From Renibacterium salmoninarum ATCC 33209 (GTDB lineage Bacteria > Actinomycetota > Actinomycetes > Actinomycetales > Micrococcaceae), in the NCBI RefSeq assembly GCF_000018885.1, contig NC_010168.1, forward strand, positions 930,001-994,000: DNA of 64,000 nucleotides, given 5' to 3'. A program made the translations under genes and the position numbers. The notes under the pieces were generated by a model. That model saw nothing but the letters and a program-made list of their open reading frames with translations, was not told where the DNA came from and did no database searches. Below, one piece after another: positions 1-64,000 of this stretch. Numbering within the stretch: position 1 is the stretch's first letter; each line of letters starts with the position of its first letter.

Positions 1-6
1 TTGCCA

Positions 7-957
7 CTACGATCCTTTGTTCGTTTCGGATGACGATTTCTCGGAAATTGCGATCAACTCGCGAGCAGCGTCTAGGTCCGCCGGTGTCTTTACTGCAACG
101 GTAGCAATACCTGGCATTGCCCGCTTGGCTAATCCAGTGAGCGTGCCAGCGGGGGTTAGCTCAATCAGTGTATCGACGCCGAGCTCGAGCATGGTCTGCA
201 TGCACAGATCCCAGCGGACCGGACGAGACACTTGATCAATTAAACTTTGCACGGCTTGCTTACCAGAGGTGAGCGCGGCGCCGTCGTGGTTAGATAGCAG
301 CGTTACCAGTGGATCTTGCGGATGCAGACGAGGCTGGAGCTCCTCTAAAACGCCAACGGCGGATTGCATATGAATCGTGTGGAAAGCGCCGGCAACCTTC
401 AGGGCAATGACCCGTGCCTTAGCTGGTGGAGTGGCAGCCAAGGCTGCAAGCTGCTCAAGAGTGCCGGCCGCAACTGTTTGACCGGTGCTATTCATATTGG
501 CGGGTGTGAGGCCAGCAGCCGCAATTGCTTCAAGGACTTCGGCAGGATCCCCGCCGACGACGGCGCTCATCCCGGTTGGCGTGGCGGCAGCAGCTATGGC
601 CATGTTGTTGGCGCGTTCGCGAACAAAAGTCATCGCCTCGCCTTGGCTAAGCACACCGGCTAGCGCAGCGGCAGTAATTTCACCAACGGAGTGTCCAGCC
701 AAAACTGCAGGCGCGGTGGCTTGGTCGCTGCCAAGAAGTGCTCGAGCCGCGATCAGTCCGGCCGCTACGATGAGTGGCTGAGCTACTGCGGTGTCCTTGA
801 TAGTTTCGGCGTCGGAGGTGGTGCCGTGGGCGATTAAATCGATGCCGACGGCGTCGCTCAAGTTGGCCAGTTGCTCCTGAACTCCGGGTAATTCAAGCCA
901 AGGGCTGAGGAAGCCGGGGGACTGGGCGCCCTGTCCAGGGTAGACTATTGCAAGCAC
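7..957 (-). CDS. fabD: Malonyl CoA-acyl carrier protein transacylase
   Basis: This 316-residue enzyme moves malonyl from CoA to ACP in the cytoplasm, the entry step of type II fatty acid elongation. The GQGAQ oxyanion-hole motif is at residues 8-12, the nucleophile elbow GHSVGE carries Ser90, and the catalytic His is at about 193 in GAFHT. Length is normal for the family. The start gives MLAIVYPGQG, as in homologues. In related actinobacteria fabD is followed by fabH, acpP and fabF; those would lie off the left edge on this strand. The PucR-type regulator lies just upstream on the same strand, and a palindrome sits in the gap between them. No lesion is visible. Confidence 0.95.
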   Translation of the reverse strand: MLAIVYPGQGAQSPGFLSPWLELPGVQEQLANLSDAVGIDLIAHGTTSDAETIKDTAVAQPLIVAAGLIAARALLGSDQATAPAVLAGHSVGEITAAALAGVLSQGEAMTFVRERANNMAIAAAATPTGMSAVVGGDPAEVLEAIAAAGLTPANMNSTGQTVAAGTLEQLAALAATPPAKARVIALKVAGAFHTIHMQSAVGVLEELQPRLHPQDPLVTLLSNHDGAALTSGKQAVQSLIDQVSRPVRWDLCMQTMLELGVDTLIELTPAGTLTGLAKRAMPGIATVAVKTPADLDAARELIAISEKSSSETNKGS

Positions 958-1024
958 GTTATCTAGCTTTCCAAACTCTGGTCGATTTATCGGTGTCTTG
1001 GAACACCAAGCTCACGATGCCATA

Positions 1025-1041
1025 TTGTAGAAAATCTACAA
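1025..1041. promoter_or_regulatory. Palindrome in front of fabD, probable FasR-type operator
   Basis: The perfect inverted repeat TTGTAGA-TTT-TCTACAA (minus-strand sense) lies 68-84 bases before the fabD start. The same extended motif recurs at 2312-2332 before the regulator gene, with three differences over 21 bases. This suggests one regulator controls both genes. The pairing of motif and regulator is inference. Confidence 0.6.
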
Positions 1042-1070
1042 AACTAGCGCGGTTACAGCAATAAATGAGC

Positions 1071-2294
1071 TTAGCTTTTAGTGGAGTTCCGATCATTCGC
1101 GGTCTTTAGCGGAGTTGCGAGTCGCCCAACGGCGAGTGCTGTCTGCAAAACGAAGGCTTCTCTTGGCAACAGCGGGTCCCATCCAGTGACATCAATGACC
1201 TTTCGAAGTCGGTACCGAACGGTATTGGCATGGATAAACAACTCACGGGCGGTAGCTTCGAGTGAATGTCCCAAGGAGAGATACGCGCTGAGGGTCTCTA
1301 CTAGCCCGTTAGAGGCAGAAAGAAGTGGGCGATATACATTGCGGACTAGCGCGCGCTTTGCGTCGTCGTCGCCATTCATAACTCGCTCCGGCCAAAGATC
1401 GTTTGCGGCAACAGGACGTGGCGCCTGGGGCCAGGACCGGACAGCAGCGAGCCCAGCGAAAGCCGCGCGCGCCGAATTGCTTGCCTCGACTAGCGATGAT
1501 GCTTCGGGGCCATAAACCACAGGACCAGTGCCAAAGAGTTCGCTGATTTTTGTGTAGGCGGATTCCTGGTCAGTCACGCCACCCAACACGACAATGAGGC
1601 GATCACCTTGAATGCCTACCAGGGCGTCTTCTGCGTGCCGACTTGCCATCCGGCGCAGCTCGTTGACGAATCCTTGGCCGGCGCCAGCTGGTGAGGCGCC
1701 AACCATTACGGTGAATCGGTCGTTTGATTTCCAGCCCAGTGCAGCAATTCGGGAGCGGAGCGCATCGGTGTTCTCACCGCGTAAGATTGCGTCCACAATG
1801 AGCGACTCCAATCGGGTATCCCAGGCCCCACGAGATTCCGCTGCCCGCGCATAAACATCCGCTGCCGCGAAAGCGACCTCGCGGGCGTACCGAAGAACAG
1901 CTTCCCGCAACGGTGCTTCATCGCCAGGTGCGGCAAGCTCGGGTACTTGATCTTCCACGACTTGGACCACTATCCGGATCAGTTGAAGCGCCTTTTGCAA
2001 GCTGACTGAACTGGTTAGCTCGGTGGGGGCATTTCCAAAAACATCGGTCAAAACCCAACCAGGAGAAGATGGCCGCTGGTAGTAACTCACAAAGGATGCG
2101 ATGCCATTCTGAGCCAATAATCCCAAGGCACTTCGTTCTTCCGCACCAAGCCTGCGGTACCAGGGAAGTGATACGTCAAATTGGTGTGTGGTCGCCGTGG
2201 AAAGGGCGCCGATACGTTTGCGCAGCGTGGCAAGGGTTTGCTCGTTGCTAGGTGCAATAGCGGGCGTGCCGACGGTGTTTTTCGGAGATGGCAT
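1071..2294 (-). CDS. fasR: PucR/CdaR-type transcriptional regulator, FasR-like
   Basis: A 407-residue protein with a C-terminal PucR/CdaR helix-turn-helix (about residues 345-385, containing TARELFIHANTVRYRLRK). It has a central GGDEF-like/PucR scaffold and no membrane segments. It sits directly upstream of fabD on the same strand, 113 bases apart. This is the arrangement of Streptomyces FasR, an activator of the fabD-fabH-acpP-fabF operon, so the same role is inferred here. A palindromic motif precedes both this gene and fabD, which would fit autoregulation. The symbol rests on domain type and position. Another PucR-family role cannot be excluded. Confidence 0.75.
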   Translation of the reverse strand: MPSPKNTVGTPAIAPSNEQTLATLRKRIGALSTATTHQFDVSLPWYRRLGAEERSALGLLAQNGIASFVSYYQRPSSPGWVLTDVFGNAPTELTSSVSLQKALQLIRIVVQVVEDQVPELAAPGDEAPLREAVLRYAREVAFAAADVYARAAESRGAWDTRLESLIVDAILRGENTDALRSRIAALGWKSNDRFTVMVGASPAGAGQGFVNELRRMASRHAEDALVGIQGDRLIVVLGGVTDQESAYTKISELFGTGPVVYGPEASSLVEASNSARAAFAGLAAVRSWPQAPRPVAANDLWPERVMNGDDDAKRALVRNVYRPLLSASNGLVETLSAYLSLGHSLEATARELFIHANTVRYRLRKVIDVTGWDPLLPREAFVLQTALAVGRLATPLKTANDRNSTKS

Positions 2295-2311
2295 GAATTG
2301 AGCATACGGTG

Positions 2312-2332
2312 CATATTGTAGGAAATAAACAA
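2312..2332. promoter_or_regulatory. Second copy of the fabD-type operator motif, before the regulator gene
   Basis: In minus-strand sense this reads TTGTTTATTTCCTACAATAT and continues with G. It matches the site at 1021-1041 at 18 of 21 positions and starts 18 bases upstream of the regulator's ATG. The palindrome is weaker here than at the fabD site. Autoregulation is inferred. Confidence 0.55.
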
Positions 2333-2529
2333 CGCACTGGCACTTTTAGGTGAATTTTAGCCATTTGCTTGGTGAAGTTCTACAACTCTAGTAGATATTG
2401 GCGTCGAGCGACGTGGGCGATGGGCCAAAAGGAGCTGGTAGATGATCTAGATTTTCCAGTTCCGCTGGCTATACTCTGGCGTATAAACCTGATCGAAATA
2501 GGTCTATTACAATCATATTTCGTCATAAA

Positions 2530-3297
2530 ATGAAAGAGAATGCCATGCCAAAAACAGCTCGTGCAGCACTTTCTGCGATCGTTACCCTGTTTCTCCTTTT
2601 TGCTGTATTCCCTAGTTCAGCGTCCGCGCAAACATTCGGCGGAAACGTCGGCTTCGATTGGAAGATCGATAACGCGCCAGCCGCGGGGCTGACGGATATC
2701 ATCTTCAGCACCAAGTTCAACCCGGACACTGCCCATGTAGCGGGAAACTATGTGGCGGACCAGTTCCAGTTCCAAAACCAAAACGACGTCGACTACATGG
2801 GTTTGCAACCCCGCGCCAATCAGAACGGCCAGCAAATTCTGCATGCCGCTTTCTCCAGTTTTCTCGCTGGCACCACTTCCACTGATTCACAGTGCAGTGA
2901 TGGTGCCGACGGCGGCTCTGGGGTTAGCTGCGCCGTTGATTTTGCTGCCGACTACAGCCACGGCTATACCTTGACGGTCGCCCGTTCCGGTACGGACACC
3001 TGGAGGGGCACGGTGAAAGACGTCGTGACCGGTACCAGCACGCACATCGGAACTTATGTATTGCCGTAAAATAGTGGCAATCCGCGTTCCTCGCAGGGAG
3101 GGTTCCTCGAGAACTACACCACGCAGAGTTGTTCGACGGTGCCGAGGGCTGATGTTTCGGTCGGCGCGCCGACCACCTCGACCGGGTTGACCGGAAAGTC
3201 TTATAACGCCCACGAATACGGCGATTGCCTCGGCTCAGCTGACTACAGCTCGAGCGTAGTGGGCAATGGGCTGCGAATTCAGCGCGGCTGGAAATAG
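2530..3297 (+). pseudogene. Secreted DUF3472-like protein interrupted by an in-frame TAA
   Basis: The N-terminus is a clear Sec signal peptide (hydrophobic core about residues 11-28, then SASAQ), so the product would be exported. An ATG at 2545 with AAAGAGA just before it is a possible alternative start. The reading frame runs 179 codons to a TAA at 3067-3069. It then stays open in the same frame for 75 more codons, to the TAG at 3295-3297. The downstream part (GGFLENYTTQSC... to GNGLRIQRGWK) looks like the natural C-terminal half of a DUF3472-like domain (conserved Gly/Trp/Cys pattern). One substitution creating the stop would explain it. Function is unknown. A truncated 179-residue product is possible but would lack the domain end. 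Confidence 0.75.
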
Positions 3298-3312
3298 CCC
3301 GTTAAAGCTAAA

Positions 3313-3369
3313 CGCTGCACCACTTTTGGTTGTTATGAAGCGTTCATAACAACCAAAAGTGGTGCAGCG
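3313..3369. terminator. 27-bp perfect hairpin between convergent genes
   Basis: Perfect inverted arms at 3313-3339 and 3343-3369 enclose a 3-base loop. The hairpin lies between the 3' ends of the DUF3472 pseudogene and aceE, so it probably ends transcription from both sides. There is no strong T tract on the plus side. Confidence 0.75.
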
Positions 3370-3388
3370 CTTTACTAGAGTGGAGCTT

Positions 3389-6148
3389 TTAGCTGTCGCC
3401 ACCTGCGTTGCCGGTGGTGCCGGCATTGACGTCAAGCAAGCGGTACTTCTCAATTGCCTGAATCGGGGCCTGTGCATCGACCTCGCCACGGCGTGCCAGC
3501 ATCTCAAGAGCACGCACCACAACTGAATGCGAGTCGATCTTGAAGAACCGACGAGCTGCTGCACGGGTGTCGGAGAATCCGAAGCCATCGGCACCCAAGG
3601 TAGCGAATTCGTTCGGGACAAACTGACGGATCTGATCTGGAACAGCCTTCATATGGTCCGTTACGGCAACAATCGGACCAGTAGCTCCAGCGAGTTGTTC
3701 CGTGACAAACGGCGTCCGTACCGGTGCAGCCGGGTTGAGGAATTGCTCTTCCTCGGCCGCTAAACCGTCGCGACGCAACTCGGTCCAAGAGGTAACCGAC
3801 CAAACATCAGCGGAAACTCCCCATTCATCGGCCAGAATCTTCTGGGCCTCGAGTGCCCACGGTACGGCGACTCCACTCGCGAGTAGCTGAGTGCGCGGAC
3901 CGTCAACCTTGGCTGGTGCCAAAAGGTAGATGCCCTTGACGATGCCCTCGACGTCGAGCTCCTCCGGTGCGGCAGGCTGAAGCAACGGCTCGTTGTACAC
4001 CAAAAGGTAGTACATGACGTTGCGCTCTTCTTCGGTGAATGAAGAATTTGTCCCGTACATCCGCTCCAGGCCACTTCGCACAATATGGCCAATTTCGTAG
4101 CCGTATGCCGGGTCGTAGCTGATCACAGCCGGGTTGGTCGAGGCAAGAATCAAGGAATGCCCATCGGCGTGCTGCAAGCCTTCGCCAGTCAGTGTGGTTC
4201 TACCAGCGGTTGCTCCTACAACGAACCCACGGCTCATTTGATCTGCCGCTGCCCACAGTCCGTCTCCAGTGCGTTGGAAGCCGAACATCGAGTAAAAGAC
4301 ATAAATCGGGATCAACGGCTCGCCGTGCGTCGCATAAGCGGTACCAGCGGCAGTGAAGGCGGCAACCGAACCGGCCTCGTTGATGCCGGCATGCACAATT
4401 TGGCCGGAAGGAGATTCCTTATAAGCCAAGACCAAGTCCCGGTCAACGGACAGGTAGTTCTGCCCCTTAGGGTTATAGATCTTGGCCGTCGGGAAGAAGG
4501 AGTCCATACCGAAAGTACGGGCTTCATCCGGAATGATCGGCACTACGCGCTTACCGAATTCCTTGTCTCGCATCAGGTCTTTGAGTAACCGGACAAACGC
4601 CATGGTCGTTGCGGCCATCTGCTTTCCAGAACCGCGGTTTGCCACCTCATAAGCTTTGTCGCCGGGCAAAGTTAGCTCGGTGTGCTTATGACGTCGCTCG
4701 GGAACAAATCCGCCCAGAGCCAGGCGTCGCTCCATGAGGTACTTGATCTCCGGAGTATCCATACCTGGGTGGTAGTACGGGGGGTGGTAAGGATTGGCCT
4801 CAAGCTGCTCGTCAGTGATCGGGATCCGCAAGTGGTCGCGGAAATCCTTGAGATCCTGCAGGGTGAGCTTCTTCATCTGGTGCGTCGCGTTGCGACCTTC
4901 GAAGTGCGTGCCCAAGCCGTAGCCCTTGACCGTGTGTGCCAGGATGACTGTCGGTTTACCCTTGAATTCGACGGCAGCCTTGTACGCTGCATAAACCTTG
5001 CGGTAATCGTGGCCGCCGCGCTTAAGGTTCCAAATATCTTCGTCGGTCATGTCCGCGACCATCTCTTTGGTCTGCGGTGACTGGCCGAAGAAGTGTTCGC
5101 GAACGAATCCGCCCGACTCGGCCTTGTAGGTCTGGTAATCGCCGTCGACCGTGGTGTTCATAATGTCCACCAGTGCGCCATCATTGTCTTTTTCAAGCAA
5201 TGAATCCCACTCGCGGCCCCAAACGACCTTGATCACATTCCAGCCCGCGCCGCGGAAGAAGGCTTCAAGCTCCTGCATGATCTTGCCGTTGCCGCGTACC
5301 GGTCCATCCAAGCGCTGCAAGTTGCAGTTAATCACGAAGTTAAGGTTGTCCAGCTTGTCGTTGGCTGCGAGTTGAAGCAAACCACGGGATTCCGGCTCGT
5401 CCATCTCGCCGTCGCCCAAGAAAGCCCAAACCTGGCTCTCGGAGGTGTCTTTGATGCCGCGGTTTTCAAGATAGCGGTTGGACTGGGCCTGGTAGATCGC
5501 GTTCATGGGGCCAATGCCCATGGAAACCGTTGGGAATTCCCAGAAATCTGGCATGAGCCGCGGGTGCGGGTAGGACGAAAGACCGTGGCCTTCTTTGGAC
5601 TTCTCCTGCCGGAACCCGTCCAGGTCCTCTTCGCTCAATCGGCCTTCCATGAAGGCGCGAGCGTACATGCCCGGGGAGGCGTGACCCTGGAAATAGATCT
5701 GGTCTCCGCCCCCCGGGTGGTCTTTGCCTCGAAAGAAGTGGTTGAAGCCCACTTCGTAGAGGGTCGCCGCACCGGCATACGTTGAGATGTGACCGCCAAC
5801 TCCAATGTCTGGCCGCTGGGCGCGATGAACCATGATCGCGGCATTCCAACGTAACCAAGCACGGTATTTACGCTCAATTTCCTCGTCGCCGGGGAACTCA
5901 GGTTCCTGGTCAACGGGAATGGTGTTGACGTAGTCCGTGGTAGTCACCATGGGTACGCCAACGCTCTGAGCTCCTGCGCGCTGAAGCAGCGATCGCATGA
6001 TGAATTGTGCGCGTTCTGTGCCCTGCTCTTTGATCAACGAGTCGAGGGATTCAATCCACTCGGCGGTCTCGTCCGGATCACGGTCAGGCAACTGATTAGT
6101 CAGTACGCTCAGAATCTGAGAATTTTCTTCTCCAGCAGCCACATCCAA
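3389..6148 (-). CDS. aceE: Pyruvate dehydrogenase E1 component (homodimeric type)
   Basis: A 919-residue E1p of the large homodimeric E. coli type. It decarboxylates pyruvate with thiamine diphosphate and passes the acetyl group to the lipoyl domain of E2. The ThDP/Mg motif begins GDGEMDEPE at residues 245-253. The start [11 protein letters not shown] is preceded by a GAGAGG ribosome site. Full length and no disruption. In Actinobacteria this E1 type works with the shared E2 and E3 subunits encoded elsewhere. It faces DUF3052 across a 282-base gap (6149-6430) that must hold both promoters. No confident -35/-10 was assigned there. Confidence 0.97.
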
Positions 6149-6430
6149 CCTCTCTTGTGCAGCACCACCTGATAGGCGGCATCGTCATAGGACCTGCGTA
6201 ATGTGAGCGCAGGAATCCAATAACTACTCTAGACCGATGCCGGGCAGGATGCGTAGCCGAAGCCCTACTGTGAAGCCTCGAATTCTGAGCATTTGCGTAA
6301 TGACGGATACAGATGCTTGAAGCGACGCGGGTTAGGGTGTTGTCTTGTGATAATGCACATAGTGCGTTGATTCGATTTGAGTTGACGAGCATTGGGCTAA
6401 ATAACAGCAGGAAGGTTCAGGAGGATAACC

Positions 6431-6853
6431 GTGGGTGAGGCCGAAACCGGCACAACGGACGATAACGTGGCGGTGCGATTGGGATTTAAGGAAGGTGAGC
6501 TTGTCAAAGAATTCGGTTATGACGAGGACGTCGACTTCGACCTCCGCGCTGATATCGAAGATTTGTCGGGTTCAGACCTGATCGAAGAAGAAGAACATGA
6601 AGTCGTGGACGCGATCGTGCTTTGGCATCGGGCCGACGACGACGATCTGGTGGATGTTTTGATGGATTCCCTTACTTCGTTAGAGGAAGGCGGAGTCATC
6701 TGGGTCTTGAGTCCAAAGTCAGGTCGCGATGGCTATCTCCCGCCAGGAGACATTCAGGAAGCTGCCCCAACAGCTGGCTTGCACGTCACCAGCACCGTGG
6801 GCGTATCCGAAGATTGGGCAGCCACCAGGCTGGTACCTCGTCGGAATAAATAG
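6431..6853 (+). CDS. DUF3052 family protein
   Basis: A 140-residue acidic cytoplasmic protein of the actinobacterial DUF3052 family, function unknown. It starts with GTG behind a strong AGGAGG site (the bases before are TTCAGGAGGATAACC). The acidic stretch EDVDFDLRADIEDLSGSDL and the C-terminal segment SVGVSEDWAATRLVPRR are typical of the family. It is regularly found beside aceE and a peroxiredoxin in Arthrobacter relatives, as here, with the peroxiredoxin starting 14 bases after its stop. The two are probably co-transcribed. Confidence 0.85.
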   Translation: MGEAETGTTDDNVAVRLGFKEGELVKEFGYDEDVDFDLRADIEDLSGSDLIEEEEHEVVDAIVLWHRADDDDLVDVLMDSLTSLEEGGVIWVLSPKSGRDGYLPPGDIQEAAPTAGLHVTSTVGVSEDWAATRLVPRRNK

Positions 6854-6866
6854 GACCCGGCTGTCC

Positions 6867-7391
6867 ATGCTGGGTTCGAATCGAACTGACAATGGCGGAC
6901 TTGAAGTAGGGGAACTCGTTCCTGACTTCGAGTTGCCGAATCAGTTTGGCGAACCAATACAGCTTGCCGCGCAGCGCGGGAAAAATGTCTTGCTGGTCTT
7001 CTATCCTTTTGCCTTTTCTAGTGTCTGTACGACGGAGCTGAACGAGCTTGCAGAGCGATCTGCCGAGTTGATCCGCGCGAATACCGTGCTGTTGGCGGTA
7101 TCGGTTGATAGTAAGTACAGCCTGCGCGCGTACTCGCAGGCGCAGAAAATTTCCTTTGACTTGTTGAGCGATTTTTGGCCGCACGGGGCCGTAGCGCAAA
7201 AATTCAGGGTATTCGATTCCGTTCGCGGGATGGCCCAGCGTGGCACTTTCGCGATTGATGCTCTTGGCAGGCTCAGATCCAGCTTCTTTTCCGAATCTGG
7301 GCAGGCCAGGCCGTGGCAGGAATACCAAAAAGCGTTGGACTTGTTGGCTATCGAGGGGTCGCTGCAAAAAACGGACTTTATTGTGTCGTAA
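6867..7391 (+). CDS. AhpE-type peroxiredoxin
   Basis: A 174-residue thiol peroxidase of the AhpE/1-Cys group that reduces hydroperoxides in the cytoplasm. The peroxidatic Cys is residue 54 in FSSVCTTEL, and the thioredoxin fold is complete (VGELVPDFELPNQFG to the C-terminus). The ATG at 6867 fits the family N-terminus; upstream in-frame codons only overlap DUF3052. The last 12 codons and the stop lie inside a 48-bp sequence repeated at 17483-17530. The gene appears to have served as the integration site of the element to its right, with the coding sequence preserved. Confidence 0.88.
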   Translation: MLGSNRTDNGGLEVGELVPDFELPNQFGEPIQLAAQRGKNVLLVFYPFAFSSVCTTELNELAERSAELIRANTVLLAVSVDSKYSLRAYSQAQKISFDLLSDFWPHGAVAQKFRVFDSVRGMAQRGTFAIDALGRLRSSFFSESGQARPWQEYQKALDLLAIEGSLQKTDFIVS

Positions 7392-7401
7392 GGAAGCGGA
7401 C
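7354..7401. repeat. 48-bp direct repeat, left copy (putative attL)
   Basis: The sequence from 7354 to 7401 recurs in the same orientation at 17483-17530 with one difference (A at 7367, G at 17496). It covers the 3' end and stop codon of the peroxiredoxin gene. Direct repeats that preserve the 3' end of a gene are the usual footprint of site-specific integration. The region between the repeats holds conjugation genes and msa. The repeat is seen directly; calling it an attachment site is inference. Confidence 0.75.
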
Positions 7402-7749
7402 GGCGGTTTTGCCGGTTCGGTGGTCGCGTTTGCTTATCCAGCTGATTCCGGTGGCACCTGGATCAGCTTCTGTGGTGTGGGTTCCGGTCGAAAACCGGTT
7501 TGAAATATCCAGAATCCAAGGAAAGGATTCTTACGATGATGCGCACGGAAAATAGTGGCCCAGAAAATAGGTACAGTGTTTTCACAGGCCGGAAGGCCTG
7601 TGAAGGCTCCTCGGCGGGGCGGGGAAGCCCGCCGGGTGTGAGAAAAAAGGAAGACCCCGCGACTGTTTCGGCCTCGAAAACGGAACCAGTCGCGGAGTCT
7701 TTACCAACACCAAAACGAACCATTTCTTCGAACAAGAAGGACGCATTTA
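7392..7749 (+). other. Non-coding left end of the mobile element with three hairpins
   Basis: No convincing gene is present in these 358 bases. Hairpins: 7581-7604 (10-bp perfect stem, GGAA loop), a G/C-rich one at about 7611-7634, and 7651-7701 (15-bp arms, one mismatch). They precede the small membrane-protein genes that begin at 7750, which have a good AGAAGGA ribosome site. The structures could act as attenuators or terminators in the leader of the conjugation operon. That role is inference. Confidence 0.5.
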
Positions 7750-7821
7750 ATGTTTAAAAATCGTAGCAGAGTTTTCTCGGTAGTGGCCGTGGGTACCGTG
7801 CTAGCCGCTGGCGCGGCCTGA
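7750..7821 (+). CDS. Short peptide at the head of the conjugation gene remnant
   Basis: A 23-residue reading frame (MFKNRSRVFSVVAVGTVLAA, then GAA) starts nine bases after an AGAAGGA site and ends in TGA overlapping the next ATG by one base. It resembles the start of a signal peptide or membrane anchor that has lost its downstream part, so it may be a truncated gene rather than a real peptide. The tight overlap suggests translational coupling with the following membrane protein. Confidence 0.4.
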   Translation: MFKNRSRVFSVVAVGTVLAAGAA

Positions 7822-8048
7822 TGCTTCGTCTAATTTTTTTGGTTGTTCGGTTTTCTTCGTTGCCGGTCCGGTTGGCCGCATCGCGGGCGCGGCGACCTGG
7901 TGCTGGCCGTTGGTTTGCTCTGGTTGTTTTGCTTTGGTCTGTTGGCGGTTTCTCCATGTTGGCGGTGGCGTTGTTTCCGTGGTGGTCGAAGGTTTTGGCT
8001 GATGGATTCGGCGCGTTGTCCTCGTACATTAATGCGGGCGGCCACTAG
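7821..8048 (+). CDS. Small membrane protein of the conjugation module
   Basis: A 75-residue protein with two hydrophobic stretches (about residues 1-20 and 32-55) separated by a basic segment rich in Arg. The start overlaps the stop of the preceding peptide, and its stop directly abuts the ATG of the wall hydrolase. No family was recognised with certainty. Position suggests a small inner-membrane part of an actinobacterial type IV-like transfer system. The coding quality is moderate, and it could be a fragment. Confidence 0.5.
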   Translation: MLRLIFLVVRFSSLPVRLAASRARRPGAGRWFALVVLLWSVGGFSMLAVALFPWWSKVLADGFGALSSYINAGGH

Positions 8049-8612
8049 ATGGCTGGCAAGGTTGCTGGTGGTGTTGCCGTGTTGGCGGTAGCTGTGCCGA
8101 TTGGTTTGGTCTTGTCGTTGGTGGTGTTTTTTGGTGGTGCCGGTGCGGCGAATGCTGATTGTACTGGTCCTGCGGTGAAGGTCGATGCCGGCACTATTCC
8201 GGCCTCGATGGAGACACCAACCGGAACCTATCGGCATGAGCAGTTGTTGAATGCGGCGGCGGTCCTTAATGCTGGTGCAGGACATAAACCGGTGTTGTCT
8301 TTGCGTGGACAGGAAATTGGCGTTATGACGGCGTTGGGTGAGTCGTCGCTGGTTAATGTGGATCATGGGGATGCGGCTGGGCCGGATTCGGTTGGTTTGT
8401 TTCAGCAACGAGATTCGTGGGGGTCGCGGGCGGATCGTTTGGATCCGTTTAAGGCTGCTGGTTTTTTCTTTGATCGGCTATCAAAGCTGGAGGGCTGGGA
8501 GGCGATGGAGCCTTCTGCGGCAGCGCATGCTGTCCAGCGCAATGCTGATCCGGGCCATTACAAGCGCTGGTGGGCTACGGCGGTGCAAATTTCTGAGAAG
8601 CTTGCCGACTGA
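8049..8612 (+). CDS. Membrane-anchored lysozyme/transglycosylase-like hydrolase of conjugation
   Basis: A 187-residue protein with an N-terminal membrane segment (about 6-36) followed by an outside domain. The pattern GVMTALGESSLVNVDHGD, then GLFQQRDSWGS and the following helices, is typical of the lysozyme-like domain in cell-wall hydrolases of actinobacterial plasmids and ICEs, where the enzyme opens peptidoglycan for the transfer channel. The candidate catalytic Glu is in ALGESS. It lacks the NlpC/P60 or M23 domain that often follows in homologues, so it may be a shortened form. Lies between the small membrane protein and the VirB4-like remnant. Confidence 0.7.
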   Translation: MAGKVAGGVAVLAVAVPIGLVLSLVVFFGGAGAANADCTGPAVKVDAGTIPASMETPTGTYRHEQLLNAAAVLNAGAGHKPVLSLRGQEIGVMTALGESSLVNVDHGDAAGPDSVGLFQQRDSWGSRADRLDPFKAAGFFFDRLSKLEGWEAMEPSAAAHAVQRNADPGHYKRWWATAVQISEKLAD

Positions 8613-8622
8613 GCAGGAGCGA

Positions 8623-8916
8623 ATGAAAGCTCGTGGTTTCGTTGAACGGGCTGGCATGGTTTTCGCCGGTGTACTACCACGAGCGGAAATGGACAAACTC
8701 ACCGCCGCCGTCCCACTATCGAAAGCAGAAAAGGACCGCCTCGTCTCTTGGGCCGACCCAGGGTCGTGGACTGGTACCGGCAAAGCCGCCAGACCAGGCC
8801 TGGGCAAGTTCCTCATCAAAGTCGGTGGCAGGCCAGGGATCCCCACCCAGCTGCATCTGACCCAGGTCGAAGCGGACCTGAACGATACAAACAAGAAATG
8901 GGTGATGAGGGCATAA
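8623..8916 (+). pseudogene. C-terminal remnant of a VirB4/TraC-like conjugation ATPase
   Basis: The 97 codons (MKARGFVERAGMVFAGVLPR to NDTNKKWVMRA) resemble only the C-terminal end of the large ATP-binding protein of actinobacterial conjugation systems. In those proteins a segment like VGGRPGIPTQLHLTQVE, followed by DTNKKW, closes the protein. The ATPase motifs are absent. An AGGAGCG site and ATG just after the hydrolase stop would allow translation, but the fragment cannot be a working ATPase. A strong hairpin overlaps its stop codon. Probably the 3' end left by a deletion. Confidence 0.65.
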
Positions 8917-8953
8917 AAAATGCGCCCAACCAGGAGGGCGCATTTTTTATGCC
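8910..8953 (+). terminator. Rho-independent terminator
   Basis: Arms GGCATAAAAAATGCGCCC and GGGCGCATTTTTTATGCC form an 18-bp perfect stem with an 8-base loop. It overlaps the stop codon of the VirB4-like remnant. The T run lies in the right arm. It ends the short conjugation remnant operon. Confidence 0.8.
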
Positions 8954-9141
8954 GGAACGGCTTTAGCCGATCGGAGCCGGGAAAGGAATAACGTCCGGGC
9001 CGTACATCGGGGAGAGGGGAATGTAAGTTAGGAGTCATTTGAATGCACCTTAACTTTCTTGAGTAAAAAACTGTATCTATAGTTCACCGATTCGCTGGTG
9101 GCGATCCGTTGAACTGAACCGTTACCGGTTTCTTGCCGCTT

Positions 9142-10215
9142 TTATGCGAGTCCCTGCACCGGTTGGGCCGGGATGGTTTCTTTAGCGTAATACACTACTT
9201 CGTGTTCTGTCGGTGGGATGTCTCCGATGCTGGTGTGTAGGCGGTCGTTGTTGTACCAATCGATCCAGGCCAAGCTGGCCCATTCAACCTCATCGATGGT
9301 TTTCAACGGCCCGTTGCGGAAGGGAGAATCTTCTCGGACGGCTTCAGTCTTGAACAGGCCGATGGTGGACTCGGCCAAGGCGTTATCGTAGGCGTCCCCG
9401 ACAGAGCCGATTGATGCTGCGATGCCCTCCAGAGTCAGGGTTTCCCCGAAATGCAAGGAAGTGTACTGGGACCCGGCGGCGGAATGATGGATCAGCCCTT
9501 CTGCGACCGGATGCCTGGTGCGTGTCCGCTGCCATAAGCCCATCCTGAGTGCTGTGCTCACCAGGGCGGTGTCCTTGATCGTGGAGATGTTCCAGCCCAC
9601 GATGTACTTGGAGAAACAATCAATGATGAACGCGACATAGACGAAACCTGCCCAGGTGCGCACATAGGTGAAGTCCGCAACCCAGCGCTGATTTGGGCCA
9701 GCTGCGGTGAAGCACCGATCCAATAAATCCGGGGCACGGTCATGGTTTCGGTCCGGCACCGTGGTGCGCACACCTTTGCCCCGTACCCGGCCTTTCAAAC
9801 TCAACAAGCTCATGAGCCGGTTCACCTGCCGGTAAGAGACCTCGAATCCTTTCCGACGCAGCCAAGCCGTCATTTTCCTCCTCCCGTACATTCCCTCCGG
9901 TGTCCCTACCGTTCCTAGCAACGCATCCATAACCGAAGCCTCTGCCATGTCCCGGACCGAAGCGGTGGAGACCTTCCAACTACGGTAGGTCCGGGCAGTG
10001 ACCGTTAAGCCCTGGCCACGCAGGACCTTGCAGATCACCTCGACTGCCCAGCCAAGGAAGCGTTGTTCATCGATGAATCCCCTGATCAATGCTTCGCGGG
10101 GGTCGAGTTCCCCCGCGAAGAAAACCGACGCAGCCTTCACAATCTCTAACGACTCACGCAGCTCACGATTCTCACGTTTGAGCGCACGTACCTGCTCCGA
10201 TTCCGTCGTGGACAT
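9142..10215 (-). pseudogene. IS3-family transposase catalytic part with Asp-to-Ala change
   Basis: A 357-codon frame with the rve integrase core. The D,D(35)E triad should be Asp181 (WVADFTY), residue 246 and Glu282 (LAEST). The second position is Ala (HHSAAGSQY, codon GCC at 9478-9480) where the family has Asp; the spacing to Glu282 is exactly 35. The frame is continuous with the upstream HTH part at 10240-10398 except for one TAA at 10240-10242. Members of this group normally join the two parts by frameshifting, so the same-frame arrangement with a stop is itself unusual. Probably inactive. Confidence 0.8.
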
Positions 10216-10239
10216 CCCTACCCTGGTCCCGGCATCAAT

Positions 10240-10398
10240 TTAGGCCTGCCTCACCCAACGACGTAGGGATTCCTTCCCAACCCCGACTTTGCCGCCCACA
10301 GCAGCACAAGCAGCCATCAACGATGGATACTCCTGGAGATGATCCAAAACCAGCCGCACCGACCTGTCCCGAACCTCCCGCGAAAACTTCCGATTCAT
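10240..10398 (-). pseudogene. IS3-family transposase N-terminal HTH part, cut by TAA
   Basis: 52 codons encode a typical HTH_Tnp_1 domain (MNRKFSREVRDRSVRLVLDH to KESLRRWVRQA), followed by TAA in place of the GAA (Glu) seen in relatives at RQAEIDAG. The frame then continues without interruption into the catalytic part. A G-to-T change would explain the stop. With the stop, the DNA-binding domain is separated from the catalytic domain. Confidence 0.7.
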
Positions 10399-10462
10399 AA
10401 CCATCAATACTTCCTTCCAAACTCAAAAGGAAGCGGCATAAAACCGGTAACGGTTCAGTTTA

Positions 10463-10644
10463 CCAGGCACGGCCAAGGTGCCGGGTTCCCGGCAGGGGTG
10501 TATTGGTGCCTGTTCGCCATGGTTGTTGTGGCGGCAGTTTTGCTGCACGCACATAAGTGGGCCATGGCCCGGCTGAAAACAAAATACCCGCTACCGGCGG
10601 CACCATCGGCAACCAACCAGCCGCCTACTGGCGGCGGATCGTGA
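10463..10644 (+). pseudogene. Membrane-protein 3' fragment next to the IS end
   Basis: The frame leaving the IS encodes about 60 residues with one hydrophobic segment (VYWCLFAMVVVAAVLLHA) and a Pro/Gly-rich tail, ending in TGA that overlaps the GTG start of the VirD4-like gene (GTGA). It looks like the 3' end of a small conjugation membrane protein cut by the IS. The missing 5' part was not found on the other side of the IS. Family not recognised. Confidence 0.45.
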
Positions 10645-12308
10645 GCGCAACCACGAAACGAAGAAATCCCGGCGGCGGGGCGAACATGGCCGTGCTTTAT
10701 CTAGCCATGTTCGCCCCGCCGCTTCCGCCGGTTTATACCTGTTTGTTTGGCTAGGAACTATATGGTCTGGACAGAAATTCGTTCCAGTTAATCCGTTTAA
10801 CCTGGCCGTAGATCTCCTCCAAGGCAAACGTGTCTGGTTGCCGCAATCCTCAACCGCCGCCGTGTTGATCGGTGCGACTCTGGTCGTTGTCCTGACGCTT
10901 TGGTTAGTGGTCAAGGTTCGCAAACGTTCCGGTTCAGTACCGGTAGACCGTGCAGCGACCCATATGGGTCGTGGCGGCCGGATTCGGGCTTTACTCCGGC
11001 CAGCGGTAGCAGCGAAAGCGAAACGCTTCGGCATGGACCAGAAAAAGCATCCTGGCCTAGAAGTCGCCCGGACAGTTACCGGCAACCTGCCACTGCATTC
11101 GTCCTGGGAAGATACGTGCCTGGATATTCGCGGACCAAGAACTTCTAAAACAATCTCCAGGGCCATACCGGCGGTACTGAGCGCTCCTGGCGCGGTGGTG
11201 GCAACCTCGAATAAAACCGACCTCGCCGACGCTTGCACCGGGCCACGGGCGAAGGTCGGCACGGTCTGGTTGTTCGATCCGCAAAACCTCCGCAACACCG
11301 CGACGGAACCTACCTGATTCTACAATCCGCTAGCAGCTTGCAACACACCTGAGGCGGCGCACGAGTTGGCAGAATTCTTCAACAAAACCGGCCAAGAACT
11401 AGGCTCGCGCGGCGACGACCCGTTTTTCGCCGCCGCAGCGGTAGATCTTTTATCCGATATGTTCCTGGCCGCGAACGTAACCGGCCAAGGCCTAGGCACC
11501 GTTTTCGGCTGGCTCACCAGTTTCGAAGCCGCTGAGGAGGCGGAAGTAGCGCTCAAAACCTTTAACTATGGAAGCGCAAAGCAAGCGGTTGGCAAGTAAC
11601 CGGACGTTAACAGAGAAAACCAGGGACGGTGTTTACGCCAAAGCACGGCAGGTTCTTTCTTTCGCTGCTTCGCCATCGTTGTTGGCTTGGTGCGAACCGG
11701 GCCAAGCCAAAGAGCCGTTCGATCCAGTCGCGTTCGTAGGATCCACCGACTCGTTGTTTCTGCTTTCCCAAGAAGGTACCGGCAGTGCCGGACCAATTGT
11801 TGCCGCACTGGTGAAGGCTGTTTTGTCGGCGGCGGAGAAGAAAGCAGCCACCAACGGTGGACGGCTACCAGTGCCACTGGTAGCGGTTTTGGATGAGGCG
11901 GCGAACATTTGCCGGATACCAGAACTGCCCGACAAATATTCGCACTACGGCTCGCGTGGGATCATGCCGATCACGATCCTGCAATCGTACGAGCAAGGCG
12001 AAGAAGCCTGGGGGAGGGCCGGTATGGCGAAACTGTTCTCCGCCGCGAACCTGACCACCGTCGGCGGAAGCATCACCTCCACCGATTTCCTTAAACGAGT
12101 CTCCGATTTAATCGGCACCTACCAGTACAACGAACGTACTGTTTCCTACAATTCCGGTGGACAAGGACGCCCAGGCGGAACGTCTATCGGAAGCCAACGA
12201 CATACCGAAAACATTCTCGAAGTTTCCGACCTTGCCGCGCTACCGGCAGACCGGATCGTCGTTATTTCCTCGGCCTGCCCGCCAGTATTAGCGAAAACCA
12301 CGCCATAG
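10641..12308 (+). pseudogene. VirD4/TraG-like conjugation coupling ATPase, multiply broken
   Basis: Adding the frames together gives an almost complete coupling protein: N-terminal membrane part (MAVLYLAMFAPPLPPVY), the nucleotide-binding segment with GPRTSKTISRAIP, and Walker B VLDEAANICRIPELP followed by SHYGSRG. Lesions: frameshift near 10740, in-frame TGA at about 11315-11317 where EPT should continue with Trp-Phe-Tyr, and a frameshift near 11575-11600. The Walker A also has Ser where GPRTGKT is expected. The product would recruit the relaxase-DNA complex to the channel; it cannot be made here. The start overlaps the previous stop. A strong hairpin lies in the 5' part. Confidence 0.8.
10673..10721 (+). 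repeat. 18-bp perfect hairpin inside the 5' end of the virD4-like gene
   Basis: Arms 10673-10690 and 10704-10721 (CGGCGGGGCGAACATGGC and its complement) enclose a 13-base loop. It lies inside the codons for the first membrane segment, close to the frameshift. It could hinder translation or end transcription early. It may also be only a by-product of the coding sequence. Confidence 0.5.
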
Positions 12309-12350
12309 GTTTAAAAACAGACAGTTGAAACAACGAAAGGAAACAACGTA

Positions 12351-12761
12351 ATGGAAGCCGACCTTGCAGACAGCAGCATCGATACCGCCACCGGCGAAAT
12401 TACCGAACAACGACCGGAAAACATCTTCGATGCACCGGCAAAGCAAAAAGAACTCAACGTTTTTGTGGAAGCGATTCGGCAAATTGTTCCGGCATGCGGC
12501 GAATGGCCGAAATGGTGCAACCAGTGGCAGGAACATCCAGAAGCCGTCCAACGCTTCCATGCTTTATTCCTTGCAGCCGGGCAAGTACAAAAGAAAGAAA
12601 TTTCTTTATCGGCGTGGTGGCTCGAGCACTGGGACAGACACAAGTCAGCTTTGTTCGATACCTACGGCGTGTTCCGCCGGTGCAGCCCGGAAGACCATAC
12701 CGACAATCCGTATCCATCAATGCGGAAAAAACAGGCCGCCAATCCAGCCGCCACCGCTTAG
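12351..12761 (+). CDS. DUF4913 family protein
   Basis: A 136-residue protein with the DUF4913 signature (WPKWCNQWQEHPEAVQRFHA, later SAWWLEHWDRH and DTYGVF). These proteins of unknown function are common next to coupling-protein genes in actinobacterial plasmids and ICEs. The ATG follows AAAGGA at suitable spacing, 42 bases after the virD4-like stop. The frame is intact, one of the few undamaged genes of the element. Confidence 0.75.
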   Translation: MEADLADSSIDTATGEITEQRPENIFDAPAKQKELNVFVEAIRQIVPACGEWPKWCNQWQEHPEAVQRFHALFLAAGQVQKKEISLSAWWLEHWDRHKSALFDTYGVFRRCSPEDHTDNPYPSMRKKQAANPAATA

Positions 12762-12907
12762 AGCTCGGCGGCGTTCTGCTTGCTATATGACATGGCTGGG
12801 GTGTTGGCGCGGGCGCGTGCTTGTCGCGCCTACTCAGCCACCCATTTAGGGTCTTGCGATAATTCAAATTGCTTGTCGGACCATAATTCGGAGTCCTCGG
12901 AGCCGAG

Positions 12908-15059
12908 TTAGGGCTTTTTCGGTTCCTCTCCAAGAGAGTAATATTCGCGCGCTTCGGTTTGGCCTTGTTCGGCTTTCTCAAGCTCGACGATGTTGGCTTC
13001 CGCCTCCACGACCTCTGGGTGCTCTTTCAGAAACCGTGGAATCGGCGTATTTTGCTCCGCGTACCGTTCAGCAACATGCCGGACGGTCTTCTCATCGAGT
13101 GGCACCGGAACGGCTTCGCCTATCTCGGTGCGGAAATCTTTCTTCGCTGTTTCGAACGCGGCAGCTGCTTTCTTCCGACTAAAAACACCAGCCTGTTCCG
13201 CATGAGCCTTGGCTTCTCGTACCGGGAGAATAGCGGCCTCATACTCCGCCAACGCCTCAGCCCGACTGGTTTCCTGGAGGGTCTTAATCGTCTGCTGAAG
13301 TTCTTCCCGCGCAGCATAGATGCGCGCCCGGGCGGCCTCGAGATCGTCCAGCCAGCGTCCGGCGGAGCGCAGTCCGGAGGCCTCGCACCGTTCTTTGTGC
13401 TGGTCGTACTTTTCCTTCTCCGCGTAGTAGCGCGCCCATTCGGCTTCGCGGCGTTGCTCACGAATCGTTTCCTCTGGCGCAACTGCCGCCTGGTCCGGTA
13501 GATGTTGCTGGCCGGAGCTGTACAAATCCAGTCCAGCAATTTCTCGCTCCACCGCGATACCGGCTTTTTCCAGCCCACGATCCGCACGGTCAGTAGCCAT
13601 CATCTGAACAAATTGTTTTTGCGCGTCCTGGGCATCGGTGGCGACCATGTGCAGCGTGTTTGCCTGTCGGCCACGAGTCAGACCAACATAAGCCGCTGCG
13701 GCGTCCATGCCGTTACCGGCATATACGGAACCATGAGCCACTGTCGTGCCTTGAACGCCGTACACGGTGCTGGCGTAGCCAAGATGCGTATTCTCGTTCA
13801 CATACTCAGCTGGCAGGCGCTTGTTCTGGGCTTTACTGTTTCCGGCTTCCCGGACGTTCACTGAGCCGTCGGAGCGGACTTTGGCTACCTCGTAGAGTTC
13901 ACGGTTGGCAACGCCAAGGTCGGCATCATTTTTGCGGACTTGGATGACATCGCCGTGGCGTAGGCGGATTTTGTCCATTCCGGCCACTTCGTACTTCGCG
14001 ACCCGTGTCCTGCCGGTAGCTGCCATCTCGGCCTGGATGGCCTCGTTCAGTGTTTTTGCTTGCTCGTTCGTCGCTGCCGCCACCGCTACCGATTCGCCAG
14101 CACGAACAGACCGTGCCGCATCAGCGGCTATCGCTGCAAAAGCTGCTTCCTCGTCGGGGTGCAAAACAATGTTTCCGCGCCCGTGAAGAGTTTCGAATAG
14201 TTCAGCTGGATTCTCCCTGTCCCGCAACTGGATCGACAGGTCTGCGTATTCTTGGTCGGCGAATCGGCGAATCGGTGGACCGTGGCCATGTCCACCACAT
14301 TCTCGCCGACAGCCTGCACAGCGGTGTCGAGCACACCGCCACGACCGACCGCCGGCAACTGCGCACGGTCACCAACCATCACCAGCGACGCACCATGTTC
14401 TTCGACCAGTTCGGTCACCGCTCTGGCAGTGTCCTGATCCAACATCCCGGCCTCATCAACGACCACCACCGTCGAAGCCGAGAGTTGTTTGTCCTGGTGT
14501 GGGCCTTCAAAAATTTCACCAGTACTCGTATCGGCCTCAACCAACCCCCAGCCGGTGGAACCGGCCATTGGCGTTCCACCGGAACCCATTGGCATACAAC
14601 AACGTAATGCACGCTAGAAGCCTCCGCGCCGGTCGCGGCCTGAGCTTCCTGCGCCGCTTTCAACGTCGGAGCAACCACGACCATGGACCGGCCCTTGACC
14701 TCCAACCCGGTCTTCGCAGCGGCTAGGACCGTGGTTTTCCCCGAACCGGCAGCACCCTCAACAACCACCAACCGGGCCGCGCCCGTGATCGCTGCACAGG
14801 CTTGTTTCTGCCCGGCATCCAACCCCTCCGGCGGAACAAAAGCGGCCCCCGTATGGACACGAACCTCCGCCTGCACCAACACGGCCAACCCAGTCCGAAC
14901 AGCATGCTCCGTATCAATCACATGCTGGGAGGTGAAATGCCGAACGAAATCCGGCACAAACCCGTCCAGTCGCGGATCAGCAATAGATTTACGTTCATCC
15001 GGCAGCAATCCCGGCCACCTCGGCCACAAACGAGCCGATTTGTTCCCGGTTTTCGACAA
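12908..15059 (-). pseudogene. TraA/MobF-type relaxase-helicase, helicase part only and frameshifted
   Basis: Three frames together encode a RecD-like superfamily 1 helicase: Walker A VEGAAGSGKTTVL, Walker B VVVVDEAGMLD, GDRAQLPAVG, and the late motifs VYGVQGTTVAHG and YVGLTRGRQANTL. A charged coiled-coil C-terminus follows. Frameshifts lie near 14590-14610 and 14235-14260. The N-terminal TrwC relaxase domain with its nicking Tyr is missing. The frame is lost within about 40 bases of the msa start codon, so the junction with the msa segment probably removed it. It reads away from msa. In intact elements this protein nicks oriT and unwinds the transferred strand. Confidence 0.85.
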
Positions 15060-15063
15060 CGGG

Positions 15064-15100
15064 ATGGCTTTCGCTGGTGCGCTGTGGTAAAATAAAAGCT
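15064..15100 (+). promoter_or_regulatory. Putative msa promoter with almost no leader
   Basis: TAAAAT at 15088-15093 is a good -10 box. A weak -35 (TGGCTT, 15065-15070) is 17 bases upstream. The ATG of msa is only seven bases after the -10 box, and no Shine-Dalgarno sequence is present. A transcript from this promoter would be leaderless or nearly so. The promoter sits on the junction with the truncated traA gene. Confidence 0.45.
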
Positions 15101-16777
15101 ATGAAAATAAAAAAAATTTTAGCGCTGACTGCAGTCACTGCAGTCACTTTTTTTGGGGTGGCTCCTCTTGCGCAAGCTTCGCAAGGTGAAGGGAATTCTT
15201 CCACTTCAACAGTACAAGGCTTCAGCAGTGTTAACATTTTTCAACAGGGTGGTTATTCTGCTTTCTTTCACGAGTTAAGGCCTGACGGGACCTCCAGCGC
15301 CGCAGGAGGACCAGTTGCAGCTGGTGGCTCTTATAGTTCTGGTGATTTAGGTAAAAAGGGCTTCGAAGACGGAGATCTTGTTGTTCCCGTAGTAAACGCG
15401 GTTTTTGGAAATGAGCAAAAAGGAAGCTCCTTTGTTTATAACAAAGATGGTCCTGCCAAGGAACTGAAAGTCTGGGGGACGACTCTAAACGTAGGTTTCG
15501 GGTGTAACGATAATGCGCCATCCCCAATGGGATGTGGCCCGGCAAATAAACCTGTTGCATCCGGACTTCAGCCTCCGGCGGGTCCTCTTGGCGGCGGTAC
15601 TGTGGTGAAGGTGGATGGCAGCAACCTATTCGGCGCATCGCAAGTCTCCTTTGGAGACAAACCGGGAACGGACATTGCCGTCGCTCAGGATGGTAACTCG
15701 TTGACTGTAAAAACACCAGCAGTAGATGCCGCTGGCCCGGTAAAGGTTACAGTCACTAACCCCGGTGGGGAGACGGTAACGTACGAGAGTTTCCACTACT
15801 TCGGAAGCGCCCCGACAGCAGCAACTCTCGAGCCTAAGACTGGGCCTCGTGACGGCGGTACTGTGGTGAAGGTGAATGGCGGCAACCTATTCGACGTATC
15901 GAGAGTTACCTTCGGAGACAACGAGGCAACGGAAATTCACATCGCGCAGGATGGCAACTCGTTGACTGTAAAAACACCAGCAGTAGATGCCGCTGGCCCG
16001 GTAGAGGTTAAAGTCTCTACACCTAACGGTTCCGCAACAGCAACTGACAAATTTGAATACGTGGGTAGTGACCAACACCCAGATATCCATGCACCAGATG
16101 GAGCAACTCCGGTTACTGGTAAATGGTGGTCTGGCGACAACAACACGTATGGTGGATGGTTCAAGGACGGCCAATGGGTACTGCAAAAGCCAAATGCTGG
16201 TTCCGTTTCAGTTGCTTTTGGTAATCCCGGTGATACTCCTGTCACAGGTGACTGGGATGGTAAAGGTCGATTTGGTATTGGCGTTGAGAGAGGCGGCCAA
16301 TGGTATCTATCGAATGCTGGAACTTCTATTGGTAAAGTAACAGCGATCGTTGCTTTTGGTAATCCCGGTGATACTCCTGTCACAGGTGACTGGGATGGTA
16401 AAGGTAAAACATCGATTGGTGTGACACGGTCTACTGCTAATGGATTAGAGTGGTATATTACATCAGATCTAACCACTGCCAATCCGCCTGTTTCCTATCA
16501 TTTCATATTCGGAAATTCTACTGATGCCCCAATTACTGGGAACTGGATCGGGACTGCAAAAACCCAGGTTGGGTTACATCGTGAGAATAGTATTTTGATT
16601 AGTTACGATGCCCAGACTGTTGCCTCAACCCATGTCTTTGGTAATGCTGGGGATGTTGCGGTAACTGGTCAGTGGAATGGTGAGGGTAAGACGAGTTTCG
16701 GTGTTTTTGAGCACTCCTCCGGAGCTTGGAAACTATCTAATGACCTTAGCGGAAAAATAGATATTACCTTTAACTAA
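15101..16777 (+). CDS. msa: Major soluble antigen p57 (TIG/IPT and FG-GAP-like repeat surface protein)
   Basis: A 558-residue secreted protein. The signal peptide is MKIKKILALTAVTAVTFFGV then APLAQASQ (cleavage about residue 26). After a unique N-terminal domain come two TIG/IPT-like repeats (about residues 151-236 and 237-322, each with GGTVVKV, QDGNSLTVKTPAVDAAGPV). Then follow five short repeats (about 323-558) with the pattern FGNPGDTPVTGDWDGKG. This architecture and size match the published description of R. salmoninarum p57, an abundant secreted and cell-surface agglutinin and immune modulator. The ATG at 15101 is preferred over the upstream ATG at 15077 because it begins the signal peptide. 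The gene is visibly richer in A/T than the neighbouring core genes, as expected for acquired DNA. It lies inside the repeat-bounded element. Confidence 0.9.
   Translation: MKIKKILALTAVTAVTFFGVAPLAQASQGEGNSSTSTVQGFSSVNIFQQGGYSAFFHELRPDGTSSAAGGPVAAGGSYSSGDLGKKGFEDGDLVVPVVNAVFGNEQKGSSFVYNKDGPAKELKVWGTTLNVGFGCNDNAPSPMGCGPANKPVASGLQPPAGPLGGGTVVKVDGSNLFGASQVSFGDKPGTDIAVAQDGNSLTVKTPAVDAAGPVKVTVTNPGGETVTYESFHYFGSAPTAATLEPKTGPRDGGTVVKVNGGNLFDVSRVTFGDNEATEIHIAQDGNSLTVKTPAVDAAGPVEVKVSTPNGSATATDKFEYVGSDQHPDIHAPDGATPVTGKWWSGDNNTYGGWFKDGQWVLQKPNAGSVSVAFGNPGDTPVTGDWDGKGRFGIGVERGGQWYLSNAGTSIGKVTAIVAFGNPGDTPVTGDWDGKGKTSIGVTRSTANGLEWYITSDLTTANPPVSYHFIFGNSTDAPITGNWIGTAKTQVGLHRENSILISYDAQTVASTHVFGNAGDVAVTGQWNGEGKTSFGVFEHSSGAWKLSNDLSGKIDITFN
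16211..16267 (+). repeat. 57-bp exact direct repeat in msa, first copy
   Basis: Identical to 16349-16405. Both encode VAFGNPGDTPVTGDWDGKG in two of the five short repeats. Exact identity at DNA level, while the other repeats have diverged, points to recent duplication or gene conversion. Confidence 0.9.
16349..16405 (+). repeat. 57-bp exact direct repeat in msa, second copy
   Basis: Exact copy of 16211-16267 in the same frame, 138 bases downstream (46 codons). Recombination between the two would remove or add one repeat without shifting the frame. Confidence 0.9.
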
Positions 16778-16862
16778 GGTTTATTAAATCCTTAAATGAA
16801 AAAAGCCCATCCACTGGATGGGCTTTTTTCATTTAAGGATTTAATAAACCTTAGTTAAAGGT
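16766..16862. terminator. 97-bp perfect palindrome at the msa 3' end
   Basis: Arms of 48 bases (16766-16813 and 16815-16862) are perfectly complementary around one central base. The core AAAAAAGCCCATCCACTGGA and its mirror form a rho-independent terminator usable from both sides. The arms also include the last codons and stop of msa, so the right arm repeats the end of the gene in inverted orientation. This suggests a tail-to-tail duplication (see findings). Confidence 0.85.
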
Positions 16863-16965
16863 TGTTGGCTTTTTAGGTAACAGGTGTTGATTCAGGTAAG
16901 ACGGCAACGCCGGATGCATTCTGTAAGAAGTCTAGAAACTAGTCTTCATGGCGGCTTGGCGACTA

Positions 16966-17433
16966 TTAAAGAAAGCCACAAACCGTCTGCTGGGCCTGCG
17001 CAGGCTGGAAAACTGTTGGAGAATTCACTGGAGGATCGGTTTTGAGGTCTGCGATGTGTTTTCCATCAAACGTGGGCCAAGCCCCCAGAACACCATTTAC
17101 CAGTAACCGGAGTTGCTCCATCTGGTGCATGGATATCTGGGTGTTGGTCACTACCCACGTATTCAAATTTGTCAGTTGCTGTTGCGGAACCGTTAGGTGT
17201 AGAGACTTTAACCTCTATCGCGATGTGAACGTCCGTTCCCTGGCAGGACCATATTTTTTATAAACAAAAGAAGGTCCTTTGACCGCGTCGGGATTCCCAT
17301 CAGGCTTGAATTCTTGGAAGTAAGCAGAATAACCACCATGTTCGAAAATGTTAACTCTGCTGTAGCCTTGAAGCGAGTTAAGGGGGCTGATGCAGGTTTG
17401 ATGGGGTATTTCACCACTAGCCCTCAACCACAA
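16966..17433 (-). pseudogene. Inverted, internally deleted second msa copy
   Basis: On the minus strand, 17433 to about 17225 encodes a diverged version of the msa N-terminal domain (SRVNIFEHGGYSAYFQEFKP against SSVNIFQQGGYSAFFHELRP, and later SFVYKKYGPA against SFVYNKDGPA). After a stop, 17217 to 17085 is a virtually exact inverted copy of msa bases 16002-16134 (end of the second TIG repeat and start of the short repeats, one mismatch). The signal peptide, the first TIG repeat and almost all short repeats are missing, and the frames do not join. It cannot make an antigen. Orientation is tail-to-tail with msa. Confidence 0.8.
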
Positions 17434-17482
17434 AAAAAATTACCGCTGGTCTCTGTAGTTGGTTAGACTGCAACGAAGTTAT

Positions 17483-17530
17483 AGGGGTCGCTGCAGAAAA
17501 CGGACTTTATTGTGTCGTAAGGAAGCGGAC
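17483..17530. repeat. 48-bp direct repeat, right copy (putative attR)
   Basis: Same sequence and orientation as 7354-7401, one mismatch at 17496. Here it is not attached to an intact peroxiredoxin gene; the upstream flank is unrelated. It closes a segment of 10.1 kb. A serine-recombinase fragment begins 45 bases to the right. Confidence 0.75.
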
Positions 17531-17575
17531 ATCGGTGGTTCTGGGACACGTTGGAGTCCGTTCTCCGGGCCAGGA

Positions 17576-17921
17576 CTAACCATTGCTCTGTTTGATTATT
17601 CGTCGGCCTTGAGGGCGGAGCTCGCCGGTGGGTGAGACGTATCGGTAGAGGGTTTGGCGGGAAACACCGATTTCCTTGGCGAGATTCCCGATATGAGTCT
17701 CGGGCTGGCCCATGGCAGACATCGCGAGTCGGATCTTCGCTGGCGTCATCGTGAAGGGCCGTCCGCCCTTGCGTCCCCGGGCCCTGGCTGAAGCCATGCC
17801 GGCTTTGGTGCGTTCGGAAATGAGTTCACGTTCGAACTCGGCAAGTGCGGCAAAGATGCCGAAGACAAGCTTCCCTGCCGCCGTTGTCATATCGATTGCC
17901 GCCCCTGCCCGGTTAGGACCC
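17576..17921 (-). pseudogene. Serine recombinase (resolvase/invertase type), C-terminal fragment
   Basis: About 115 codons encode the end of the catalytic domain with the long E helix (AAGKLVFGIFAALAEFEREL ISERTKAG) and the DNA-binding HTH (IGNLAKEIGVSRQTLYRYV). The N-terminal part with the catalytic Ser is missing because the IS994-like element begins at 17922. The fragment lies just outside the right 48-bp repeat. Small resolvases of this kind usually act on res sites or inversions, so a role in integrating the element is uncertain. Confidence 0.85.
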
Positions 17922-17971
17922 TGAATCGCCCCGGTGTGTCCGGAGACTTTCTTGTTTGAGAGGATCAGGAC

Positions 17972-18337
17972 ATGGCAGGGAAAACTACGACACGGTATCC
18001 GCAGGAGTTGAAGGATCGTACGGTGCGCATGGTGGCGGAGATGGAGGGTGCGTCTTCGGAGTGGGCGGCGATGCAAAAAGTTGCCCAGCTTTTGGGTGTG
18101 GGTGTGCCGGAAACGGTGCGTAAATGGGTCCGGCAAGCCGAGATCGATGTTGGTACTAGAACTGGAACAACGAGCACGGAATCGGCCGAGCTGAAACGGT
18201 TACGGCGTGAGAACGCTGAGCTGAAACGGGCGAACGCGATCCTTCGGAGTGCTTCAGCTTTTGTCGCGGTCGAACTCGACCGCCACAACACTGATCGTGA
18301 AATACATCAAGGACCATGCCGGTCACCGCGAGAATAA
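17972..18337 (+). CDS. IS994-like OrfA, copy 1
   Basis: 121 residues with an N-terminal HTH_Tnp_1 domain (RYPQELKDRTVRMVAEMEGA, ETVRKWVRQAEID) and a leucine-zipper-like segment (ELKRLRRENAELKRANAIL). It binds the element ends as part of the OrfAB transposase. The natural end for this family would be soon after VELDR. Here the frame runs on to TAA at 18335-18337 and is the same frame as OrfB, which is unusual (see findings). Confidence 0.8.
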   Translation: MAGKTTTRYPQELKDRTVRMVAEMEGASSEWAAMQKVAQLLGVGVPETVRKWVRQAEIDVGTRTGTTSTESAELKRLRRENAELKRANAILRSASAFVAVELDRHNTDREIHQGPCRSPRE

Positions 18338-18346
18338 TGGATTGCG

Positions 18347-19237
18347 GTGGGGTGTCGAGTCGATCTGCCAGGTGCTTACTGGGACGGGGTGAAGACCACC
18401 CCGTCCACGTACTACGAATGGGTGGATAAAACACGATCTCACCGAGAACAACGTGATGAGGTGCTCAAGCCCGTGATCCAGAAGGTGTATGCCGCTAATT
18501 ACGGGGTTTACGGCACCAGGAAAGTCTGGTTGGCGATGAACCGTGAAGGTGTGCCGGTGGCCAGGTGCACGGTAGAACGGCTCATGGGGTTACTTGGCAT
18601 ACAGGGTGCGGTCCGTGGCAAGGTCAAACGCACCACGATCAAAGACTCGAAGGCGGCCCGAGCGAAGGACTTGGTCCGCCGTGATTTCACACCAACGGCA
18701 CCGGATCGGCTATGGGTAGATGATTTCACCTATGTTTCGACCTGGTCCGGGTGGGTCTATGTTGCCTTCGTGATCGATGCTTACTCTCGGAGGATCCTGG
18801 GCTGGTCAGCGAGTGCTTCTATGAACACCGTGCTAGTGCTCAACGCAGTTAATCAGGCAATCTGGAGTCGTGAACGGGCCGGGGCTGAGATTTCCGGGGT
18901 GATTCATCATCACGATGCCGGGGCTCAATACGCCTCCTTGGCCTTCACCGAACGCCTGGCCCAGACCGGTATCCGCCCCTCGATCGGTTCTGTGGGTGAT
19001 AGTTACGACAACGTCTTGGCGGAAACCATCAACGGGCTTTATAAGACCGAGCTGATCAAACCCGGCAAGCCCTGGCGGACTCTAGAAGAAGTCGAAATCG
19101 GCACCGCTGAATGGGCCGATTGGTACAACCACCGAAGGCTCTACCAGTACTGCGGAGACATCCCACCAGTAGAGCTAGAAAACCACTACTACAATCACTA
19201 CCAGAGCACGGCAGCCGCCGACAGGCTCATCGTCTGA
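18347..19237 (+). CDS. IS994-like OrfB transposase, copy 1
   Basis: 296 residues with the rve integrase core, close to IS6110 OrfB (TINGLYKTELIKPGKPWR and RRLYQYCGDIPPVELE are almost the same). The catalytic triad is present: Asp in DDFTYVS, Asp in HHDAGAQY, Glu in LAETING, with D(35)E spacing. The first motif reads VDDFTY where copy 2 has VADFTY. Translation would need an internal GTG start or stop readthrough, because OrfA ends in the same frame nine bases upstream. Whether it is active is uncertain. Confidence 0.8.
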   Translation: MGCRVDLPGAYWDGVKTTPSTYYEWVDKTRSHREQRDEVLKPVIQKVYAANYGVYGTRKVWLAMNREGVPVARCTVERLMGLLGIQGAVRGKVKRTTIKDSKAARAKDLVRRDFTPTAPDRLWVDDFTYVSTWSGWVYVAFVIDAYSRRILGWSASASMNTVLVLNAVNQAIWSRERAGAEISGVIHHHDAGAQYASLAFTERLAQTGIRPSIGSVGDSYDNVLAETINGLYKTELIKPGKPWRTLEEVEIGTAEWADWYNHRRLYQYCGDIPPVELENHYYNHYQSTAAADRLIV

Positions 19238-19264
19238 GAAACCCTCAGGACACACCGGAGCGAT

Positions 19265-19618
19265 TCAGTCCACCACGGCGTCGAACATCAAAAGCGAAAC
19301 ATTCTGTTGCAGCCGCATCGCATCTTCTTGCGCATCGGAGAATCGAAAGAAGATTCCGGCGCTCCGGGCCAGCTCCCGATTATTCGAGGTGAGAAGTCGC
19401 CAAGCAAAGACGCGATCCACATCTAAGTTGTCCATGAAGTTCTGCGGTTCAACGACCTGCCAGTTTGGATTTGATGTCTCTGCGTTGACGCCATCTGCTG
19501 TGGCGAATCCACCGATTAGCTGCCCTTGCACCACTCGGTTTCGGTGCCGAAGCCAGCTATGTAAAACAAGGTCCTGGGCGTTGCCGAAAGAGGCGATCAT
19601 GATGCGCACGACAGACAT
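19265..19618 (-). pseudogene. Hypothetical protein truncated by the IS994-like copy
   Basis: The frame starts MSVVRIMIASFGNAQDLVLH at 19618 and ends in a stop formed by the last bases of the IS (19265-19267), so the C-terminus is lost. The N-terminal part reads like a small soluble protein. No family was recognised. The missing 3' part is not on the other side of the IS, where the recombinase fragment lies, which agrees with a deletion between them. Confidence 0.55.
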
Positions 19619-19649
19619 GGAGGCACTCCGAATATGGCCGAAAAAAGAA

Positions 19650-19683
19650 GAAGCTCCCAAGGCTTCTAACCATTGGGGGCTTC
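19650..19683 (-). terminator. Rho-independent terminator on the minus strand
   Basis: Arms 19650-19660 and 19673-19683 pair with one G-U. On the minus strand the stem is followed by CTTCTTTTTTC. It closes the 84-residue gene at 19754-20008. Confidence 0.75.
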
Positions 19684-19753
19684 GCTGAATTCGGCACCAG
19701 GCTTACATTAAGAAAGCGCGTCCGGTGGGTTAACTTTGTCGCTCAGGAAATCC

Positions 19754-20008
19754 TCAGCTGGCGCTTGGCTGCTTCACGATTCGAATCTGGTCATCGGCGA
19801 GGAGCATCGTGCGGCCTTGACCGTGATCCAGATGTATCCAGACCACCGAAAAATCTGCGGTGTGCTCGTCGACAACGCCAACTGAACTGCCACCATGGGG
19901 GTATTCCAGCCGAATTCGGTCACCGGGCCGAAGCTTGGTAAGCAGGCCGTCCTTAGTCCGAAAGTCTTCGATGTGCTTCTGCTGCGAAACTATATTGCTG
20001 TGTTTCAT
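19754..20008 (-). CDS. Hypothetical protein, 84 residues
   Basis: A small soluble protein (MKHSNIVSQQKHIEDFRTKD, later LRPGDRIRLEYPHGGSSVGV). The middle resembles a short SH3-like beta barrel (GDRIRLEYP, VDEHTADFSVVWIHLDHG). The frame is intact and followed by a good terminator on its strand, which supports it as a real single gene. The upstream GGAGGCGC site before the ATG is suitable. Function unknown. Confidence 0.65.
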   Translation of the reverse strand: MKHSNIVSQQKHIEDFRTKDGLLTKLRPGDRIRLEYPHGGSSVGVVDEHTADFSVVWIHLDHGQGRTMLLADDQIRIVKQPSAS

Positions 20009-20087
20009 AGCGCCTCCCCAAGCGATGGTCTTTGTTCAATATGCAATGAATCGGAGCCTAGCTGACGGGGATGAACTGCTGGTGAAC

Positions 20088-21002
20088 TCAGGCAGGCAGC
20101 TTAGTGTGGGTGAGAGTTTCGGCAACGTTCCAAAGTCTGGCGGCTACCTCGTCATTACGCATGGTGCGATTCAATCCGGCGACTCCGGTGGGGCCAACCA
20201 AGCCAAACTTTCCGGAGGGGCCGTAATAGCCTTTGTTGATTGCATCGGGGCTTGTTGCCGCATAAAGCATTGGCTCTGCGCCTTGTTCCACATCTTGTGA
20301 AGGCAGAATATTGAGCCGAGTGAACCAGGCGTTAGCAGGCTTCTCGGGGCCCAAGCTGGCGCCAGCCGTCTGTAGGTTGGTGTTGGTGTATTCGGGGTGC
20401 GCGGCATTGCTCATGAGGTTCCAGTTCCGCGCCAGTGCGACGTCGGCCAGGCGGCGAGCCAGCATCAAATCGGCCAGCTTAGATTGTGAGTAGGCCGGGA
20501 CGCTGCGGTAGCGACGTTGCCAGTTGAGGTCATTGAAGTTGATACGGCCAATGTTCGCCATCCCGGAGCTCATCGTGGTGATTCGAGGATCTTGGGCTTT
20601 CAGAATCAGTGGAAGCAGCCGATTGGTCAGCGCAAACGGCCCCAGGAAGTTACTGCTGAATTGCAGTTCAAAGCCGTCTTTTGTCTCGTTCCTCGACGGC
20701 GGAGTCATCACACCTGCATTATTGAGCAGCAGGTCAATTGGGCGGTCATCGGCGAGCAATCCACTCGCGAAATCTTCGACGCTGGCTAGATCGGCAAGGT
20801 CGACTCGTCGAACTTGCAATTGGGCCCCCGGATTAGCGCGTCGAATCTCAGCAGCGGCAGCCTCACCTTTTTCTGGGCTGCGGACTGCCATGATGATCAT
20901 CGCCCCGGCTGCGGCGAGACGCTTGGTGGCTTCTTTGCCGGTTCCGGAGTTCGCTCCGGTGATTACCGCAAGCTTTCCGCTCTGATCTGGGAAATTCTAC
21001 AT
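20088..21002 (-). pseudogene. Short-chain dehydrogenase with a stop at codon 2
   Basis: A 305-codon SDR of the retinol-dehydrogenase-like group. The NAD(P) motif TGANSGTG, the NNAGVM motif and the active-site YSQSK with the upstream SSG are all present. The natural ATG (21000-21002) is followed directly by TAG (20997-20999), probably AAG originally. The next in-frame ATG (20900) comes after the dinucleotide-binding motif, so any product would lack it. Initiation at a non-ATG codon upstream cannot be excluded. It is divergent from a broken TetR gene and shares an intact palindrome with it. Confidence 0.85.
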
Positions 21003-21030
21003 GATTTCCGAGCCTTTCCAAAAGTTTCTA

Positions 21031-21089
21031 AACTGGTTGGTTGATAATCTAGTAAAGTCCGGTCTCACTTGTTTGTCAACTAACCAGTT
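21031..21089. promoter_or_regulatory. Inverted-repeat operator between SDR and TetR genes
   Basis: AACTGGTTGGTTGA at 21031-21044 and TCAACTAACCAGTT at 21076-21089 are inverted repeats with one mismatch, centred in the 101-base divergent gap. Such repeats with ACTGGTT/AACCAGT halves are typical TetR-family sites. Both flanking genes are broken while the site is kept. Confidence 0.65.
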
Positions 21090-21103
21090 AGTAATATGTT
21101 GTT

Positions 21104-21666
21104 ATGGCTAGAGATGCACAGGCAACGAAGCAACGACTGTTAGAAGCTGCTGTCCAAGAATTCTCCCAGTACGGCATTGCTGGCGCCAGGGTGGATCGAA
21201 TCGCGGCCGTGGCCGGTATCGAATAAGGTACAGATTTATACCTAGCCTTTGCTTCCAAAGACGGGCTTTTTGATGCAGTTTTTGACGCCATGGTGATCGC
21301 GTTGATTGACGAGGTGCCGATTGATCCTTCGGAATCTTTCTGGCTATGCGGGGAGGCTGTTTGATTTTTCACTGGCTAAATCGGAGAAGATGCGTCTGGT
21401 GTTTTGGGACCAGTTAGAGCGCCAAGGTAAGGGAATTCGCAGTACTGAAAGTGCTGGCCGCGGGTGCGTGCAAAGAAGCTGCGCTGAAGCAGGTACAAGC
21501 TGAAGGATTGATCTCAGACCAATTGACTGCGCAGACGCTGCACCTGATGATCAGTGCCTTGGTGACGCAAGCAGTGTTTCAACTGCAGCCTGGCCACGGA
21601 ACTGCCGAACGCAAGTCGCTGCGCGCTTCTGTGCTGACCGCCGTCGGGCTGCTTAGCAGACCTTAA
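21104..21666 (+). pseudogene. TetR-family regulator, multiply broken
   Basis: The N-terminus is a normal TetR HTH (TKQRLLEAAVQEFSQYGIAG, VDRIAAVAGI) but a TAA follows at 21224-21226. The next segment (SKDGLFDAVFDAM) is in the same frame. A frameshift near 21325-21340 leads to SGYAGRLFDFSLA, and another near 21440 leads to the C-terminal helices (LAAGACKEAALKQVQAEGLI). At least three lesions. It would have repressed the divergent SDR gene and itself through the palindrome in the gap. Confidence 0.85.
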
Positions 21667-21694
21667 TTTTAGTTCTTTATCGCAGGGGCTTGCG

Positions 21695-21710
21695 TTGGAG
21701 TGCACTCCAA
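21695..21710 (+). promoter_or_regulatory. MerR-type operator in front of the aldo/keto reductase
   Basis: The perfect 16-bp palindrome TTGGAGTGCACTCCAA lies between a -35-like TTGCGT and a -10-like TAGCGT spaced 19 bases apart. That is the layout of MerR-family promoters, where the activator twists an over-long spacer. No MerR gene is adjacent, so the regulator would be elsewhere or lost. Confidence 0.5.
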
Positions 21711-21752
21711 GTCGTAGCGTGAAGCTATCGATACTTCAGCGAAAGGAACGCC

Positions 21753-22735
<983 letters not shown>

Positions 22736-22744
22736 TTTGCTCTT

Positions 22745-22807
22745 CCACTTGTGCGCAGTTGAGTAGGGTATCTCGGTGAAATACCCTACTCAACTGCGCA
22801 CAAGTGG
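22745..22807. terminator. 27-bp perfect hairpin after the aldo/keto reductase
   Basis: Arms 22745-22771 and 22781-22807 are perfectly complementary with a 9-base loop. The plus-strand stop lies nine bases before. It resembles the hairpin at 3313-3369 in length and position, with no T tract. Confidence 0.75.
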
Positions 22808-22848
22808 CAACGAAGCCAGCCGGAGCGACGAAGTCGCCCCCCCCTAAA

Positions 22849-22892
22849 CGTAAAACGTGGGCGCACCTCGAAAGATGCGCCCACGTTTTACG
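22849..22892. terminator. Bidirectional terminator between two aldo/keto reductase genes
   Basis: Arms CGTAAAACGTGGGCGCA (22849-22865) and TGCGCCCACGTTTTACG (22876-22892), perfect 17-bp stem, 10-base loop, with T-rich bases in the arms. It probably serves the minus-strand gene. Confidence 0.75.
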
Positions 22893-22900
22893 GCTAAAGA

Positions 22901-23735
22901 TTACTTCGCTACGTGAACTTCGTCCGGGTGCGAGCCGACTCGGCCGTCTTTATCAAGTGCGTCGATGGTGGCGATTTCAGCATCGCTCAACTCGAAGTTG
23001 AAAACGTCAATGTTGGCGGCAATCCGCTCTGGAGTGACCGACTTGGGGATCACCACGTTGCCAACCTGAATATGCCAACGAATGATGACCTGGGCTGTGG
23101 ACTTGCCATGTGCCTCAGCAATCGCAGCCACTGCCGGGTCTTCAAGCAAGCTACCTTGTGCAAGCGGGCTCCAGGCTTCAGTGTGAATGCCGTGCTCTTT
23201 GCCGAACGCGCGCAGCTCACGCTGTTGCAGGTTCGAGTGTAGTTCGATCTGGTTAATCGCCGGAACTGTGCCACCCAGATCGATGATCTTCTGCAACTGG
23301 TCCGTTTTGAAGTTTGATACGCCAATAGCCTTGGCTTGGCCCGAGGCGTAGATTTCCTCGAAGGCTCGCCAGGTGTCCAAGTACAGATCGTGCTTCGGCT
23401 TTGGCCAGTGGATCAGGTAAAGGTCTACGTAATCCAGGCCCAGCTTCTGAAGGCTCGCTTCAAAGGCGGCCAAAGTCTTTTCGTAGCCTTGTTCCACGTT
23501 CCACAATTTGGTGGTCACGAAGAGCTCGCTGCGGTCTACACCGGATTCGGTGAGGAACTGGCTGATCGCCTTGCCCACACCTGCTTCGTTTCCGTAAATT
23601 GCTGCGGTAGCCCGAGTTCAGCGCGCTCAGCACGGCTGCGGTTGCCTGATCATCCGGCACTTGCCAGACGCCCAAACCGAGCTGAGGCATGCTGACGCCG
23701 TTATTTAGGGTGACGTTGGGAACGTTCACAGTCAC
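22901..23735 (-). pseudogene. Aldo/keto reductase (2,5-diketogluconate reductase type) with active-site deletion
   Basis: The N-terminal frame (MTVNVPNVTLNNGVSMPQLG to LNSGYR) and the C-terminal frame (YGNEAGVGKAISQF to HPDEVHVAK) belong to one AKR of about 277 residues. At the join (about 23615) the DNA reads CTACCGCAGCAATTTAC where the family has codons for GYRSIDTAAIYG. About 14 bases, probably between two CCGC repeats, are missing. This shifts the frame and removes the catalytic Asp. The rest (WPKPKHD, GVSNFK, QIELHSNLQQ, PKSVTPERI) is intact. Confidence 0.85.
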
Positions 23736-23798
23736 AGAGATCTCCTTGATTGTTGCTTACTTAAAGCGGCAACTGACATGTTTGGCGAGATATTCCGC

Positions 23799-24794
23799 CT
23801 ACAACCACTTCTTCCGTTTAAAGATCAGATACATTCCGCCAGAGAGCAAGATCATGACGGCAATAGCATAGGGGTAGCCGAACTCCCACTTGAGCTCGGG
23901 CATCACGTCGAAGTTCATGCCATAGACGCTGGCCACAAACGTTGGCGCGAAGAAAATTGCCGCCCAGGACGAGATTTTCTTGACCTCTTCGTTTTGTTTC
24001 GTGCCAGCTTCGTTGAGTCGATTCGCAGTCAGGGTGCCATCAACGGTCAAGGCGTTTTGCAGCAATTCGCGGAAGCCGTTCGCCTTGGTGGTCAGTCCCA
24101 CCACGTGATCTTCAACATCGCGAAGGCTGCGCTGCAATTCAATATCAATATCGTATTTTTCAAACCCTGACTTCAACGCCGCGATGATGCCAATCAACGG
24201 GTTCAAGGCGCGTTGGAAAAGAATTACTTCACGAGAAAGCTTGTAAATACGGCGGGAAACATTGGGATCGCCAGCAAAGAGCTGGTCTTCAATCTCATCA
24301 ATATCGTTTTCCAACCCAGCGACCACGGGCGCGTAGTCGTCAACGACCTGGTCCAGAATCGCGTACAAAACCGCCTCTGGCCCCAAAGCCAGCAGTTCGG
24401 GCCTAGCTTCCAGCCGCCGTCGAACTTGGGCGACGCCGGAGGTCTCAGCGTGCCGGATGGTGATGACAAAATCCTTACCGGTGAAGATATGCAGCTCGCC
24501 GAATTCAACTTCTTCTTCGGCATCGATGTACCTGGCTGGTCGCAAGACGGTGAAAAGGTTGTTGTCGTAACGCTCAATCTTGGGCCGCTGATGCGCCGAA
24601 ATTGCGTCTTCTACCGCCAGCTCATGCAAGCCAAATTCGTCGGCGACCGAAGCCATTTCCTTGGCGGTGGGACGGTAAAGCCCAATCCAGGCCATTCCGC
24701 CGCGCTCGGCAAGAGTCTCGTAGGTTTGCTGCAAGCTCGCCGGATCTGCGGTCCGCCGGCCCTGGACATATACGGCGTTGTCGATAATGGTCAC
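23799..24794 (-). CDS. corA: CorA-family magnesium/cobalt transporter
   Basis: A 331-residue CorA protein: a large cytoplasmic N-terminal funnel, two C-terminal membrane helices, and the selectivity signature YGMN at about residues 291-294. After the loop PELKW comes the second helix and a basic tail FKRKKWL. It takes up Mg2+ (possibly Co2+/Ni2+) as a pentamer in the inner membrane. Start MTIIDNAVYVQGRR. No damage. It lies between a broken reductase and an Lrp regulator, with no evident functional link. Confidence 0.92.
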   Translation of the reverse strand: MTIIDNAVYVQGRRTADPASLQQTYETLAERGGMAWIGLYRPTAKEMASVADEFGLHELAVEDAISAHQRPKIERYDNNLFTVLRPARYIDAEEEVEFGELHIFTGKDFVITIRHAETSGVAQVRRRLEARPELLALGPEAVLYAILDQVVDDYAPVVAGLENDIDEIEDQLFAGDPNVSRRIYKLSREVILFQRALNPLIGIIAALKSGFEKYDIDIELQRSLRDVEDHVVGLTTKANGFRELLQNALTVDGTLTANRLNEAGTKQNEEVKKISSWAAIFFAPTFVASVYGMNFDVMPELKWEFGYPYAIAVMILLSGGMYLIFKRKKWL

Positions 24795-24808
24795 GGTCTA
24801 TTATCTGC

Positions 24809-25279
24809 TTATTTCGCGGCCAAACCATGCAGCAACGGCTCAACCCGATAGGGGATGTGTTCGTGCAGTGCCAGCGAGGTTTCAGTTCGGATCACGCCGC
24901 GAATTCTCAACAACGCGCGCAGGGCGCTCTGCAGATGCTGTACATCGCGAGCGGCCAACCGGCACCAGACATCGCCCCGGCCAGAGATCTCATGGACTTC
25001 AAGTACCTGGGACTGCTTGCGCAACGCGGTCACCACGCTGTCGAGCTCGCGGTGACTGACCTCAATGGTCACGAAGGCGACCACATCATAGCCGACGACG
25101 GCGAGGTCAACTTCCCGGCCGCCGCTGCGGATCGCGCCGGACTTGAGTAGGCGGCGGATGCGCGATTCTGCAGTATTGCGCGCCACACCAAGCCGATCGC
25201 TCAATTCGCCGATCTGGGCTCGCGGATCATTGATCAATTCCAGCAGCAGCGCAAGGTCCGTGGCATCGAGTTGATTCAT
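24809..25279 (-). CDS. Lrp/AsnC-family regulator
   Basis: 156 residues: N-terminal HTH (LINDPRAQIGELSDRLGVAR NTAESRIRRL) and C-terminal AsnC ligand-binding domain (VTIEVSHRELDSVVTALRKQ, VHEISGRGDVWCRLAA). The start at MNQLDATDL (25279) is preferred; an ATG 15 bases upstream is possible. It is divergent from an MFS exporter, with a perfect 10-bp inverted repeat between them. It probably controls the exporter in response to an amino acid or related metabolite. Confidence 0.85.
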   Translation of the reverse strand: MNQLDATDLALLLELINDPRAQIGELSDRLGVARNTAESRIRRLLKSGAIRSGGREVDLAVVGYDVVAFVTIEVSHRELDSVVTALRKQSQVLEVHEISGRGDVWCRLAARDVQHLQSALRALLRIRGVIRTETSLALHEHIPYRVEPLLHGLAAK

Positions 25280-25307
25280 ATGTTCAGTATGCACCCTGTT
25301 GAAAAGC

Positions 25308-25334
25308 TCAAATTGATCAAAATCATCAATTTGA
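25308..25334. promoter_or_regulatory. Palindromic operator between Lrp-type regulator and MFS exporter
   Basis: TCAAATTGAT (25308-25317) and ATCAATTTGA (25325-25334) are perfect inverted repeats with 7 bases between. The site is 29 bases upstream of the regulator start, in the divergent gap. It fits an A/T-rich Lrp/AsnC site; the assignment is inference. Confidence 0.65.
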
Positions 25335-25458
25335 ATGTAAATGAAGCGCTCACTAATCAGCTAGGCCACAGTCTAATGATTGAAAGCACCAAAAATGCTT
25401 GAATTTTTTGTCATCATAATGTGATCGGGAACACATTACCATTATTTCGGAACTCAGA

Positions 25459-26694
25459 ATGCGTTCGGCCGTGGCCGGCAGCAAAGGCTGGGACGCTTCG
25501 AGAACCGCTCGGCTAGCCCTGGCCGGCGTCGCACTTTTCCTGATTTTAGTGGGCGCAAATTTGGCAACGCCGCTGTATCCGTTGCTGCAAGCATCCCTGG
25601 GTCTGGGCTCTTTTGGTGTGACTGTCGCCTTTAGCAGCTACGTCCTCGCGCTGATTGCCGGATTGCTCATTGCCGGGCACTGGTCAGATCACATTGGTCG
25701 CCGCGCAGCCCTGTTACTCGCTGTGCTTCTGGGCCTTGCTGGTGGGCTGCTCTTTGCGAACGCTCAAGACCTGCTGATGCTTTCGGCCGGCCGCGCGTTA
25801 CAAGGCTTAGGCGTTGCTTTGGCAACCGGCGCGAGTTCGGTCGCGCTGCGTGAATTATTGCCAAGTCGACCTGAATGGGCCTCGCGCTTCACGCTGCTGG
25901 CATCCTCAGATGGCGTGGCCGCTGGTCCGGTCATTGGCGGCTTGCTTTCCTTACTTCCAGAGCCCACAAAGACGCCATTCCTGGTGCATGCCGTGCTGCT
26001 GGTGTTGCTGTTGGTGCCGTTGGTGCTTTTGCGGGCCCGTCCAGCGATTGGGCTGGGTAGTCGATTGAGTAATGGCGAGGATGCTATTTCGGCATTCAAA
26101 GTGCTTGCGCCCCGACGTCCGGCGATTTCGAAGGCAGCCCGCAGCCAATTCTGGACGGCGTCGGCTGTTGGATTTTTGAGTTTTGCGGTTTTCGGATTCT
26201 GTCTTTCGCTAGCACCCGGCTATTTCGCTCAGATTGTCGGTGTTGACTCCCGACCGTTGATTGGCTTGCTTGCCGGCATGACCTTGGCTTCGTCTGCGCT
26301 CAGCCAGCTGATTCGAGTTGGCGGCCGTCTCTTGGCTCCGCTGAGTCTCGGCATCATGGCAGTGTCGGTGGCACTTTTGGGTGTTGCTGGCGCCTTCGGT
26401 ATTGCTTGGCTCCTGATTGCGTCCAGCATTACCGCCGGGCTGGGGCAGGGGCTCGCTTTCCGGGTGGTTTTCAACCAAGTCTCGCTTGCCGTCGAGCCAG
26501 CGAAACACGCTCAGATTGTGAGCGCGGTGTATGTACTGACCTATCTTGGCAGCGCAGTTCCCGTTCTAGGCTTAGGTTTTGCCGCGGCACAGTGGGGGCT
26601 ACCGACGGCGATAATTGGCTTTGTTATGTTGATTTCATTGGCGCTCATGGTGCTTGCTGGCGTTGTGCTGAATTGTGTTGCACGCCCGAGTTAA
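25459..26694 (+). CDS. MFS transporter, probable exporter
   Basis: 411 residues with about 12 hydrophobic segments and the MFS loop 2-3 signature GHWSDHIGRRAAL near residues 74-86. The drug:H+ antiporter-like arrangement suggests efflux of a small molecule from the cytoplasm. The substrate cannot be read from sequence. It is divergent from the Lrp-type regulator, so an amino-acid-like substrate is possible. Start at ATG 25459; the ribosome site is weak. The frame is intact. Confidence 0.85.
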   Translation: MRSAVAGSKGWDASRTARLALAGVALFLILVGANLATPLYPLLQASLGLGSFGVTVAFSSYVLALIAGLLIAGHWSDHIGRRAALLLAVLLGLAGGLLFANAQDLLMLSAGRALQGLGVALATGASSVALRELLPSRPEWASRFTLLASSDGVAAGPVIGGLLSLLPEPTKTPFLVHAVLLVLLLVPLVLLRARPAIGLGSRLSNGEDAISAFKVLAPRRPAISKAARSQFWTASAVGFLSFAVFGFCLSLAPGYFAQIVGVDSRPLIGLLAGMTLASSALSQLIRVGGRLLAPLSLGIMAVSVALLGVAGAFGIAWLLIASSITAGLGQGLAFRVVFNQVSLAVEPAKHAQIVSAVYVLTYLGSAVPVLGLGFAAAQWGLPTAIIGFVMLISLALMVLAGVVLNCVARPS

Positions 26695-26710
26695 CAGGGG
26701 CAAAATAATC

Positions 26711-26756
26711 GCAAAGAACTCTTTGCAAAGTAAGTGTTGCAAAGAGTTATTTGCAA
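26711..26756. promoter_or_regulatory. Tandem palindromes upstream of the ArsR-type gene
   Basis: GCAAAGAACTCTTTGC (26711-26726) and TTGCAAAGAGTTATTTGCAA (26737-26756) are two palindromes sharing the GCAAAG half-site. The outer arms AACTCTTTGCAA/TTGCAAAGAGTT also pair. They end 43 bases before the regulator start, which fits autoregulation. Confidence 0.6.
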
Positions 26757-26798
26757 GCCTAGAGTCTTCCTACGAGCACTCCAGCTGTTGTCCGGAAC

Positions 26799-27452
26799 TT
26801 GCCAAACAGTTCGGTTTCTCGACCGAGAGACCTAGACATGGCATCTTTGAAAGCACTCGCACACCCCTTGCGTGTGCACATCCTGGAATCCTTGTCTCGC
26901 TTCGGCCCGCAGACGGCGTGCAGCCTGGGGAAGATTCTCGACGAATCCAGCGGTTCCACCAGTTACCACTTGCGTCAGTTAGCCAAACACGGATTTGTGC
27001 AGGAAATTGAAGGTAAAGGAACCGCTAGGGAGCGCTGGTGGCAGCGAAGTGCTGGTGGTTTCAACGTTCCGTCATCGAAGTCATTCAGCAATCCAGAGAT
27101 GATCGAGGCTACCCGGCTGATCAACAACAATGTTGCAGCGTATCGGTCAGAGTTGCTCGCTGACTTTATGGCGCATGGTGACGATGTGCTGAATCTTGAA
27201 TGGGCTGAGGTGAGCTCAATAGGTACTTCAACACTGCCAATGAACGCGACGCAAATGGCCAAGTGCGTCGAGAAAATCAACGAATACTCGCGAATGCTCA
27301 TCGATCAGATCAAAGCCGATGGTGAGCTTGAAGGCCAACGAGCGGTACAGATTCATATCAACGCGTTCCCGATCTTGGATCCACAGCTAGATACTTTTCC
27401 TGCTGAAGAGCAGGCCCCATCAAACACTTCTTTAAGGAGCAATCATGAATAA
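26799..27452 (+). CDS. ArsR/HTH_20-type regulator
   Basis: 217 residues with an N-terminal winged HTH (LKALAHPLRVHILESLSRFG, TSYHLRQLAKHGFVQEIEG) and a longer C-terminal helical region (MIEATRLINNNVAAYRSELL), as in Micrococcaceae HTH_20 regulators that sense small organic ligands. Start is TTG at 26799; ATG at 26838 (MASLKALAHP) is also possible. It overlaps a 63-residue gene by eight bases. In relatives an MFS transporter often follows; here only the small gene does. Confidence 0.8.
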   Translation: MPNSSVSRPRDLDMASLKALAHPLRVHILESLSRFGPQTACSLGKILDESSGSTSYHLRQLAKHGFVQEIEGKGTARERWWQRSAGGFNVPSSKSFSNPEMIEATRLINNNVAAYRSELLADFMAHGDDVLNLEWAEVSSIGTSTLPMNATQMAKCVEKINEYSRMLIDQIKADGELEGQRAVQIHINAFPILDPQLDTFPAEEQAPSNTSLRSNHE

Positions 27453-27636
27453 GGACCGGCTGCCACGTCGCAGGCGCAGCGTCATCGCATCAATTATGGA
27501 TTCCACCGGCATCGCGCTTCAAGACTGGGCTAATCGGCACGATCAACGGCCGATTGATTTGACCGTTTTCCGGGAAAAGGCAGACACTGCTTCGGAACGG
27601 CTACAAGCTCAGATGCATATTCAGAATCTGCGCTAA
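27445..27636 (+). CDS. Small basic hypothetical protein coupled to the ArsR gene
   Basis: 63 residues (MNKDRLPRRRRSVIASIMDS, then WANRHDQRPIDLTVFREKAD). Its ATG lies inside the last codons of the regulator, with AAGGAGC upstream, so translational coupling is likely. No family recognised. The strong ribosome site and the clean end before a hairpin support expression. Confidence 0.6.
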   Translation: MNKDRLPRRRRSVIASIMDSTGIALQDWANRHDQRPIDLTVFREKADTASERLQAQMHIQNLR

Positions 27637-27645
27637 CAACCAAAA

Positions 27646-27682
27646 CAGGTTATTCGGGTCTAGAGCGGGCCCGGATAACCTG
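27646..27682. terminator. Hairpin between convergent ArsR operon and Lrp-type gene
   Basis: Arms 27646-27660 and 27668-27682 pair with two mismatches. The stop of the minus-strand Lrp gene lies inside it. It probably ends both transcripts. Confidence 0.6.
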
Positions 27683-28160
27683 GCATCTGCTCGAAAACCA
27701 AGGTGGTTTCGGTGTTTCCAACTACCGGATCAGTCGTCAGGTTGTCCAGCACCCAATCCCGAAGCGCGCCAGCGCTTGGCACCGCGATATGCAGCAAGTA
27801 ATCGACCGAACCTGAGGTATGAAAAGTGGTCAAAACCTCAGGTAACTTGGGCACGGTTGACGTGAAGCGATCTATTTCGACTCGATCGTGAGCACGGAGT
27901 TGAACCGCAATCAAAGCTTGAACTGATCGTCCAATCGCGGAAAGATCAACTTGCGCTGAAAATCCGGTGACGGTGCCACGTTCGATAAGGGCTCGAGTTC
28001 GCATCAACGCGGTAGACGGCGCGATTCCGACAGCATCGGCCACGTCTCGGTTCGTGATCCGGGCGTCGTCGATGAGTAAGTCAACGATCTTTCGGTCGAT
28101 TTCATCCAAAACATCTGCTCCGGAAGCTGACTCACGTCTGGGTTGATTGCTCTGCGCCAT
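27660..28160 (-). CDS. Lrp/AsnC-family regulator
   Basis: 166 residues: HTH (LIDDARITNRDVADAVGIAP, STALMRTRALIERGTVTGF) and AsnC effector domain (AVQLRAHDRVEIDRFTSTVP, SGSVDYLLHIAVPSAGALRD). The start MAQSNQPRRES at 28160 is chosen; the longer frame upstream only overlaps the neighbouring gene. It lies 14 bases after the nitronate monooxygenase pseudogene on the same strand, so the two were probably one operon. Target genes unknown. Confidence 0.85.
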   Translation of the reverse strand: MAQSNQPRRESASGADVLDEIDRKIVDLLIDDARITNRDVADAVGIAPSTALMRTRALIERGTVTGFSAQVDLSAIGRSVQALIAVQLRAHDRVEIDRFTSTVPKLPEVLTTFHTSGSVDYLLHIAVPSAGALRDWVLDNLTTDPVVGNTETTLVFEQMPGYPGPL

Positions 28161-28174
28161 AGTAGTCACCCATC

Positions 28175-29192
28175 TTAGTCGAGAAGCCTGGCAAGGATGC
28201 TCGCCGTCGAACCAGATTGTACCGAGGAGAACTCGGTTCCGGCCCAAAGGTTAACTTCCTGCGGATCCCCGGCTGCTGCAGCAGCTGCGCGTAATGCCGA
28301 CGTCAGATGGTGGATTTGCGGGTAGCCTTCGGGCGCATCCGCATGATCCCGCATAAATCGATTCTCCAGCCCTCGCACCCATCGGCCACTAAACACCCGA
28401 GTTCGCACGGTGTTTGTGAACTCTTGTCCAATCAAAGCGGCGCGGTGCACGGGTTTTGTGCCAGCTTCGTCAGCACACAGAAACGCGGTGCCAAGCTGAG
28501 CTGAAACGGCGCCGTTCTGCAGTGCATCGGCAACAGCCGCCTTGCTGCCCAATCCGCCCGCCGCGACCATCGGCAGTTTGCTGGCCTGAGAAATCGAGCC
28601 CAGAAGCTCTGCCATTGACCCAGAACCGGTGGGTTGCTCGCGATCAAAGCGCGCCAAATCAAGGAAAGCGCCGCTGTGACCACCGGCATTGGGATGTTGT
28701 ACAACCAAGAAATCAACCCCACACTCGACTGCTGCCTGCGCCTCTTCAGCACTGGTTACGGTGGCACCAGTAGTAGTACCCCGTGAACGCAATTCATGGA
28801 TTTCTGCAGCTTGCGGTAGGCCAAAGGCATAATGACACCACCGGAACTGGGCTTGTTAAAAGCAGCTCGACTTTCGACTGCCATGCGTCGTCGTCTGCGG
28901 TTGCTCGCAGCGCTGGTAACTCAATGCCATAACGCTCAGCTTCGGGCAGCAAAGTTTCTCGATACGCCGCCAAGGCGGCTGGCTCGGCATGACGCCCATC
29001 TGAGACAAAAAGATTGACGCCAAAATGCTCGGTTTTTGCCCGAACTTCGCTAATCTGATCGGCCAGCGTAGCCGCGGTTTTGTAACCAGCAGCTAGGAAG
29101 CTCAAGGCGCCCGCCTGTGCCGCAGCAATCACGAGTTCCGGGGTGCTCGGGCCGCCTGCCATCGGCGCCACGATTATCGGTGATAAAAACAT
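28175..29192 (-). pseudogene. Nitronate monooxygenase (2-nitropropane dioxygenase type), frameshifted
   Basis: A 338-residue FMN-dependent enzyme that oxidises toxic alkyl nitronates. The start MFLSPIIVAPMAGGPSTPEL and the FMN/catalytic motif VVQHPNAGGHSG are clear. Near 28829 the DNA reads TCATTATGCC where the frame needs TCATTTGCC, so one extra base separates the N-terminal third (ending after PVPVVS) from the rest. Restoring it gives SFAFGLPQAAEIHELRSRGT. Homologues are usually intact single frames. The start overlaps the divergent kinase region. Confidence 0.85.
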
Positions 29193-29220
29193 GAGGCTCC
29201 TGCCAACTATCCTTAGGGAC

Positions 29221-30132
29221 GTGAGTTCAACTTCTATACCGCCTACAGCCATCATCGGCCTGGACATCGGCGGCAGCAAAACCCGTGGCATTCTGTGGCA
29301 TGACGGCGTGGTGATCGCCGACGAGCAAACTGGCAGTGCCAACGTTCAAAACGTCAGTATCGACGAGGCCAGGCAGAATCTGCAGAAACTTTTTTCGCTG
29401 CTACCAACCGACGGCGTCGAGCAAATCTTCGCTGGCTCTGGCGGTATCGATACCGAAGCGGATGCCGAGGCGTTAGCTTCATTGATTCGGCCACATGTGC
29501 CCGGAGTGCCGGTAACCGTGGTGCATGACACTCGGCTGCTGTTGGCAGCTGGACATGCCAGCGTGGGTGTTGCGGTGATTGCTGGAACCGGTTCCGCGGC
29601 CTGGGGCATCAACGACGCCGGAGCGCAGGCGCGCGCCGGTGGCTGGGGCTACTTGCTGGGCGATGAAGGCAGCGGCTACTGGTTTGGCCGTGAAGCAGTG
29701 CGACATTCTTTGCACCGAATGAACTTAGGGCTGTCACCCGATCAGCTGACCGTCTCGCTCTTGGAAAAATGTGGCCTCAAAGAGTCCGGCGAACTCATTG
29801 CGCATTTCCATTCCGGCACCTCACGACGCTACTGGGCATCAATGTCACCGCTGATTCTTAACGCTGCGTTACAAGGTCATCCGGAAAGCTTGGCGATGAT
29901 TGAGCAAGCTGGCACAGATCTGGCGGCATTAGCAGCTCAAGTTGCCGAGCAACTGGCCTTGTCGGGGCCAATCGTGCTCGGCTCAGGATTAGGCATGCAC
30001 CAACCGCCGTTGCAAAAGGTCTTCCGAGATCAGTTGGCTGCGCGGGGCTTCCACGAAGTTCGAGTGCTAGATCAAGATCCGATCTTCGGCGTGCTGGATT
30101 TGGCCTTACAAGCTTCTGTCAGCAAAAATTAG
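29221..30132 (+). CDS. BadF/BadG-type ATPase, probable N-acetylglucosamine kinase
   Basis: About 303 residues with the actin-like ATPase fold: phosphate-1 motif IIGLDIGGSKTRGILW, phosphate-2 HDTRLLLAAGH and VIAGTGSAAWG, adenosine motif PIVLGSGLGMHQPP. It fits the bacterial GlcNAc/glucosamine kinase group, which phosphorylates amino sugars in the cytoplasm. GTG at 29221 (VSSTSIPP) is taken as start; an ATG at 29191 overlaps the start of the divergent monooxygenase. The 3' end overlaps the convergent pirin gene by four bases. The exact substrate is uncertain. Confidence 0.8.
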   Translation: MSSTSIPPTAIIGLDIGGSKTRGILWHDGVVIADEQTGSANVQNVSIDEARQNLQKLFSLLPTDGVEQIFAGSGGIDTEADAEALASLIRPHVPGVPVTVVHDTRLLLAAGHASVGVAVIAGTGSAAWGINDAGAQARAGGWGYLLGDEGSGYWFGREAVRHSLHRMNLGLSPDQLTVSLLEKCGLKESGELIAHFHSGTSRRYWASMSPLILNAALQGHPESLAMIEQAGTDLAALAAQVAEQLALSGPIVLGSGLGMHQPPLQKVFRDQLAARGFHEVRVLDQDPIFGVLDLALQASVSKN

Positions 30133-31133
30133 CTGGGCTTTGCGGAAGAATTTCGACGGCGAGGCGTTAGTTTCACCGTCGGCAACGGGGGTGCGGGAAT
30201 CCAGCCGGCTTCAGAGCCAGCATCCGGCCTGTGACCGGCAACTGTGGGAAACCGTGCGGATTGAGCCTGCCAATCCGCACGAGCCGTTTCAATTTCCTCT
30301 TGGCTACGCGTCACAAAGTTCCACCACATGAGCAGATCTTCGGTGAATGGTTCGCCACCAATCAGCACGAATCTTGCAAACTCATTCACCTGGACAGCCA
30401 ACTCGCTCCGGCCGGCGCCTAAGTAGGCAAGTGGGCCAGGAACCAGTGTTTCACCGTCAATTTGGAGTTCGCCATCGAGCAACAAAATTGCGTGCTCGAC
30501 ATCCGGCTTGATTGGCAGCGAAGACTTTCCAGCGCTCGCGGTGATCTCAGCACCAACAATCGGGGTGAATACGGTTGCTGGCGAACGGTGCCCCGCGAGT
30601 TCGCCGAACAATACGATGACGCGCAGTGAATCGCAACTGAACTGCGGCAGTTCGCGATGTTGTTCGAAAAGTGCTGGCCCGTGCCGAGAATCCTCGGGAA
30701 GAGCGACCCAAAGTTGGAGCCCGCGCATGCTTTTTGCTTCGGAGTCACTGTCCGCATCGCCGAGCCAAGAAAATTCACTGTGCGCAACGCCGTCGCCAGC
30801 TGTCATGAGGTTGAGCTCTCTGGCACGCAGCAGCACGTCTGAGCCAAGAGAATCCCGATGTCGGATGACGCCGGCGAGCGGCCAGGTCACGGTCTGCAAG
30901 CCAATATTCGGGTGCGGAAGCACCGACATGTGGGGTTCTGCGGGGCCAAAACTGTCTAAGAAACACCACGCGCCGACGGTTGGCATCCCGCGTTGTGGCA
31001 ATGTTCGGGACACCGTCACGCCGCGTACCCCGCCAAGCGGAACATCTCGGGCAGGCCACAATTGCACGCATTGGGCAGCTGCTGGATTTGCGGGGCACGG
31101 CGTCGGCAACGGGTTTTCCTGGGTATCGCTCAT
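30129..31133 (-). CDS. Pirin family protein
   Basis: 334 residues with two cupin domains. The metal site of the first cupin is recognisable (PHPNIGLQTVTWPLAGVIRH, then DGVAHSEFS with the usual His/Glu ligands). Pirins of this type bind iron and some have quercetinase activity; the cellular role in this lineage is not known. Start MSDTQENPLPT. Intact. It overlaps the kinase 3' end on the other strand and is divergent from the NUDIX gene. Confidence 0.88.
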   Translation of the reverse strand: MSDTQENPLPTPCPANPAAAQCVQLWPARDVPLGGVRGVTVSRTLPQRGMPTVGAWCFLDSFGPAEPHMSVLPHPNIGLQTVTWPLAGVIRHRDSLGSDVLLRARELNLMTAGDGVAHSEFSWLGDADSDSEAKSMRGLQLWVALPEDSRHGPALFEQHRELPQFSCDSLRVIVLFGELAGHRSPATVFTPIVGAEITASAGKSSLPIKPDVEHAILLLDGELQIDGETLVPGPLAYLGAGRSELAVQVNEFARFVLIGGEPFTEDLLMWWNFVTRSQEEIETARADWQAQSARFPTVAGHRPDAGSEAGWIPAPPLPTVKLTPRRRNSSAKPS

Positions 31134-31183
31134 AACTGAAGTCTAAAGACAGGGATCTGATACCTGCTGTTTAGGATGGGCTT

Positions 31184-31666
31184 ATGCCTCTTGAATTCGA
31201 CACTCGTCCCGCCGCTTACGCGGTAATTGTCCGCGAGGAAGAGATCCTGCTTGCCTATTGGGTAGAGAACGGGCAAGAGGGCTGGACGATGCCTGGCGGC
31301 GGTTTAGACCTTGCCGAGCACCCGGTAGATGCCACGGTTCGAGAGGTTTTCGAAGAAACTGGCTATCACGCGGAAGTTGATCAAATGCTTGGTGTTGACG
31401 TGGCGTACTGGCCGGAAGAACGCCGTCATGATGGTGAACAGCGTCCATTGCAGTCCGTGCGGATGCTCTTTGCAGCTCATATTACTGGCGGCGAGCTCAC
31501 CGCAGAGCTCAACGGGACCACAACCCATGCGGTCTGGATACCGTTGGCCGACGTCGAGTCGTTAAACCGAGTCTCGTTGGTCGACATTGCCATCCGGTTG
31601 TGGCGAGAACAGCCAGCGACTGGCAAATTATTGGCACAAACTGCTGCTGAAAACTCTGGAAAATGA
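31184..31666 (+). CDS. NUDIX hydrolase
   Basis: 160 residues with a complete NUDIX box (GGGLDLAEHPVDATVREVFE followed by ETG; the REVFEETG core binds the metal). It hydrolyses a nucleoside diphosphate linked to another group; the substrate cannot be told. The start MPLEFDTRPAAYAVIV is the family-like N-terminus. 51 bases separate it from the divergent pirin gene. Intact. Confidence 0.88.
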   Translation: MPLEFDTRPAAYAVIVREEEILLAYWVENGQEGWTMPGGGLDLAEHPVDATVREVFEETGYHAEVDQMLGVDVAYWPEERRHDGEQRPLQSVRMLFAAHITGGELTAELNGTTTHAVWIPLADVESLNRVSLVDIAIRLWREQPATGKLLAQTAAENSGK

Positions 31667-31718
31667 GCCGGATAGGCACTAACATTTGAGCTAACTGCAC
31701 TCAGAGGAGGTGGCCGCT

Positions 31719-31784
31719 ATGACTGTTTTTGAGATGAATCTTGCCTTCATTCAGCAATCCGCCTCCGCTGCAGCGCGCCGCTAA
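31719..31784 (+). CDS. Possible leader peptide upstream of rsgA
   Basis: A 21-residue frame (MTVFEMNLAFIQQSASAAAR, then R) has a near-perfect ribosome site, AGAGGAGGTGG, eight bases before ATG. It ends 38 bases before the rsgA start. A G/C hairpin (GCGCGCCGC/GCCGCGCC) and a small GGGG-CCCC hairpin lie between its stop and rsgA. It looks like an attenuation or translation-coupling leader. No family was recognised. Confidence 0.5.
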   Translation: MTVFEMNLAFIQQSASAAARR

Positions 31785-31822
31785 CTAGCCGCGCCAGGGG
31801 GCTTTTACCCCAAGGAATCATC

Positions 31823-32885
31823 ATGACCTCGTCCATTGTGGACAATCTGAAAAATTATGGCTTCAGCGACGCTATTGCTGAACAGCTCAACGAAAACGAA
31901 CTACCCGCACGTGTGGTGCGGGTAGACCGCCTTTTTCTACAACTTGTTAACGAGAACGGCATCACTATGGTGCCGTATCCGCACGACGGCGGGCCCGTTG
32001 CCACCGGGGATTGGCTTGCATTGACCTCTGATGGACCAGGCGAGCTCGCGGTGGCGCGGATTTTGCCGCGGATTTCGCAATTGGTGCGCAAGGCTGCCTT
32101 CGACAACTCAAGCGATTCGCAGCTATTAGCCGCGAATATTGATCTGATTGGCATCGTGGTGCCAATTGATTGACCAGTGTCTGCAAACCGAATGGAAAGG
32201 ATGCTAGTCGCGGCATGGGACTCCGGCGGTACGCCTTTGATTGTGCTGACGAAAGCCGACCTTGGCAACATGATCAATGGGAATCAAGACGTGGTCGCCG
32301 ACGTGGTTCGGTATAGCGCCGGGGCAGAGGTATTCACCACGAGCTCCGAACTAGGCGATGGCATCGAGGCTCTCCGTGAACGTATTCGCGCCCATGGCGG
32401 CCTCGATTACCGTGCAACGCTGACGCTGCTTGGGCCCTCGGGTGCCGGCAAGTCCAGTCTGGTGAATGCCCTCATTGGTGACGATATTCAAGACACCAGA
32501 GAAGTGCGCGAAGGCGATTACAAAGGAAAACACGCCACATACCGCGCGAGAGCTGGTTCCCTTGCCCGGCAGCGGTGTGCTCATGGACAGTCCGGGTGTT
32601 CGTGGATTTGCGGTATTCGACGCAGAAGATGGCATAAGCGCGGTCTTTGGCGACTGCCAGCATCTTCCTGAACCAGGGTGCGCTATTCAGGAAGCGATAT
32701 CCACTGGCGAGCTGGAACCAAGACGTTTGTCGAGCTTCCAAAAGATGCAGCGGGAAATGACCAGACTTGCCGCGCGAAAGGATTCCCGTGAGGCTGCGGT
32801 TGCCCGTGCTGGCATAAGGAATCAAGGACGGGACTATAAGAATTTCAAGAAAATTCGTGAACGGGCCCAACCTGGTCGCCGTTAG
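31823..32885 (+). pseudogene. rsgA: RsgA (YjeQ) ribosome-assembly GTPase with nonsense and frameshift
   Basis: A circularly permuted GTPase that helps mature the 30S subunit. The parts are in order: OB-fold (RVVRVDRLFLQLVNENG), G4 (VLTKADL), G1 (LLGPSGAGKSSLVNAL), G3 (DSPGVRGF) and the Zn-binding end (FGDCQHLPEPGCAIQEAI). Lesions: TGA at 32171-32173 (PID-stop-PVSANR, one C-to-T change from CGA) and an extra base near 32541, before ARELVPLPG. 354 codons when repaired. RsgA is dispensable in other bacteria but its loss slows growth. Confidence 0.9.
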
Positions 32886-33067
32886 CTCCGAAATAACTGG
32901 GGATGGTTTGTGTCGGCTGAGGAATATTACGGTGCGGGTACAGATTTAACTCCAAGGGCGGAAGGGGTTCATATTGTCGGTGCGGCTGGCTAGACTCGAC
33001 AGAACGCGCGGCCTGAGGCTGCTCCGCTTGACTGATCTTGATCGCCAACAGTGAGGGAACTACACCT

Positions 33068-34198
33068 ATGGCAACCGTACAGTCCGCAACGACGCATGCC
33101 TCGGGCCAGGTTGGCTCCGGTCCGGAGCCAATGATTGTCTTCGACTCGGTGACGAAGCGATACGAAGGCGGTCAATCTGGCTTAGCCGCTGTAGACAATC
33201 TTTCGATGACCATCAACAAAGGATTGATTACCGTTTTCGTGGGCCCTTCTGGCTGCGGAAAAACCACCTCGCTGCGAATGATCAACCGAATGGTAGATCC
33301 AAGCAGTGGTTCGATCACGGTCGACGGCCAAGATATTTCAAGTGTTCCAGCTCCGGCACTGCGCAGATCGATGGGTTATGTCATGCAGTCTTCGGGGCTG
33401 CTACCGCACCGAACGGTCATCGATAACGTCACTACCGTTTTGCGGCTGAATCGAGTGCCCAAAGCACAAGCAAATGCCCGGGCGCACGAACTTCTGGATA
33501 CCGTGGGACTTTCGCAAGCCTTCGCGAAGCGCTATCCCAGCCAACTTTCCGGCGGCCAACAGCAGCGTGTTGGTGTGGCCCGGGCGCTAGCTGCCGATCC
33601 GCCTGTGCTGTTGATGGACGAGCCATTCAGCGCTGTGGATCCAGTCGTTCGCGCAGAACTTCAGGAGGAGTTACTTCGACTACAGCGAGATCTAGCGAAA
33701 ACAATTGTTTTCGTAACGCACGACATCGACGAAGCGACCATTCTTGGTGACAAGGTAGCCGTCTTTGCAGTAGGCGGTAGATTGGCGCAATACGCGACGC
33801 CGGAGGAGATCTTGCGCGCACCGGTGGATGACTTCGTTGCTGGCTTTGTTGGCAAAGATCGCGGATTTCGACACCTGTCCTTCAACGATGGATCCCCAGT
33901 ACCAATCCACCCGGTGGCCACGGTCCAAGAACCGGGAGCTGTCAACGAATGGACGCTCTTGGTCTCTGCGGATAGACACCCCTTGGGCTGGCTTTCACCA
34001 AACAGTCCCGGAGACCTGGTACCGGGCGGATCGCTGTTCCAACACGGGGAGACGCTGCGCCGCGCTCTTGACGCCGCACTCTCGTCACCGGCTGGTCTTG
34101 GCGTAGTCGTAGACGAGGGCGGCGCGGTTGCTGGCGTGGTCAAAGGTGCTGAAGTTTTGGCAGCGATCGAGCAAGCGCGTCTTGCCCGTGGTGCGTGA
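33068..34198 (+). CDS. Osmoprotectant ABC transporter, ATP-binding subunit
   Basis: 376 residues, OpuCA/ProV-like. Walker [13 protein letters not shown], signature [15 protein letters not shown], Walker [14 protein letters not shown] and the switch His in VTHDIDEA. The C-terminal third ([18 protein letters not shown] and onward) is a degenerate CBS-like region as in glycine betaine/choline importers. ATG at 33068 follows GAGGGA; the TTG at 33038 is less likely. First gene of a four-gene operon; the next starts 16 bases on. Confidence 0.9.
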
Positions 34199-34213
34199 GC
34201 GGAGGCTGAGGCA

Positions 34214-34918
34214 ATGAACTGGGTACTTAACAATGTCGATTTGATCCTGACAAGTACTGCTCTGCACATCTATCAATCGGTCTTGCCGTTAGTTTTTGGC
34301 ATCATTATTACTATTCCGCTCGCCCAACTGGCTAAGAAAAGCGGCATTGCTCGGGCCATCATTTTGCCGCTGGGCTCACTATTGTTCACGATTCCTTCGC
34401 TGGCGCTTTTGGTTGTGCTTCCGGCATTCTTGCGGCTGCAGATTTTAGACCCGGCCAATGTGATTGTGGCGTTGACTATTTACGCCGTGGCGCTTTTGGT
34501 TCGTACGTCGTTGGATGCGCTTAACTCAATTGATAATGATCTCCGGCAAGCGGCCGTGGCGATGGGGTATCGACCCGTGCGCAGGTTCTTCACGGTTGAT
34601 TTGCCGTTATCAATTCCGGTGCTGTTCTCCGGGTTACGCGTGGTCTCTGTCAGCAACATTTCGCTGGTCAGCGTGGGTGCGCTTATCGGCGTACCGAGCT
34701 TAGGCACATTATTTACCGACGGACTCACAAGCGATAATGTCAGCGAGGTCTTGACCGGCATCGTGATGATTCTGATCCTGGCTCTGCTAATGGATTTGCT
34801 TCTTGTTGGTCTGCAACGGCTGCTAACGCCGTGGCTTCGCACTAAGTTGCCAAGCCAAGAGGCGCCGTCGAGTTTTACCCCGCCGAAAGTTCTGAACACG
34901 GAAGGAGCAAGCTCATGA
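34214..34918 (+). CDS. Osmoprotectant ABC transporter, permease 1
   Basis: 234 residues, OpuCB-like, with about five to six membrane helices and the EAA-type loop (LRQAAVAMGYRPVRRFFTVD LPLSIP). It forms half of the membrane channel of the betaine/choline-type importer. Its stop overlaps the ATG of permease 2 by four bases (ATGA), so the two are translationally coupled. Confidence 0.88.
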   Translation: MNWVLNNVDLILTSTALHIYQSVLPLVFGIIITIPLAQLAKKSGIARAIILPLGSLLFTIPSLALLVVLPAFLRLQILDPANVIVALTIYAVALLVRTSLDALNSIDNDLRQAAVAMGYRPVRRFFTVDLPLSIPVLFSGLRVVSVSNISLVSVGALIGVPSLGTLFTDGLTSDNVSEVLTGIVMILILALLMDLLLVGLQRLLTPWLRTKLPSQEAPSSFTPPKVLNTEGASS

Positions 34919-35724
34919 GCCTTTCCTTCCTGCCCGGCATAGTGCCGGCGGCTCTACCCCGAACAACCAAATACACCACCGATGATCCGGTAGGCCAAGG
35001 CATCCAGTGGCTTTTTGATGCGCAGAATTGGCAGGGTGCCAATGGGATTCCGCTGAGGTTGGTCGAGCACCTTGGCTATTCGGCGCTAACAATCGGTTTA
35101 GCTTTGATCATTGCCATTCCAATCGGGCTGTACGTTGGCCATACGGGTCGCGGCAAGGTCATCATCGTTTCGCTAGCGGGCATGTTGCGTGCGTTGCCAA
35201 CCCTTGGCTTAGTGATTTTATTCGCCCTACTAACTAGCCCGTTGGCGCTTATGCCGCCGATCTGGGCCCTAGTCCTCTTGGCAATTCCGCCGATTTTGAC
35301 CGGTGTGTACGCCGGAATATCGTCCGTGGATCCAGACATTGTTGACGCAGCTAGGTCCATGGGCATGTCTGAAGCGCAGGTACTTTTCCGTGTGGAAGTG
35401 CCGAACGGCCTCAAAGTGATGCTTGGCGGATTCCGAGGCTGTGTCTTGCAGGTTATTGCCACTGTGGCAGTGGTCGCCTATCTACCGCAGGGCGGATTAG
35501 GCCGCTTCATTGTCACGGGGCTGAAGTCCTATGACTACGGAAGTGTCTTCGGCGGAGCCGTAGTCATCGCTGTTTTGGCGATTGTGCTCGACGGAGTTTT
35601 GGCTTTAGTCACTCGGGTGGTTGTGCCCGCTGGCTTACGCGGCGGCGCTCTGAAAAGATTTCAACAGAACCATCATCGCGACGCTGACATCAGTGTGGCG
35701 GTCTCACAAGGAGGAACACTATGA
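34915..35724 (+). CDS. Osmoprotectant ABC transporter, permease 2
   Basis: 269 residues, OpuCD-like. Membrane helices span about 60-235, and the EAA loop reads DAARSMGMSEAQVLFRVEVP. It pairs with permease 1. A periplasm-facing N-terminus precedes the first helix, as in this group. The stop overlaps the start of the binding-protein gene by four bases. Confidence 0.88.
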   Translation: MSLSFLPGIVPAALPRTTKYTTDDPVGQGIQWLFDAQNWQGANGIPLRLVEHLGYSALTIGLALIIAIPIGLYVGHTGRGKVIIVSLAGMLRALPTLGLVILFALLTSPLALMPPIWALVLLAIPPILTGVYAGISSVDPDIVDAARSMGMSEAQVLFRVEVPNGLKVMLGGFRGCVLQVIATVAVVAYLPQGGLGRFIVTGLKSYDYGSVFGGAVVIAVLAIVLDGVLALVTRVVVPAGLRGGALKRFQQNHHRDADISVAVSQGGTL

Positions 35725-36710
35725 AGTTCAGCGGAAAAGCGTGGTTGGGCGGATCAAAGACACGCGCGACTTTGATTCCTGCCGCGGCCGCCGTGACCCT
35801 TGCCGTCGCACTGACGGCGTGTGGCGGCAACAGCGGGCCTTTGAATAACGGATCTAACTCCGATAAGTCCGGTGCTGCTGGCACTGTGACGGTCGGTTCT
35901 GCCGATTTCCCAGAGAGCCAGGTCATCGCTCAGATTTATGCTGGCGCCTTGGAAGCTGCCGGGGTCACGGTCAATACCAAGCTCGGCATTGGCTCGCGTG
36001 AAATCTATATCAAGGCTCTTGACGACGGATCAATCAATTTGATTCCGGACTACACCGGTAATCTTTTGGGTTACGTTGATCCGCAAAATACCTTGACTGA
36101 CAAGGGCGATATTGTTAAAGCCTTGCCAGACAAGCTCGCGGCTTTTGCTGACAAACAAACCAATAAAACCAAGTTGGCAATTCTGGATGCAGCTGCTGCG
36201 GAAGACAAAGATGCCATGGTGGTGACCAAAGCTACCGCAGCAAAATACGAGCTCAAGTCGATTGAGGACCTGGCGAAAGTCTGCGACAAGCTCACCCTGG
36301 CTGGTCCGCCGGAATTCGAGACGCGTCCATATGGTCTGCCTGGTTTGAAGGATAAGTACAACTGCGTTCCGTCAAAATTCACGCCAATTACCGGTGAAGC
36401 GCTGACGGTCAAAGCGCTGATCAATGACGACGTTCAGGTAGCGGATATCTTCACTACCTCACCGGCAATCCCGACGAACTCATTGACGGTACTGACTGAC
36501 CCGAAGAACAATTGGCTTGCCCAGCAAGTTGTTCCGCTTTACGCGGTAGGCAAGCTCTCGGACGCTGCAAAGCAAGCATTGAACAATGTTTCCAAGCAGC
36601 TCACCACGGACGATCTCATCTCGCTCAACGGTGCAGTTTCAGGCGACAAGAAGCAGAATCCCAAGGATGCCGGGCAACAATGGCTCAAGGACAAAGGCAT
36701 CACAAAGTAG
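35721..36710 (+). CDS. Osmoprotectant ABC transporter, substrate-binding lipoprotein
   Basis: 329 residues of the OpuAC/ProX-like family. The signal sequence ends in the lipobox LTAC (Cys34), so it is a lipoprotein on the outer face of the membrane. The ligand domain starts VTVGSADFPESQVIAQIYAG and contains LIPDYTGNLLGY, typical of glycine betaine/choline/carnitine binders. Last gene of the operon, followed by a G/C-rich hairpin. Intact, so osmoprotectant uptake is probably functional. Confidence 0.9.
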   Translation: MKFSGKAWLGGSKTRATLIPAAAAVTLAVALTACGGNSGPLNNGSNSDKSGAAGTVTVGSADFPESQVIAQIYAGALEAAGVTVNTKLGIGSREIYIKALDDGSINLIPDYTGNLLGYVDPQNTLTDKGDIVKALPDKLAAFADKQTNKTKLAILDAAAAEDKDAMVVTKATAAKYELKSIEDLAKVCDKLTLAGPPEFETRPYGLPGLKDKYNCVPSKFTPITGEALTVKALINDDVQVADIFTTSPAIPTNSLTVLTDPKNNWLAQQVVPLYAVGKLSDAAKQALNNVSKQLTTDDLISLNGAVSGDKKQNPKDAGQQWLKDKGITK

Positions 36711-36735
36711 TAGCTAACTAGCAACGAAGAACCGA

Positions 36736-36784
36736 GCGGCGCGCAACCAGGACTCCACTTTTTGTCCATTGGCCTGCGCGCCGC
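36736..36784 (+). terminator. Hairpin after the osmoprotectant operon
   Basis: GCGGCGCGCA (36736-36745) and TGCGCGCCGC (36775-36784) pair perfectly with a 29-base loop that contains a short T run. It lies 25 bases after the binding-protein stop. Confidence 0.55.
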
Positions 36785-36831
36785 TTCGCTTTGCCAGTGC
36801 CACAACCTTGGGAATATGACATTCTTGGCAG

Positions 36832-38049
36832 ATGGCCAAATTCTCTCAATCCGCAAAGCTGTCCAGCGTTCGTTACGACGTCCGAGGCCCGATCTTGGCC
36901 AGAGCGCAGCAGCTGGAGGCCGAGGGGCACCGGATTCTGAAACTGAACTTGGGCAACCCGGCACCGTTCGGATTCGAAGCACCGGATGCAATTTTTGTCG
37001 ATATGATTCGGCATCTGCCGCACGCTCAGGGCTATAGCGATTCACGGGGAATCTTCTCTGCTCGGACCGCAGTGGTCAAGTACTACCAGACCCGAGGAAT
37101 TCAGAATATTGATGTAGATGACGTCTACCTTGGCAACGGGGTGAGCGAGTTAATCGCGATGTCGCTGCAAGCTCTTTTGAACGACGGCGACGAAATTTTG
37201 ATTCCGGCTCCGGACTATCCGTTATGGACCGCCTGCGTGAGCTTGTCGGGTGGACATCCCGTTCATTACCTTTGCGATGAAGAAGCGGACTGGCAACCCG
37301 ATCTAGAAGATCTGGAAGCCAAAATAACGCCCCGCACGCGCGGAATAGTCATCATCAATCCAAACAACCCGACGGGAGCGGTCTACCCGCAAAAAACCGT
37401 CGAGGCTATGGTCGAATTGGTCCGCAAGCACGGCTTGATCGTTTTTTCGGATGAGATTTACGAAAAGATCCTTTATGAAGATGCCGTGCACTACAACACC
37501 GCCTTGGCTGCTCGCGACGATGTACTCTGCCTGACCTTCAGCGGACTATCAAAAGCCTACCGAGTTTGTGGCTACCGCTCGGGCTGGATGACTATTTCCG
37601 GTCCTAAAAAGGCGGCTGCAGATTATTTGGAAGGAATCAACCTACTTTCTAATATGCGCCTTTGCGCCAATGTGCCGGCACAGCACGCGATCCAAACAGC
37701 GTTAGGTGGCTACCAAAGTATTAATGATTTGATACTGCCCGGTGGCCGATTCCGTGAACAACGAGATCTTGCCTACAAGCTGATCAATGAAATCCCCGGT
37801 GTCTCTACTCGGCAGGCTCAGGGAGCGCTTTACCTCTTCCCGAAACTTGATCCAGAAGCGTACCCGATCAAAGACGATGAGAAATTTGTTCTTGACCTGT
37901 TGCAGGAACAGAAGATTTTGGTGACGCACGGTAGCGGATTCAATTGGATCAATACTGATCACTTCCGGCTGGTCACTTTGCCGAACATTAGGGATCTCAC
38001 TGATGCAATCGGAAGAATTGCTGAATTCTTAAGCCATTACAAGCCCTGA
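36832..38049 (+). CDS. alaA: AlaA-type alanine aminotransferase (class I/II)
   Basis: 405 residues, PLP-dependent fold type I. Substrate N-terminal motif LGNPAPFGF, INPNNPTGAVYP (175 onward), Asp207/Tyr210 of the PLP pocket, and the Schiff-base Lys241 in SGLSKAYRVCGYRSGW. It matches the AlaA/YfbQ group that makes alanine from pyruvate and glutamate. The C-terminus is complete. The second IS994-like copy starts only 15 bases after the stop, so the gene is untouched but may have lost its own terminator. Confidence 0.88.
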   Translation: MAKFSQSAKLSSVRYDVRGPILARAQQLEAEGHRILKLNLGNPAPFGFEAPDAIFVDMIRHLPHAQGYSDSRGIFSARTAVVKYYQTRGIQNIDVDDVYLGNGVSELIAMSLQALLNDGDEILIPAPDYPLWTACVSLSGGHPVHYLCDEEADWQPDLEDLEAKITPRTRGIVIINPNNPTGAVYPQKTVEAMVELVRKHGLIVFSDEIYEKILYEDAVHYNTALAARDDVLCLTFSGLSKAYRVCGYRSGWMTISGPKKAAADYLEGINLLSNMRLCANVPAQHAIQTALGGYQSINDLILPGGRFREQRDLAYKLINEIPGVSTRQAQGALYLFPKLDPEAYPIKDDEKFVLDLLQEQKILVTHGSGFNWINTDHFRLVTLPNIRDLTDAIGRIAEFLSHYKP

Positions 38050-38113
38050 GCAGCATCTGGCTGTGAATCGCCCCGGTGTGTCCGGAGACTTTCTTGTTTG
38101 AGAGGATCAGGAC

Positions 38114-38479
38114 ATGGCAGGGAAGACTACGACACGGTATCCGCAGGAGTTGAAGGATCGTGCGGTGCGCATGGTGGCGGAGATGGAGGGTGCGTCTTCG
38201 GAGTGGGCGGCGATGCAAAAAGTTGCCCAGCTTTTGGGTGTGGGTGTGCCGGAAACGGTGCGTAAATGGGTCCGGCAAGCCGAGATCGATGTTGGTACTA
38301 GAACTGGAACAACGAGCACGGAATCGGCCGAGCTGAAACGGTTACGGCGTGAGAACGCTGAGCTGAAACGGGCGAACGCGATCCTTCGGAGTGCTTCAGC
38401 TTTTGTCGCGGTCGAACTCGACCGCCACAACACTGATCGTGAAATACATCAAGGACCATGCCGGTCACCGCGAGAATAA
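38114..38479 (+). CDS. IS994-like OrfA, copy 2
   Basis: 121 residues, same HTH and leucine-rich coiled coil as copy 1, with Ala instead of Thr in DRAVRMVAEME. The frame is the same as OrfB and separated from it by one TAA (38477-38479). The short segment that normally forms the OrfB N-terminus (LIVKYIKDHAGHRENNGLRW) is in another frame, as in copy 1. Confidence 0.8.
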   Translation: MAGKTTTRYPQELKDRAVRMVAEMEGASSEWAAMQKVAQLLGVGVPETVRKWVRQAEIDVGTRTGTTSTESAELKRLRRENAELKRANAILRSASAFVAVELDRHNTDREIHQGPCRSPRE

Positions 38480-38488
38480 TGGATTGCG

Positions 38489-39379
38489 GTGGGGTGTCGA
38501 GTCGATCTGCCAGGTGCTTACTGGGACGGGGTGAAGACCGCCCCGTCCACGTACTACGAATGGGTGGATAAAACACGATCTCACCGAGAACAACGTGATG
38601 AGGTGCTCAAGCCCGTGATCCAGAAGGTGTATGCCGCTAATTACGGGGTTTACGGCACCAGGAAAGTCTGGTTGGCGATGAACCGTGAAGGTGTGCCGGT
38701 GGCCAGGTGCACGGTAGAACGGCTCATGGGGTTACTTGGCATACAGGGTGCGGTCCGTGGCAAGGTCAAACGCACCACGATCAAAGACTCGAAGGCGGCC
38801 CGAGCGAAGGACTTGGTCCGCCGTGATTTCACACCAACGGCACCGGATCGGCTATGGGTAGCTGATTTCACCTATGTTTCGACCTGGTCCGGGTGGGTCT
38901 ATGTTGCCTTCGTGATCGATGCTTACTCTCGGAGGATCCTGGGCTGGTCAGCGAGTGCTTCTATGAACACCGTGCTAGTGCTCAACGCAGTTAATCAGGC
39001 AATCTGGAGTCGTGAACGGGCCGGGGCTGAGATTTCCGGGGTGATTCATCATCACGATGCCGGGGCTCAATACGCCTCCTTGGCCTTCACCGAACGCCTG
39101 GCCCAGGCCGGTATCCGCCCCTCGATCGGTTCTGTGGGTGATAGTTACGACAACGTCTTGGCGGAAACCATCAACGGGCTTTATAAGACCGAGCTGATCA
39201 AACCCGGCAAGCCCTGGCGGACTCTAGAAGAAGTCGAAATCGGCACCGCTGAATGGGTCGATTGGTACAACCACCGAAGGCTCTACCAGTACTGCGGAGA
39301 CATCCCACCAGTAGAGCTAGAAAACCACTACTACAATCACTACCAGAGCACGGCAGCCGCCGACAGGCTCATCGTCTGA
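38489..39379 (+). CDS. IS994-like OrfB transposase, copy 2
   Basis: 296 residues with intact catalytic residues: Asp in VADFTYVS, Asp in HHDAGAQY and Glu in LAETING (D(35)E spacing). Near-identical to copy 1 and close to IS6110 OrfB. The GTG at 38489 would be the only start in this frame after the OrfA stop. The N-terminal 30 residues of a full OrfB are displaced to another frame by two one-base deletions (see findings). Confidence 0.8.
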   Translation: MGCRVDLPGAYWDGVKTAPSTYYEWVDKTRSHREQRDEVLKPVIQKVYAANYGVYGTRKVWLAMNREGVPVARCTVERLMGLLGIQGAVRGKVKRTTIKDSKAARAKDLVRRDFTPTAPDRLWVADFTYVSTWSGWVYVAFVIDAYSRRILGWSASASMNTVLVLNAVNQAIWSRERAGAEISGVIHHHDAGAQYASLAFTERLAQAGIRPSIGSVGDSYDNVLAETINGLYKTELIKPGKPWRTLEEVEIGTAEWVDWYNHRRLYQYCGDIPPVELENHYYNHYQSTAAADRLIV

Positions 39380-39542
39380 GAAACCCTCAGGACACACCGG
39401 AGCGATTCACTGACCAGAGGGACTTGAATTGAGGGAAACCGCCGTTGTTTCGTGGCGCAGCTGAATTTGCCTCGATTTCGAGTACGGTGGAATTGATCTG
39501 TTCAGGCGTTCTGAAGAGAACTTGAGTCTGGGAAGGCCCGCT

Positions 39543-40397
39543 ATGGCATCGAAGCACGGGTTTAAGAAATCGCCCGCTGAATTACTTGTTGTTGGACCAG
39601 AGTTCAACCTCGATCAGGTGGACACCTCGGGGGCGCCCGGATTTAGCGGCAAAAAGCGCGACGCAGAACAAGTCCTGGCCGAGGGAGAACGTAAACTTTC
39701 GGTCTTACAGGAACAGCTCTTTGCCCAGAGCAAATTTGGTGGTAAGCATTCAGTATTACTCGTCTTGCAAGCCATGGACACGGCAGGAAAAGGCGGCATC
39801 GTTTCTCACGTTGTGGGCTCGGTTGATCCGCAGGGTATGCAGCTGCATGCGTTCAAGGCGCCCACCGATGAAGAGAAGCAGCACGATTTTCTTTGGCGCA
39901 TTGAGAAGGGAGTACCAAAGGCTGGAATGCTGGGCGTCTTCGATCGCTCACACTACGAAGACGTGCTCATTCATCGCGTGCATGGCTGGGCAGACGAAAC
40001 CGAGTTGGAACGTCGGTACCAAGCCATCAACGATTTTGAAGAGCAGCTCACTTCGAATGGAACCAAGATTGTTAAAGTGATGTTGGACATCAGCCCGGAG
40101 ACTCAAAAGGAGCGCTTGACTGCGCGTCTGGCTGAACCAACTAAACACTGGAAATACAGCCCAACTGATGTCACAGAGCGCGAATTTTGGCCGCAGTATA
40201 TGGAGGCGTATCAACTAGCCTTCGAAAAGACCAGCACCAAGATTGCGCCTTGGCACGTGGTACCGGCGGATAAGAAATGGTACGCACGGCTTGCGGTTCA
40301 GGAGCTGCTATTGGACGCCTTTGAATCACTTGACTTGAGCTGGCCCGAGGGAGACTACGATCTTGCGTTAGAGCGCAAACGAGTTGCCGCCTCATAA
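39543..40397 (+). CDS. ppk2: Polyphosphate kinase 2 family protein
   Basis: 284 residues with the PPK2 core: Walker A AMDTAGKGG, Walker B-like GVFDRSHYEDVLI, and a lid region rich in Arg/Lys (LTARLAEPTKHWKYSPTD). These enzymes use polyphosphate to phosphorylate nucleotides (or the reverse) in the cytoplasm. ATG at 39543 is preferred because GGAAGG lies seven bases upstream; the TTG at 39522 overlaps that site. The IS copy ends about 130 bases upstream. Which nucleotide is used cannot be told with certainty. Confidence 0.88.
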   Translation: MASKHGFKKSPAELLVVGPEFNLDQVDTSGAPGFSGKKRDAEQVLAEGERKLSVLQEQLFAQSKFGGKHSVLLVLQAMDTAGKGGIVSHVVGSVDPQGMQLHAFKAPTDEEKQHDFLWRIEKGVPKAGMLGVFDRSHYEDVLIHRVHGWADETELERRYQAINDFEEQLTSNGTKIVKVMLDISPETQKERLTARLAEPTKHWKYSPTDVTEREFWPQYMEAYQLAFEKTSTKIAPWHVVPADKKWYARLAVQELLLDAFESLDLSWPEGDYDLALERKRVAAS

Positions 40398-40414
40398 ATT
40401 CGCGGATTCAGCGA

Positions 40415-40651
40415 TTAGGCTTTTTCTGTCGCCGCTTTAGCTGCATCGAGGCGTTTTTGCACGCCTTCGAGCCGATGCTCGCAACGCAATGCCAAAGCTT
40501 CGCCACGCTCCCAGAGCGCTAGTGATTCTTCGAGGCTGGCTCCGCCCGCTTCTAATTTGGCAACCACAGTAACAAGCTCTTCGCGGGCCTGTTCGTAGCT
40601 TAAATTGTCAGTGCTTGAATCGTGAGTTTCTAAAACTTCGTTTTCTTTCAC
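40415..40651 (-). CDS. xseB: Exodeoxyribonuclease VII small subunit
   Basis: 78 residues. The conserved core [40 protein letters not shown] and [12 protein letters not shown] are typical of XseB, which binds several copies per XseA. Its ATG overlaps the xseA stop by four bases, the usual coupled arrangement. It is second in the xseA-xseB operon. Confidence 0.95.
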
Positions 40652-41937
40652 GATGTTCCTTTCTGGGGGCTGGCTTTGCCTTGGGAAACGGCGTCGATCA
40701 TTCCACGCGCGAGTCTGACGCGCAACGAGGTACCGTCCGGAGCCTGATCGGGGGAACTCACCACGGCACCGTCGGATAGCTGCAGGACTGCATAACCGCG
40801 GTCCAAGGTCTTTTGCGGCGACAGCGAACGCACCTGGGACAGCAGATGGGCCAAAGTATCTTGATGCCTGGCGACCATAGTTGAAATTGAGCCAAATGCG
40901 CGGTCTTGAAGGCGGACTAAGTCTTCCCGTCGTACCGCGATCATGCCATCAGGCTGAGCGAGCACTGGTCGGGAGCGCAATTGCTGCAAACGGTCTTGCT
41001 CGCGGTGCAAGAATAGCGTCAGCGAACGTTGGAGTTGGTAACGAGCTTGGTTGACCAAGCCGAGCTCCTCAGCCAGGTCGGGCACGATTCGCTTAGCGGC
41101 GTCGGTTGGCGTCGAAGCACGCAAATCCGCAACTTCATCAAGCAGGGGGCGATCCGCTTCATGGCCAATGGCGCTGACCACTGGCGTGTGTGCCGCCGAC
41201 ACCGCACGGATAAGCGTCTCGTTGCTGAATCCCAATAGGTCCTCTAAGGAACCGCCGCCGCGCGCAATCACAATGACGTCTACCCGATCATCGGCGTCGA
41301 GCTCGGCCAACGCGGCACTGACCTGGCTGACCGAATTGACGCCCTGGACCGCTACTTCGCGGACCTCAAACTGCACAGCAGGCCAGCGTAAGGTCGCGTT
41401 GCGCAGCACATCCTTCATAGCGTCCGAGTCTCGGCCAGTAATAAGGCCGATTCGGTTCGGCAACAGCGGAAGTTTCTTTTTTCGTTCCGCATCAAAAATT
41501 CCTTCGGCGGCCAACGCCTGCCGTAACGCCTCAATTCGAGCAAGTAGATCGCCTAAACCGACTGCTTTGATTTGCCGGCCCTGCATCGACAACCGGCCAG
41601 TTTTCATCCAGAAGTCGGGTTTTAGTTGCGCAACCACGCGGGCACCGCGTTCCAGCGGGACCGCCATCGCGTCCAGTGCAGAGCCAAAAAGAGTCACACT
41701 CAAAGAGATTTCGGCATCAACATCTCGCAAGGTCAGATAGCTTATGTTAGCTCGGCGATTCAGCTCGATGACTTGCCCTTCGACCCAAGCGGCGGGAGCC
41801 CGGTCGATGTGCGCCTTCAGTTTTTCAGACAGCATGCGCAGGGGCCAAGGCCTGTCCGCGGTGGTTTCTGCCGCCGTCGTCGGCAACGTACTTTGCGGCA
41901 CTGGATGTTCGGGGCTGGATTCGACTGGTTCGTTCAT
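40648..41937 (-). CDS. xseA: Exodeoxyribonuclease VII large subunit
   Basis: About 429 residues. The N-terminal OB-fold ([20 protein letters not shown]) is followed by the nuclease domain with [32 protein letters not shown] and [20 protein letters not shown], and a coiled-coil C-terminus for XseB binding. It degrades single-stranded DNA in both directions in repair. The ATG at 41937 is chosen because GGAGGG lies just before it; the upstream ATG at 41949 overlaps that site. Intact; divergent from a membrane protein and ispH nearby, the standard actinobacterial order. Confidence 0.93.
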
Positions 41938-42150
41938 CTTGCCCTCCATTGCGCTGAGTTGAATTACGGCGTCTTGTTTGCTGGCCGAGTCTAAGCCTAT
42001 CTACTTCCACCGACAGCGAATCACAGGAACCCTCAAGCCTGTTCGAATAGGTTCTTTTCAGTCAACTTCTCTGTTCGTTTGCCCGCGCGGCTCTGTGCTG
42101 GTGCACAGGACAAAACGATAAAGTTGAGGCGAGCAACTTGAAGGGGATTC

Positions 42151-42987
42151 ATGCGCAGCTTTTTCTCCGCCATCGTCGCATTAGCGGCACTTTTGTTGGC
42201 GGCTATTTCGATCCCGGCCATCTGGGCTGATCGGACCGTCGTCAACCAGGCGGGTTTCGTTGCAATGGCTGCGCCTTTGGGCAGCGATCCGCAGTTTCAA
42301 CAAGCGTTGGCTAGTGCCACAGCGAAAACTGTCACAGGTCAGCTTGATGCTATGCCGGGTCTGCAGAAAATCATCGCGCCCATTATTAATGACGCGACGA
42401 AGAATCTCGCTACCGACCCGGGATTTGGTACCGCCTGGACCGAGACACTTCGGCGAAGCCATGAGCTGACCGTTGTGGACCCGGCCTCGAACGCCAACGA
42501 TCAGGGTGCGCTGAACTTGGACGTGGCACCGATGCTGCAGCTGGTGATCAACAAAGTCAGCGCCGGCCTTGGCCAACCCCTCCAAGCGCCCCAGCAGCTT
42601 TTAATCAGCCTGGGTAGTTCTAGCCAGCGCATGGCAATCGTGCGTTTGGCCGAGTTCAGTCCGTTGGGTATCTGGCTTGCGGGGGGAGCGGTGCTGGCTT
42701 TTGCGCTGGCTTTAGTGATCGCCCGACGTCGTTCGACCACCTTGGCGCTCATCGGCCTGGGAGTCGCGATAATTGCCGGAGCTTGGAAACTGCTTTTAGA
42801 AGTTGTCTCGAAGAATGTGCTTGATTCGGCCGGTGGCAATCCGGTAGCCGATCTCTTCAAGCAACAGTACGTTAGCGTGGTCTCGGCCAATTTCGATATG
42901 TGGATTATTTACGCCCTTTTTGCCGCTGCATTGCTGATTTTGGTTGGCCTGCTCGCGCGAGTTATGGCGCGGCGCGGTACCGTCTGA
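42151..42987 (+). CDS. Hypothetical membrane protein
   Basis: 278 residues: one N-terminal helix (about 6-25), a 140-residue outside domain (AGFVAMAAPLGSDPQFQQAL to SLGSSSQRMAIVRL), then three C-terminal helices. Conserved small proteins of this design lie between xseA and ispH in Arthrobacter relatives; their function is not known. Start at ATG 42151 behind AAGGGG. The gene is divergent from xseA and upstream of ispH by 55 bases. Intact. Confidence 0.7.
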   Translation: MRSFFSAIVALAALLLAAISIPAIWADRTVVNQAGFVAMAAPLGSDPQFQQALASATAKTVTGQLDAMPGLQKIIAPIINDATKNLATDPGFGTAWTETLRRSHELTVVDPASNANDQGALNLDVAPMLQLVINKVSAGLGQPLQAPQQLLISLGSSSQRMAIVRLAEFSPLGIWLAGGAVLAFALALVIARRRSTTLALIGLGVAIIAGAWKLLLEVVSKNVLDSAGGNPVADLFKQQYVSVVSANFDMWIIYALFAAALLILVGLLARVMARRGTV

Positions 42988-43042
42988 CCTGGACGAAAAG
43001 CCGATGAAATCCGTATCAGCCGGAAAACCGTAGAATAGAAGT

Positions 43043-44128
43043 ATGACCAGTACCGCCGTTTCCGTGCCGATGCCAACTATTCCGCGCAAGCGGCGTAGTC
43101 CGGAAGAGATCGCTGCGGCTTCACCAGCAACCGCTGCGAAGAAGGTGCTGCTGGCGGCTCCGCGCGGCTACTGCGCCGGTGTTGATCGCGCTGTGATCGC
43201 GGTAGAGAAGGCCCTGGAGCATTACGGCCCGCCGGTATATGTTCGGAAGCAGATTGTGCACAACGTGCACGTAGTTTCTTCGCTCGAGGCGCAAGGTGCC
43301 ATTTTCGTTGAGGAAAACGAAGAGGTTCCCGAGAGAGCTTTGGTGATTTTTTCAGCGCATGGCGTTTCGCCAGCGGTGATTCAGTCCGCTGAAGATCGAG
43401 GCCTGCGCACAATCGATGCAACGTGCCCGTTGGTGACTAAGGTGCACCGCGAGGCAGTGCGCTTTGCCCGCGACGATTTTGATATTTTACTGATCGGCCA
43501 CGAGGGCCACGAAGAAGTTGAAGGCACAGCAGGCGAAGCCCCAGAGCATATTCAGATCATCAATGGTCCGCACGAAGTCGACAAAGTAAAGGTGCGCGAT
43601 CCGGAGAAGGTTATTTGGCTTTCTCAGACGACCTTGAGCGTTGACGAGACGATGGAAACCGTCAGAATGCTCAAGGAACGCTTTCCGACTCTGCAAGATC
43701 CGCCCAGCGACGATATTTGTTACGCGACAACCAACCGACAGGTGGCCATCAAAAAGATTGCGCCGCAAGCGGAGCTCGTGATTGTTGTTGGCTCAGCGAA
43801 TTCCTCTAATTCGGTACGCCTAGTTAAAGTAGCTTTGGAGCACGGCGCAAAAGCTTCCTACCGAGTCGATTTTGCAAATGAGGTCGATGAGTCTTGGTTT
43901 GAGGGTGTCGCCACTGTCGGAGTTACTTCTGGTGCTTCAGTGCCTGAAGTCTTGGTGCGGGATGTCTTGAGCTTGCTTGCTGACTACGGCTATGGCGACG
44001 TCGAAGAGGTAGTGACTGCCGAAGAAGACTTGCTGTTCTCGCTGCCAAAGGAATTGCGCAGCACACTCAAAAAGGCTGGCGATTCATCGCGGGCTTTGGG
44101 CGGCCGGGGCCAGCGACCCGAACGTTAA
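43043..44128 (+). CDS. ispH: 4-hydroxy-3-methylbut-2-enyl diphosphate reductase
   Basis: 361 residues (LytB). It makes IPP and DMAPP in the last step of the MEP isoprenoid pathway. The three Fe-S cluster Cys are Cys44 ([13 protein letters not shown]), Cys128 ([11 protein letters not shown]) and Cys226 ([11 protein letters not shown]). The HGVSP and [10 protein letters not shown] substrate motifs are also present. The 30-residue N-terminal extension is usual in Actinobacteria. Intact and expected to be essential. Confidence 0.96.
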
Positions 44129-44132
44129 GACC

Positions 44133-45269
44133 TCAGCCGGTGTATCCGGGCGCGCTGAGATGTCTGGGCTGAACGTCGACTTGGGCTGGTGCAGCCAACG
44201 ATTCAGGGTCTAATAAATTCAATCGTCGAGCAGACGGAAGCACTCTAGCTTCCAATGACCCAACCATGGTGTTGTACTTTTCGACCGACGATCTAATCGA
44301 TGCGCCAAGCTTTCCCACGTGTTCGCCAAGGGTTGCCAATCGTTCGTAAAGCTGGCTGGAAACTTCGAAGAGCTCTTTCGCGCTTTCGGTGAGGACGTCT
44401 TGGCGCCATGAATAGGCAACAGCTTTGAGTACTGCGAGCAGACTGATTGGCGAGGACAGCACTACGCCTTTACCCAAGGCATAGTCGAGTAATTGCGCGT
44501 CAGCACTCAGTGCCGCCGAAAGGATGGACTCGGCCGGCAAGAAACAGATCACTAGTTCAGGGGAGGTAGGCGAGCCCTGCCAATATTTCTTGGCGGCTAA
44601 TGCGTCAATATGGCTTCGAACGGCCTTGGCATGCTGGTTGAGGGAAATTGCGGCATCTCGTTCGCTACCGGCCTCCTGCGCCTGCAAAAAGGCGCTAAGC
44701 GGAACTTTGGCATCCAGAATTAATTCCTTTCCACCGGGCAAGCGAACGATCATGTCTGGCCTTTGCACGCCGTCGATACCGGACTGTTGAACCTGCTCAC
44801 TGAAATCCACGTGAGCCACCATGCCTGCAGACTCGACGACGCGGCGCAACTGAACTTCGCCCCAACGACCGCGAGCGCTGGTAGAACGCAATGAAGACGC
44901 AAGATTTTGCGTGGTCTGCAGAAGAAGCCGGTCCGCATCTTTTGCATCATTGAGCTGCTGAGATAGCTGACCGTACTGTTCCACCCTGTCCCGTTCTAGC
45001 AGTGTCACTTGACGTTGCACATCACCCAGGCGCTCCGATACTGGGGCTAAAGCTTTCAAAATCGAAGAGTTCTCACCGCTTTGCGCCGTCAAAAGTCGGG
45101 ATTCGGCTTCAGCCGCGGCCAGCGCGGCATTTGCTTCGCTAAGCCGATCTGACATGTCGTTTAGATCGGACGCTAAATTAGCTTGCCGACGTCGGCTGAC
45201 AAAGTAGCTGACGATCGCGCCGAGAATGAGACCGAGCAGCAGACCAATAAGCAATGTGGAACTCTCCAT
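44133..45269 (-). CDS. rmuC: RmuC-family DNA recombination protein
   Basis: 378 residues. One N-terminal membrane helix (LLIGLLLGLILGAIVSYFV), a long coiled coil (about 30-125), then the RmuC nuclease-like domain (GRWGEVQLRRVVESAGMVAH, GGKELILDAKVPLSAFLQAQ, FLPAESILSAAL). RmuC proteins limit DNA rearrangements between inverted repeats. This would be relevant in a genome with many palindromes. Convergent with ispH, with only four bases between the stops. Intact. Confidence 0.9.
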   Translation of the reverse strand: MESSTLLIGLLLGLILGAIVSYFVSRRRQANLASDLNDMSDRLSEANAALAAAEAESRLLTAQSGENSSILKALAPVSERLGDVQRQVTLLERDRVEQYGQLSQQLNDAKDADRLLLQTTQNLASSLRSTSARGRWGEVQLRRVVESAGMVAHVDFSEQVQQSGIDGVQRPDMIVRLPGGKELILDAKVPLSAFLQAQEAGSERDAAISLNQHAKAVRSHIDALAAKKYWQGSPTSPELVICFLPAESILSAALSADAQLLDYALGKGVVLSSPISLLAVLKAVAYSWRQDVLTESAKELFEVSSQLYERLATLGEHVGKLGASIRSSVEKYNTMVGSLEARVLPSARRLNLLDPESLAAPAQVDVQPRHLSAPGYTG

Positions 45270-45329
45270 AGCGCAAGCCTGTCACGAGGCTCTGACAAAA
45301 TCGTGACGCGGCTTATCGCTTCTTGCACG

Positions 45330-45414
45330 GACGTTGCTGCCCACTCGAACCGCAGTCTTGGTGGGGATAGCTGGTTCCTGCCCACCGAGCATGCGGTTCG
45401 AGTGGGCAGCAACG
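45330..45414. repeat. 24-bp perfect inverted repeat between rmuC and ychF
   Basis: Arms 45330-45353 and 45391-45414 are perfectly complementary. The 37-base interior holds a second stem (TGGTGGG/CCCACC). It lies in the divergent gap, about 60 bases from rmuC and 112 from ychF. A nested stem in a 5' leader suggests a structured RNA or a terminator for an unannotated transcript. Confidence 0.6.
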
Positions 45415-45525
45415 TTGACGACGGCACACCGTTCCGTCAGTTTGGGTCCCTCGCCGGTATCGTTTAGCGGCTGCCTCCGCAGTTCGTTCCTCACTGCGAG
45501 GATCCTGCCGCTAAACTTAGTTCCC

Positions 45526-46611
45526 GTGGCTCTTACTATTGGCATCGTCGGACTGCCCAACGTCGGCAAATCAACTCTTTTCAATGCGCTCACCCGCAAT
45601 AATGTGCTCGCGGCGAACTACCCGTTCGCTACGATCGAGCCCAACGTGGGTGTGGTAAATCTTCCTGATGCCAGGCTGGCCAAGCTCGCTGAGGTGTTTG
45701 GTTCGGCGCGGATCCTGCCCGCCGTCGTGTCATTCGTGGACATTGCCGGCATTGTCAAAGGCGCTTCCGAGGGCGAAGGATTGGGCAATAAATTCCTGGC
45801 CAATATCCGCGAGGCAGAAGCAATTGCCCAAGTAATCCGGGTTTTCGACGATCCCGATGTTATTCACGTCGACGGCAAAGTCGATCCGAGCTCCGATATA
45901 GAGACCATCAACACCGAGCTGATCCTTGCCGACTTGCAGACCATTGAAAAGGCTGTTCCGCGCATCGAGAAGGCGGTCAAGCTAAAGCAAAAAGACGCCG
46001 CTGAGCTGAATGCGATTCTGACTGCGCAGAAGGTCCTCGAACGTGGTGACACCATTTTCTCCTCGATCAAGAGTGACAAGCTGGAGATGGAACATCTCAA
46101 AGAATTGGGACTGCTCACGGCTAAGCCCTTCATCTACGTGTTTAACGTCGATGAAGCGGTGCTGAACAATACCGAACGCCAGGGCGAGCTGCGTGAACTG
46201 GTGGCCCCGGCTGACGCTATTTTCCTGGACGCGAAGCTCGAAGCCGACCTGGCCGAGCTGGATGAAGAAGAAGCTCGCGAGATGCTGGAAATGAACGGGC
46301 AGGAAGAGTCTGGCCTGGACCAGCTTGCCCGCGTCGGCTTCCACACCCTTGGTCTGCAGACCTATCTGACCGCAGGAACCAAGGAAACGCGCGCCTGGAC
46401 CATTCGACAAGGCGACACCGCACCGCAGGCGGCTGGAGTCATTCACTCGGACTTCCAACGTGGCTTTATCAAGGCTGAAGTCGTCCACTTTTACGACCTG
46501 ATCGACGCCGGTTCGATGTCGGAAGCCAAGTCGCGCGGCAAGGTTCGGATCGAAGGCAAAGAGTATGTAATGTCCGACGGCGACGTGGTGGAGTTCCGCT
46601 TCAACGTCTAG
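45526..46611 (+). CDS. ychF: Redox-regulated ATPase YchF
   Basis: 361 residues, an Obg-family P-loop protein that binds ATP. G1 GLPNVGKST, G2/G3 PNVGVVNLPD and DIAGIVKGASEGEGLGN, the coiled-coil insertion, and the TGS domain at the end (GFIKAEVVHFYDLIDAGSMS). GTG at 45526 gives the exact family start MALTIGIVGLPNVGKS. The longer frame from 45334 includes a palindrome and is not coding. It associates with ribosomes. Intact. Confidence 0.95.
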   Translation: MALTIGIVGLPNVGKSTLFNALTRNNVLAANYPFATIEPNVGVVNLPDARLAKLAEVFGSARILPAVVSFVDIAGIVKGASEGEGLGNKFLANIREAEAIAQVIRVFDDPDVIHVDGKVDPSSDIETINTELILADLQTIEKAVPRIEKAVKLKQKDAAELNAILTAQKVLERGDTIFSSIKSDKLEMEHLKELGLLTAKPFIYVFNVDEAVLNNTERQGELRELVAPADAIFLDAKLEADLAELDEEEAREMLEMNGQEESGLDQLARVGFHTLGLQTYLTAGTKETRAWTIRQGDTAPQAAGVIHSDFQRGFIKAEVVHFYDLIDAGSMSEAKSRGKVRIEGKEYVMSDGDVVEFRFNV

Positions 46612-46677
46612 GCCAGAGGCTGATATCTGCCACGATTTTTCCTTCTTTTCGGTCGCCTCCGTTGGTAGGGTCAAGAC

Positions 46678-47116
46678 ATGGCATTCAGGTTTGACAACAT
46701 GGGAATTGTCGTAGAGGACCTTGAACTTACGGTCGAGTTTTTTCTTGCACTTGGCCTTGAACTCGAAGGCCGAGGGATGGTCGAAGGTGAGTGGGCTGGC
46801 AAGGTCACTGGCTTAGGCAACCAACGCGTCGAGATCGCCATGATGCGGATGCCTGACGGACATGACCGGCTTGAACTTTCGCGCTTTCTTTACCCAGCAG
46901 TCATCGCCGATCATCGAAACGCCCCGGTAAACGCTCTGGTGTTATCTTCGAGTGATGTTCACAGTAGACGACATTGAAGACACGATGGCGAGGCTAAGTA
47001 AGTTCGATGTAGAGCTTGTAAGCAGCGAAATCGTTCGTTACGAGGACGTTTATAAGCTTTGCTACATTAGGGGACCCGAGGGCCTTCTGCTGGGCCTTGC
47101 CGAGGAGCTGGCGTAA
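46678..47116 (+). pseudogene. Glyoxalase/bleomycin-resistance-type protein, frameshifted
   Basis: A VOC-superfamily protein of about 145 residues. The first part (MAFRFDNMGIVVEDLELTVE to NAPVNAL) and the second (YLRVMFTVDDIEDTMARLSK to LLLGLAEELA) are in different frames; one extra base near 46941 separates them. The second half carries the usual Glu near its end (RGPEGLLLGLAEE). It probably bound a divalent metal and a small organic substrate. The next gene is a second broken VOC protein. Confidence 0.8.
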
Positions 47117-47196
47117 GCCTTCGACGCGACTGCTAACCCAGCTGGAATTCTCTTCAAACCCTGGTAGTGCCGCACACCCTCGGGGTAGCATGCGCT

Positions 47197-47905
47197 ATGA
47201 CATCTGATCTTGCCGCGCTCTGTTTTGATGCGCACCGGCCTGCACAGCTTGCGAGGTTTTGGTCTGAGCTACTGGGGCGGAAAATTGGCGTCTACTCCGA
47301 GGATGAAGTTGAGCTGTTGCCAGGTGCGGCAAGCGAATTTCCAATCCGGTTCTTCCCGACGCAGGAGCAAAAGCAGGGCCAGAATCGCGCCCATTTTGAC
47401 CTCACCAGTTCTTCCCTTGAAGAGCAAGAACAAATCGTGGCCCGAGCTCTGGAACTTGGCGCTAAACACATTGACGTTGGGCAGCTGCCAGAGGAAGAGC
47501 ACGTGGTGCTCGCAGACCCTGAGAGCAACGAATTCTGCGTGATTGAACCAGGGAACGACTTTCTCGCCGGATGCGGGGTCTTAGGCGCGTTGGCTGGAGA
47601 CGGTTCGCAGGAAGCTGGTTACTTCTGGAGCAAAGTATTGGGCTGGCCTTTGGTCTGGGACGAAGATCAAGAAACTGCTATTCAGTCGCCACGTGGCGGT
47701 GCAAAACTTACCTGGGGTGGCCCGCCACTCATGCCCAGGACGCATACGGATCGACTTCATTTTGACTGCTCAGGGCGTTAGTCAGGATGCTGAGATTGAG
47801 CGTGCCATTGCACTTGGCGCTAGCCGAGTTGGCGTCGATGAACGTGAGTCTATCGTCATGGCCGATCCAGATGGCAATGAATTTCGAATATTGGCCAAGA
47901 GATAG
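47197..47905 (+). pseudogene. Two-domain glyoxalase-like protein with small deletion
   Basis: Two tandem glyoxalase-like domains of about 235 residues in all (first domain LAALCFDAHRPAQLARFWSE, second AGYFWSKVLGWPLVWDEDQE). Near 47762-47768 the DNA reads CATTTTGACTGCTCAGGG. Relatives suggest HFDLTAQGVSQD, so about five bases, probably one copy of TTGAC, are missing. The frame then ends in TAG at 47779-47781, and the intact remainder (VSQDAEIERAIALGASRVGV to FRILAKR) is in another frame. Confidence 0.75.
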
Positions 47906-48237
47906 CTAACGCAGTCTGGACATCAGGAGTTTTTGCGCAGTTAACCTGAGTCTTGGCAACGTATTTCGTTGCACTTCCAAGCATTTAGATGTGGTTTAGA
48001 CACACATAGAGGTACAACAATGACGAATGAATCTGGGAATGTCCTGGACGTTGACAGTGAATTTCAGGTTGCATCTCGGTAACAACCCAGTAACGGGAGT
48101 CAATTTTTTACCACTCGGCAACAAATCCGGTCTACGCTCTTGACAATGTGAGACAGGAAACTTGCCGGATCGGCAAGGGTTGTCGGGTCAGGATGACAGC
48201 ATCTTGGTTAACACACTCTTCAGATATAGGAGGCGGA
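47906..48237 (+). other. Intergenic region upstream of the peptide-binding protein gene
   Basis: 332 bases without a supported large gene. A 20-residue frame at 48020-48082 (MTNESGNVLDVDSEFQVASR) with AGAGGT upstream could be a small peptide, but nothing else supports it. TTGACA at 48140-48145 is a consensus -35 with no good -10 at 17 bases. The region probably carries the promoter of the dpp-type operon. Confidence 0.45.
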
Positions 48238-50016
48238 ATGCGTTTCGGACGTATTTCCAAAGCAGCCGGCATTGCAGCAGTAGCTGCACTTGCTTTGAGT
48301 GCTTGCGCCGGCAACTCCGGGAACACCAATTCCAGCGCTTCGACGAGTGGCAAGACGGGTGGCTCAGCCACAGTGGTTGAGGTGAACGGCTTCACATCGT
48401 TCAACTCAACCACCCCAGCCGGAAACGTTGAGATCAACTCAAAAATTGCGTACGCCACGCACTCCGGTTTTGGCTACGTTGACGACAAGCTAAACGTTGT
48501 CAACAACGATAAGTTCGGCAAGATCGAAAAGGTCTCTGACGATCCGTTGACGGTCAAGTACACCGTTAACGACGGCGTCAAATGGTCTGACAACGCACCG
48601 GTTGACGTAAATGACTTGGTCCTAGCTTGGGCGATCGGATCGGGTTACTACAGCGATTCGAACCCCGATGCGAAGACCGGCAACGCGTACTTCCAGACTG
48701 CCGCAGACACCGCTGGTTTGAACCTCACCAGCTTCCCGGAGCTTGGCAGCGATGGCCGTTCAATGACGATCAAGTACTCGAAGCCTTATGCTGACTGGGC
48801 GATTGCGCTTGGTATTCCAACCATCGACAGCCCGGCACACGTTTTGGCACAGAAAGCTGGCCTCAAAGATGCTGCTGCGCTGACTGACTTGCTGAAGGGT
48901 TTGCCTAAGGGTGATCCGGCCAAGCCAGCCGCTGTTAACGAAACCCTCAAAAAGGTCTCAGACTTCTGGAACACGGGCTTCGACAGCAAGCAGTTGCCAT
49001 CGGACGCTAGCTTGTTCCTCTCCAACGGCCCGTACGTCGTGAAGTCAATGGAGCCGGACCAGTCAATGACTTTGGTCAAGAACAATGACTTCAGCTGGGG
49101 CAACAAGGGCAAGCTTGATCAGATTACGGTTCGTTACATCGGTAGCGCATCTGCTCAGATCCAGGCTTTGAAGAACGGTGAAGCGGATATCGTTGCACCG
49201 CAGGCTTCCGCAGACACGGTTGACCAGCTCAAGGCTCTAGCGGGCCAGGGCGTCACCATGGACAAGGGCCCGCAGCTCTCCTATGACCACGTTGACCTGA
49301 ACTACTCGGGTGTCTTTGCTGATCAGAACGTTCGTGAAGCATTCATGAAGACGATCCCGCGTCAAGATATCTTGAACAAGATCATCAAGCCGCTCGATCC
49401 CGACGCCAAGGTGCTCGATTCGCAGTTCTTCTTGCCGGGCCAGCCGAAGTACGACGATTCCGTCAAGAACAACGGCTCTGATAAGTACCCGAGCGTAGAT
49501 ATCGACGGAGCTAAGAAGCTGCTGAACGGTGCAACCCCGACCATTCGGATCATGTACAACAAAGACAATCCAAACCGTCTTGATTCCTTCACTCTGATTT
49601 CCCAGTCGGCTTCTAAAGCCGGATTCACCGTCGTTGACGGTGGCTTGGGCAAGTCTGAGTGGGGCAAGGCGCTCGGTAACGGATCCTACGATGCTTCGAT
49701 CTTCGGCTGGATCAACCCGGGCGTTGGCGTCAACAACGTTCCTCAGGTATTCAATTCCGGTAACGGCTCGAACTACAACGGCTTCGCTAGCGCAGACGCT
49801 GACAAGCTGATGGACACCTTGATGACCACGCCGGATAAGGCTAAGCAGGACGACCTGATTTCTCAGATCGACAAGATTGTTTGGAGCACGGGCTACGGTT
49901 TGCCGTTGTTCCAGACCGTCGGTGTTGACGCTTACAGCGACAAGGTCACCGGAGTTACCTACAACCCGACGCAGACTGGCGTTTGGTGGAATGTATGGAA
50001 CTGGTCCTCTAAGTAA
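48238..50016 (+). CDS. Oligopeptide/dipeptide ABC transporter, substrate-binding lipoprotein
   Basis: 592 residues of the family 5 extracellular solute-binding proteins. The lipobox LSAC puts the anchor at Cys23, followed by a Ser/Gly-rich linker. The body has the family features: VKYTVNDGVKWSDNAPVDVN DLVLAW, then DHVDLNYS, and a C-terminal ATGFGW-like segment FGWINPGVGVNNV. ATG at 48238 follows AGGAGGCGG; the ATG at 48148 is not credible. Peptides are likely substrates. It is separated from the permease genes by a terminator. Confidence 0.9.
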   Translation: MRFGRISKAAGIAAVAALALSACAGNSGNTNSSASTSGKTGGSATVVEVNGFTSFNSTTPAGNVEINSKIAYATHSGFGYVDDKLNVVNNDKFGKIEKVSDDPLTVKYTVNDGVKWSDNAPVDVNDLVLAWAIGSGYYSDSNPDAKTGNAYFQTAADTAGLNLTSFPELGSDGRSMTIKYSKPYADWAIALGIPTIDSPAHVLAQKAGLKDAAALTDLLKGLPKGDPAKPAAVNETLKKVSDFWNTGFDSKQLPSDASLFLSNGPYVVKSMEPDQSMTLVKNNDFSWGNKGKLDQITVRYIGSASAQIQALKNGEADIVAPQASADTVDQLKALAGQGVTMDKGPQLSYDHVDLNYSGVFADQNVREAFMKTIPRQDILNKIIKPLDPDAKVLDSQFFLPGQPKYDDSVKNNGSDKYPSVDIDGAKKLLNGATPTIRIMYNKDNPNRLDSFTLISQSASKAGFTVVDGGLGKSEWGKALGNGSYDASIFGWINPGVGVNNVPQVFNSGNGSNYNGFASADADKLMDTLMTTPDKAKQDDLISQIDKIVWSTGYGLPLFQTVGVDAYSDKVTGVTYNPTQTGVWWNVWNWSSK

Positions 50017-50037
50017 TAGTTTCCAACCTTTACGGTA

Positions 50038-50090
50038 ATCATCAGAAGGGCGCCAGGACCACGTTGTGGTTCTGGCACCCTTCTGATGAT
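50038..50090 (+). terminator. Hairpin between binding-protein and permease genes
   Basis: Arms 50038-50061 and 50067-50090 form a 24-bp stem with two G-U pairs and a 5-base loop. Lying inside the operon, it probably makes the binding protein more abundant than the channel. Confidence 0.8.
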
Positions 50091-50209
50091 TAATACCTAC
50101 AGGTTTTCCAGCAATTTGTTCATGCGACTCGTAGTCACTGAGGCTCAGGAAGCTGAAGTAGACTTCAACAGCATCGGGTAATCCCCACCCCCCACAATTC
50201 GAGGTCCAC

Positions 50210-51745
50210 ATGCTCAGCTATCTCGTGCGGCGAATCATCACAGCCGCACTAATTCTGCTCGGGGTGTCCTTCGTGGTGTATCTTCTGACAGCGGCGTCGG
50301 GCGATCCACTCGAAGCGCTTCGCACCAGTCAAAACCCTAATAAAGCCGATTTGATCAAAGCCCGAAGCGACTTGCTTCACTTGGATGTTCCGGCACCTCT
50401 GCGCTATTTCGTTTGGCTAAAAGGCGCGGCCGGTTGCTTGGTCCCCTTTGCGAATGCTTGTGATCTAGGCAAAAACCTACAAGGCCAGCCAGTTACCGAG
50501 CAGCTTAGCCAAGCTCTTGTCCAGACATTGTCTTTGGTTACCACGGCTACTTTGCTCGCGATCATCATCGGCGTCACGGTCGGTATCATTACCGCTCTTC
50601 GCCAGTACAGTGCATTGGATTACGGCGTAACGTTTATGACGTTCCTGTTCTTCTCGCTGCCCATCTTCTGGGCTGCTGTGTTGCTGAAAGAGTTTGGCGC
50701 GATCAGCTTCAACACCTTCCTCCAAGATCCACAGATACCAATAGGCGTCATTCTGGTCGTCGCGGTGATCTTCGGTTTGATAGGTATGGCGGTTGCTCGA
50801 GGAGCATGGAAGAAACGATGGATTGCCTTCGGTGGGACGGCCGTCGTCGTCGCACTGGTACTGGGTTACATTTCACTGACCGGTTGGCTCAAGACTCCCG
50901 GATTAGGGCCCGTTGTCATTGCGGCCAGCGGGGTGGGAATTGCTTTTGGTATCACCGCGCTCACCGCTGGACTTAAGAATCGCAAGGCGCTTTACTCTTC
51001 GCTAGTCGTGGTGGTTATCGGTCTGATTTGCTACTACGCACTTCAGCCGTTGCTAAGCGATGCGACCTTCTTGATGGTTGTTATCTTGGCGATCGTCGCG
51101 ATCCTGGTTGGAGTTGCGGTTGGCTATTTCTTCGGCGGTTACGACAGAGCTCAGAATATGCGTGCTGCTGCGCTAACGGCCTTTTTAGTTGCCGCTCTAG
51201 TCTTGCTTGACCGTTTTATGCAGTCTTGGCCTCAGTACTACGATCAAGTTCGTGGTCGCCCAATTGCAACGATCGGCGCGTCGACGCCGAACTTCCAAGG
51301 TGATTTCTGGACCGGCGGCTTGGACCGTTTTACGCACTTGATCCTGCCGACCATCGCCTTGATCTTGATCTCGATTGCTTCTTACACTCGCTACTCGCGA
51401 GGTTCGATGTTGGAAATCATGAATATGGATTACATCCGCACCGCTCGGGCCAAAGGGCTCTCCGAACGTACCGTTGTGATGCGGCACGCTTTCCGTAACG
51501 CGCTGATTCCGCTAGCTACTGTGGTCGCCTTCGATATTGGCGGTTTGATAGGTGGCGCGGTGATCACTGAATCGGTCTTCTCCTTCACAGGTATGGGACA
51601 AATGTTCGCGCAAGGCCTGCTCAACGTCGACCCGAATCCCGTGATGGGCTTCTTCGTGGTCGTGGCTGCTACGGCGTTGGTATTCAATCTCTTGGCGGAT
51701 CTGGTCTATTCCGCTCTCGATCCCCGAGTGAAGGTGAAGTCATGA
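50210..51745 (+). CDS. Peptide ABC transporter permease, DppB-like, enlarged
   Basis: 511 residues, well above the 310-340 usual for DppB. The N-terminal family signature (MLSYLVRRIITAALILLGVS FVVYLL) and the C-terminal permease core with the EAA loop (YIRTARAKGLSERTVVMRHA FRNALIP) are normal. Between them (about 180-345) is an insertion with four to five extra hydrophobic segments (for example GTAVVVALVLGYISL and LMVVILAIVAILVGVAVGYF). Such enlarged permeases are seen in Actinobacteria. The stop overlaps the next ATG by four bases. Confidence 0.87.
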   Translation: MLSYLVRRIITAALILLGVSFVVYLLTAASGDPLEALRTSQNPNKADLIKARSDLLHLDVPAPLRYFVWLKGAAGCLVPFANACDLGKNLQGQPVTEQLSQALVQTLSLVTTATLLAIIIGVTVGIITALRQYSALDYGVTFMTFLFFSLPIFWAAVLLKEFGAISFNTFLQDPQIPIGVILVVAVIFGLIGMAVARGAWKKRWIAFGGTAVVVALVLGYISLTGWLKTPGLGPVVIAASGVGIAFGITALTAGLKNRKALYSSLVVVVIGLICYYALQPLLSDATFLMVVILAIVAILVGVAVGYFFGGYDRAQNMRAAALTAFLVAALVLLDRFMQSWPQYYDQVRGRPIATIGASTPNFQGDFWTGGLDRFTHLILPTIALILISIASYTRYSRGSMLEIMNMDYIRTARAKGLSERTVVMRHAFRNALIPLATVVAFDIGGLIGGAVITESVFSFTGMGQMFAQGLLNVDPNPVMGFFVVVAATALVFNLLADLVYSALDPRVKVKS

Positions 51746-52881
51746 CGACACTCACAAACCCTGAAATAACGCCCCAACCACCGGCTGTAGGCATCGAAGA
51801 CATCCAGGAAACCAAGGGTCTAAGTCAAGGCCAAATTATCCGGAAACGGTTCTTTGGCCACACCGCTGCCATGGTTGCTTTGGTGGTCTTTCTGCTCGTG
51901 GTGATCTTGGTATTCAGCGCCAGCGGCATCAAGCTTTGGGGCTGGATTAATATTCCTGGCTGGTGGAAGTACAGCTATCTTGACGTGCAGGACCTAGTCA
52001 AAAACGCTGCTCCCACTTATCAATTCCCGTTCACGCTAGGCGACCATCCCTTCGGTCAAGACCGGGTTGGTCGGGATATGTTCGCGATGACTATGCGCGC
52101 AGCCCAGCTGTCCATCATGGTGATGTTCACGATCGGTATTGTTGCTTGTTTCATCGGTGTTGTTGTTGGAGCGCTTTCCGGCTTCTTCCGCGGTTGGGTT
52201 GAAACAGTTCTTATGCGTATCACCGACGCGATCATCATCATCCCGGTGATTGTCACCGGAGCCGTCCTCGGTCAGATTGTCGGCAACGCAAGTGTGGGTA
52301 ATACGGTTATTGGCGCGGACGGCCAGCCTGCTGTCCAACGTGACTTAACAGCGGATCTCTTCAAATGGCTGCAAGATAACCTGGGCGTAGTTCTGCTCGG
52401 TATCTTCTTGTCCTTAGTGATCTGGGTCGGGCTGGCTCGATTGGTTCGTGGTGATTTCTTGAGCTTGCGTGAGCGTGAGTTCGTTGACGCGGCACGAATT
52501 GCGGGAGCTTCAAACGGCCGAATTATCTTCAAGCACATCCTGCCCAACGCGGTAGGCGTGATCATTGTGAACACCACGCTGTTGATGTCCTCGGCAATCT
52601 TGCTTGAAGCGGGTTTGAGCTTCATTGGGCTTGGCGTGAAACAGCCAGATATTTCACTGGGCTCGCTTGTTGTGCAAAACCAAGAAGCGTTTTCCACCCG
52701 TCCGTGGCTGTTCTGGTTCCCTGGCTTGTTCATTATCATCATCTGCTTGTGCATCAACTTCATTGGTGATGGCTTGCGCGATGCCTTCGATCCGCGGCAG
52801 AAGAAGTTCAACGCCAAGCGGGCCAAGAACAAGGCAGATGCTGCTATCGCTAAGGCCGAGACCAAGGCTGGCAAGGCCTAA
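51742..52881 (+). CDS. Peptide ABC transporter permease, DppC-like
   Basis: 379 residues. A cytoplasmic N-terminus of about 45 residues, then six membrane helices with the family segment HPFGQDRVGRDMFAMTMRAA, and the EAA loop (FVDAARIAGASNGRIIFKHI LPNAVG). The C-terminus is a Lys/Ala-rich tail (AKRAKNKADAAIAKAETKAG) not usual for DppC. It pairs with the DppB-like protein. The next gene downstream is on the opposite strand, 15 bases away. Confidence 0.9.
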   Translation: MTTLTNPEITPQPPAVGIEDIQETKGLSQGQIIRKRFFGHTAAMVALVVFLLVVILVFSASGIKLWGWINIPGWWKYSYLDVQDLVKNAAPTYQFPFTLGDHPFGQDRVGRDMFAMTMRAAQLSIMVMFTIGIVACFIGVVVGALSGFFRGWVETVLMRITDAIIIIPVIVTGAVLGQIVGNASVGNTVIGADGQPAVQRDLTADLFKWLQDNLGVVLLGIFLSLVIWVGLARLVRGDFLSLREREFVDAARIAGASNGRIIFKHILPNAVGVIIVNTTLLMSSAILLEAGLSFIGLGVKQPDISLGSLVVQNQEAFSTRPWLFWFPGLFIIIICLCINFIGDGLRDAFDPRQKKFNAKRAKNKADAAIAKAETKAGKA

Positions 52882-52896
52882 GCGATGGCTGCTAAA

Positions 52897-53514
52897 TCAG
52901 ACAAACACGGCAACAAGCGTTACCACCGCGGCGAGCAGTACCGCCGCGATTGCAATACGCAGCCAGTTAATCTTGATGTCAGCGCGAGCAGACTCAGTTT
53001 GCTCGACGTCGATCTTGCCGGCGTCAACCAAGCCAGCCCAGCGCGCGCGGACCAGATAGGCTGCCGCGCCGGAGTCGCTTCGCTTGAGGTCGCCAGGTCG
53101 CAAGGATCCAGCCGCACCGTAGCTGCTACCCGGCAGGTTCAAAGCGTCTTCGCGCTTTCCACGGAAGGTTCCGATGACGCCGGGAGCCGGTGCAGCCCAA
53201 GCGCTGTATCGGCCGTTGGCAGTAATCAGGGTCAAGGCGAATTTCGTCTCGACGGTGACCAAAGCTACCCATGGCACTCGGATCGTTCGGCTGGGATTGA
53301 CCAGAGTGATGCCGTCGTCATCGACCACCACTTCGGGGTAACCGAAGAGCCAGTATCCGCAGTAAGCCAGAAATGCCAGAACCGGAAGAGTCAGCAAGAT
53401 TTCGCGTCCGTTGAGCCCGCTCAACAGTGCGACGGCCAGTCCGGCCACAGCCAAGGCGTAAAGAACGATGGCCAAAATAATGCCGGTACGGGGGCGGAAA
53501 CGCTCAGTTGTCAT
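52897..53514 (-). CDS. PH-domain membrane protein
   Basis: 205 residues: two N-terminal membrane helices (about 10-32 and 40-60), a bacterial PH-like domain (PEVVVDDDGITLVNPSRTIR VPWVALVTVE) and one C-terminal helix (IAIAAVLLAAVVTLVAVFV). Such proteins are common in Actinobacteria; the function is unknown. It reads against the peptide transporter genes and separates the permeases from the ATPase, so it splits the operon. Intact. Confidence 0.8.
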   Translation of the reverse strand: MTTERFRPRTGIILAIVLYALAVAGLAVALLSGLNGREILLTLPVLAFLAYCGYWLFGYPEVVVDDDGITLVNPSRTIRVPWVALVTVETKFALTLITANGRYSAWAAPAPGVIGTFRGKREDALNLPGSSYGAAGSLRPGDLKRSDSGAAAYLVRARWAGLVDAGKIDVEQTESARADIKINWLRIAIAAVLLAAVVTLVAVFV

Positions 53515-53606
53515 GCACCTATCGTGACAGCACAGCCGAGCAGCCGACTAATTCGCAGATCAGCGAACGCTTATGTGGCGTTCCTGAGCGGAAGGAAACA
53601 CACAGC

Positions 53607-55493
53607 ATGAGTGAAGAAAACATCACTCCATCGGAACCCACCGAAGTCGACAACATCGGCCCAACGTCAGCGACTCGCGCTTCGGGCCGCCGTAGTTCGG
53701 CCGAGGCAGTGCTCCAGGTCAAGAACCTTTCGGTGGACTTTGGCGTGGACAAGCAATGGGTGCCGGCGGCAATCGAGCTTAATTACGAAGTCAAGGCTGG
53801 CGAAGTGCTAGCAATCGTTGGCGAGTCAGGTTCGGGCAAGAGCGCAAGCTCGATGGCGATCTTGGGTCTGCTGCCGGACAACAGTCGGGTGACCGGCTCG
53901 GTCAAACTCAACGGCGAAGAAATCCTCAACGCATCGCCCTCCAAACTGCGCAAGATCCGCGGCAGTGACGTCGCAGTGATCTTCCAGGAGCCGATGACCG
54001 CGCTTAACCCGGTTTACACGATTGGGTTTCAGATTGTGGAGACCTTGCGTCTGCACAACGAGATCTCACCGGACGAGGCAAGAGTAGGTGCGATTCGGAT
54101 GCTCGAATTGGTCGAGTTGCCAGATCCGGAAAAAGCGTTCAAATCGTATCCACACCAACTTTCGGGTGGCCAACGGCAACGCGCAATGATTGCGCAATCT
54201 TTGTCTTGCGATCCGAAATTGCTGATTGCGGATGAGCCGACTACTGCGCTGGATGCGACGGTTCAAGCAGAAATCTTGGACCTGATGCGTAACCTGCGCA
54301 ACAAGTTGGATTCGGCGATCGTCCTGATCACGCACGACATGGGTGTGGTTGCTGACCTCTCCGACCGAATCGCCGTGATGCGAAAAGGCGTCATCGTGGA
54401 AACGGGTACCGCAGAGGAAATCTTCTACAATCCGCAACACGAATACACGCAAGCCCTACTTGCCGCCGTGCCGCACCTTGGCCAAGGCAACGATCAAGCG
54501 GCCGAGGTAGATGTCACCGCGGTACTTGCTGACGCAACCCAATCGTCAGTTTCGGCAGTTGATTCTGAGGAACTAGCCCGTCGTGAAGCGGCAAAAAGTA
54601 GTGCTCTTGCCTCAGCTCGTGCGGTTAGCGAAGCGCAAGCCAAGGCTGAGCACGGTGAGCCGGTACTGGAGTTGCGAGACGTTGCGATTGAGTATCCGAA
54701 GCAGGGTCGAGTGCCAGCATTCAGGGCGGTCGAAGGCGCAAATCTGACCATCTACCCAGGCCAAGTTGTTGGACTGGTAGGGGAGTCGGGCTCGGGAAAG
54801 ACCACGATTGGCCGGGCAGCGGTTGGTCTCTTGCCAGTTGCCGAAGGCACGCTTCAGGTCGTTGGCCAAGACATTACCAAGGCCAAAAAGAACGGCCGGC
54901 AGCTTTACGAGGCCCGACGCAACATCGGCATGGTATTCCAAGACCCCTCGTCATCGCTCAACCCGCGGTTGCCGATCGGTGAAAGCATCGGCGAGCCAAT
55001 GTTCTTGGCCAAAGAAGCCAAAGGCCCTGAGCTGCAAAAGCGAATTGAAGATCTGCTTGATCAGGTGGAACTCCCGAGAAGCTACCGTAACCGCTACCCG
55101 CATGAGCTTTCCGGTGGCCAGAAGCAGCGCGTGGGCATTGCCCGAGCCCTGTCGTTGAAACCGAAGCTCATGGTTGCCGATGAGCCGACGTCGGCATTGG
55201 ATGTTTCGGTGCAGGCTCGCGTCTTGGATCTTTTGCAGAACTTGCAGAAGGAAATGGGCTTTGCCTGCCTCTTCGTGACCCACGACCTTGCCGTCGTTGA
55301 TTATTTGGCTGACCGCATTGTGGTGATGCAGTGCGGCAAGATTGTTGAGCAGGGCACTCGTGACGAGATCCTACGCAGCCCGAAAGAGGCTTACACTCAG
55401 CGATTGCTGGCTGCTGTGCCGCTGCCGGATCCGCAGAAGCAGCGCGAACGCAGAGAACTGCGCGAACAGCTGCTTGCCGCCGGCGTCGAGTAG
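53607..55493 (+). CDS. Peptide ABC transporter, fused DppD-DppF ATPase
   Basis: 628 residues with two complete nucleotide-binding domains. First (about 30-290): VGESGSGKSASSM, LSGGQRQRAMIAQSL, LLIADEPTTALD. Second (about 355-620): VGESGSGKTTIGR, LSGGQKQRVGIARAL, LMVADEPTSALD. The Gln/Ala-rich linker joins them. Each domain carries the oligopeptide C-terminal extension with YTQALLAAVPHL / YTQRLLAAVPLP. The ATG at 53607 follows GGAAGGAA. It energises the two permeases encoded upstream. Its own promoter must lie in 53515-53606, since an opposite gene intervenes. Confidence 0.92.
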   Translation: MSEENITPSEPTEVDNIGPTSATRASGRRSSAEAVLQVKNLSVDFGVDKQWVPAAIELNYEVKAGEVLAIVGESGSGKSASSMAILGLLPDNSRVTGSVKLNGEEILNASPSKLRKIRGSDVAVIFQEPMTALNPVYTIGFQIVETLRLHNEISPDEARVGAIRMLELVELPDPEKAFKSYPHQLSGGQRQRAMIAQSLSCDPKLLIADEPTTALDATVQAEILDLMRNLRNKLDSAIVLITHDMGVVADLSDRIAVMRKGVIVETGTAEEIFYNPQHEYTQALLAAVPHLGQGNDQAAEVDVTAVLADATQSSVSAVDSEELARREAAKSSALASARAVSEAQAKAEHGEPVLELRDVAIEYPKQGRVPAFRAVEGANLTIYPGQVVGLVGESGSGKTTIGRAAVGLLPVAEGTLQVVGQDITKAKKNGRQLYEARRNIGMVFQDPSSSLNPRLPIGESIGEPMFLAKEAKGPELQKRIEDLLDQVELPRSYRNRYPHELSGGQKQRVGIARALSLKPKLMVADEPTSALDVSVQARVLDLLQNLQKEMGFACLFVTHDLAVVDYLADRIVVMQCGKIVEQGTRDEILRSPKEAYTQRLLAAVPLPDPQKQRERRELREQLLAAGVE

Positions 55494-55529
55494 CAGGGCG
55501 TTTTGAGCTAAAAACTAAATATCACGCCG

Positions 55530-55569
55530 CTTGTGGGTTCGAACGCTATTCTGCGTTCGGGCCCACAAG
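55530..55569. terminator. Hairpin between convergent ATPase and SGNH genes
   Basis: Arms 55530-55546 and 55553-55569 pair with two mismatches around a 6-base loop. The stop of the SGNH gene lies at its left arm. It serves both strands. Confidence 0.65.
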
Positions 55570-56349
55570 TGCAAGTAGCCGCTCGCGCAGGGCGATTGCC
55601 AAAATGCCGTGTCCTGAGGGGTTCAGATGGACGCCGTCAACAAGTTTGTTGCTGACTTTGTATTTGGTCAGCCAATCACCCACGCTAATAAAAGGAAGCT
55701 GGCGTGAAGCGGCAACTCGGCCAAGGAGCGCATCAATCTGGCTCCGCCGACCACCATTGTCGTTCAGGCCTCGGCCCAGAGTGCCGATCATAATTATTTG
55801 TGCTTGTGGGTAGAGCTTTTTCAGATCGGCAAGCAAACGGTCCGCATTGGCGGTAATTTGTGCGTCGCTGGCGCCAATGCGTGCGTCATTTCCACCACCC
55901 TGAATCACTACCAAGCCGCGCCCGAGGGAGGGAGATTGCAAGCTGGGCGGCAAACTTAGTGCCCACTGACCCGTTTCCAGCGCCTCAGGATAATTCGAAG
56001 CCTTTGCCTTGCTAGCTACGAAACCGGTACCACCTCGGCCGCAAAAGGCAACGCGGTAGTTTAGCGAGCGTAAGGCTTGTTGTACCCAGGTGTCCGCGCC
56101 GGGAACACCGGCTGCGCCGTCGGACTGCGAGTCGCCAATCAGTACGGCAGTTTGGCTAAAGGGTGCCAAACTAGTGCTGAAAGACTTAAAAATTACTTTA
56201 CCAGGTTTGACGACTGGTGAGGTGGCGTTTGCTTCAAACGGTGCGATGACGCCCAAAGCCGTGACGCAGGTAAAAACTACGGCTCCAACCCGCCAATAAC
56301 GTTCGTGGCCGGCTGTTCCGTGTGGTTTTCGGTACACTGTGCTCTGCAC
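55546..56349 (-). CDS. Secreted SGNH/GDSL hydrolase
   Basis: 267 residues. The N-terminal signal/anchor helix spans about 20-42. The SGNH blocks are in order: block I GDSQSDG (Ser nucleophile), block II Gly in GRGGTGF, block III GGGNDAR, block V DGVHLNPSGH (Asp/His). An exported esterase or deacetylase acting on wall or host lipids or sugars is likely; the substrate is unknown. The start MQSTVYRKPHG is family-plausible, and a later ATG would cut the signal. Intact. Confidence 0.85.
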   Translation of the reverse strand: MQSTVYRKPHGTAGHERYWRVGAVVFTCVTALGVIAPFEANATSPVVKPGKVIFKSFSTSLAPFSQTAVLIGDSQSDGAAGVPGADTWVQQALRSLNYRVAFCGRGGTGFVASKAKASNYPEALETGQWALSLPPSLQSPSLGRGLVVIQGGGNDARIGASDAQITANADRLLADLKKLYPQAQIIMIGTLGRGLNDNGGRRSQIDALLGRVAASRQLPFISVGDWLTKYKVSNKLVDGVHLNPSGHGILAIALRERLLALVGPNAE

Positions 56350-56608
56350 TTTTCATGAATTCCCCGGTCAGCGATCTGATCTTCTCTTCATGATGAGGCA
56401 TCTATCGGCGGTTTACTAGAGCAGTGTGGTGAACAAGTCAGTAATGATGCGTGTTTTAGCGCATTTAGGCTGCGGCTGCGGTAGCGACTAGAATATTGTT
56501 GTGCTATGTCGGCGCGAAGCTGCGCCGAGCCCTTGACAGCTAACTTTTGTGACGCTGAGAGGGACACCGGAGCGCACCCGCCGAAAACACTGAAACGAGT
56601 CTTCACGC

Positions 56609-58531
56609 ATGTCCGATATCACTACTGCCCCGGCTACCGCTTCGCGGAATGATCTGCGCAATGTGGCCATTGTGGCGCACGTTGACCACGGCAAGACCAC
56701 GTTGGTCGATGCCATGCTGAAGCAGACCCACTCCTTTGCCTCGCACGGCGAGGTTGCCGACCGGGTCATGGACTCAGGTGACTTGGAGCGCGAAAAGGGC
56801 ATTACGATCCTCGCGAAGAACACGACTGTTTCCTATAACGGTCCTGCTTCCAACGGCGAGACTGTCACGATCAACGTGATTGATACTCCAGGCCACGCTG
56901 ACTTCGGTGGCGAGGTGGAGCGCGGCTTGTCCATGGTCGACGGCGTCGTGCTGCTGGTTGATGCCTCAGAAGGCCCGCTGCCGCAAACTCGCTTCGTGCT
57001 GCGTAAAGCGCTGGCCGCAAAGCTGCCGGTGATCTTGCTGGTAAACAAGACTGACCGTCCGGATGCTCGCATTGACGAGGTCGTGCACGAGTCGATGGAC
57101 CTGTTGCTTGGCCTGGCCAGCGATATGGCCGACGAAGTTCCAGATCTCGATTTGGACGCCATTCTCAACGTACCAGTGGTCTATGCGGCCGCCAAGGTCG
57201 GTGCCGCATCGCTGGAGCAGCCGGAAAACGGCAGTGCGCCGTCGAACCCGGATCTGGAGCCTTTGTTCAAGACCATCCTGGACCACATTCCGGCGCCGAC
57301 TTACAACCCGGACGGTGTGCTGCAAGCTCACGTCACCAACTTGGACGCTTCGCCGTTCTTGGGTCGTTTGGCTTTGCTGCGTATCTTCAACGGCACGCTT
57401 CGCAAGGGCCAGACCGTTGCCTGGGCCCGTCACGACGGAACCATGAAGAGCGTTAAGATCACCGAACTGCTGGCCACCAAGGCGCTCGAGCGCGTTCCTA
57501 CCGAATCGGCTGGACCGGGCGAAATCGTCGCCGTCGCCGGAATCGAAGACATCACCATCGGTGAGACGCTGACCGACTTAGACAACCCGCAGCCGTTGCC
57601 GCTGATCACTGTCGATGATCCCGCGATCTCGATGACCATTGGTATCAACACCTCGCCGCTGGCCGGCAAGGTAAAGGGCGCCAAGGTCACCGCGCGCCAG
57701 GTGAAAGACCGTTTGGACAAGGAACTTGTCGGTAACGTTTCGCTGCGCGTGCTGCCCACCGAGCGTCCTGACGCTTGGGAGGTTCAAGGTCGTGGCGAGC
57801 TTGCGCTGGCCATCTTGGTAGAGCAGATGCGTCGTGAAGGCTTCGAGCTGACCGTTGGTAAGCCGCAGGTTGTTACCCGGATTGTTGACGGTAAAGTCAA
57901 CGAGCCAATGGAGCACATGACCATTGACGTGCCGGAAGAGTACCTCGGTGCCGTGACTCAGCTGATGGCTGCGCGCAAGGGCCGGATGACCAATATGGCC
58001 AACCACGGCACCGGCTGGTGCCGGATGGAATTCCTCGTTCCGGCTCGTGGCCTGATCGGCTTCCGGACCAAGTTCCTCACTGACACCCGCGGTGCTGGTA
58101 TCGCTTCCTCGATCGCTGAAGGCTATGAGCCGTGGGCCGGTCCGATTGAATACCGCACCAATGGGTCATTGATCGCGGACCGCGCTGGCGTGGTCACTCC
58201 GTTTGCGATGATCAAGTTGCAGGAGCGCGGTTCATTCTTCGTTCAGCCAACCTCGGAAGTATACGAAGGCATGATCGTTGGCGAGAACTCGCGAGCCGAT
58301 GACATGGATGTGAACATCACCAGGGAAAAGCAACTCACCAATATGCGTGCAGCGTCCTCGGATACCTTTGAGAACCTGACCCCGCCGCGGGATCTGACTT
58401 TGGAAGAATCACTCGAATTCGCCCGTGAAGATGAGTGCGTTGAGGTTACTCCGGAATCAATCCGCATCCGTAAGTTGATCTTGAACATCTCGGAGCGAGC
58501 TAAAGCTGCTCGCTCGCGCTCGCACAACTAA
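56609..58531 (+). CDS. typA: Translational GTPase TypA/BipA
   Basis: 640 residues. G1 VAHVDHGKTTLVDAML, G2 with EREKGITILAKNTTV, G3 DTPGHADFGGEVER, G4 VNKTDRPDAR, then domains II, III, V and the BipA C-terminal domain (GTGWCRMEFLVPARGLIGFR). It binds the ribosome under stress and helps 50S assembly. The ATG at 56609 matches the family start. The 259 bases upstream (56350-56608) are A/T-rich with no gene seen. Intact; mshB follows after 14 bases. Confidence 0.96.
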   Translation: MSDITTAPATASRNDLRNVAIVAHVDHGKTTLVDAMLKQTHSFASHGEVADRVMDSGDLEREKGITILAKNTTVSYNGPASNGETVTINVIDTPGHADFGGEVERGLSMVDGVVLLVDASEGPLPQTRFVLRKALAAKLPVILLVNKTDRPDARIDEVVHESMDLLLGLASDMADEVPDLDLDAILNVPVVYAAAKVGAASLEQPENGSAPSNPDLEPLFKTILDHIPAPTYNPDGVLQAHVTNLDASPFLGRLALLRIFNGTLRKGQTVAWARHDGTMKSVKITELLATKALERVPTESAGPGEIVAVAGIEDITIGETLTDLDNPQPLPLITVDDPAISMTIGINTSPLAGKVKGAKVTARQVKDRLDKELVGNVSLRVLPTERPDAWEVQGRGELALAILVEQMRREGFELTVGKPQVVTRIVDGKVNEPMEHMTIDVPEEYLGAVTQLMAARKGRMTNMANHGTGWCRMEFLVPARGLIGFRTKFLTDTRGAGIASSIAEGYEPWAGPIEYRTNGSLIADRAGVVTPFAMIKLQERGSFFVQPTSEVYEGMIVGENSRADDMDVNITREKQLTNMRAASSDTFENLTPPRDLTLEESLEFAREDECVEVTPESIRIRKLILNISERAKAARSRSHN

Positions 58532-58545
58532 GGTCGCAACAGTCT

Positions 58546-59856
58546 TTGTTGCCTGAAAAAGCCACGGCAGCAGACGGAATATTCCGTCTGCTGTTTGTGC
58601 ATGCCCACCCGGATGATGAATCCATCACCACGGGCGGCACGATGGCTTATTTTGCCCGCTCCGGTGCGCAGGTCACGTTGTTGACCTCCACCCGGGGTGA
58701 GCTAGGCGAAGTGATTCCGGCAGACCTGCGTTACCTGGAACAGGGCTTGCCAAAGCCAGGCCGGGCAGGTCAATCCATTGACGACGGCGGCGCTGGCCTA
58801 GCGCGAATGCGCACCGCCGAGTTGAATCAAGCGGCGGCAGAGCTAGGCGTTTCGCAGCGGATGTTTCTGGGCGAAGCTCCGGCGCTTGCGCCCGGTGCTG
58901 AGCCGGTCATTTACCGTGATTCCGGCATGATGTGGGCGCCAGATGTGCCAGGGGAGCGCCGTCGAGCGATTGCCTCAGAAACCGTGCTGCCGGGATCGTT
59001 CTCTCGAGCACCGTTGGATGAAGTTGCCAATCATACTGCCGTGCTCATCCGGGCCTTGCGGCCAGACGTCGTGGTCAGCTACGCCTCCGACGGGGGCTAT
59101 GGTCACCCCGATCATGTCCGGACGCATGAGATGACTGTGCGAGCTCTGGAGCTGGCTTCGATGCAGGGAGATGCTGTCAATCCAGCGTGGCGAGTGCCGT
59201 TGGATTACGAGATTCTTTCGAGAAGCGAACTTGAGCCAGAGGCAACAAATACGCCATTACTCTGCGTTGACGGATCTTATGACGCCAAACGTGCCGCAAT
59301 GCTGGCGCATCGGACCCAGATTGTTGTTAACCAAGATCAATATGCGCTGAGTGATCTGGAGCTTAAACCGATAAGTGCGGTAGAAGGGTTCCGGCTCGGG
59401 GCTCATACTGCCGCTCGGCAGCCGTCATTGCCGCCACGACGGACGATTTCTGAGTGTGTGGGATACACGCTGGGTGCACTGCTCGCTGGCGTCATTTCAG
59501 CTTTTCTTGGTACAGCCCTGCATTTGCAGACGATGCAAATTGGCGATACTTCGGTGCCGTGGGGTGCTGCGCTTGCTTTGGTTTTGGTAGCTGCAGTGCT
59601 GACGCTGGTGGGCAGCTGGGCACGTTCACCAACCACGGGCTTACTCAGCGGTGCTGCGGCCTATCTGAGCTGTGTTGTTTTGGCGATCCCGCATGGTCGG
59701 ATTGGCATGATTATTGCCAATTCAGCCGGAAATATCTGGCTTTATGGCGTTGCCGTGGTGACGGTACTTTACTGTCTTGTTGCTATGGTGCTGGCCGGGC
59801 GCTCAAAGGCTGCTCGGGGTCGGCGGAATTCTGGTCGACGCGGTGAGCGAACATAA
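58546..59856 (+). CDS. mshB: MshB GlcNAc-Ins deacetylase fused to a membrane domain
   Basis: 436 residues. The first about 295 are the PIG-L/LmbE deacetylase of mycothiol synthesis. The zinc ligands are His21, Asp24 (HAHPDDES) and His190 (GYGHPDHVR), with Asp23 as catalytic base. From about residue 300 (TISECVGYTLGALLAGVISA) follow four hydrophobic segments resembling the small DUF6113-like membrane protein usually encoded next to mshB. The join has no stop or frame change. MshB alone is normally about 290-310 residues, so the fusion is unusual. The start is TTG. The 3' end overlaps the convergent regulator by 74 bases. Confidence 0.82.
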   Translation: MLPEKATAADGIFRLLFVHAHPDDESITTGGTMAYFARSGAQVTLLTSTRGELGEVIPADLRYLEQGLPKPGRAGQSIDDGGAGLARMRTAELNQAAAELGVSQRMFLGEAPALAPGAEPVIYRDSGMMWAPDVPGERRRAIASETVLPGSFSRAPLDEVANHTAVLIRALRPDVVVSYASDGGYGHPDHVRTHEMTVRALELASMQGDAVNPAWRVPLDYEILSRSELEPEATNTPLLCVDGSYDAKRAAMLAHRTQIVVNQDQYALSDLELKPISAVEGFRLGAHTAARQPSLPPRRTISECVGYTLGALLAGVISAFLGTALHLQTMQIGDTSVPWGAALALVLVAAVLTLVGSWARSPTTGLLSGAAAYLSCVVLAIPHGRIGMIIANSAGNIWLYGVAVVTVLYCLVAMVLAGRSKAARGRRNSGRRGERT

Positions 59857-60256
59857 TTCCAGTTGGTTCGCTGTCTGGGTCTGAGGGCATCTCAGCATAT
59901 TCTCGGAGCAGGGCGTTGAATCTGGAGAGCATCTCCTCACGATGTTCCTGATTCAGGTGCAAGCCCAATCGAGAAGTTTCAATCTGGCTAGGATGTAGCC
60001 CTTTAATTTCCTCGAGAAAAGCGTTAATGAGAATTGGCGATGCATCAGGGACACTCTGACTGAACGACCGTCGGGTGGCTAGATAAGGCACTTCACGTGC
60101 GCCTCGCGTTCCTCTTCGCAATTCCTGCGGTGCAAGGAATCCAGTGTCAACAAGCTTTCTCACGTGGTGCAGAATCGACGCCGGATTAGCCTCGAGCAAT
60201 TCTGCAATCTCCTTATTCGTACGTGCTTGGTGTAAGCAGAGCCGAAGGATTCGCAA
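59783..60256 (-). pseudogene. ArsR-type regulator with no normal start codon
   Basis: The open frame gives a winged HTH (LRILRLCLHQARTNKEIAEL LEANPASILHHVRKLVDTG) and a helical C-terminal part. Upstream the frame continues in family-like sequence (SLNEAKIKALSSP) to a TAG immediately before it, with no ATG or GTG. TTG at 60256 would remove the first helix of the HTH. Either the start has been mutated or a rare start is used. An intact palindrome lies between it and the broken MFS gene. Treated as probably decayed. Confidence 0.55.
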
Positions 60257-60333
60257 TCTCAGTGGCGATGAGAGCGCCTTGATCTTGGCTTCATTAAGAC
60301 TCTAGCTCCGTGGCTGAACATATTCCAAGTATA

Positions 60334-60357
60334 AGTGATTGACTTAAAACAATCACT
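60334..60357. promoter_or_regulatory. Palindromic operator between regulator and MFS gene
   Basis: AGTGATTG (60334-60341) and CAATCACT (60350-60357) are perfect inverted repeats with 8 A/T-rich bases between. The location in the divergent gap fits the site of the ArsR-type regulator. Confidence 0.6.
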
Positions 60358-60370
60358 TCAGAACACTGGA

Positions 60371-61639
60371 ATGGTGAACACCATGAGCCTGCTCCGCAGC
60401 AGCAATTTTCTGAAGTTCTGGTCAGGTCAGACGATCAGCCAGCTCGGCTCTCAGCTGGGATTATTAGCGATGCCGGTGCTGGCAGTTGGCTTGCTGCATG
60501 TCAGCGAATTTGAAGTGGGCGTACTGGCTGCGGCCGGCACCATCGCGTTTCTCGTGGTGGGATTGCCTGCTGGTGCTTGGGTAGATCGCTGGGTGAAAAG
60601 GCGCGTGATGATTGCCGCGGACCTGGTCCGAGTTGCTGGCATGCTAGCCGTTCCAGTGCTTTGGTGGACCGGCACGCTGCACGTTTGGCACCTCTATCTC
60701 ATTGCTGCGGTGGTTGGCGTAGCCACGGTCTTCTTTGATGTTTCCTACCAGAGCATTGTGCCGTTGTTGGTGCACGGCGAACAGGTTGCTGACGCTAATT
60801 CGAAGCTGGAGGGCACGGCGTAGATTTCCCGTATTGGTGGACCAGCGCTTGGCGGCGGTCTGCTGACAATTATTAGTGCGCCGGTATTATTCGTGGGCGA
60901 AGCCTTGGGTTACTTTGCTTCGGCAATATTTCTCTGGCGGACAAAGGTTTCTGAGCAAGCTCAGCCCAAGGCGGATCGCAGACCATTAGTCGTCGAGATC
61001 AAAGAGGGGCTTGTTTTTGTCGCCAAACACGCTTTGTTGCGCCGGATTGTGATTTGCACGGCGTCGTCGAACTTCTTCGGCAATATCTCGGCCACTTTAT
61101 TGCCAATATTGGTTCTACGCCATTTAGATTTAGGTGCCGCAGGACTGGGCATAGTGCTTTCCGTCGGGGCTGTTGGCGGGCTTTTGGGCGCAATCGCAGT
61201 TCCTCGCTTAGCCGGTTGGGTGGGTGAAGGCCCGCTGATTCCGATCTCCTCGATTGCCTTTTCGCTGGCGCTACTTTTAGTCCCGTTGAGTGCCACATTG
61301 TCTGGTCGAGGTTTACAGCTGAGCGTTTTGATCGTTGGTGAATTCATCTCAAGTTTTGGCATTCTTGCTTACAACGTGATGCAGGTGAGTATGCGGCAAC
61401 GAGTCTGCCCACCCAAGTTACTGGGTAGGATGAACGCGTCGATCCGGTTTGTCATTTTCGGTGTGATGCCGATTGCCGGCATACTCTCGGGTTTGCTCGG
61501 CAGCTGGCTCGGATTGCTACCAACTATTTGGATCGGTGTCCTTGGCGGATTACTGGCACCGGTCGCTGTGGTCTTCTCGCCGCTGTGGCAGATGCGCAAA
61601 CTGCCGGATTCGGTCGATTACTCGGCAGCTTCAGTGTGA
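60371..61639 (+). pseudogene. MFS transporter interrupted by TAG
   Basis: A 12-helix MFS protein of the enterobactin/macrolide exporter-like group (FLKFWSGQTISQLGSQLGLL, WVDRWVKRRVMIAADLVRVA). The frame is stopped by TAG at 60821-60823 in DANSKLEGTA-stop-ISRIGGPALGG. The family has Gln there (GTAQ), so one C-to-T change explains it. The remaining 272 codons are intact in the same frame. The start is ATG at 60371 or 60383. An efflux function of unknown substrate has been lost together with the adjacent regulator. Confidence 0.85.
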
Positions 61640-61646
61640 GGGCCAG

Positions 61647-62471
61647 CTAGCGCGTAGTTCCCTGCCAGACGGCGTCAAAGGGTGCGTGTGAAGCGACGCG
61701 GGCTTGTATTGCCTCGGTCACAAAAGACTTAGCAGTCTGCGCCGCAGCCAAATGCGTTGCGCCCTTAGCTAGTTCGGCGGCCACAGCTGCGGCGAGTGAA
61801 CAGCCTGCGCCGGAGACGGCGACTTCACCAACCTTGGCCGCGCTCAGTACTTCAAGAGTGGATCCGTCATAGAAAACGTCCACTGCCTCAGCTCCGGCGA
61901 GCCGGACGCCGCCCTTGGCCAGGACCGTGGCACCAGAGGCATCAAAGATCCGTTGGGCGGCTTCTTTGAGCTGCGCCACAGTGTTGATCTCGGCCAAGCC
62001 AGACAAGGAGAGCGACTCAAAGTGGTTTGGCGTGACGAAGGTTACCTTGGGCAAAATTTCGCGCTTCAAGGCTTGATCGGTATCCAAAGCAGCGCCAGGT
62101 TCTTGGCCTTTGCAGATGAGAACCGGGTCAAGCACGATGTTTTTCCAGGACTGCCCAGCCAGCGCGTTTGCCACCGTCTCGATCGTTGCTGGCGTGCCCA
62201 ACATGCCAATCTTGACGGTGTCCAACTGATCCGGTTGGTACGCCGTCGTAATCGCTTCTAGTTGGTCAGCAATGACCTGCGCTTCAACCGGAACGAAGCG
62301 GTGGTTCCAGTTCTGTTTCGGGTCGAACGAGACGATGCAAGTTAGAGTCGCGATGCCAAAAACGCCAAGTTGTTGAAACGTCTTCAGATCTGCTTGCGCG
62401 CCAGCGCCACCGGTTGCTTCGGAACCAGCAATAGTCAAAGCAATGGCGGGATTGTTCTGGGTAGAAGTCAT
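61647..62471 (-). CDS. ThiD/PdxK-type hydroxymethylpyrimidine or pyridoxal kinase
   Basis: 274 residues, ribokinase-like. The N-terminal substrate motif ALTIAGSEATGGAGAQADLK and the C-terminal ATP/anion-hole motif VSGAGCSLAAAVAAELAKG are clear (family GxGxxxxAA with Cys). The group phosphorylates HMP/HMP-P in thiamine synthesis or pyridoxal in B6 salvage, and some do both. No thiamine genes are adjacent, so the choice is open. ATG at 62471 (MTSTQNNPAIA) is chosen over 62501. Intact. Confidence 0.85.
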   Translation of the reverse strand: MTSTQNNPAIALTIAGSEATGGAGAQADLKTFQQLGVFGIATLTCIVSFDPKQNWNHRFVPVEAQVIADQLEAITTAYQPDQLDTVKIGMLGTPATIETVANALAGQSWKNIVLDPVLICKGQEPGAALDTDQALKREILPKVTFVTPNHFESLSLSGLAEINTVAQLKEAAQRIFDASGATVLAKGGVRLAGAEAVDVFYDGSTLEVLSAAKVGEVAVSGAGCSLAAAVAAELAKGATHLAAAQTAKSFVTEAIQARVASHAPFDAVWQGTTR

Positions 62472-62540
62472 AAGAACAATCCTGCTCTTCTGAGCCGCCA
62501 AACATCAAATTGCGCATGCACACCAAATCGCGTATTCGCG

Positions 62541-62606
62541 ATAGCTTGACAGCTTTGCGTTAGCCAGAAGGCGTGTCAACTAGCTAACGCAAAGCTGTCT
62601 AGCTAT
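62541..62606. terminator. 24-bp inverted repeat between two minus-strand genes
   Basis: Arms 62541-62564 and 62583-62606 match with one mismatch; loop 18 bases. The stop of the SH3-like gene at 62599-62601 lies in the right arm, so it probably terminates that gene before the kinase gene. Confidence 0.65.
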
Positions 62607-62847
62607 CTGAAACCGGTGCGGGGCCCAAGCGTCGGGTTCGAGGGAGCGGAGCGGGTGGTACCTCTTTAGCCGCCACGATGTCTGCGCGAAGAATTACGAC
62701 GTCGCCACGCTTGGTCTGCACCGTGGCCGAGATATCGTCGAGGGTCAAAAGCTGGCCCAGGGCATCGGTGAGCGGCAACGGTCCTGGAATCCGATGCCGC
62801 ACAATAACGCGCATTCCAGCCTTGAGAGCCGCCATGTGATCAACCAC
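62599..62847 (-). CDS. Small SH3-like protein
   Basis: 82 residues (GMRVIVRHRIPGPLPLTDAL GQLLTLDD, then VQTKRGDVVILRADIVAAKE VPP and an Arg-rich tail). This is the short beta-barrel domain found at the N-terminus of Rv0428c-like GNAT acetyltransferases and alone in Micrococcaceae. Function unknown. Divergent from the ferredoxin gene, as in relatives. Intact. Confidence 0.65.
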   Translation of the reverse strand: MVDHMAALKAGMRVIVRHRIPGPLPLTDALGQLLTLDDISATVQTKRGDVVILRADIVAAKEVPPAPLPRTRRLGPAPVSDS

Positions 62848-62955
62848 CTGTTCATAGTAAGACTTGATGGCACGTCACGGGCCGTCTTGTGGGGGATAAT
62901 GAATAAGGCTCGAGTCGAACCAGATCGAGCTGAAGGCAGCAGGAAAGGTTGGGAC

Positions 62956-64000
62956 GTGACGTATGTAATCGCGCAGCCGTGCGTGGATATTAAAGACAAG
63001 GCATGTATTGAAGAATGCCCTGTTGACTGTATCTACGAAGGTGAACGATCGCTTTACATTCACCCCGATGAATGTGTGGACTGCGGCGCTTGCGAGCCAG
63101 TGTGCCCAGTCGAAGCAATCTATTACGAAGACGATGTGCCGGAAGAATGGGCCGATTATTACAAGGCAAACGTCGAATTCTTCAACGAAATCGGTTCTCC
63201 TGGTGGAGCGGCCAAAGTTGGCAGTACCGGCACCGACCACCCCTACATTTCGGCACTTCCGCCGCAGAATCAAGGCTCATCTCCAGTGCCGGGCGCTAAA
63301 AGGGGGTTTAGCCTAGAGCTTCCAGAATATCCCTGGGAAGCAGTTGCGCCCTACGCCGAGCGTGCGCGGCAACACCCGGACGGCATAGTGGACTTGTCAA
63401 TTGGTACGCCGGTTGATCCGACGCCACAACTGATACAGGACGCGCTACGTTCTGCGACTGATGCGCATGGTTATCCGACCACGCAAGGCCGTGAACCGTT
63501 GCGCCAAGCCGTGGTCGGTTGGTTCGCTCGACGGCGTGGCGTCGCGGGGCTAAGCCCAGAACAGATCTTGCCAACGATTGGTTCAAAAGAACTTGTTGCC
63601 TGGCTGCCGTTGCTGCTGGGCCTGGGCGAGGGCGACGTCGTCGTCCGGCCAAAGATTGCTTACCCCACCTATGACATGGGGGCTTTGCTGGCCGGAGCAA
63701 CACCGGTTGCCGCAGATTCGCTGGCTGAGTTGGATGCGGACACTCTAAGCCGGGTGCGGCTTATCTGGCTAAACTCGCCGGGCAACCCTACTGGCGAAGT
63801 GCTTTCCACTACGCAGATGGCAGAAGTGGTCGCGCAAGCGCGCGAGCTCGGCGCTGTGGTCGCCTCTGACGAATGTTATGCCGAGCTCGGTTGGGGTGAG
63901 TGGGAAGACGGTGTGCCGTGCATTCTGTCGCAAGAGGTCTCTGCTGGTTCTAGCCAAGGTTTGTTAGCGATTTACTCGCTCTCCAAACAATCAAATCTTG
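62956..64000 (+). CDS. Seven-iron ferredoxin reading in frame into DapC aminotransferase (partial)
   Basis: One open frame runs from GTG 62956 to the window edge. Residues 1-106 are a FdxA-type ferredoxin with eight Cys (9, 17, 21, 25, 40, 43, 46, 50; CVDIKDKACIEECPVDC and CVDCGACEPVCP) for 3Fe-4S and 4Fe-4S clusters. It then passes without a stop through GSSP into a class I aminotransferase (GFSLELPEYPWEAVAPYAER, LSIGTPVDPTP, WLNSPGNPTGEVL, SDECYAELG, YSLSKQSNL). That part matches DapC, N-succinyldiaminopimelate aminotransferase of lysine/diaminopimelate synthesis. In relatives these are two adjacent genes. GTG at 63286 could start DapC separately. The 3' end is off the window. Confidence 0.85.
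   Translation, partial: MTYVIAQPCVDIKDKACIEECPVDCIYEGERSLYIHPDECVDCGACEPVCPVEAIYYEDDVPEEWADYYKANVEFFNEIGSPGGAAKVGSTGTDHPYISALPPQNQGSSPVPGAKRGFSLELPEYPWEAVAPYAERARQHPDGIVDLSIGTPVDPTPQLIQDALRSATDAHGYPTTQGREPLRQAVVGWFARRRGVAGLSPEQILPTIGSKELVAWLPLLLGLGEGDVVVRPKIAYPTYDMGALLAGATPVAADSLAELDADTLSRVRLIWLNSPGNPTGEVLSTTQMAEVVAQARELGAVVASDECYAELGWGEWEDGVPCILSQEVSAGSSQGLLAIYSLSKQSNL

Follow-up and report, generated by a model that had tools for sequence, protein, structure and literature searches.

Organization of the msa2 region

We analyzed a window of 64,000 nucleotides from the chromosome of Renibacterium salmoninarum ATCC 33209 (NC_010168.1, positions 930,001 to 994,000); unless stated otherwise, positions are those of the window. 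The msa coordinates given in PMC5320689 agree with this genome, and the copy in the window is the msa2 of that paper. PMC5320689 already reports conjugation/transfer genes flanking msa2 and describes as unclear where p57, the main antigen of bacterial kidney disease, came from. The following features lie at the locus.

6867..7391, + strand: peroxiredoxin gene (AhpC-TSA, 2e-30); its C-terminal residues and stop are supplied by the transposon end
7355..7392, + strand: TIR A, a Tn3-family terminal inverted repeat of 38 bp whose interior side is the right one; the 5 bp outside it read ATCGA
7393..7821, + strand: DNA just inside TIR A; 7402-7741 is repeated at a third locus; resembles a relative's transposon end over ~63 bp only, TIR included
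8049..8612, + strand: wall-hydrolase remnant; Arthrobacter plasmids encode the corresponding CHAP-type hydrolase, of which the lysozyme-like part is present here and the CHAP part is absent
8593..8919, + strand: transfer-gene fragment, similar to the C-terminal part of a 539-aa gene adjoining SCO6880 on Arthrobacter FB24 plasmid 2
9113..10460, - strand: IS3-family insertion sequence (transposase 9142-10215)
10838..12308, + strand: fragmented remnant of a VirD4/TraG-like coupling protein, matched at 10943-11515 and 11586-12305
12351..12761, + strand: DUF4913 gene, by Pfam
12908..15059, - strand: fragmented remnant of a MobF relaxase, equivalent to residues ~395-877 of the pChr15 protein (1069 residues in all) and cut off by the msa block
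15063..17483, + strand: msa block (listed msa2 ORF 15077-16777); G+C 47.8%; two bases differ from the msa1 block
17484..17521, + strand: TIR B, a Tn3-family terminal inverted repeat of 38 bp oriented like TIR A, its interior side being the right one; the 5 bp outside it read TTATA
17579..17905, - strand: fragment of a Tn3 resolvase (TnpR) that covers residues 104-212 and shares 89% identity with the TnpR of the G374 element
17921..19268, + strand: high-copy insertion sequence that interrupts the resolvase; its 3-bp flanks differ from each other
19329..31070, no strand: chromosome; colinearity with the CorA region of relative G114 (from 20130 also of G026), none with the peroxiredoxin region

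A preliminary description of this DNA had placed only element-type genes between two copies of a 48-bp repeat. A hydrolase, a VirD4-like gene, DUF4913, MobF, an insertion sequence and msa are indeed found there, but the hydrolase has no CHAP part, the VirB4 likeness is weak and only the helicase half of MobF is left. The parent gene of the fragment at 8593..8919 is weakly VirB4-like, far under the curated cut-offs, and the likeness lies in another part of that gene. With regard to the gene content of an ICE or IME, the segment retains the hydrolase, VirD4 and MobF helicase remnants, while the relaxase domain gave no match. The order hydrolase, VirD4, DUF4913, MobF (the last on the opposite strand) is the same as on plasmid pChr15 of Arthrobacter sp. 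Chr15 (NC_010492.1; MOBF, MPF_T). In contrast to pChr15, the segment contains pieces only and its mobF is truncated by the msa block; in tblastn at E 0.01 the PrgI, ParA-like ATPase and DUF4913 proteins of pChr15, as well as several hypothetical ones, gave no match to it.

The identity between msa1 and msa2 stops exactly at the start of TIR B, and the msa1 copy runs past TTATA into other DNA. A transfer-gene fragment lies beside msa1 as well, which is apparently a new observation. A search for relatives of msa gave 301 proteins at E ≤ 0.001 out of 7994 candidates scored. Among the 120 matches listed none, besides the query's own record, aligns to more than 50% of the query's length; the matches are therefore at the level of domains.

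The 48-bp repeats and Tn3-family ends

A recount of the two copies (7354-7401 and 17483-17530) bore out that the repeat is direct and that a single base differs between them. No other ungapped alignment of the 48-mer within the window, on either strand, has fewer than 20 mismatches, so the repeat is not a product of chance. It consists of a 38-bp TIR, the length of ~38 bp being that of Tn3-family TIRs, plus 10 adjacent bases.

The 38 bases at 7355-7392 recur in two relatives, with 2 to 7 mismatches, as inverted pairs around a Tn3 transposase and a resolvase. On plasmid NZ_CP047900.1 of Pseudarthrobacter psychrotolerans the pair (5 and 7 mismatches) encloses a resolvase reading frame and an annotated Tn3 transposase and is bordered by the target duplication TACCA. 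In G374 the pair (2 and 2 mismatches) is bordered by GTCAT, and the transposase matches PF01526 at 2e-144 and NF033527 with 1044 bits. Shuffled TIRs, 20 per threshold and with up to 13 mismatches allowed, gave zero matches on the Pseudarthrobacter stretch. Both Micrococcaceae units thus share the same TIR (GGGGTCGCTRCAGAAAACGG...TAAG), a resolvase adjoining the TIR, and 5-bp target duplications. In the window, by comparison, there are ends only; they are direct and no transposase was matched. End B extends over 437 bp with 87.7% identity to the transposon end of G374 and includes the resolvase fragment; of the Tn3 serine resolvase only this C-terminal part of TnpR is present. The Tn3 transposase model PF01526 gave no match in the R. 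salmoninarum genome at E 0.01, while the control matched in 2 of 14 genomes.

From these data the 48-bp repeats are very probably Tn3-family ends, namely the outer ends of two remnants, A (7355) and B (17484), which face the same way around mosaic DNA. In the two relatives an inverted TIR pair surrounds transposase and resolvase genes. The window has no such pair but only direct TIRs, and the 10-kb segment is therefore no intact Tn3 transposon. Each TIR lacks its partner, so the units that once moved cannot be delimited, and the outer 5-mers ATCGA (A) and TTATA (B) likewise have no partner. The Tn3 nature of these boundaries appears to be new according to a search of the open-access literature.

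The repeat was also sought elsewhere in the genome. It does not occur in many places: one further copy (C) lies 392 kb away on the opposite strand, and with it the genome has three TIRs at ≤3 mismatches. Copies A and C lead into the same 340 bp, whereas A and B, though oriented alike, part company after ~54 bp. A and C also have 7 bp in common outside the TIR (CTATCGA), which is rarely expected of independent insertions and counts against our best explanation. We rejected the idea that A and C bound a single insertion, since ATCGA stands outside both and the reverse complement TCGAT would be required; B and C were rejected on their outer 5-mers (TTATA and ATCGA). An SdrD-type adhesin is found at the third TIR. 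A 72-residue query from the NmrA-like gene at that locus found no close orthologue in seven relatives, four of which gave matches of 42-47%.

At the DNA level the sole plasmid match to TIR A was 41 bp on an Arthrobacter alpinus plasmid, and there was no match in phages. Among the matches listed for 197 genomes of the family, with at most three candidates scored in each, 7393-7821 was found in the R. salmoninarum genome only, twice.

The peroxiredoxin gene and the chromosomal flanks

The left copy was described as spanning the end of an intact peroxiredoxin gene. It does cover the last codons and the stop, and the reading frame is open, but the gene is probably not in its native form. The repeat starts inside residue 163 of 174 and so encodes the stop and the last 12 residues, the first of these only partly. 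The peroxiredoxin was matched in 106 relatives, and in 104 of them the alignment stops at or before residue 165; the two exceptions end at 166 and 170. The TIR was absent from all of the 29 peroxiredoxin loci examined among these relatives. The neighbors at these loci include Sir2 in 27 and tRNA-Val in 26, while the R. salmoninarum Sir2 gene is at 2.96 Mb.

The two flanks of the segment belong to distant places in three related chromosomes. The distance between the peroxiredoxin gene and CorA is 650 kb in G114, 578 kb in G129 and 595 kb in G026, i.e., in all three relatives that have both on one contig. The gene that is the neighbor in G114 gave no match in the R. salmoninarum genome at E 1e-20 in a search run without a positive control. 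We also considered a reciprocal exchange by insertion sequences between the msa2 side and the Sir2/p22 side. This was unsupported; an NRPS-like gene, judged by eye, lies beyond the second insertion sequence.

These observations bear directly on the idea that the segment is an integrated element with attL and attR at the 3' end of a gene. According to that explanation, an integrase put a circle into the peroxiredoxin 3' end and left the 48-bp direct repeats behind. The arrangement does look like this: the repeats are direct, the left one is at a gene's 3' end, and transfer genes are enclosed. However, the repeat is a Tn3 TIR in other genomes. The empty site that was expected in relatives did not appear, as the repeat is missing from 29/29 of the loci examined and 578-650 kb separate the flanks wherever both share a contig (three relatives). 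A search with PF00589 detected no tyrosine integrase between the repeats; the only matches in the genome are at its positions 925,828 and 691,276, one of them 10.5 kb to the left of the peroxiredoxin gene and outside the window. The sole recombinase that we saw is the Tn3-type resolvase fragment just outside the interval. The attachment-site reading is thus practically refuted, and the probability that an integrase produced these repeats is very small indeed.

Together, the identity of the TIR, the absence of an empty site, the distant flanks and the lack of a tyrosine integrase in the interval indicate that msa2 is in a mosaic and not in an ICE. This mosaic comprises a Tn3 end and the DNA just inside it, a decayed pChr15-like transfer region, the low-G+C msa block, a second Tn3 end and an insertion sequence. 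The related proposal, that msa came as cargo of a conjugative element which later decayed, holds up in so far as the transfer genes around msa2 are decayed and follow the gene order of pChr15; the att layout on which it also relied does not.

Assembly of the mosaic

How the pieces were joined can be suggested only tentatively. A plasmid piece with msa may have entered the chromosome when Tn3 activity fused the two replicons or when Tn3 copies recombined with each other; the transposon cores would have been lost afterwards and the right side may have been rearranged later by recombination between insertion sequences. This course of events is conceivable but less than an even bet, and it is about as likely that two independent Tn3 insertions were merely brought together.

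In its simple form, the fusion would be an unresolved cointegrate, in which a plasmid carrying msa and a Tn3 fused with the chromosome by replicative transposition and both transposon copies were mostly deleted later. We treat this as a tentative candidate. It agrees with direct Tn3 ends around plasmid-derived DNA and with the unequal outer 5-mers, as A would border the new target and B the old donor site; the continuation of the msa1 copy past TTATA looks like the uninterrupted site. But two copies of one transposon should match, and the interiors of A and B diverge after ~54 bp; a simple cointegrate would have given the same end twice, which A and B are not. This divergence is what would be seen if a Tn3 in the peroxiredoxin gene and another that had inserted independently downstream of msa2 had been juxtaposed by recombination between insertion sequences and by deletions, their direct orientation being accidental. 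The third TIR elsewhere in the genome, the insertion sequence at 17921-19268 without matching flanks and the derivation of the flanks from two chromosomal loci all point the same way. The cost is that several separate events are required to set plasmid DNA exactly between both ends, and we give this explanation, too, somewhat less than even chances.

It is rather unlikely that the transfer fragment and msa travelled as cargo between ends A and B, although related elements offer parallels. A third TIR in direct orientation encloses cargo in both G374 and the Pseudarthrobacter element, and in G077 (assigned to the same genus) a 1389-aa ORF lies between two direct TIRs. Furthermore, same-oriented Tn3-derived modules can mobilize the DNA between them, as the part of PMC4133298 on TIME-COMP2 reports. 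On the other hand, the cargo of the relatives is on the tnpA side, while here it is on the tnpR side. A tnpA fragment adjoins the outer TIR in the Pseudarthrobacter element and one TIR in G077, so the extra TIRs resemble the remains of further Tn3 copies and not a fixed part of the element. No far TIR or target duplication is left at the R. salmoninarum locus, and its genome has no Tn3 transposase match.

Relation to known systems and significance

By transposase, ISArsp6 of Arthrobacter sp. FB24 is a cousin of the Micrococcaceae units (58% identity to the Pseudarthrobacter and G374 proteins). The mobile insertion cassettes and TnXax1 of Xanthomonas, as PMC6304161 describes them, resemble the present case in that virulence genes stand between Tn3-family TIRs, with or without transposition genes; their TIRs, however, form an inverted pair, whereas those at msa2 are direct. 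TIME-COMP structures, as described in PMC4133298, are Tn3-derived modules around cargo, one kind of them same-oriented, with 5-bp duplications. According to the same paper a TIME has a TIR at each of its two ends, while here there is one TIR per side. Neither the paired TIRs of TIME-COMP nor the inverted pair with duplication of a mobile insertion cassette is thus present; each side has a single direct TIR.

Two general points follow. A direct repeat at the 3' end of a gene can pass for an att site, and a transposon end can provide a gene with its final codons and its stop. For msa itself, the Tn3 boundaries turn the hunt for an integrase and an excised circle into the question of which plasmid-borne Tn3 carried the msa DNA or fused with it. 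A broader reading would be that a Micrococcaceae Tn3 lineage with extra direct TIRs is a cargo-capture system through which msa (p57) passed between a conjugative plasmid and the chromosome of Renibacterium; we consider this improbable. In several cases the captured cargo would be what look like genes for cell-surface or secreted proteins (partly as judged by eye). If such a system did exist, the SdrD-type adhesin and the 1389-aa ORF of G077 would be further cargo.

The msa2 segment is bounded by Tn3 ends

The boundaries of the segment that carries msa2, the copy of the p57 antigen gene in the window, are Tn3 ends. The 48-bp direct repeat of the preliminary description was borne out, with one mismatch, while the next-best match in the window had 20. 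The 38 bases from 7355 (17484 in the right copy) start with GGGGTC and end with TAAG, a layout that we take to be typical of a Tn3-family terminal inverted repeat (TIR).

Features of the msa2 segment, in window positions unless stated otherwise
7355-7392: TIR A, in the left repeat copy
Transfer-region remnants, left to right: part of a lysozyme-like hydrolase, VirD4 pieces, DUF4913 (Pfam only), MobF residues ~395-877
IS3-family IS: interrupts the decayed transfer region
15063-17483: msa block, same as the msa1 block except bases 16814 and 17471
17484-17521: TIR B, in the right repeat copy, right of the msa block; then a resolvase fragment, then a high-copy IS
Genome 1,328,979-1,329,016, minus strand: third TIR, within the locus 1,328,600-1,329,020 (L024:14200-17030, a stretch of the same genome)

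In a plasmid stretch from Pseudarthrobacter psychrotolerans (L068) the 38-mer occurs as an inverted pair, at 9002-9039 (plus strand, 5 mismatches) and 16570-16607 (minus strand, 7 mismatches), and is accompanied by a 5-bp duplication, TACCA. Between the two copies lie a resolvase reading frame that has no annotation (77% to the TnpR of genome G374) and a gene annotated as a Tn3 family transposase. When TIRs were shuffled (20 per threshold), none matched this stretch up to 13 mismatches. At ≤3 mismatches the pattern was present in 6 of 395 family genomes, R. salmoninarum included, and G374 was found in this way. Its inverted pair (L096:3201-3238 and 10914-10951), each copy with 2 mismatches and the pair with the duplication GTCAT, belongs to a unit with a transposase (PF01526, E 2e-144; NF033527, 1044 bits) and a resolvase. 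The right copy of the repeat and the DNA that follows it as far as the IS, 437 bp in all and with the resolvase fragment included, are 87.7% identical to the G374 end.

The segment lies on a rearrangement junction

The repeat had been interpreted as attL/attR of an integrated conjugative element, with an empty site expected in relatives; this interpretation failed. The repeat was found in 0/29 peroxiredoxin loci of relatives (the best-scoring 29 of 106), even when 13 mismatches were allowed. These loci contain Sir2 in 27 and tRNA-Val in 26 cases. The 38-mer pattern was not found in the same-genus genomes G026, G054, G097, G114 and G129; in a sixth, G077, it occurs twice, but the contig concerned is not the one with the peroxiredoxin. 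The flanks are also distant from each other. From 19329 onward the right flank matches the gene order around CorA in G114 colinearly, and CorA and peroxiredoxin are 650 kb apart in G114, 578 kb in G129 and 595 kb in G026 (G097 and G054 have them on separate contigs, so that the distance is uninformative). Hence the segment occupies a junction created by rearrangement instead of a single site that was split. Tyrosine recombinases gave two matches genome-wide and none inside the interval; one of the two, at genome 925,828-926,349, ~4 kb left of the window, is possibly a Xer recombinase.

The Sir2 orthologue of R. salmoninarum is at 2,963,645, and its broken 5' end carries an IS. L081:9400-14070 (genome ~2.964-2.969 Mb) shows that, of the ancestral locus that joined peroxiredoxin and Sir2, the Sir2 half stops at this IS. 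By the coordinates printed in PMC5320689, the next stretch is the p22 region, flanked by two IS copies. A single ancestral locus has thus been broken in two, with msa2 on one half and the p22 region on the other.

Anatomy of the segment and of the third TIR locus

The last 12 residues of peroxiredoxin (the first in part) and its stop are read from TIR A. The conjugative surroundings of msa2 are real, as the preliminary description had it, and consist of a decayed transfer region whose genes follow the order seen in pChr15, an Arthrobacter MOBF conjugative plasmid; they are partly known already. The two 3-bp flanks of the high-copy IS beyond the resolvase fragment mismatch each other.

Within 7393-7821, the bases 7402-7741 recur at the third TIR, with 98.5% over 7348-7741. 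Inside the third TIR these same 340 bp are followed by a reading frame that contains six SdrD B-like stretches and by eye has an LPXTG-like end; outside is a truncated NmrA-like gene. TIR A and the third TIR have the 7 bp CTATCGA in common, just outside and at the TIR edge. Where the shared 340 bp stop (L024 ~16632), the sequence looks, by eye, like the end of the IS at 9113-10460, which would fit an IS-linked deletion at this point.

Transfer-gene remnants adjoin both msa copies

The msa coordinates printed in PMC5320689 (110,400-112,901 and 945,077-947,575) fit this single-contig genome of 3,155,250 bases, of which the window covers 930,001-994,000, and the window copy is msa2 of that paper. 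Both differences between the msa blocks (16814 and 17471) fall outside the ORF in this genome; a review, as far as its accessible text goes, gives one amino acid difference between msa1 and msa2 (PMC7602803). The msa block has a G+C content of 47.8%, and the other parts that were measured have 53.7 to 59.7%. In and after msa there are large inverted repeats (15999-16134 and 17085-17220) and a palindrome of 97 bases, one of them central (16766-16862); palindrome and repeats at that region are also described in PMC5320689.

The accessible part of the same paper names transfer genes beside msa2 only. Upstream of msa1 we found a transfer-gene fragment (L026:8944-9135), 4-195 bp from the 5' boundary of the msa block, which goes beyond the picture published there. 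It is from the same transfer gene as window 8593-8919, a relative of a 539-aa gene adjoining SCO6880 on an Arthrobacter FB24 plasmid. Thus each msa copy has a transfer-gene remnant next to it, although not the same one: MobF at msa2 and the relative of the 539-aa gene at msa1. Such an arrangement favours the view that msa was once on a plasmid, or that its block moved within DNA derived from plasmids.

Possible origin of the segment

The direct orientation of the Tn3 ends around plasmid DNA suggests that the segment would have arisen by replicon fusion through replicative transposition or by recombination between Tn3 copies. Plasmid DNA enclosed by direct Tn3 ends is what a simple cointegrate from replicative transposition would leave; however, the interiors of A and B diverge after ~54 bp, and a simple cointegrate predicts otherwise. 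By analogy with relatives, the segment could instead reflect a cargo layout, in which an additional direct TIR encloses cargo beside the Tn3 core. Direct Tn3-type TIRs surround cargo genes in three family records: L096 (TIRs at 3201 and 7030, a GDSL lipase domain in the cargo), L068 (inner TIR 12949-12991, outer 16570-16607, with SipW-type and signal peptidase genes as the annotated cargo) and the G077 stretch L097 (a 1389-aa ORF between two direct TIRs). Yet such an extra TIR has a tnpA fragment next to it in both L068 and G077, so that these TIRs may have been left by additional Tn3 copies. Cargo-bearing Tn3 elements are known on Arthrobacter plasmids (FB24), according to the accessible text of PMC2991359, and that of PMC4133298 describes in TIME-COMP2 same-orientation Tn3 modules that mobilise the DNA lying between them. 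The Tn3-bounded msa2 segment bears on the question of the origin of msa.
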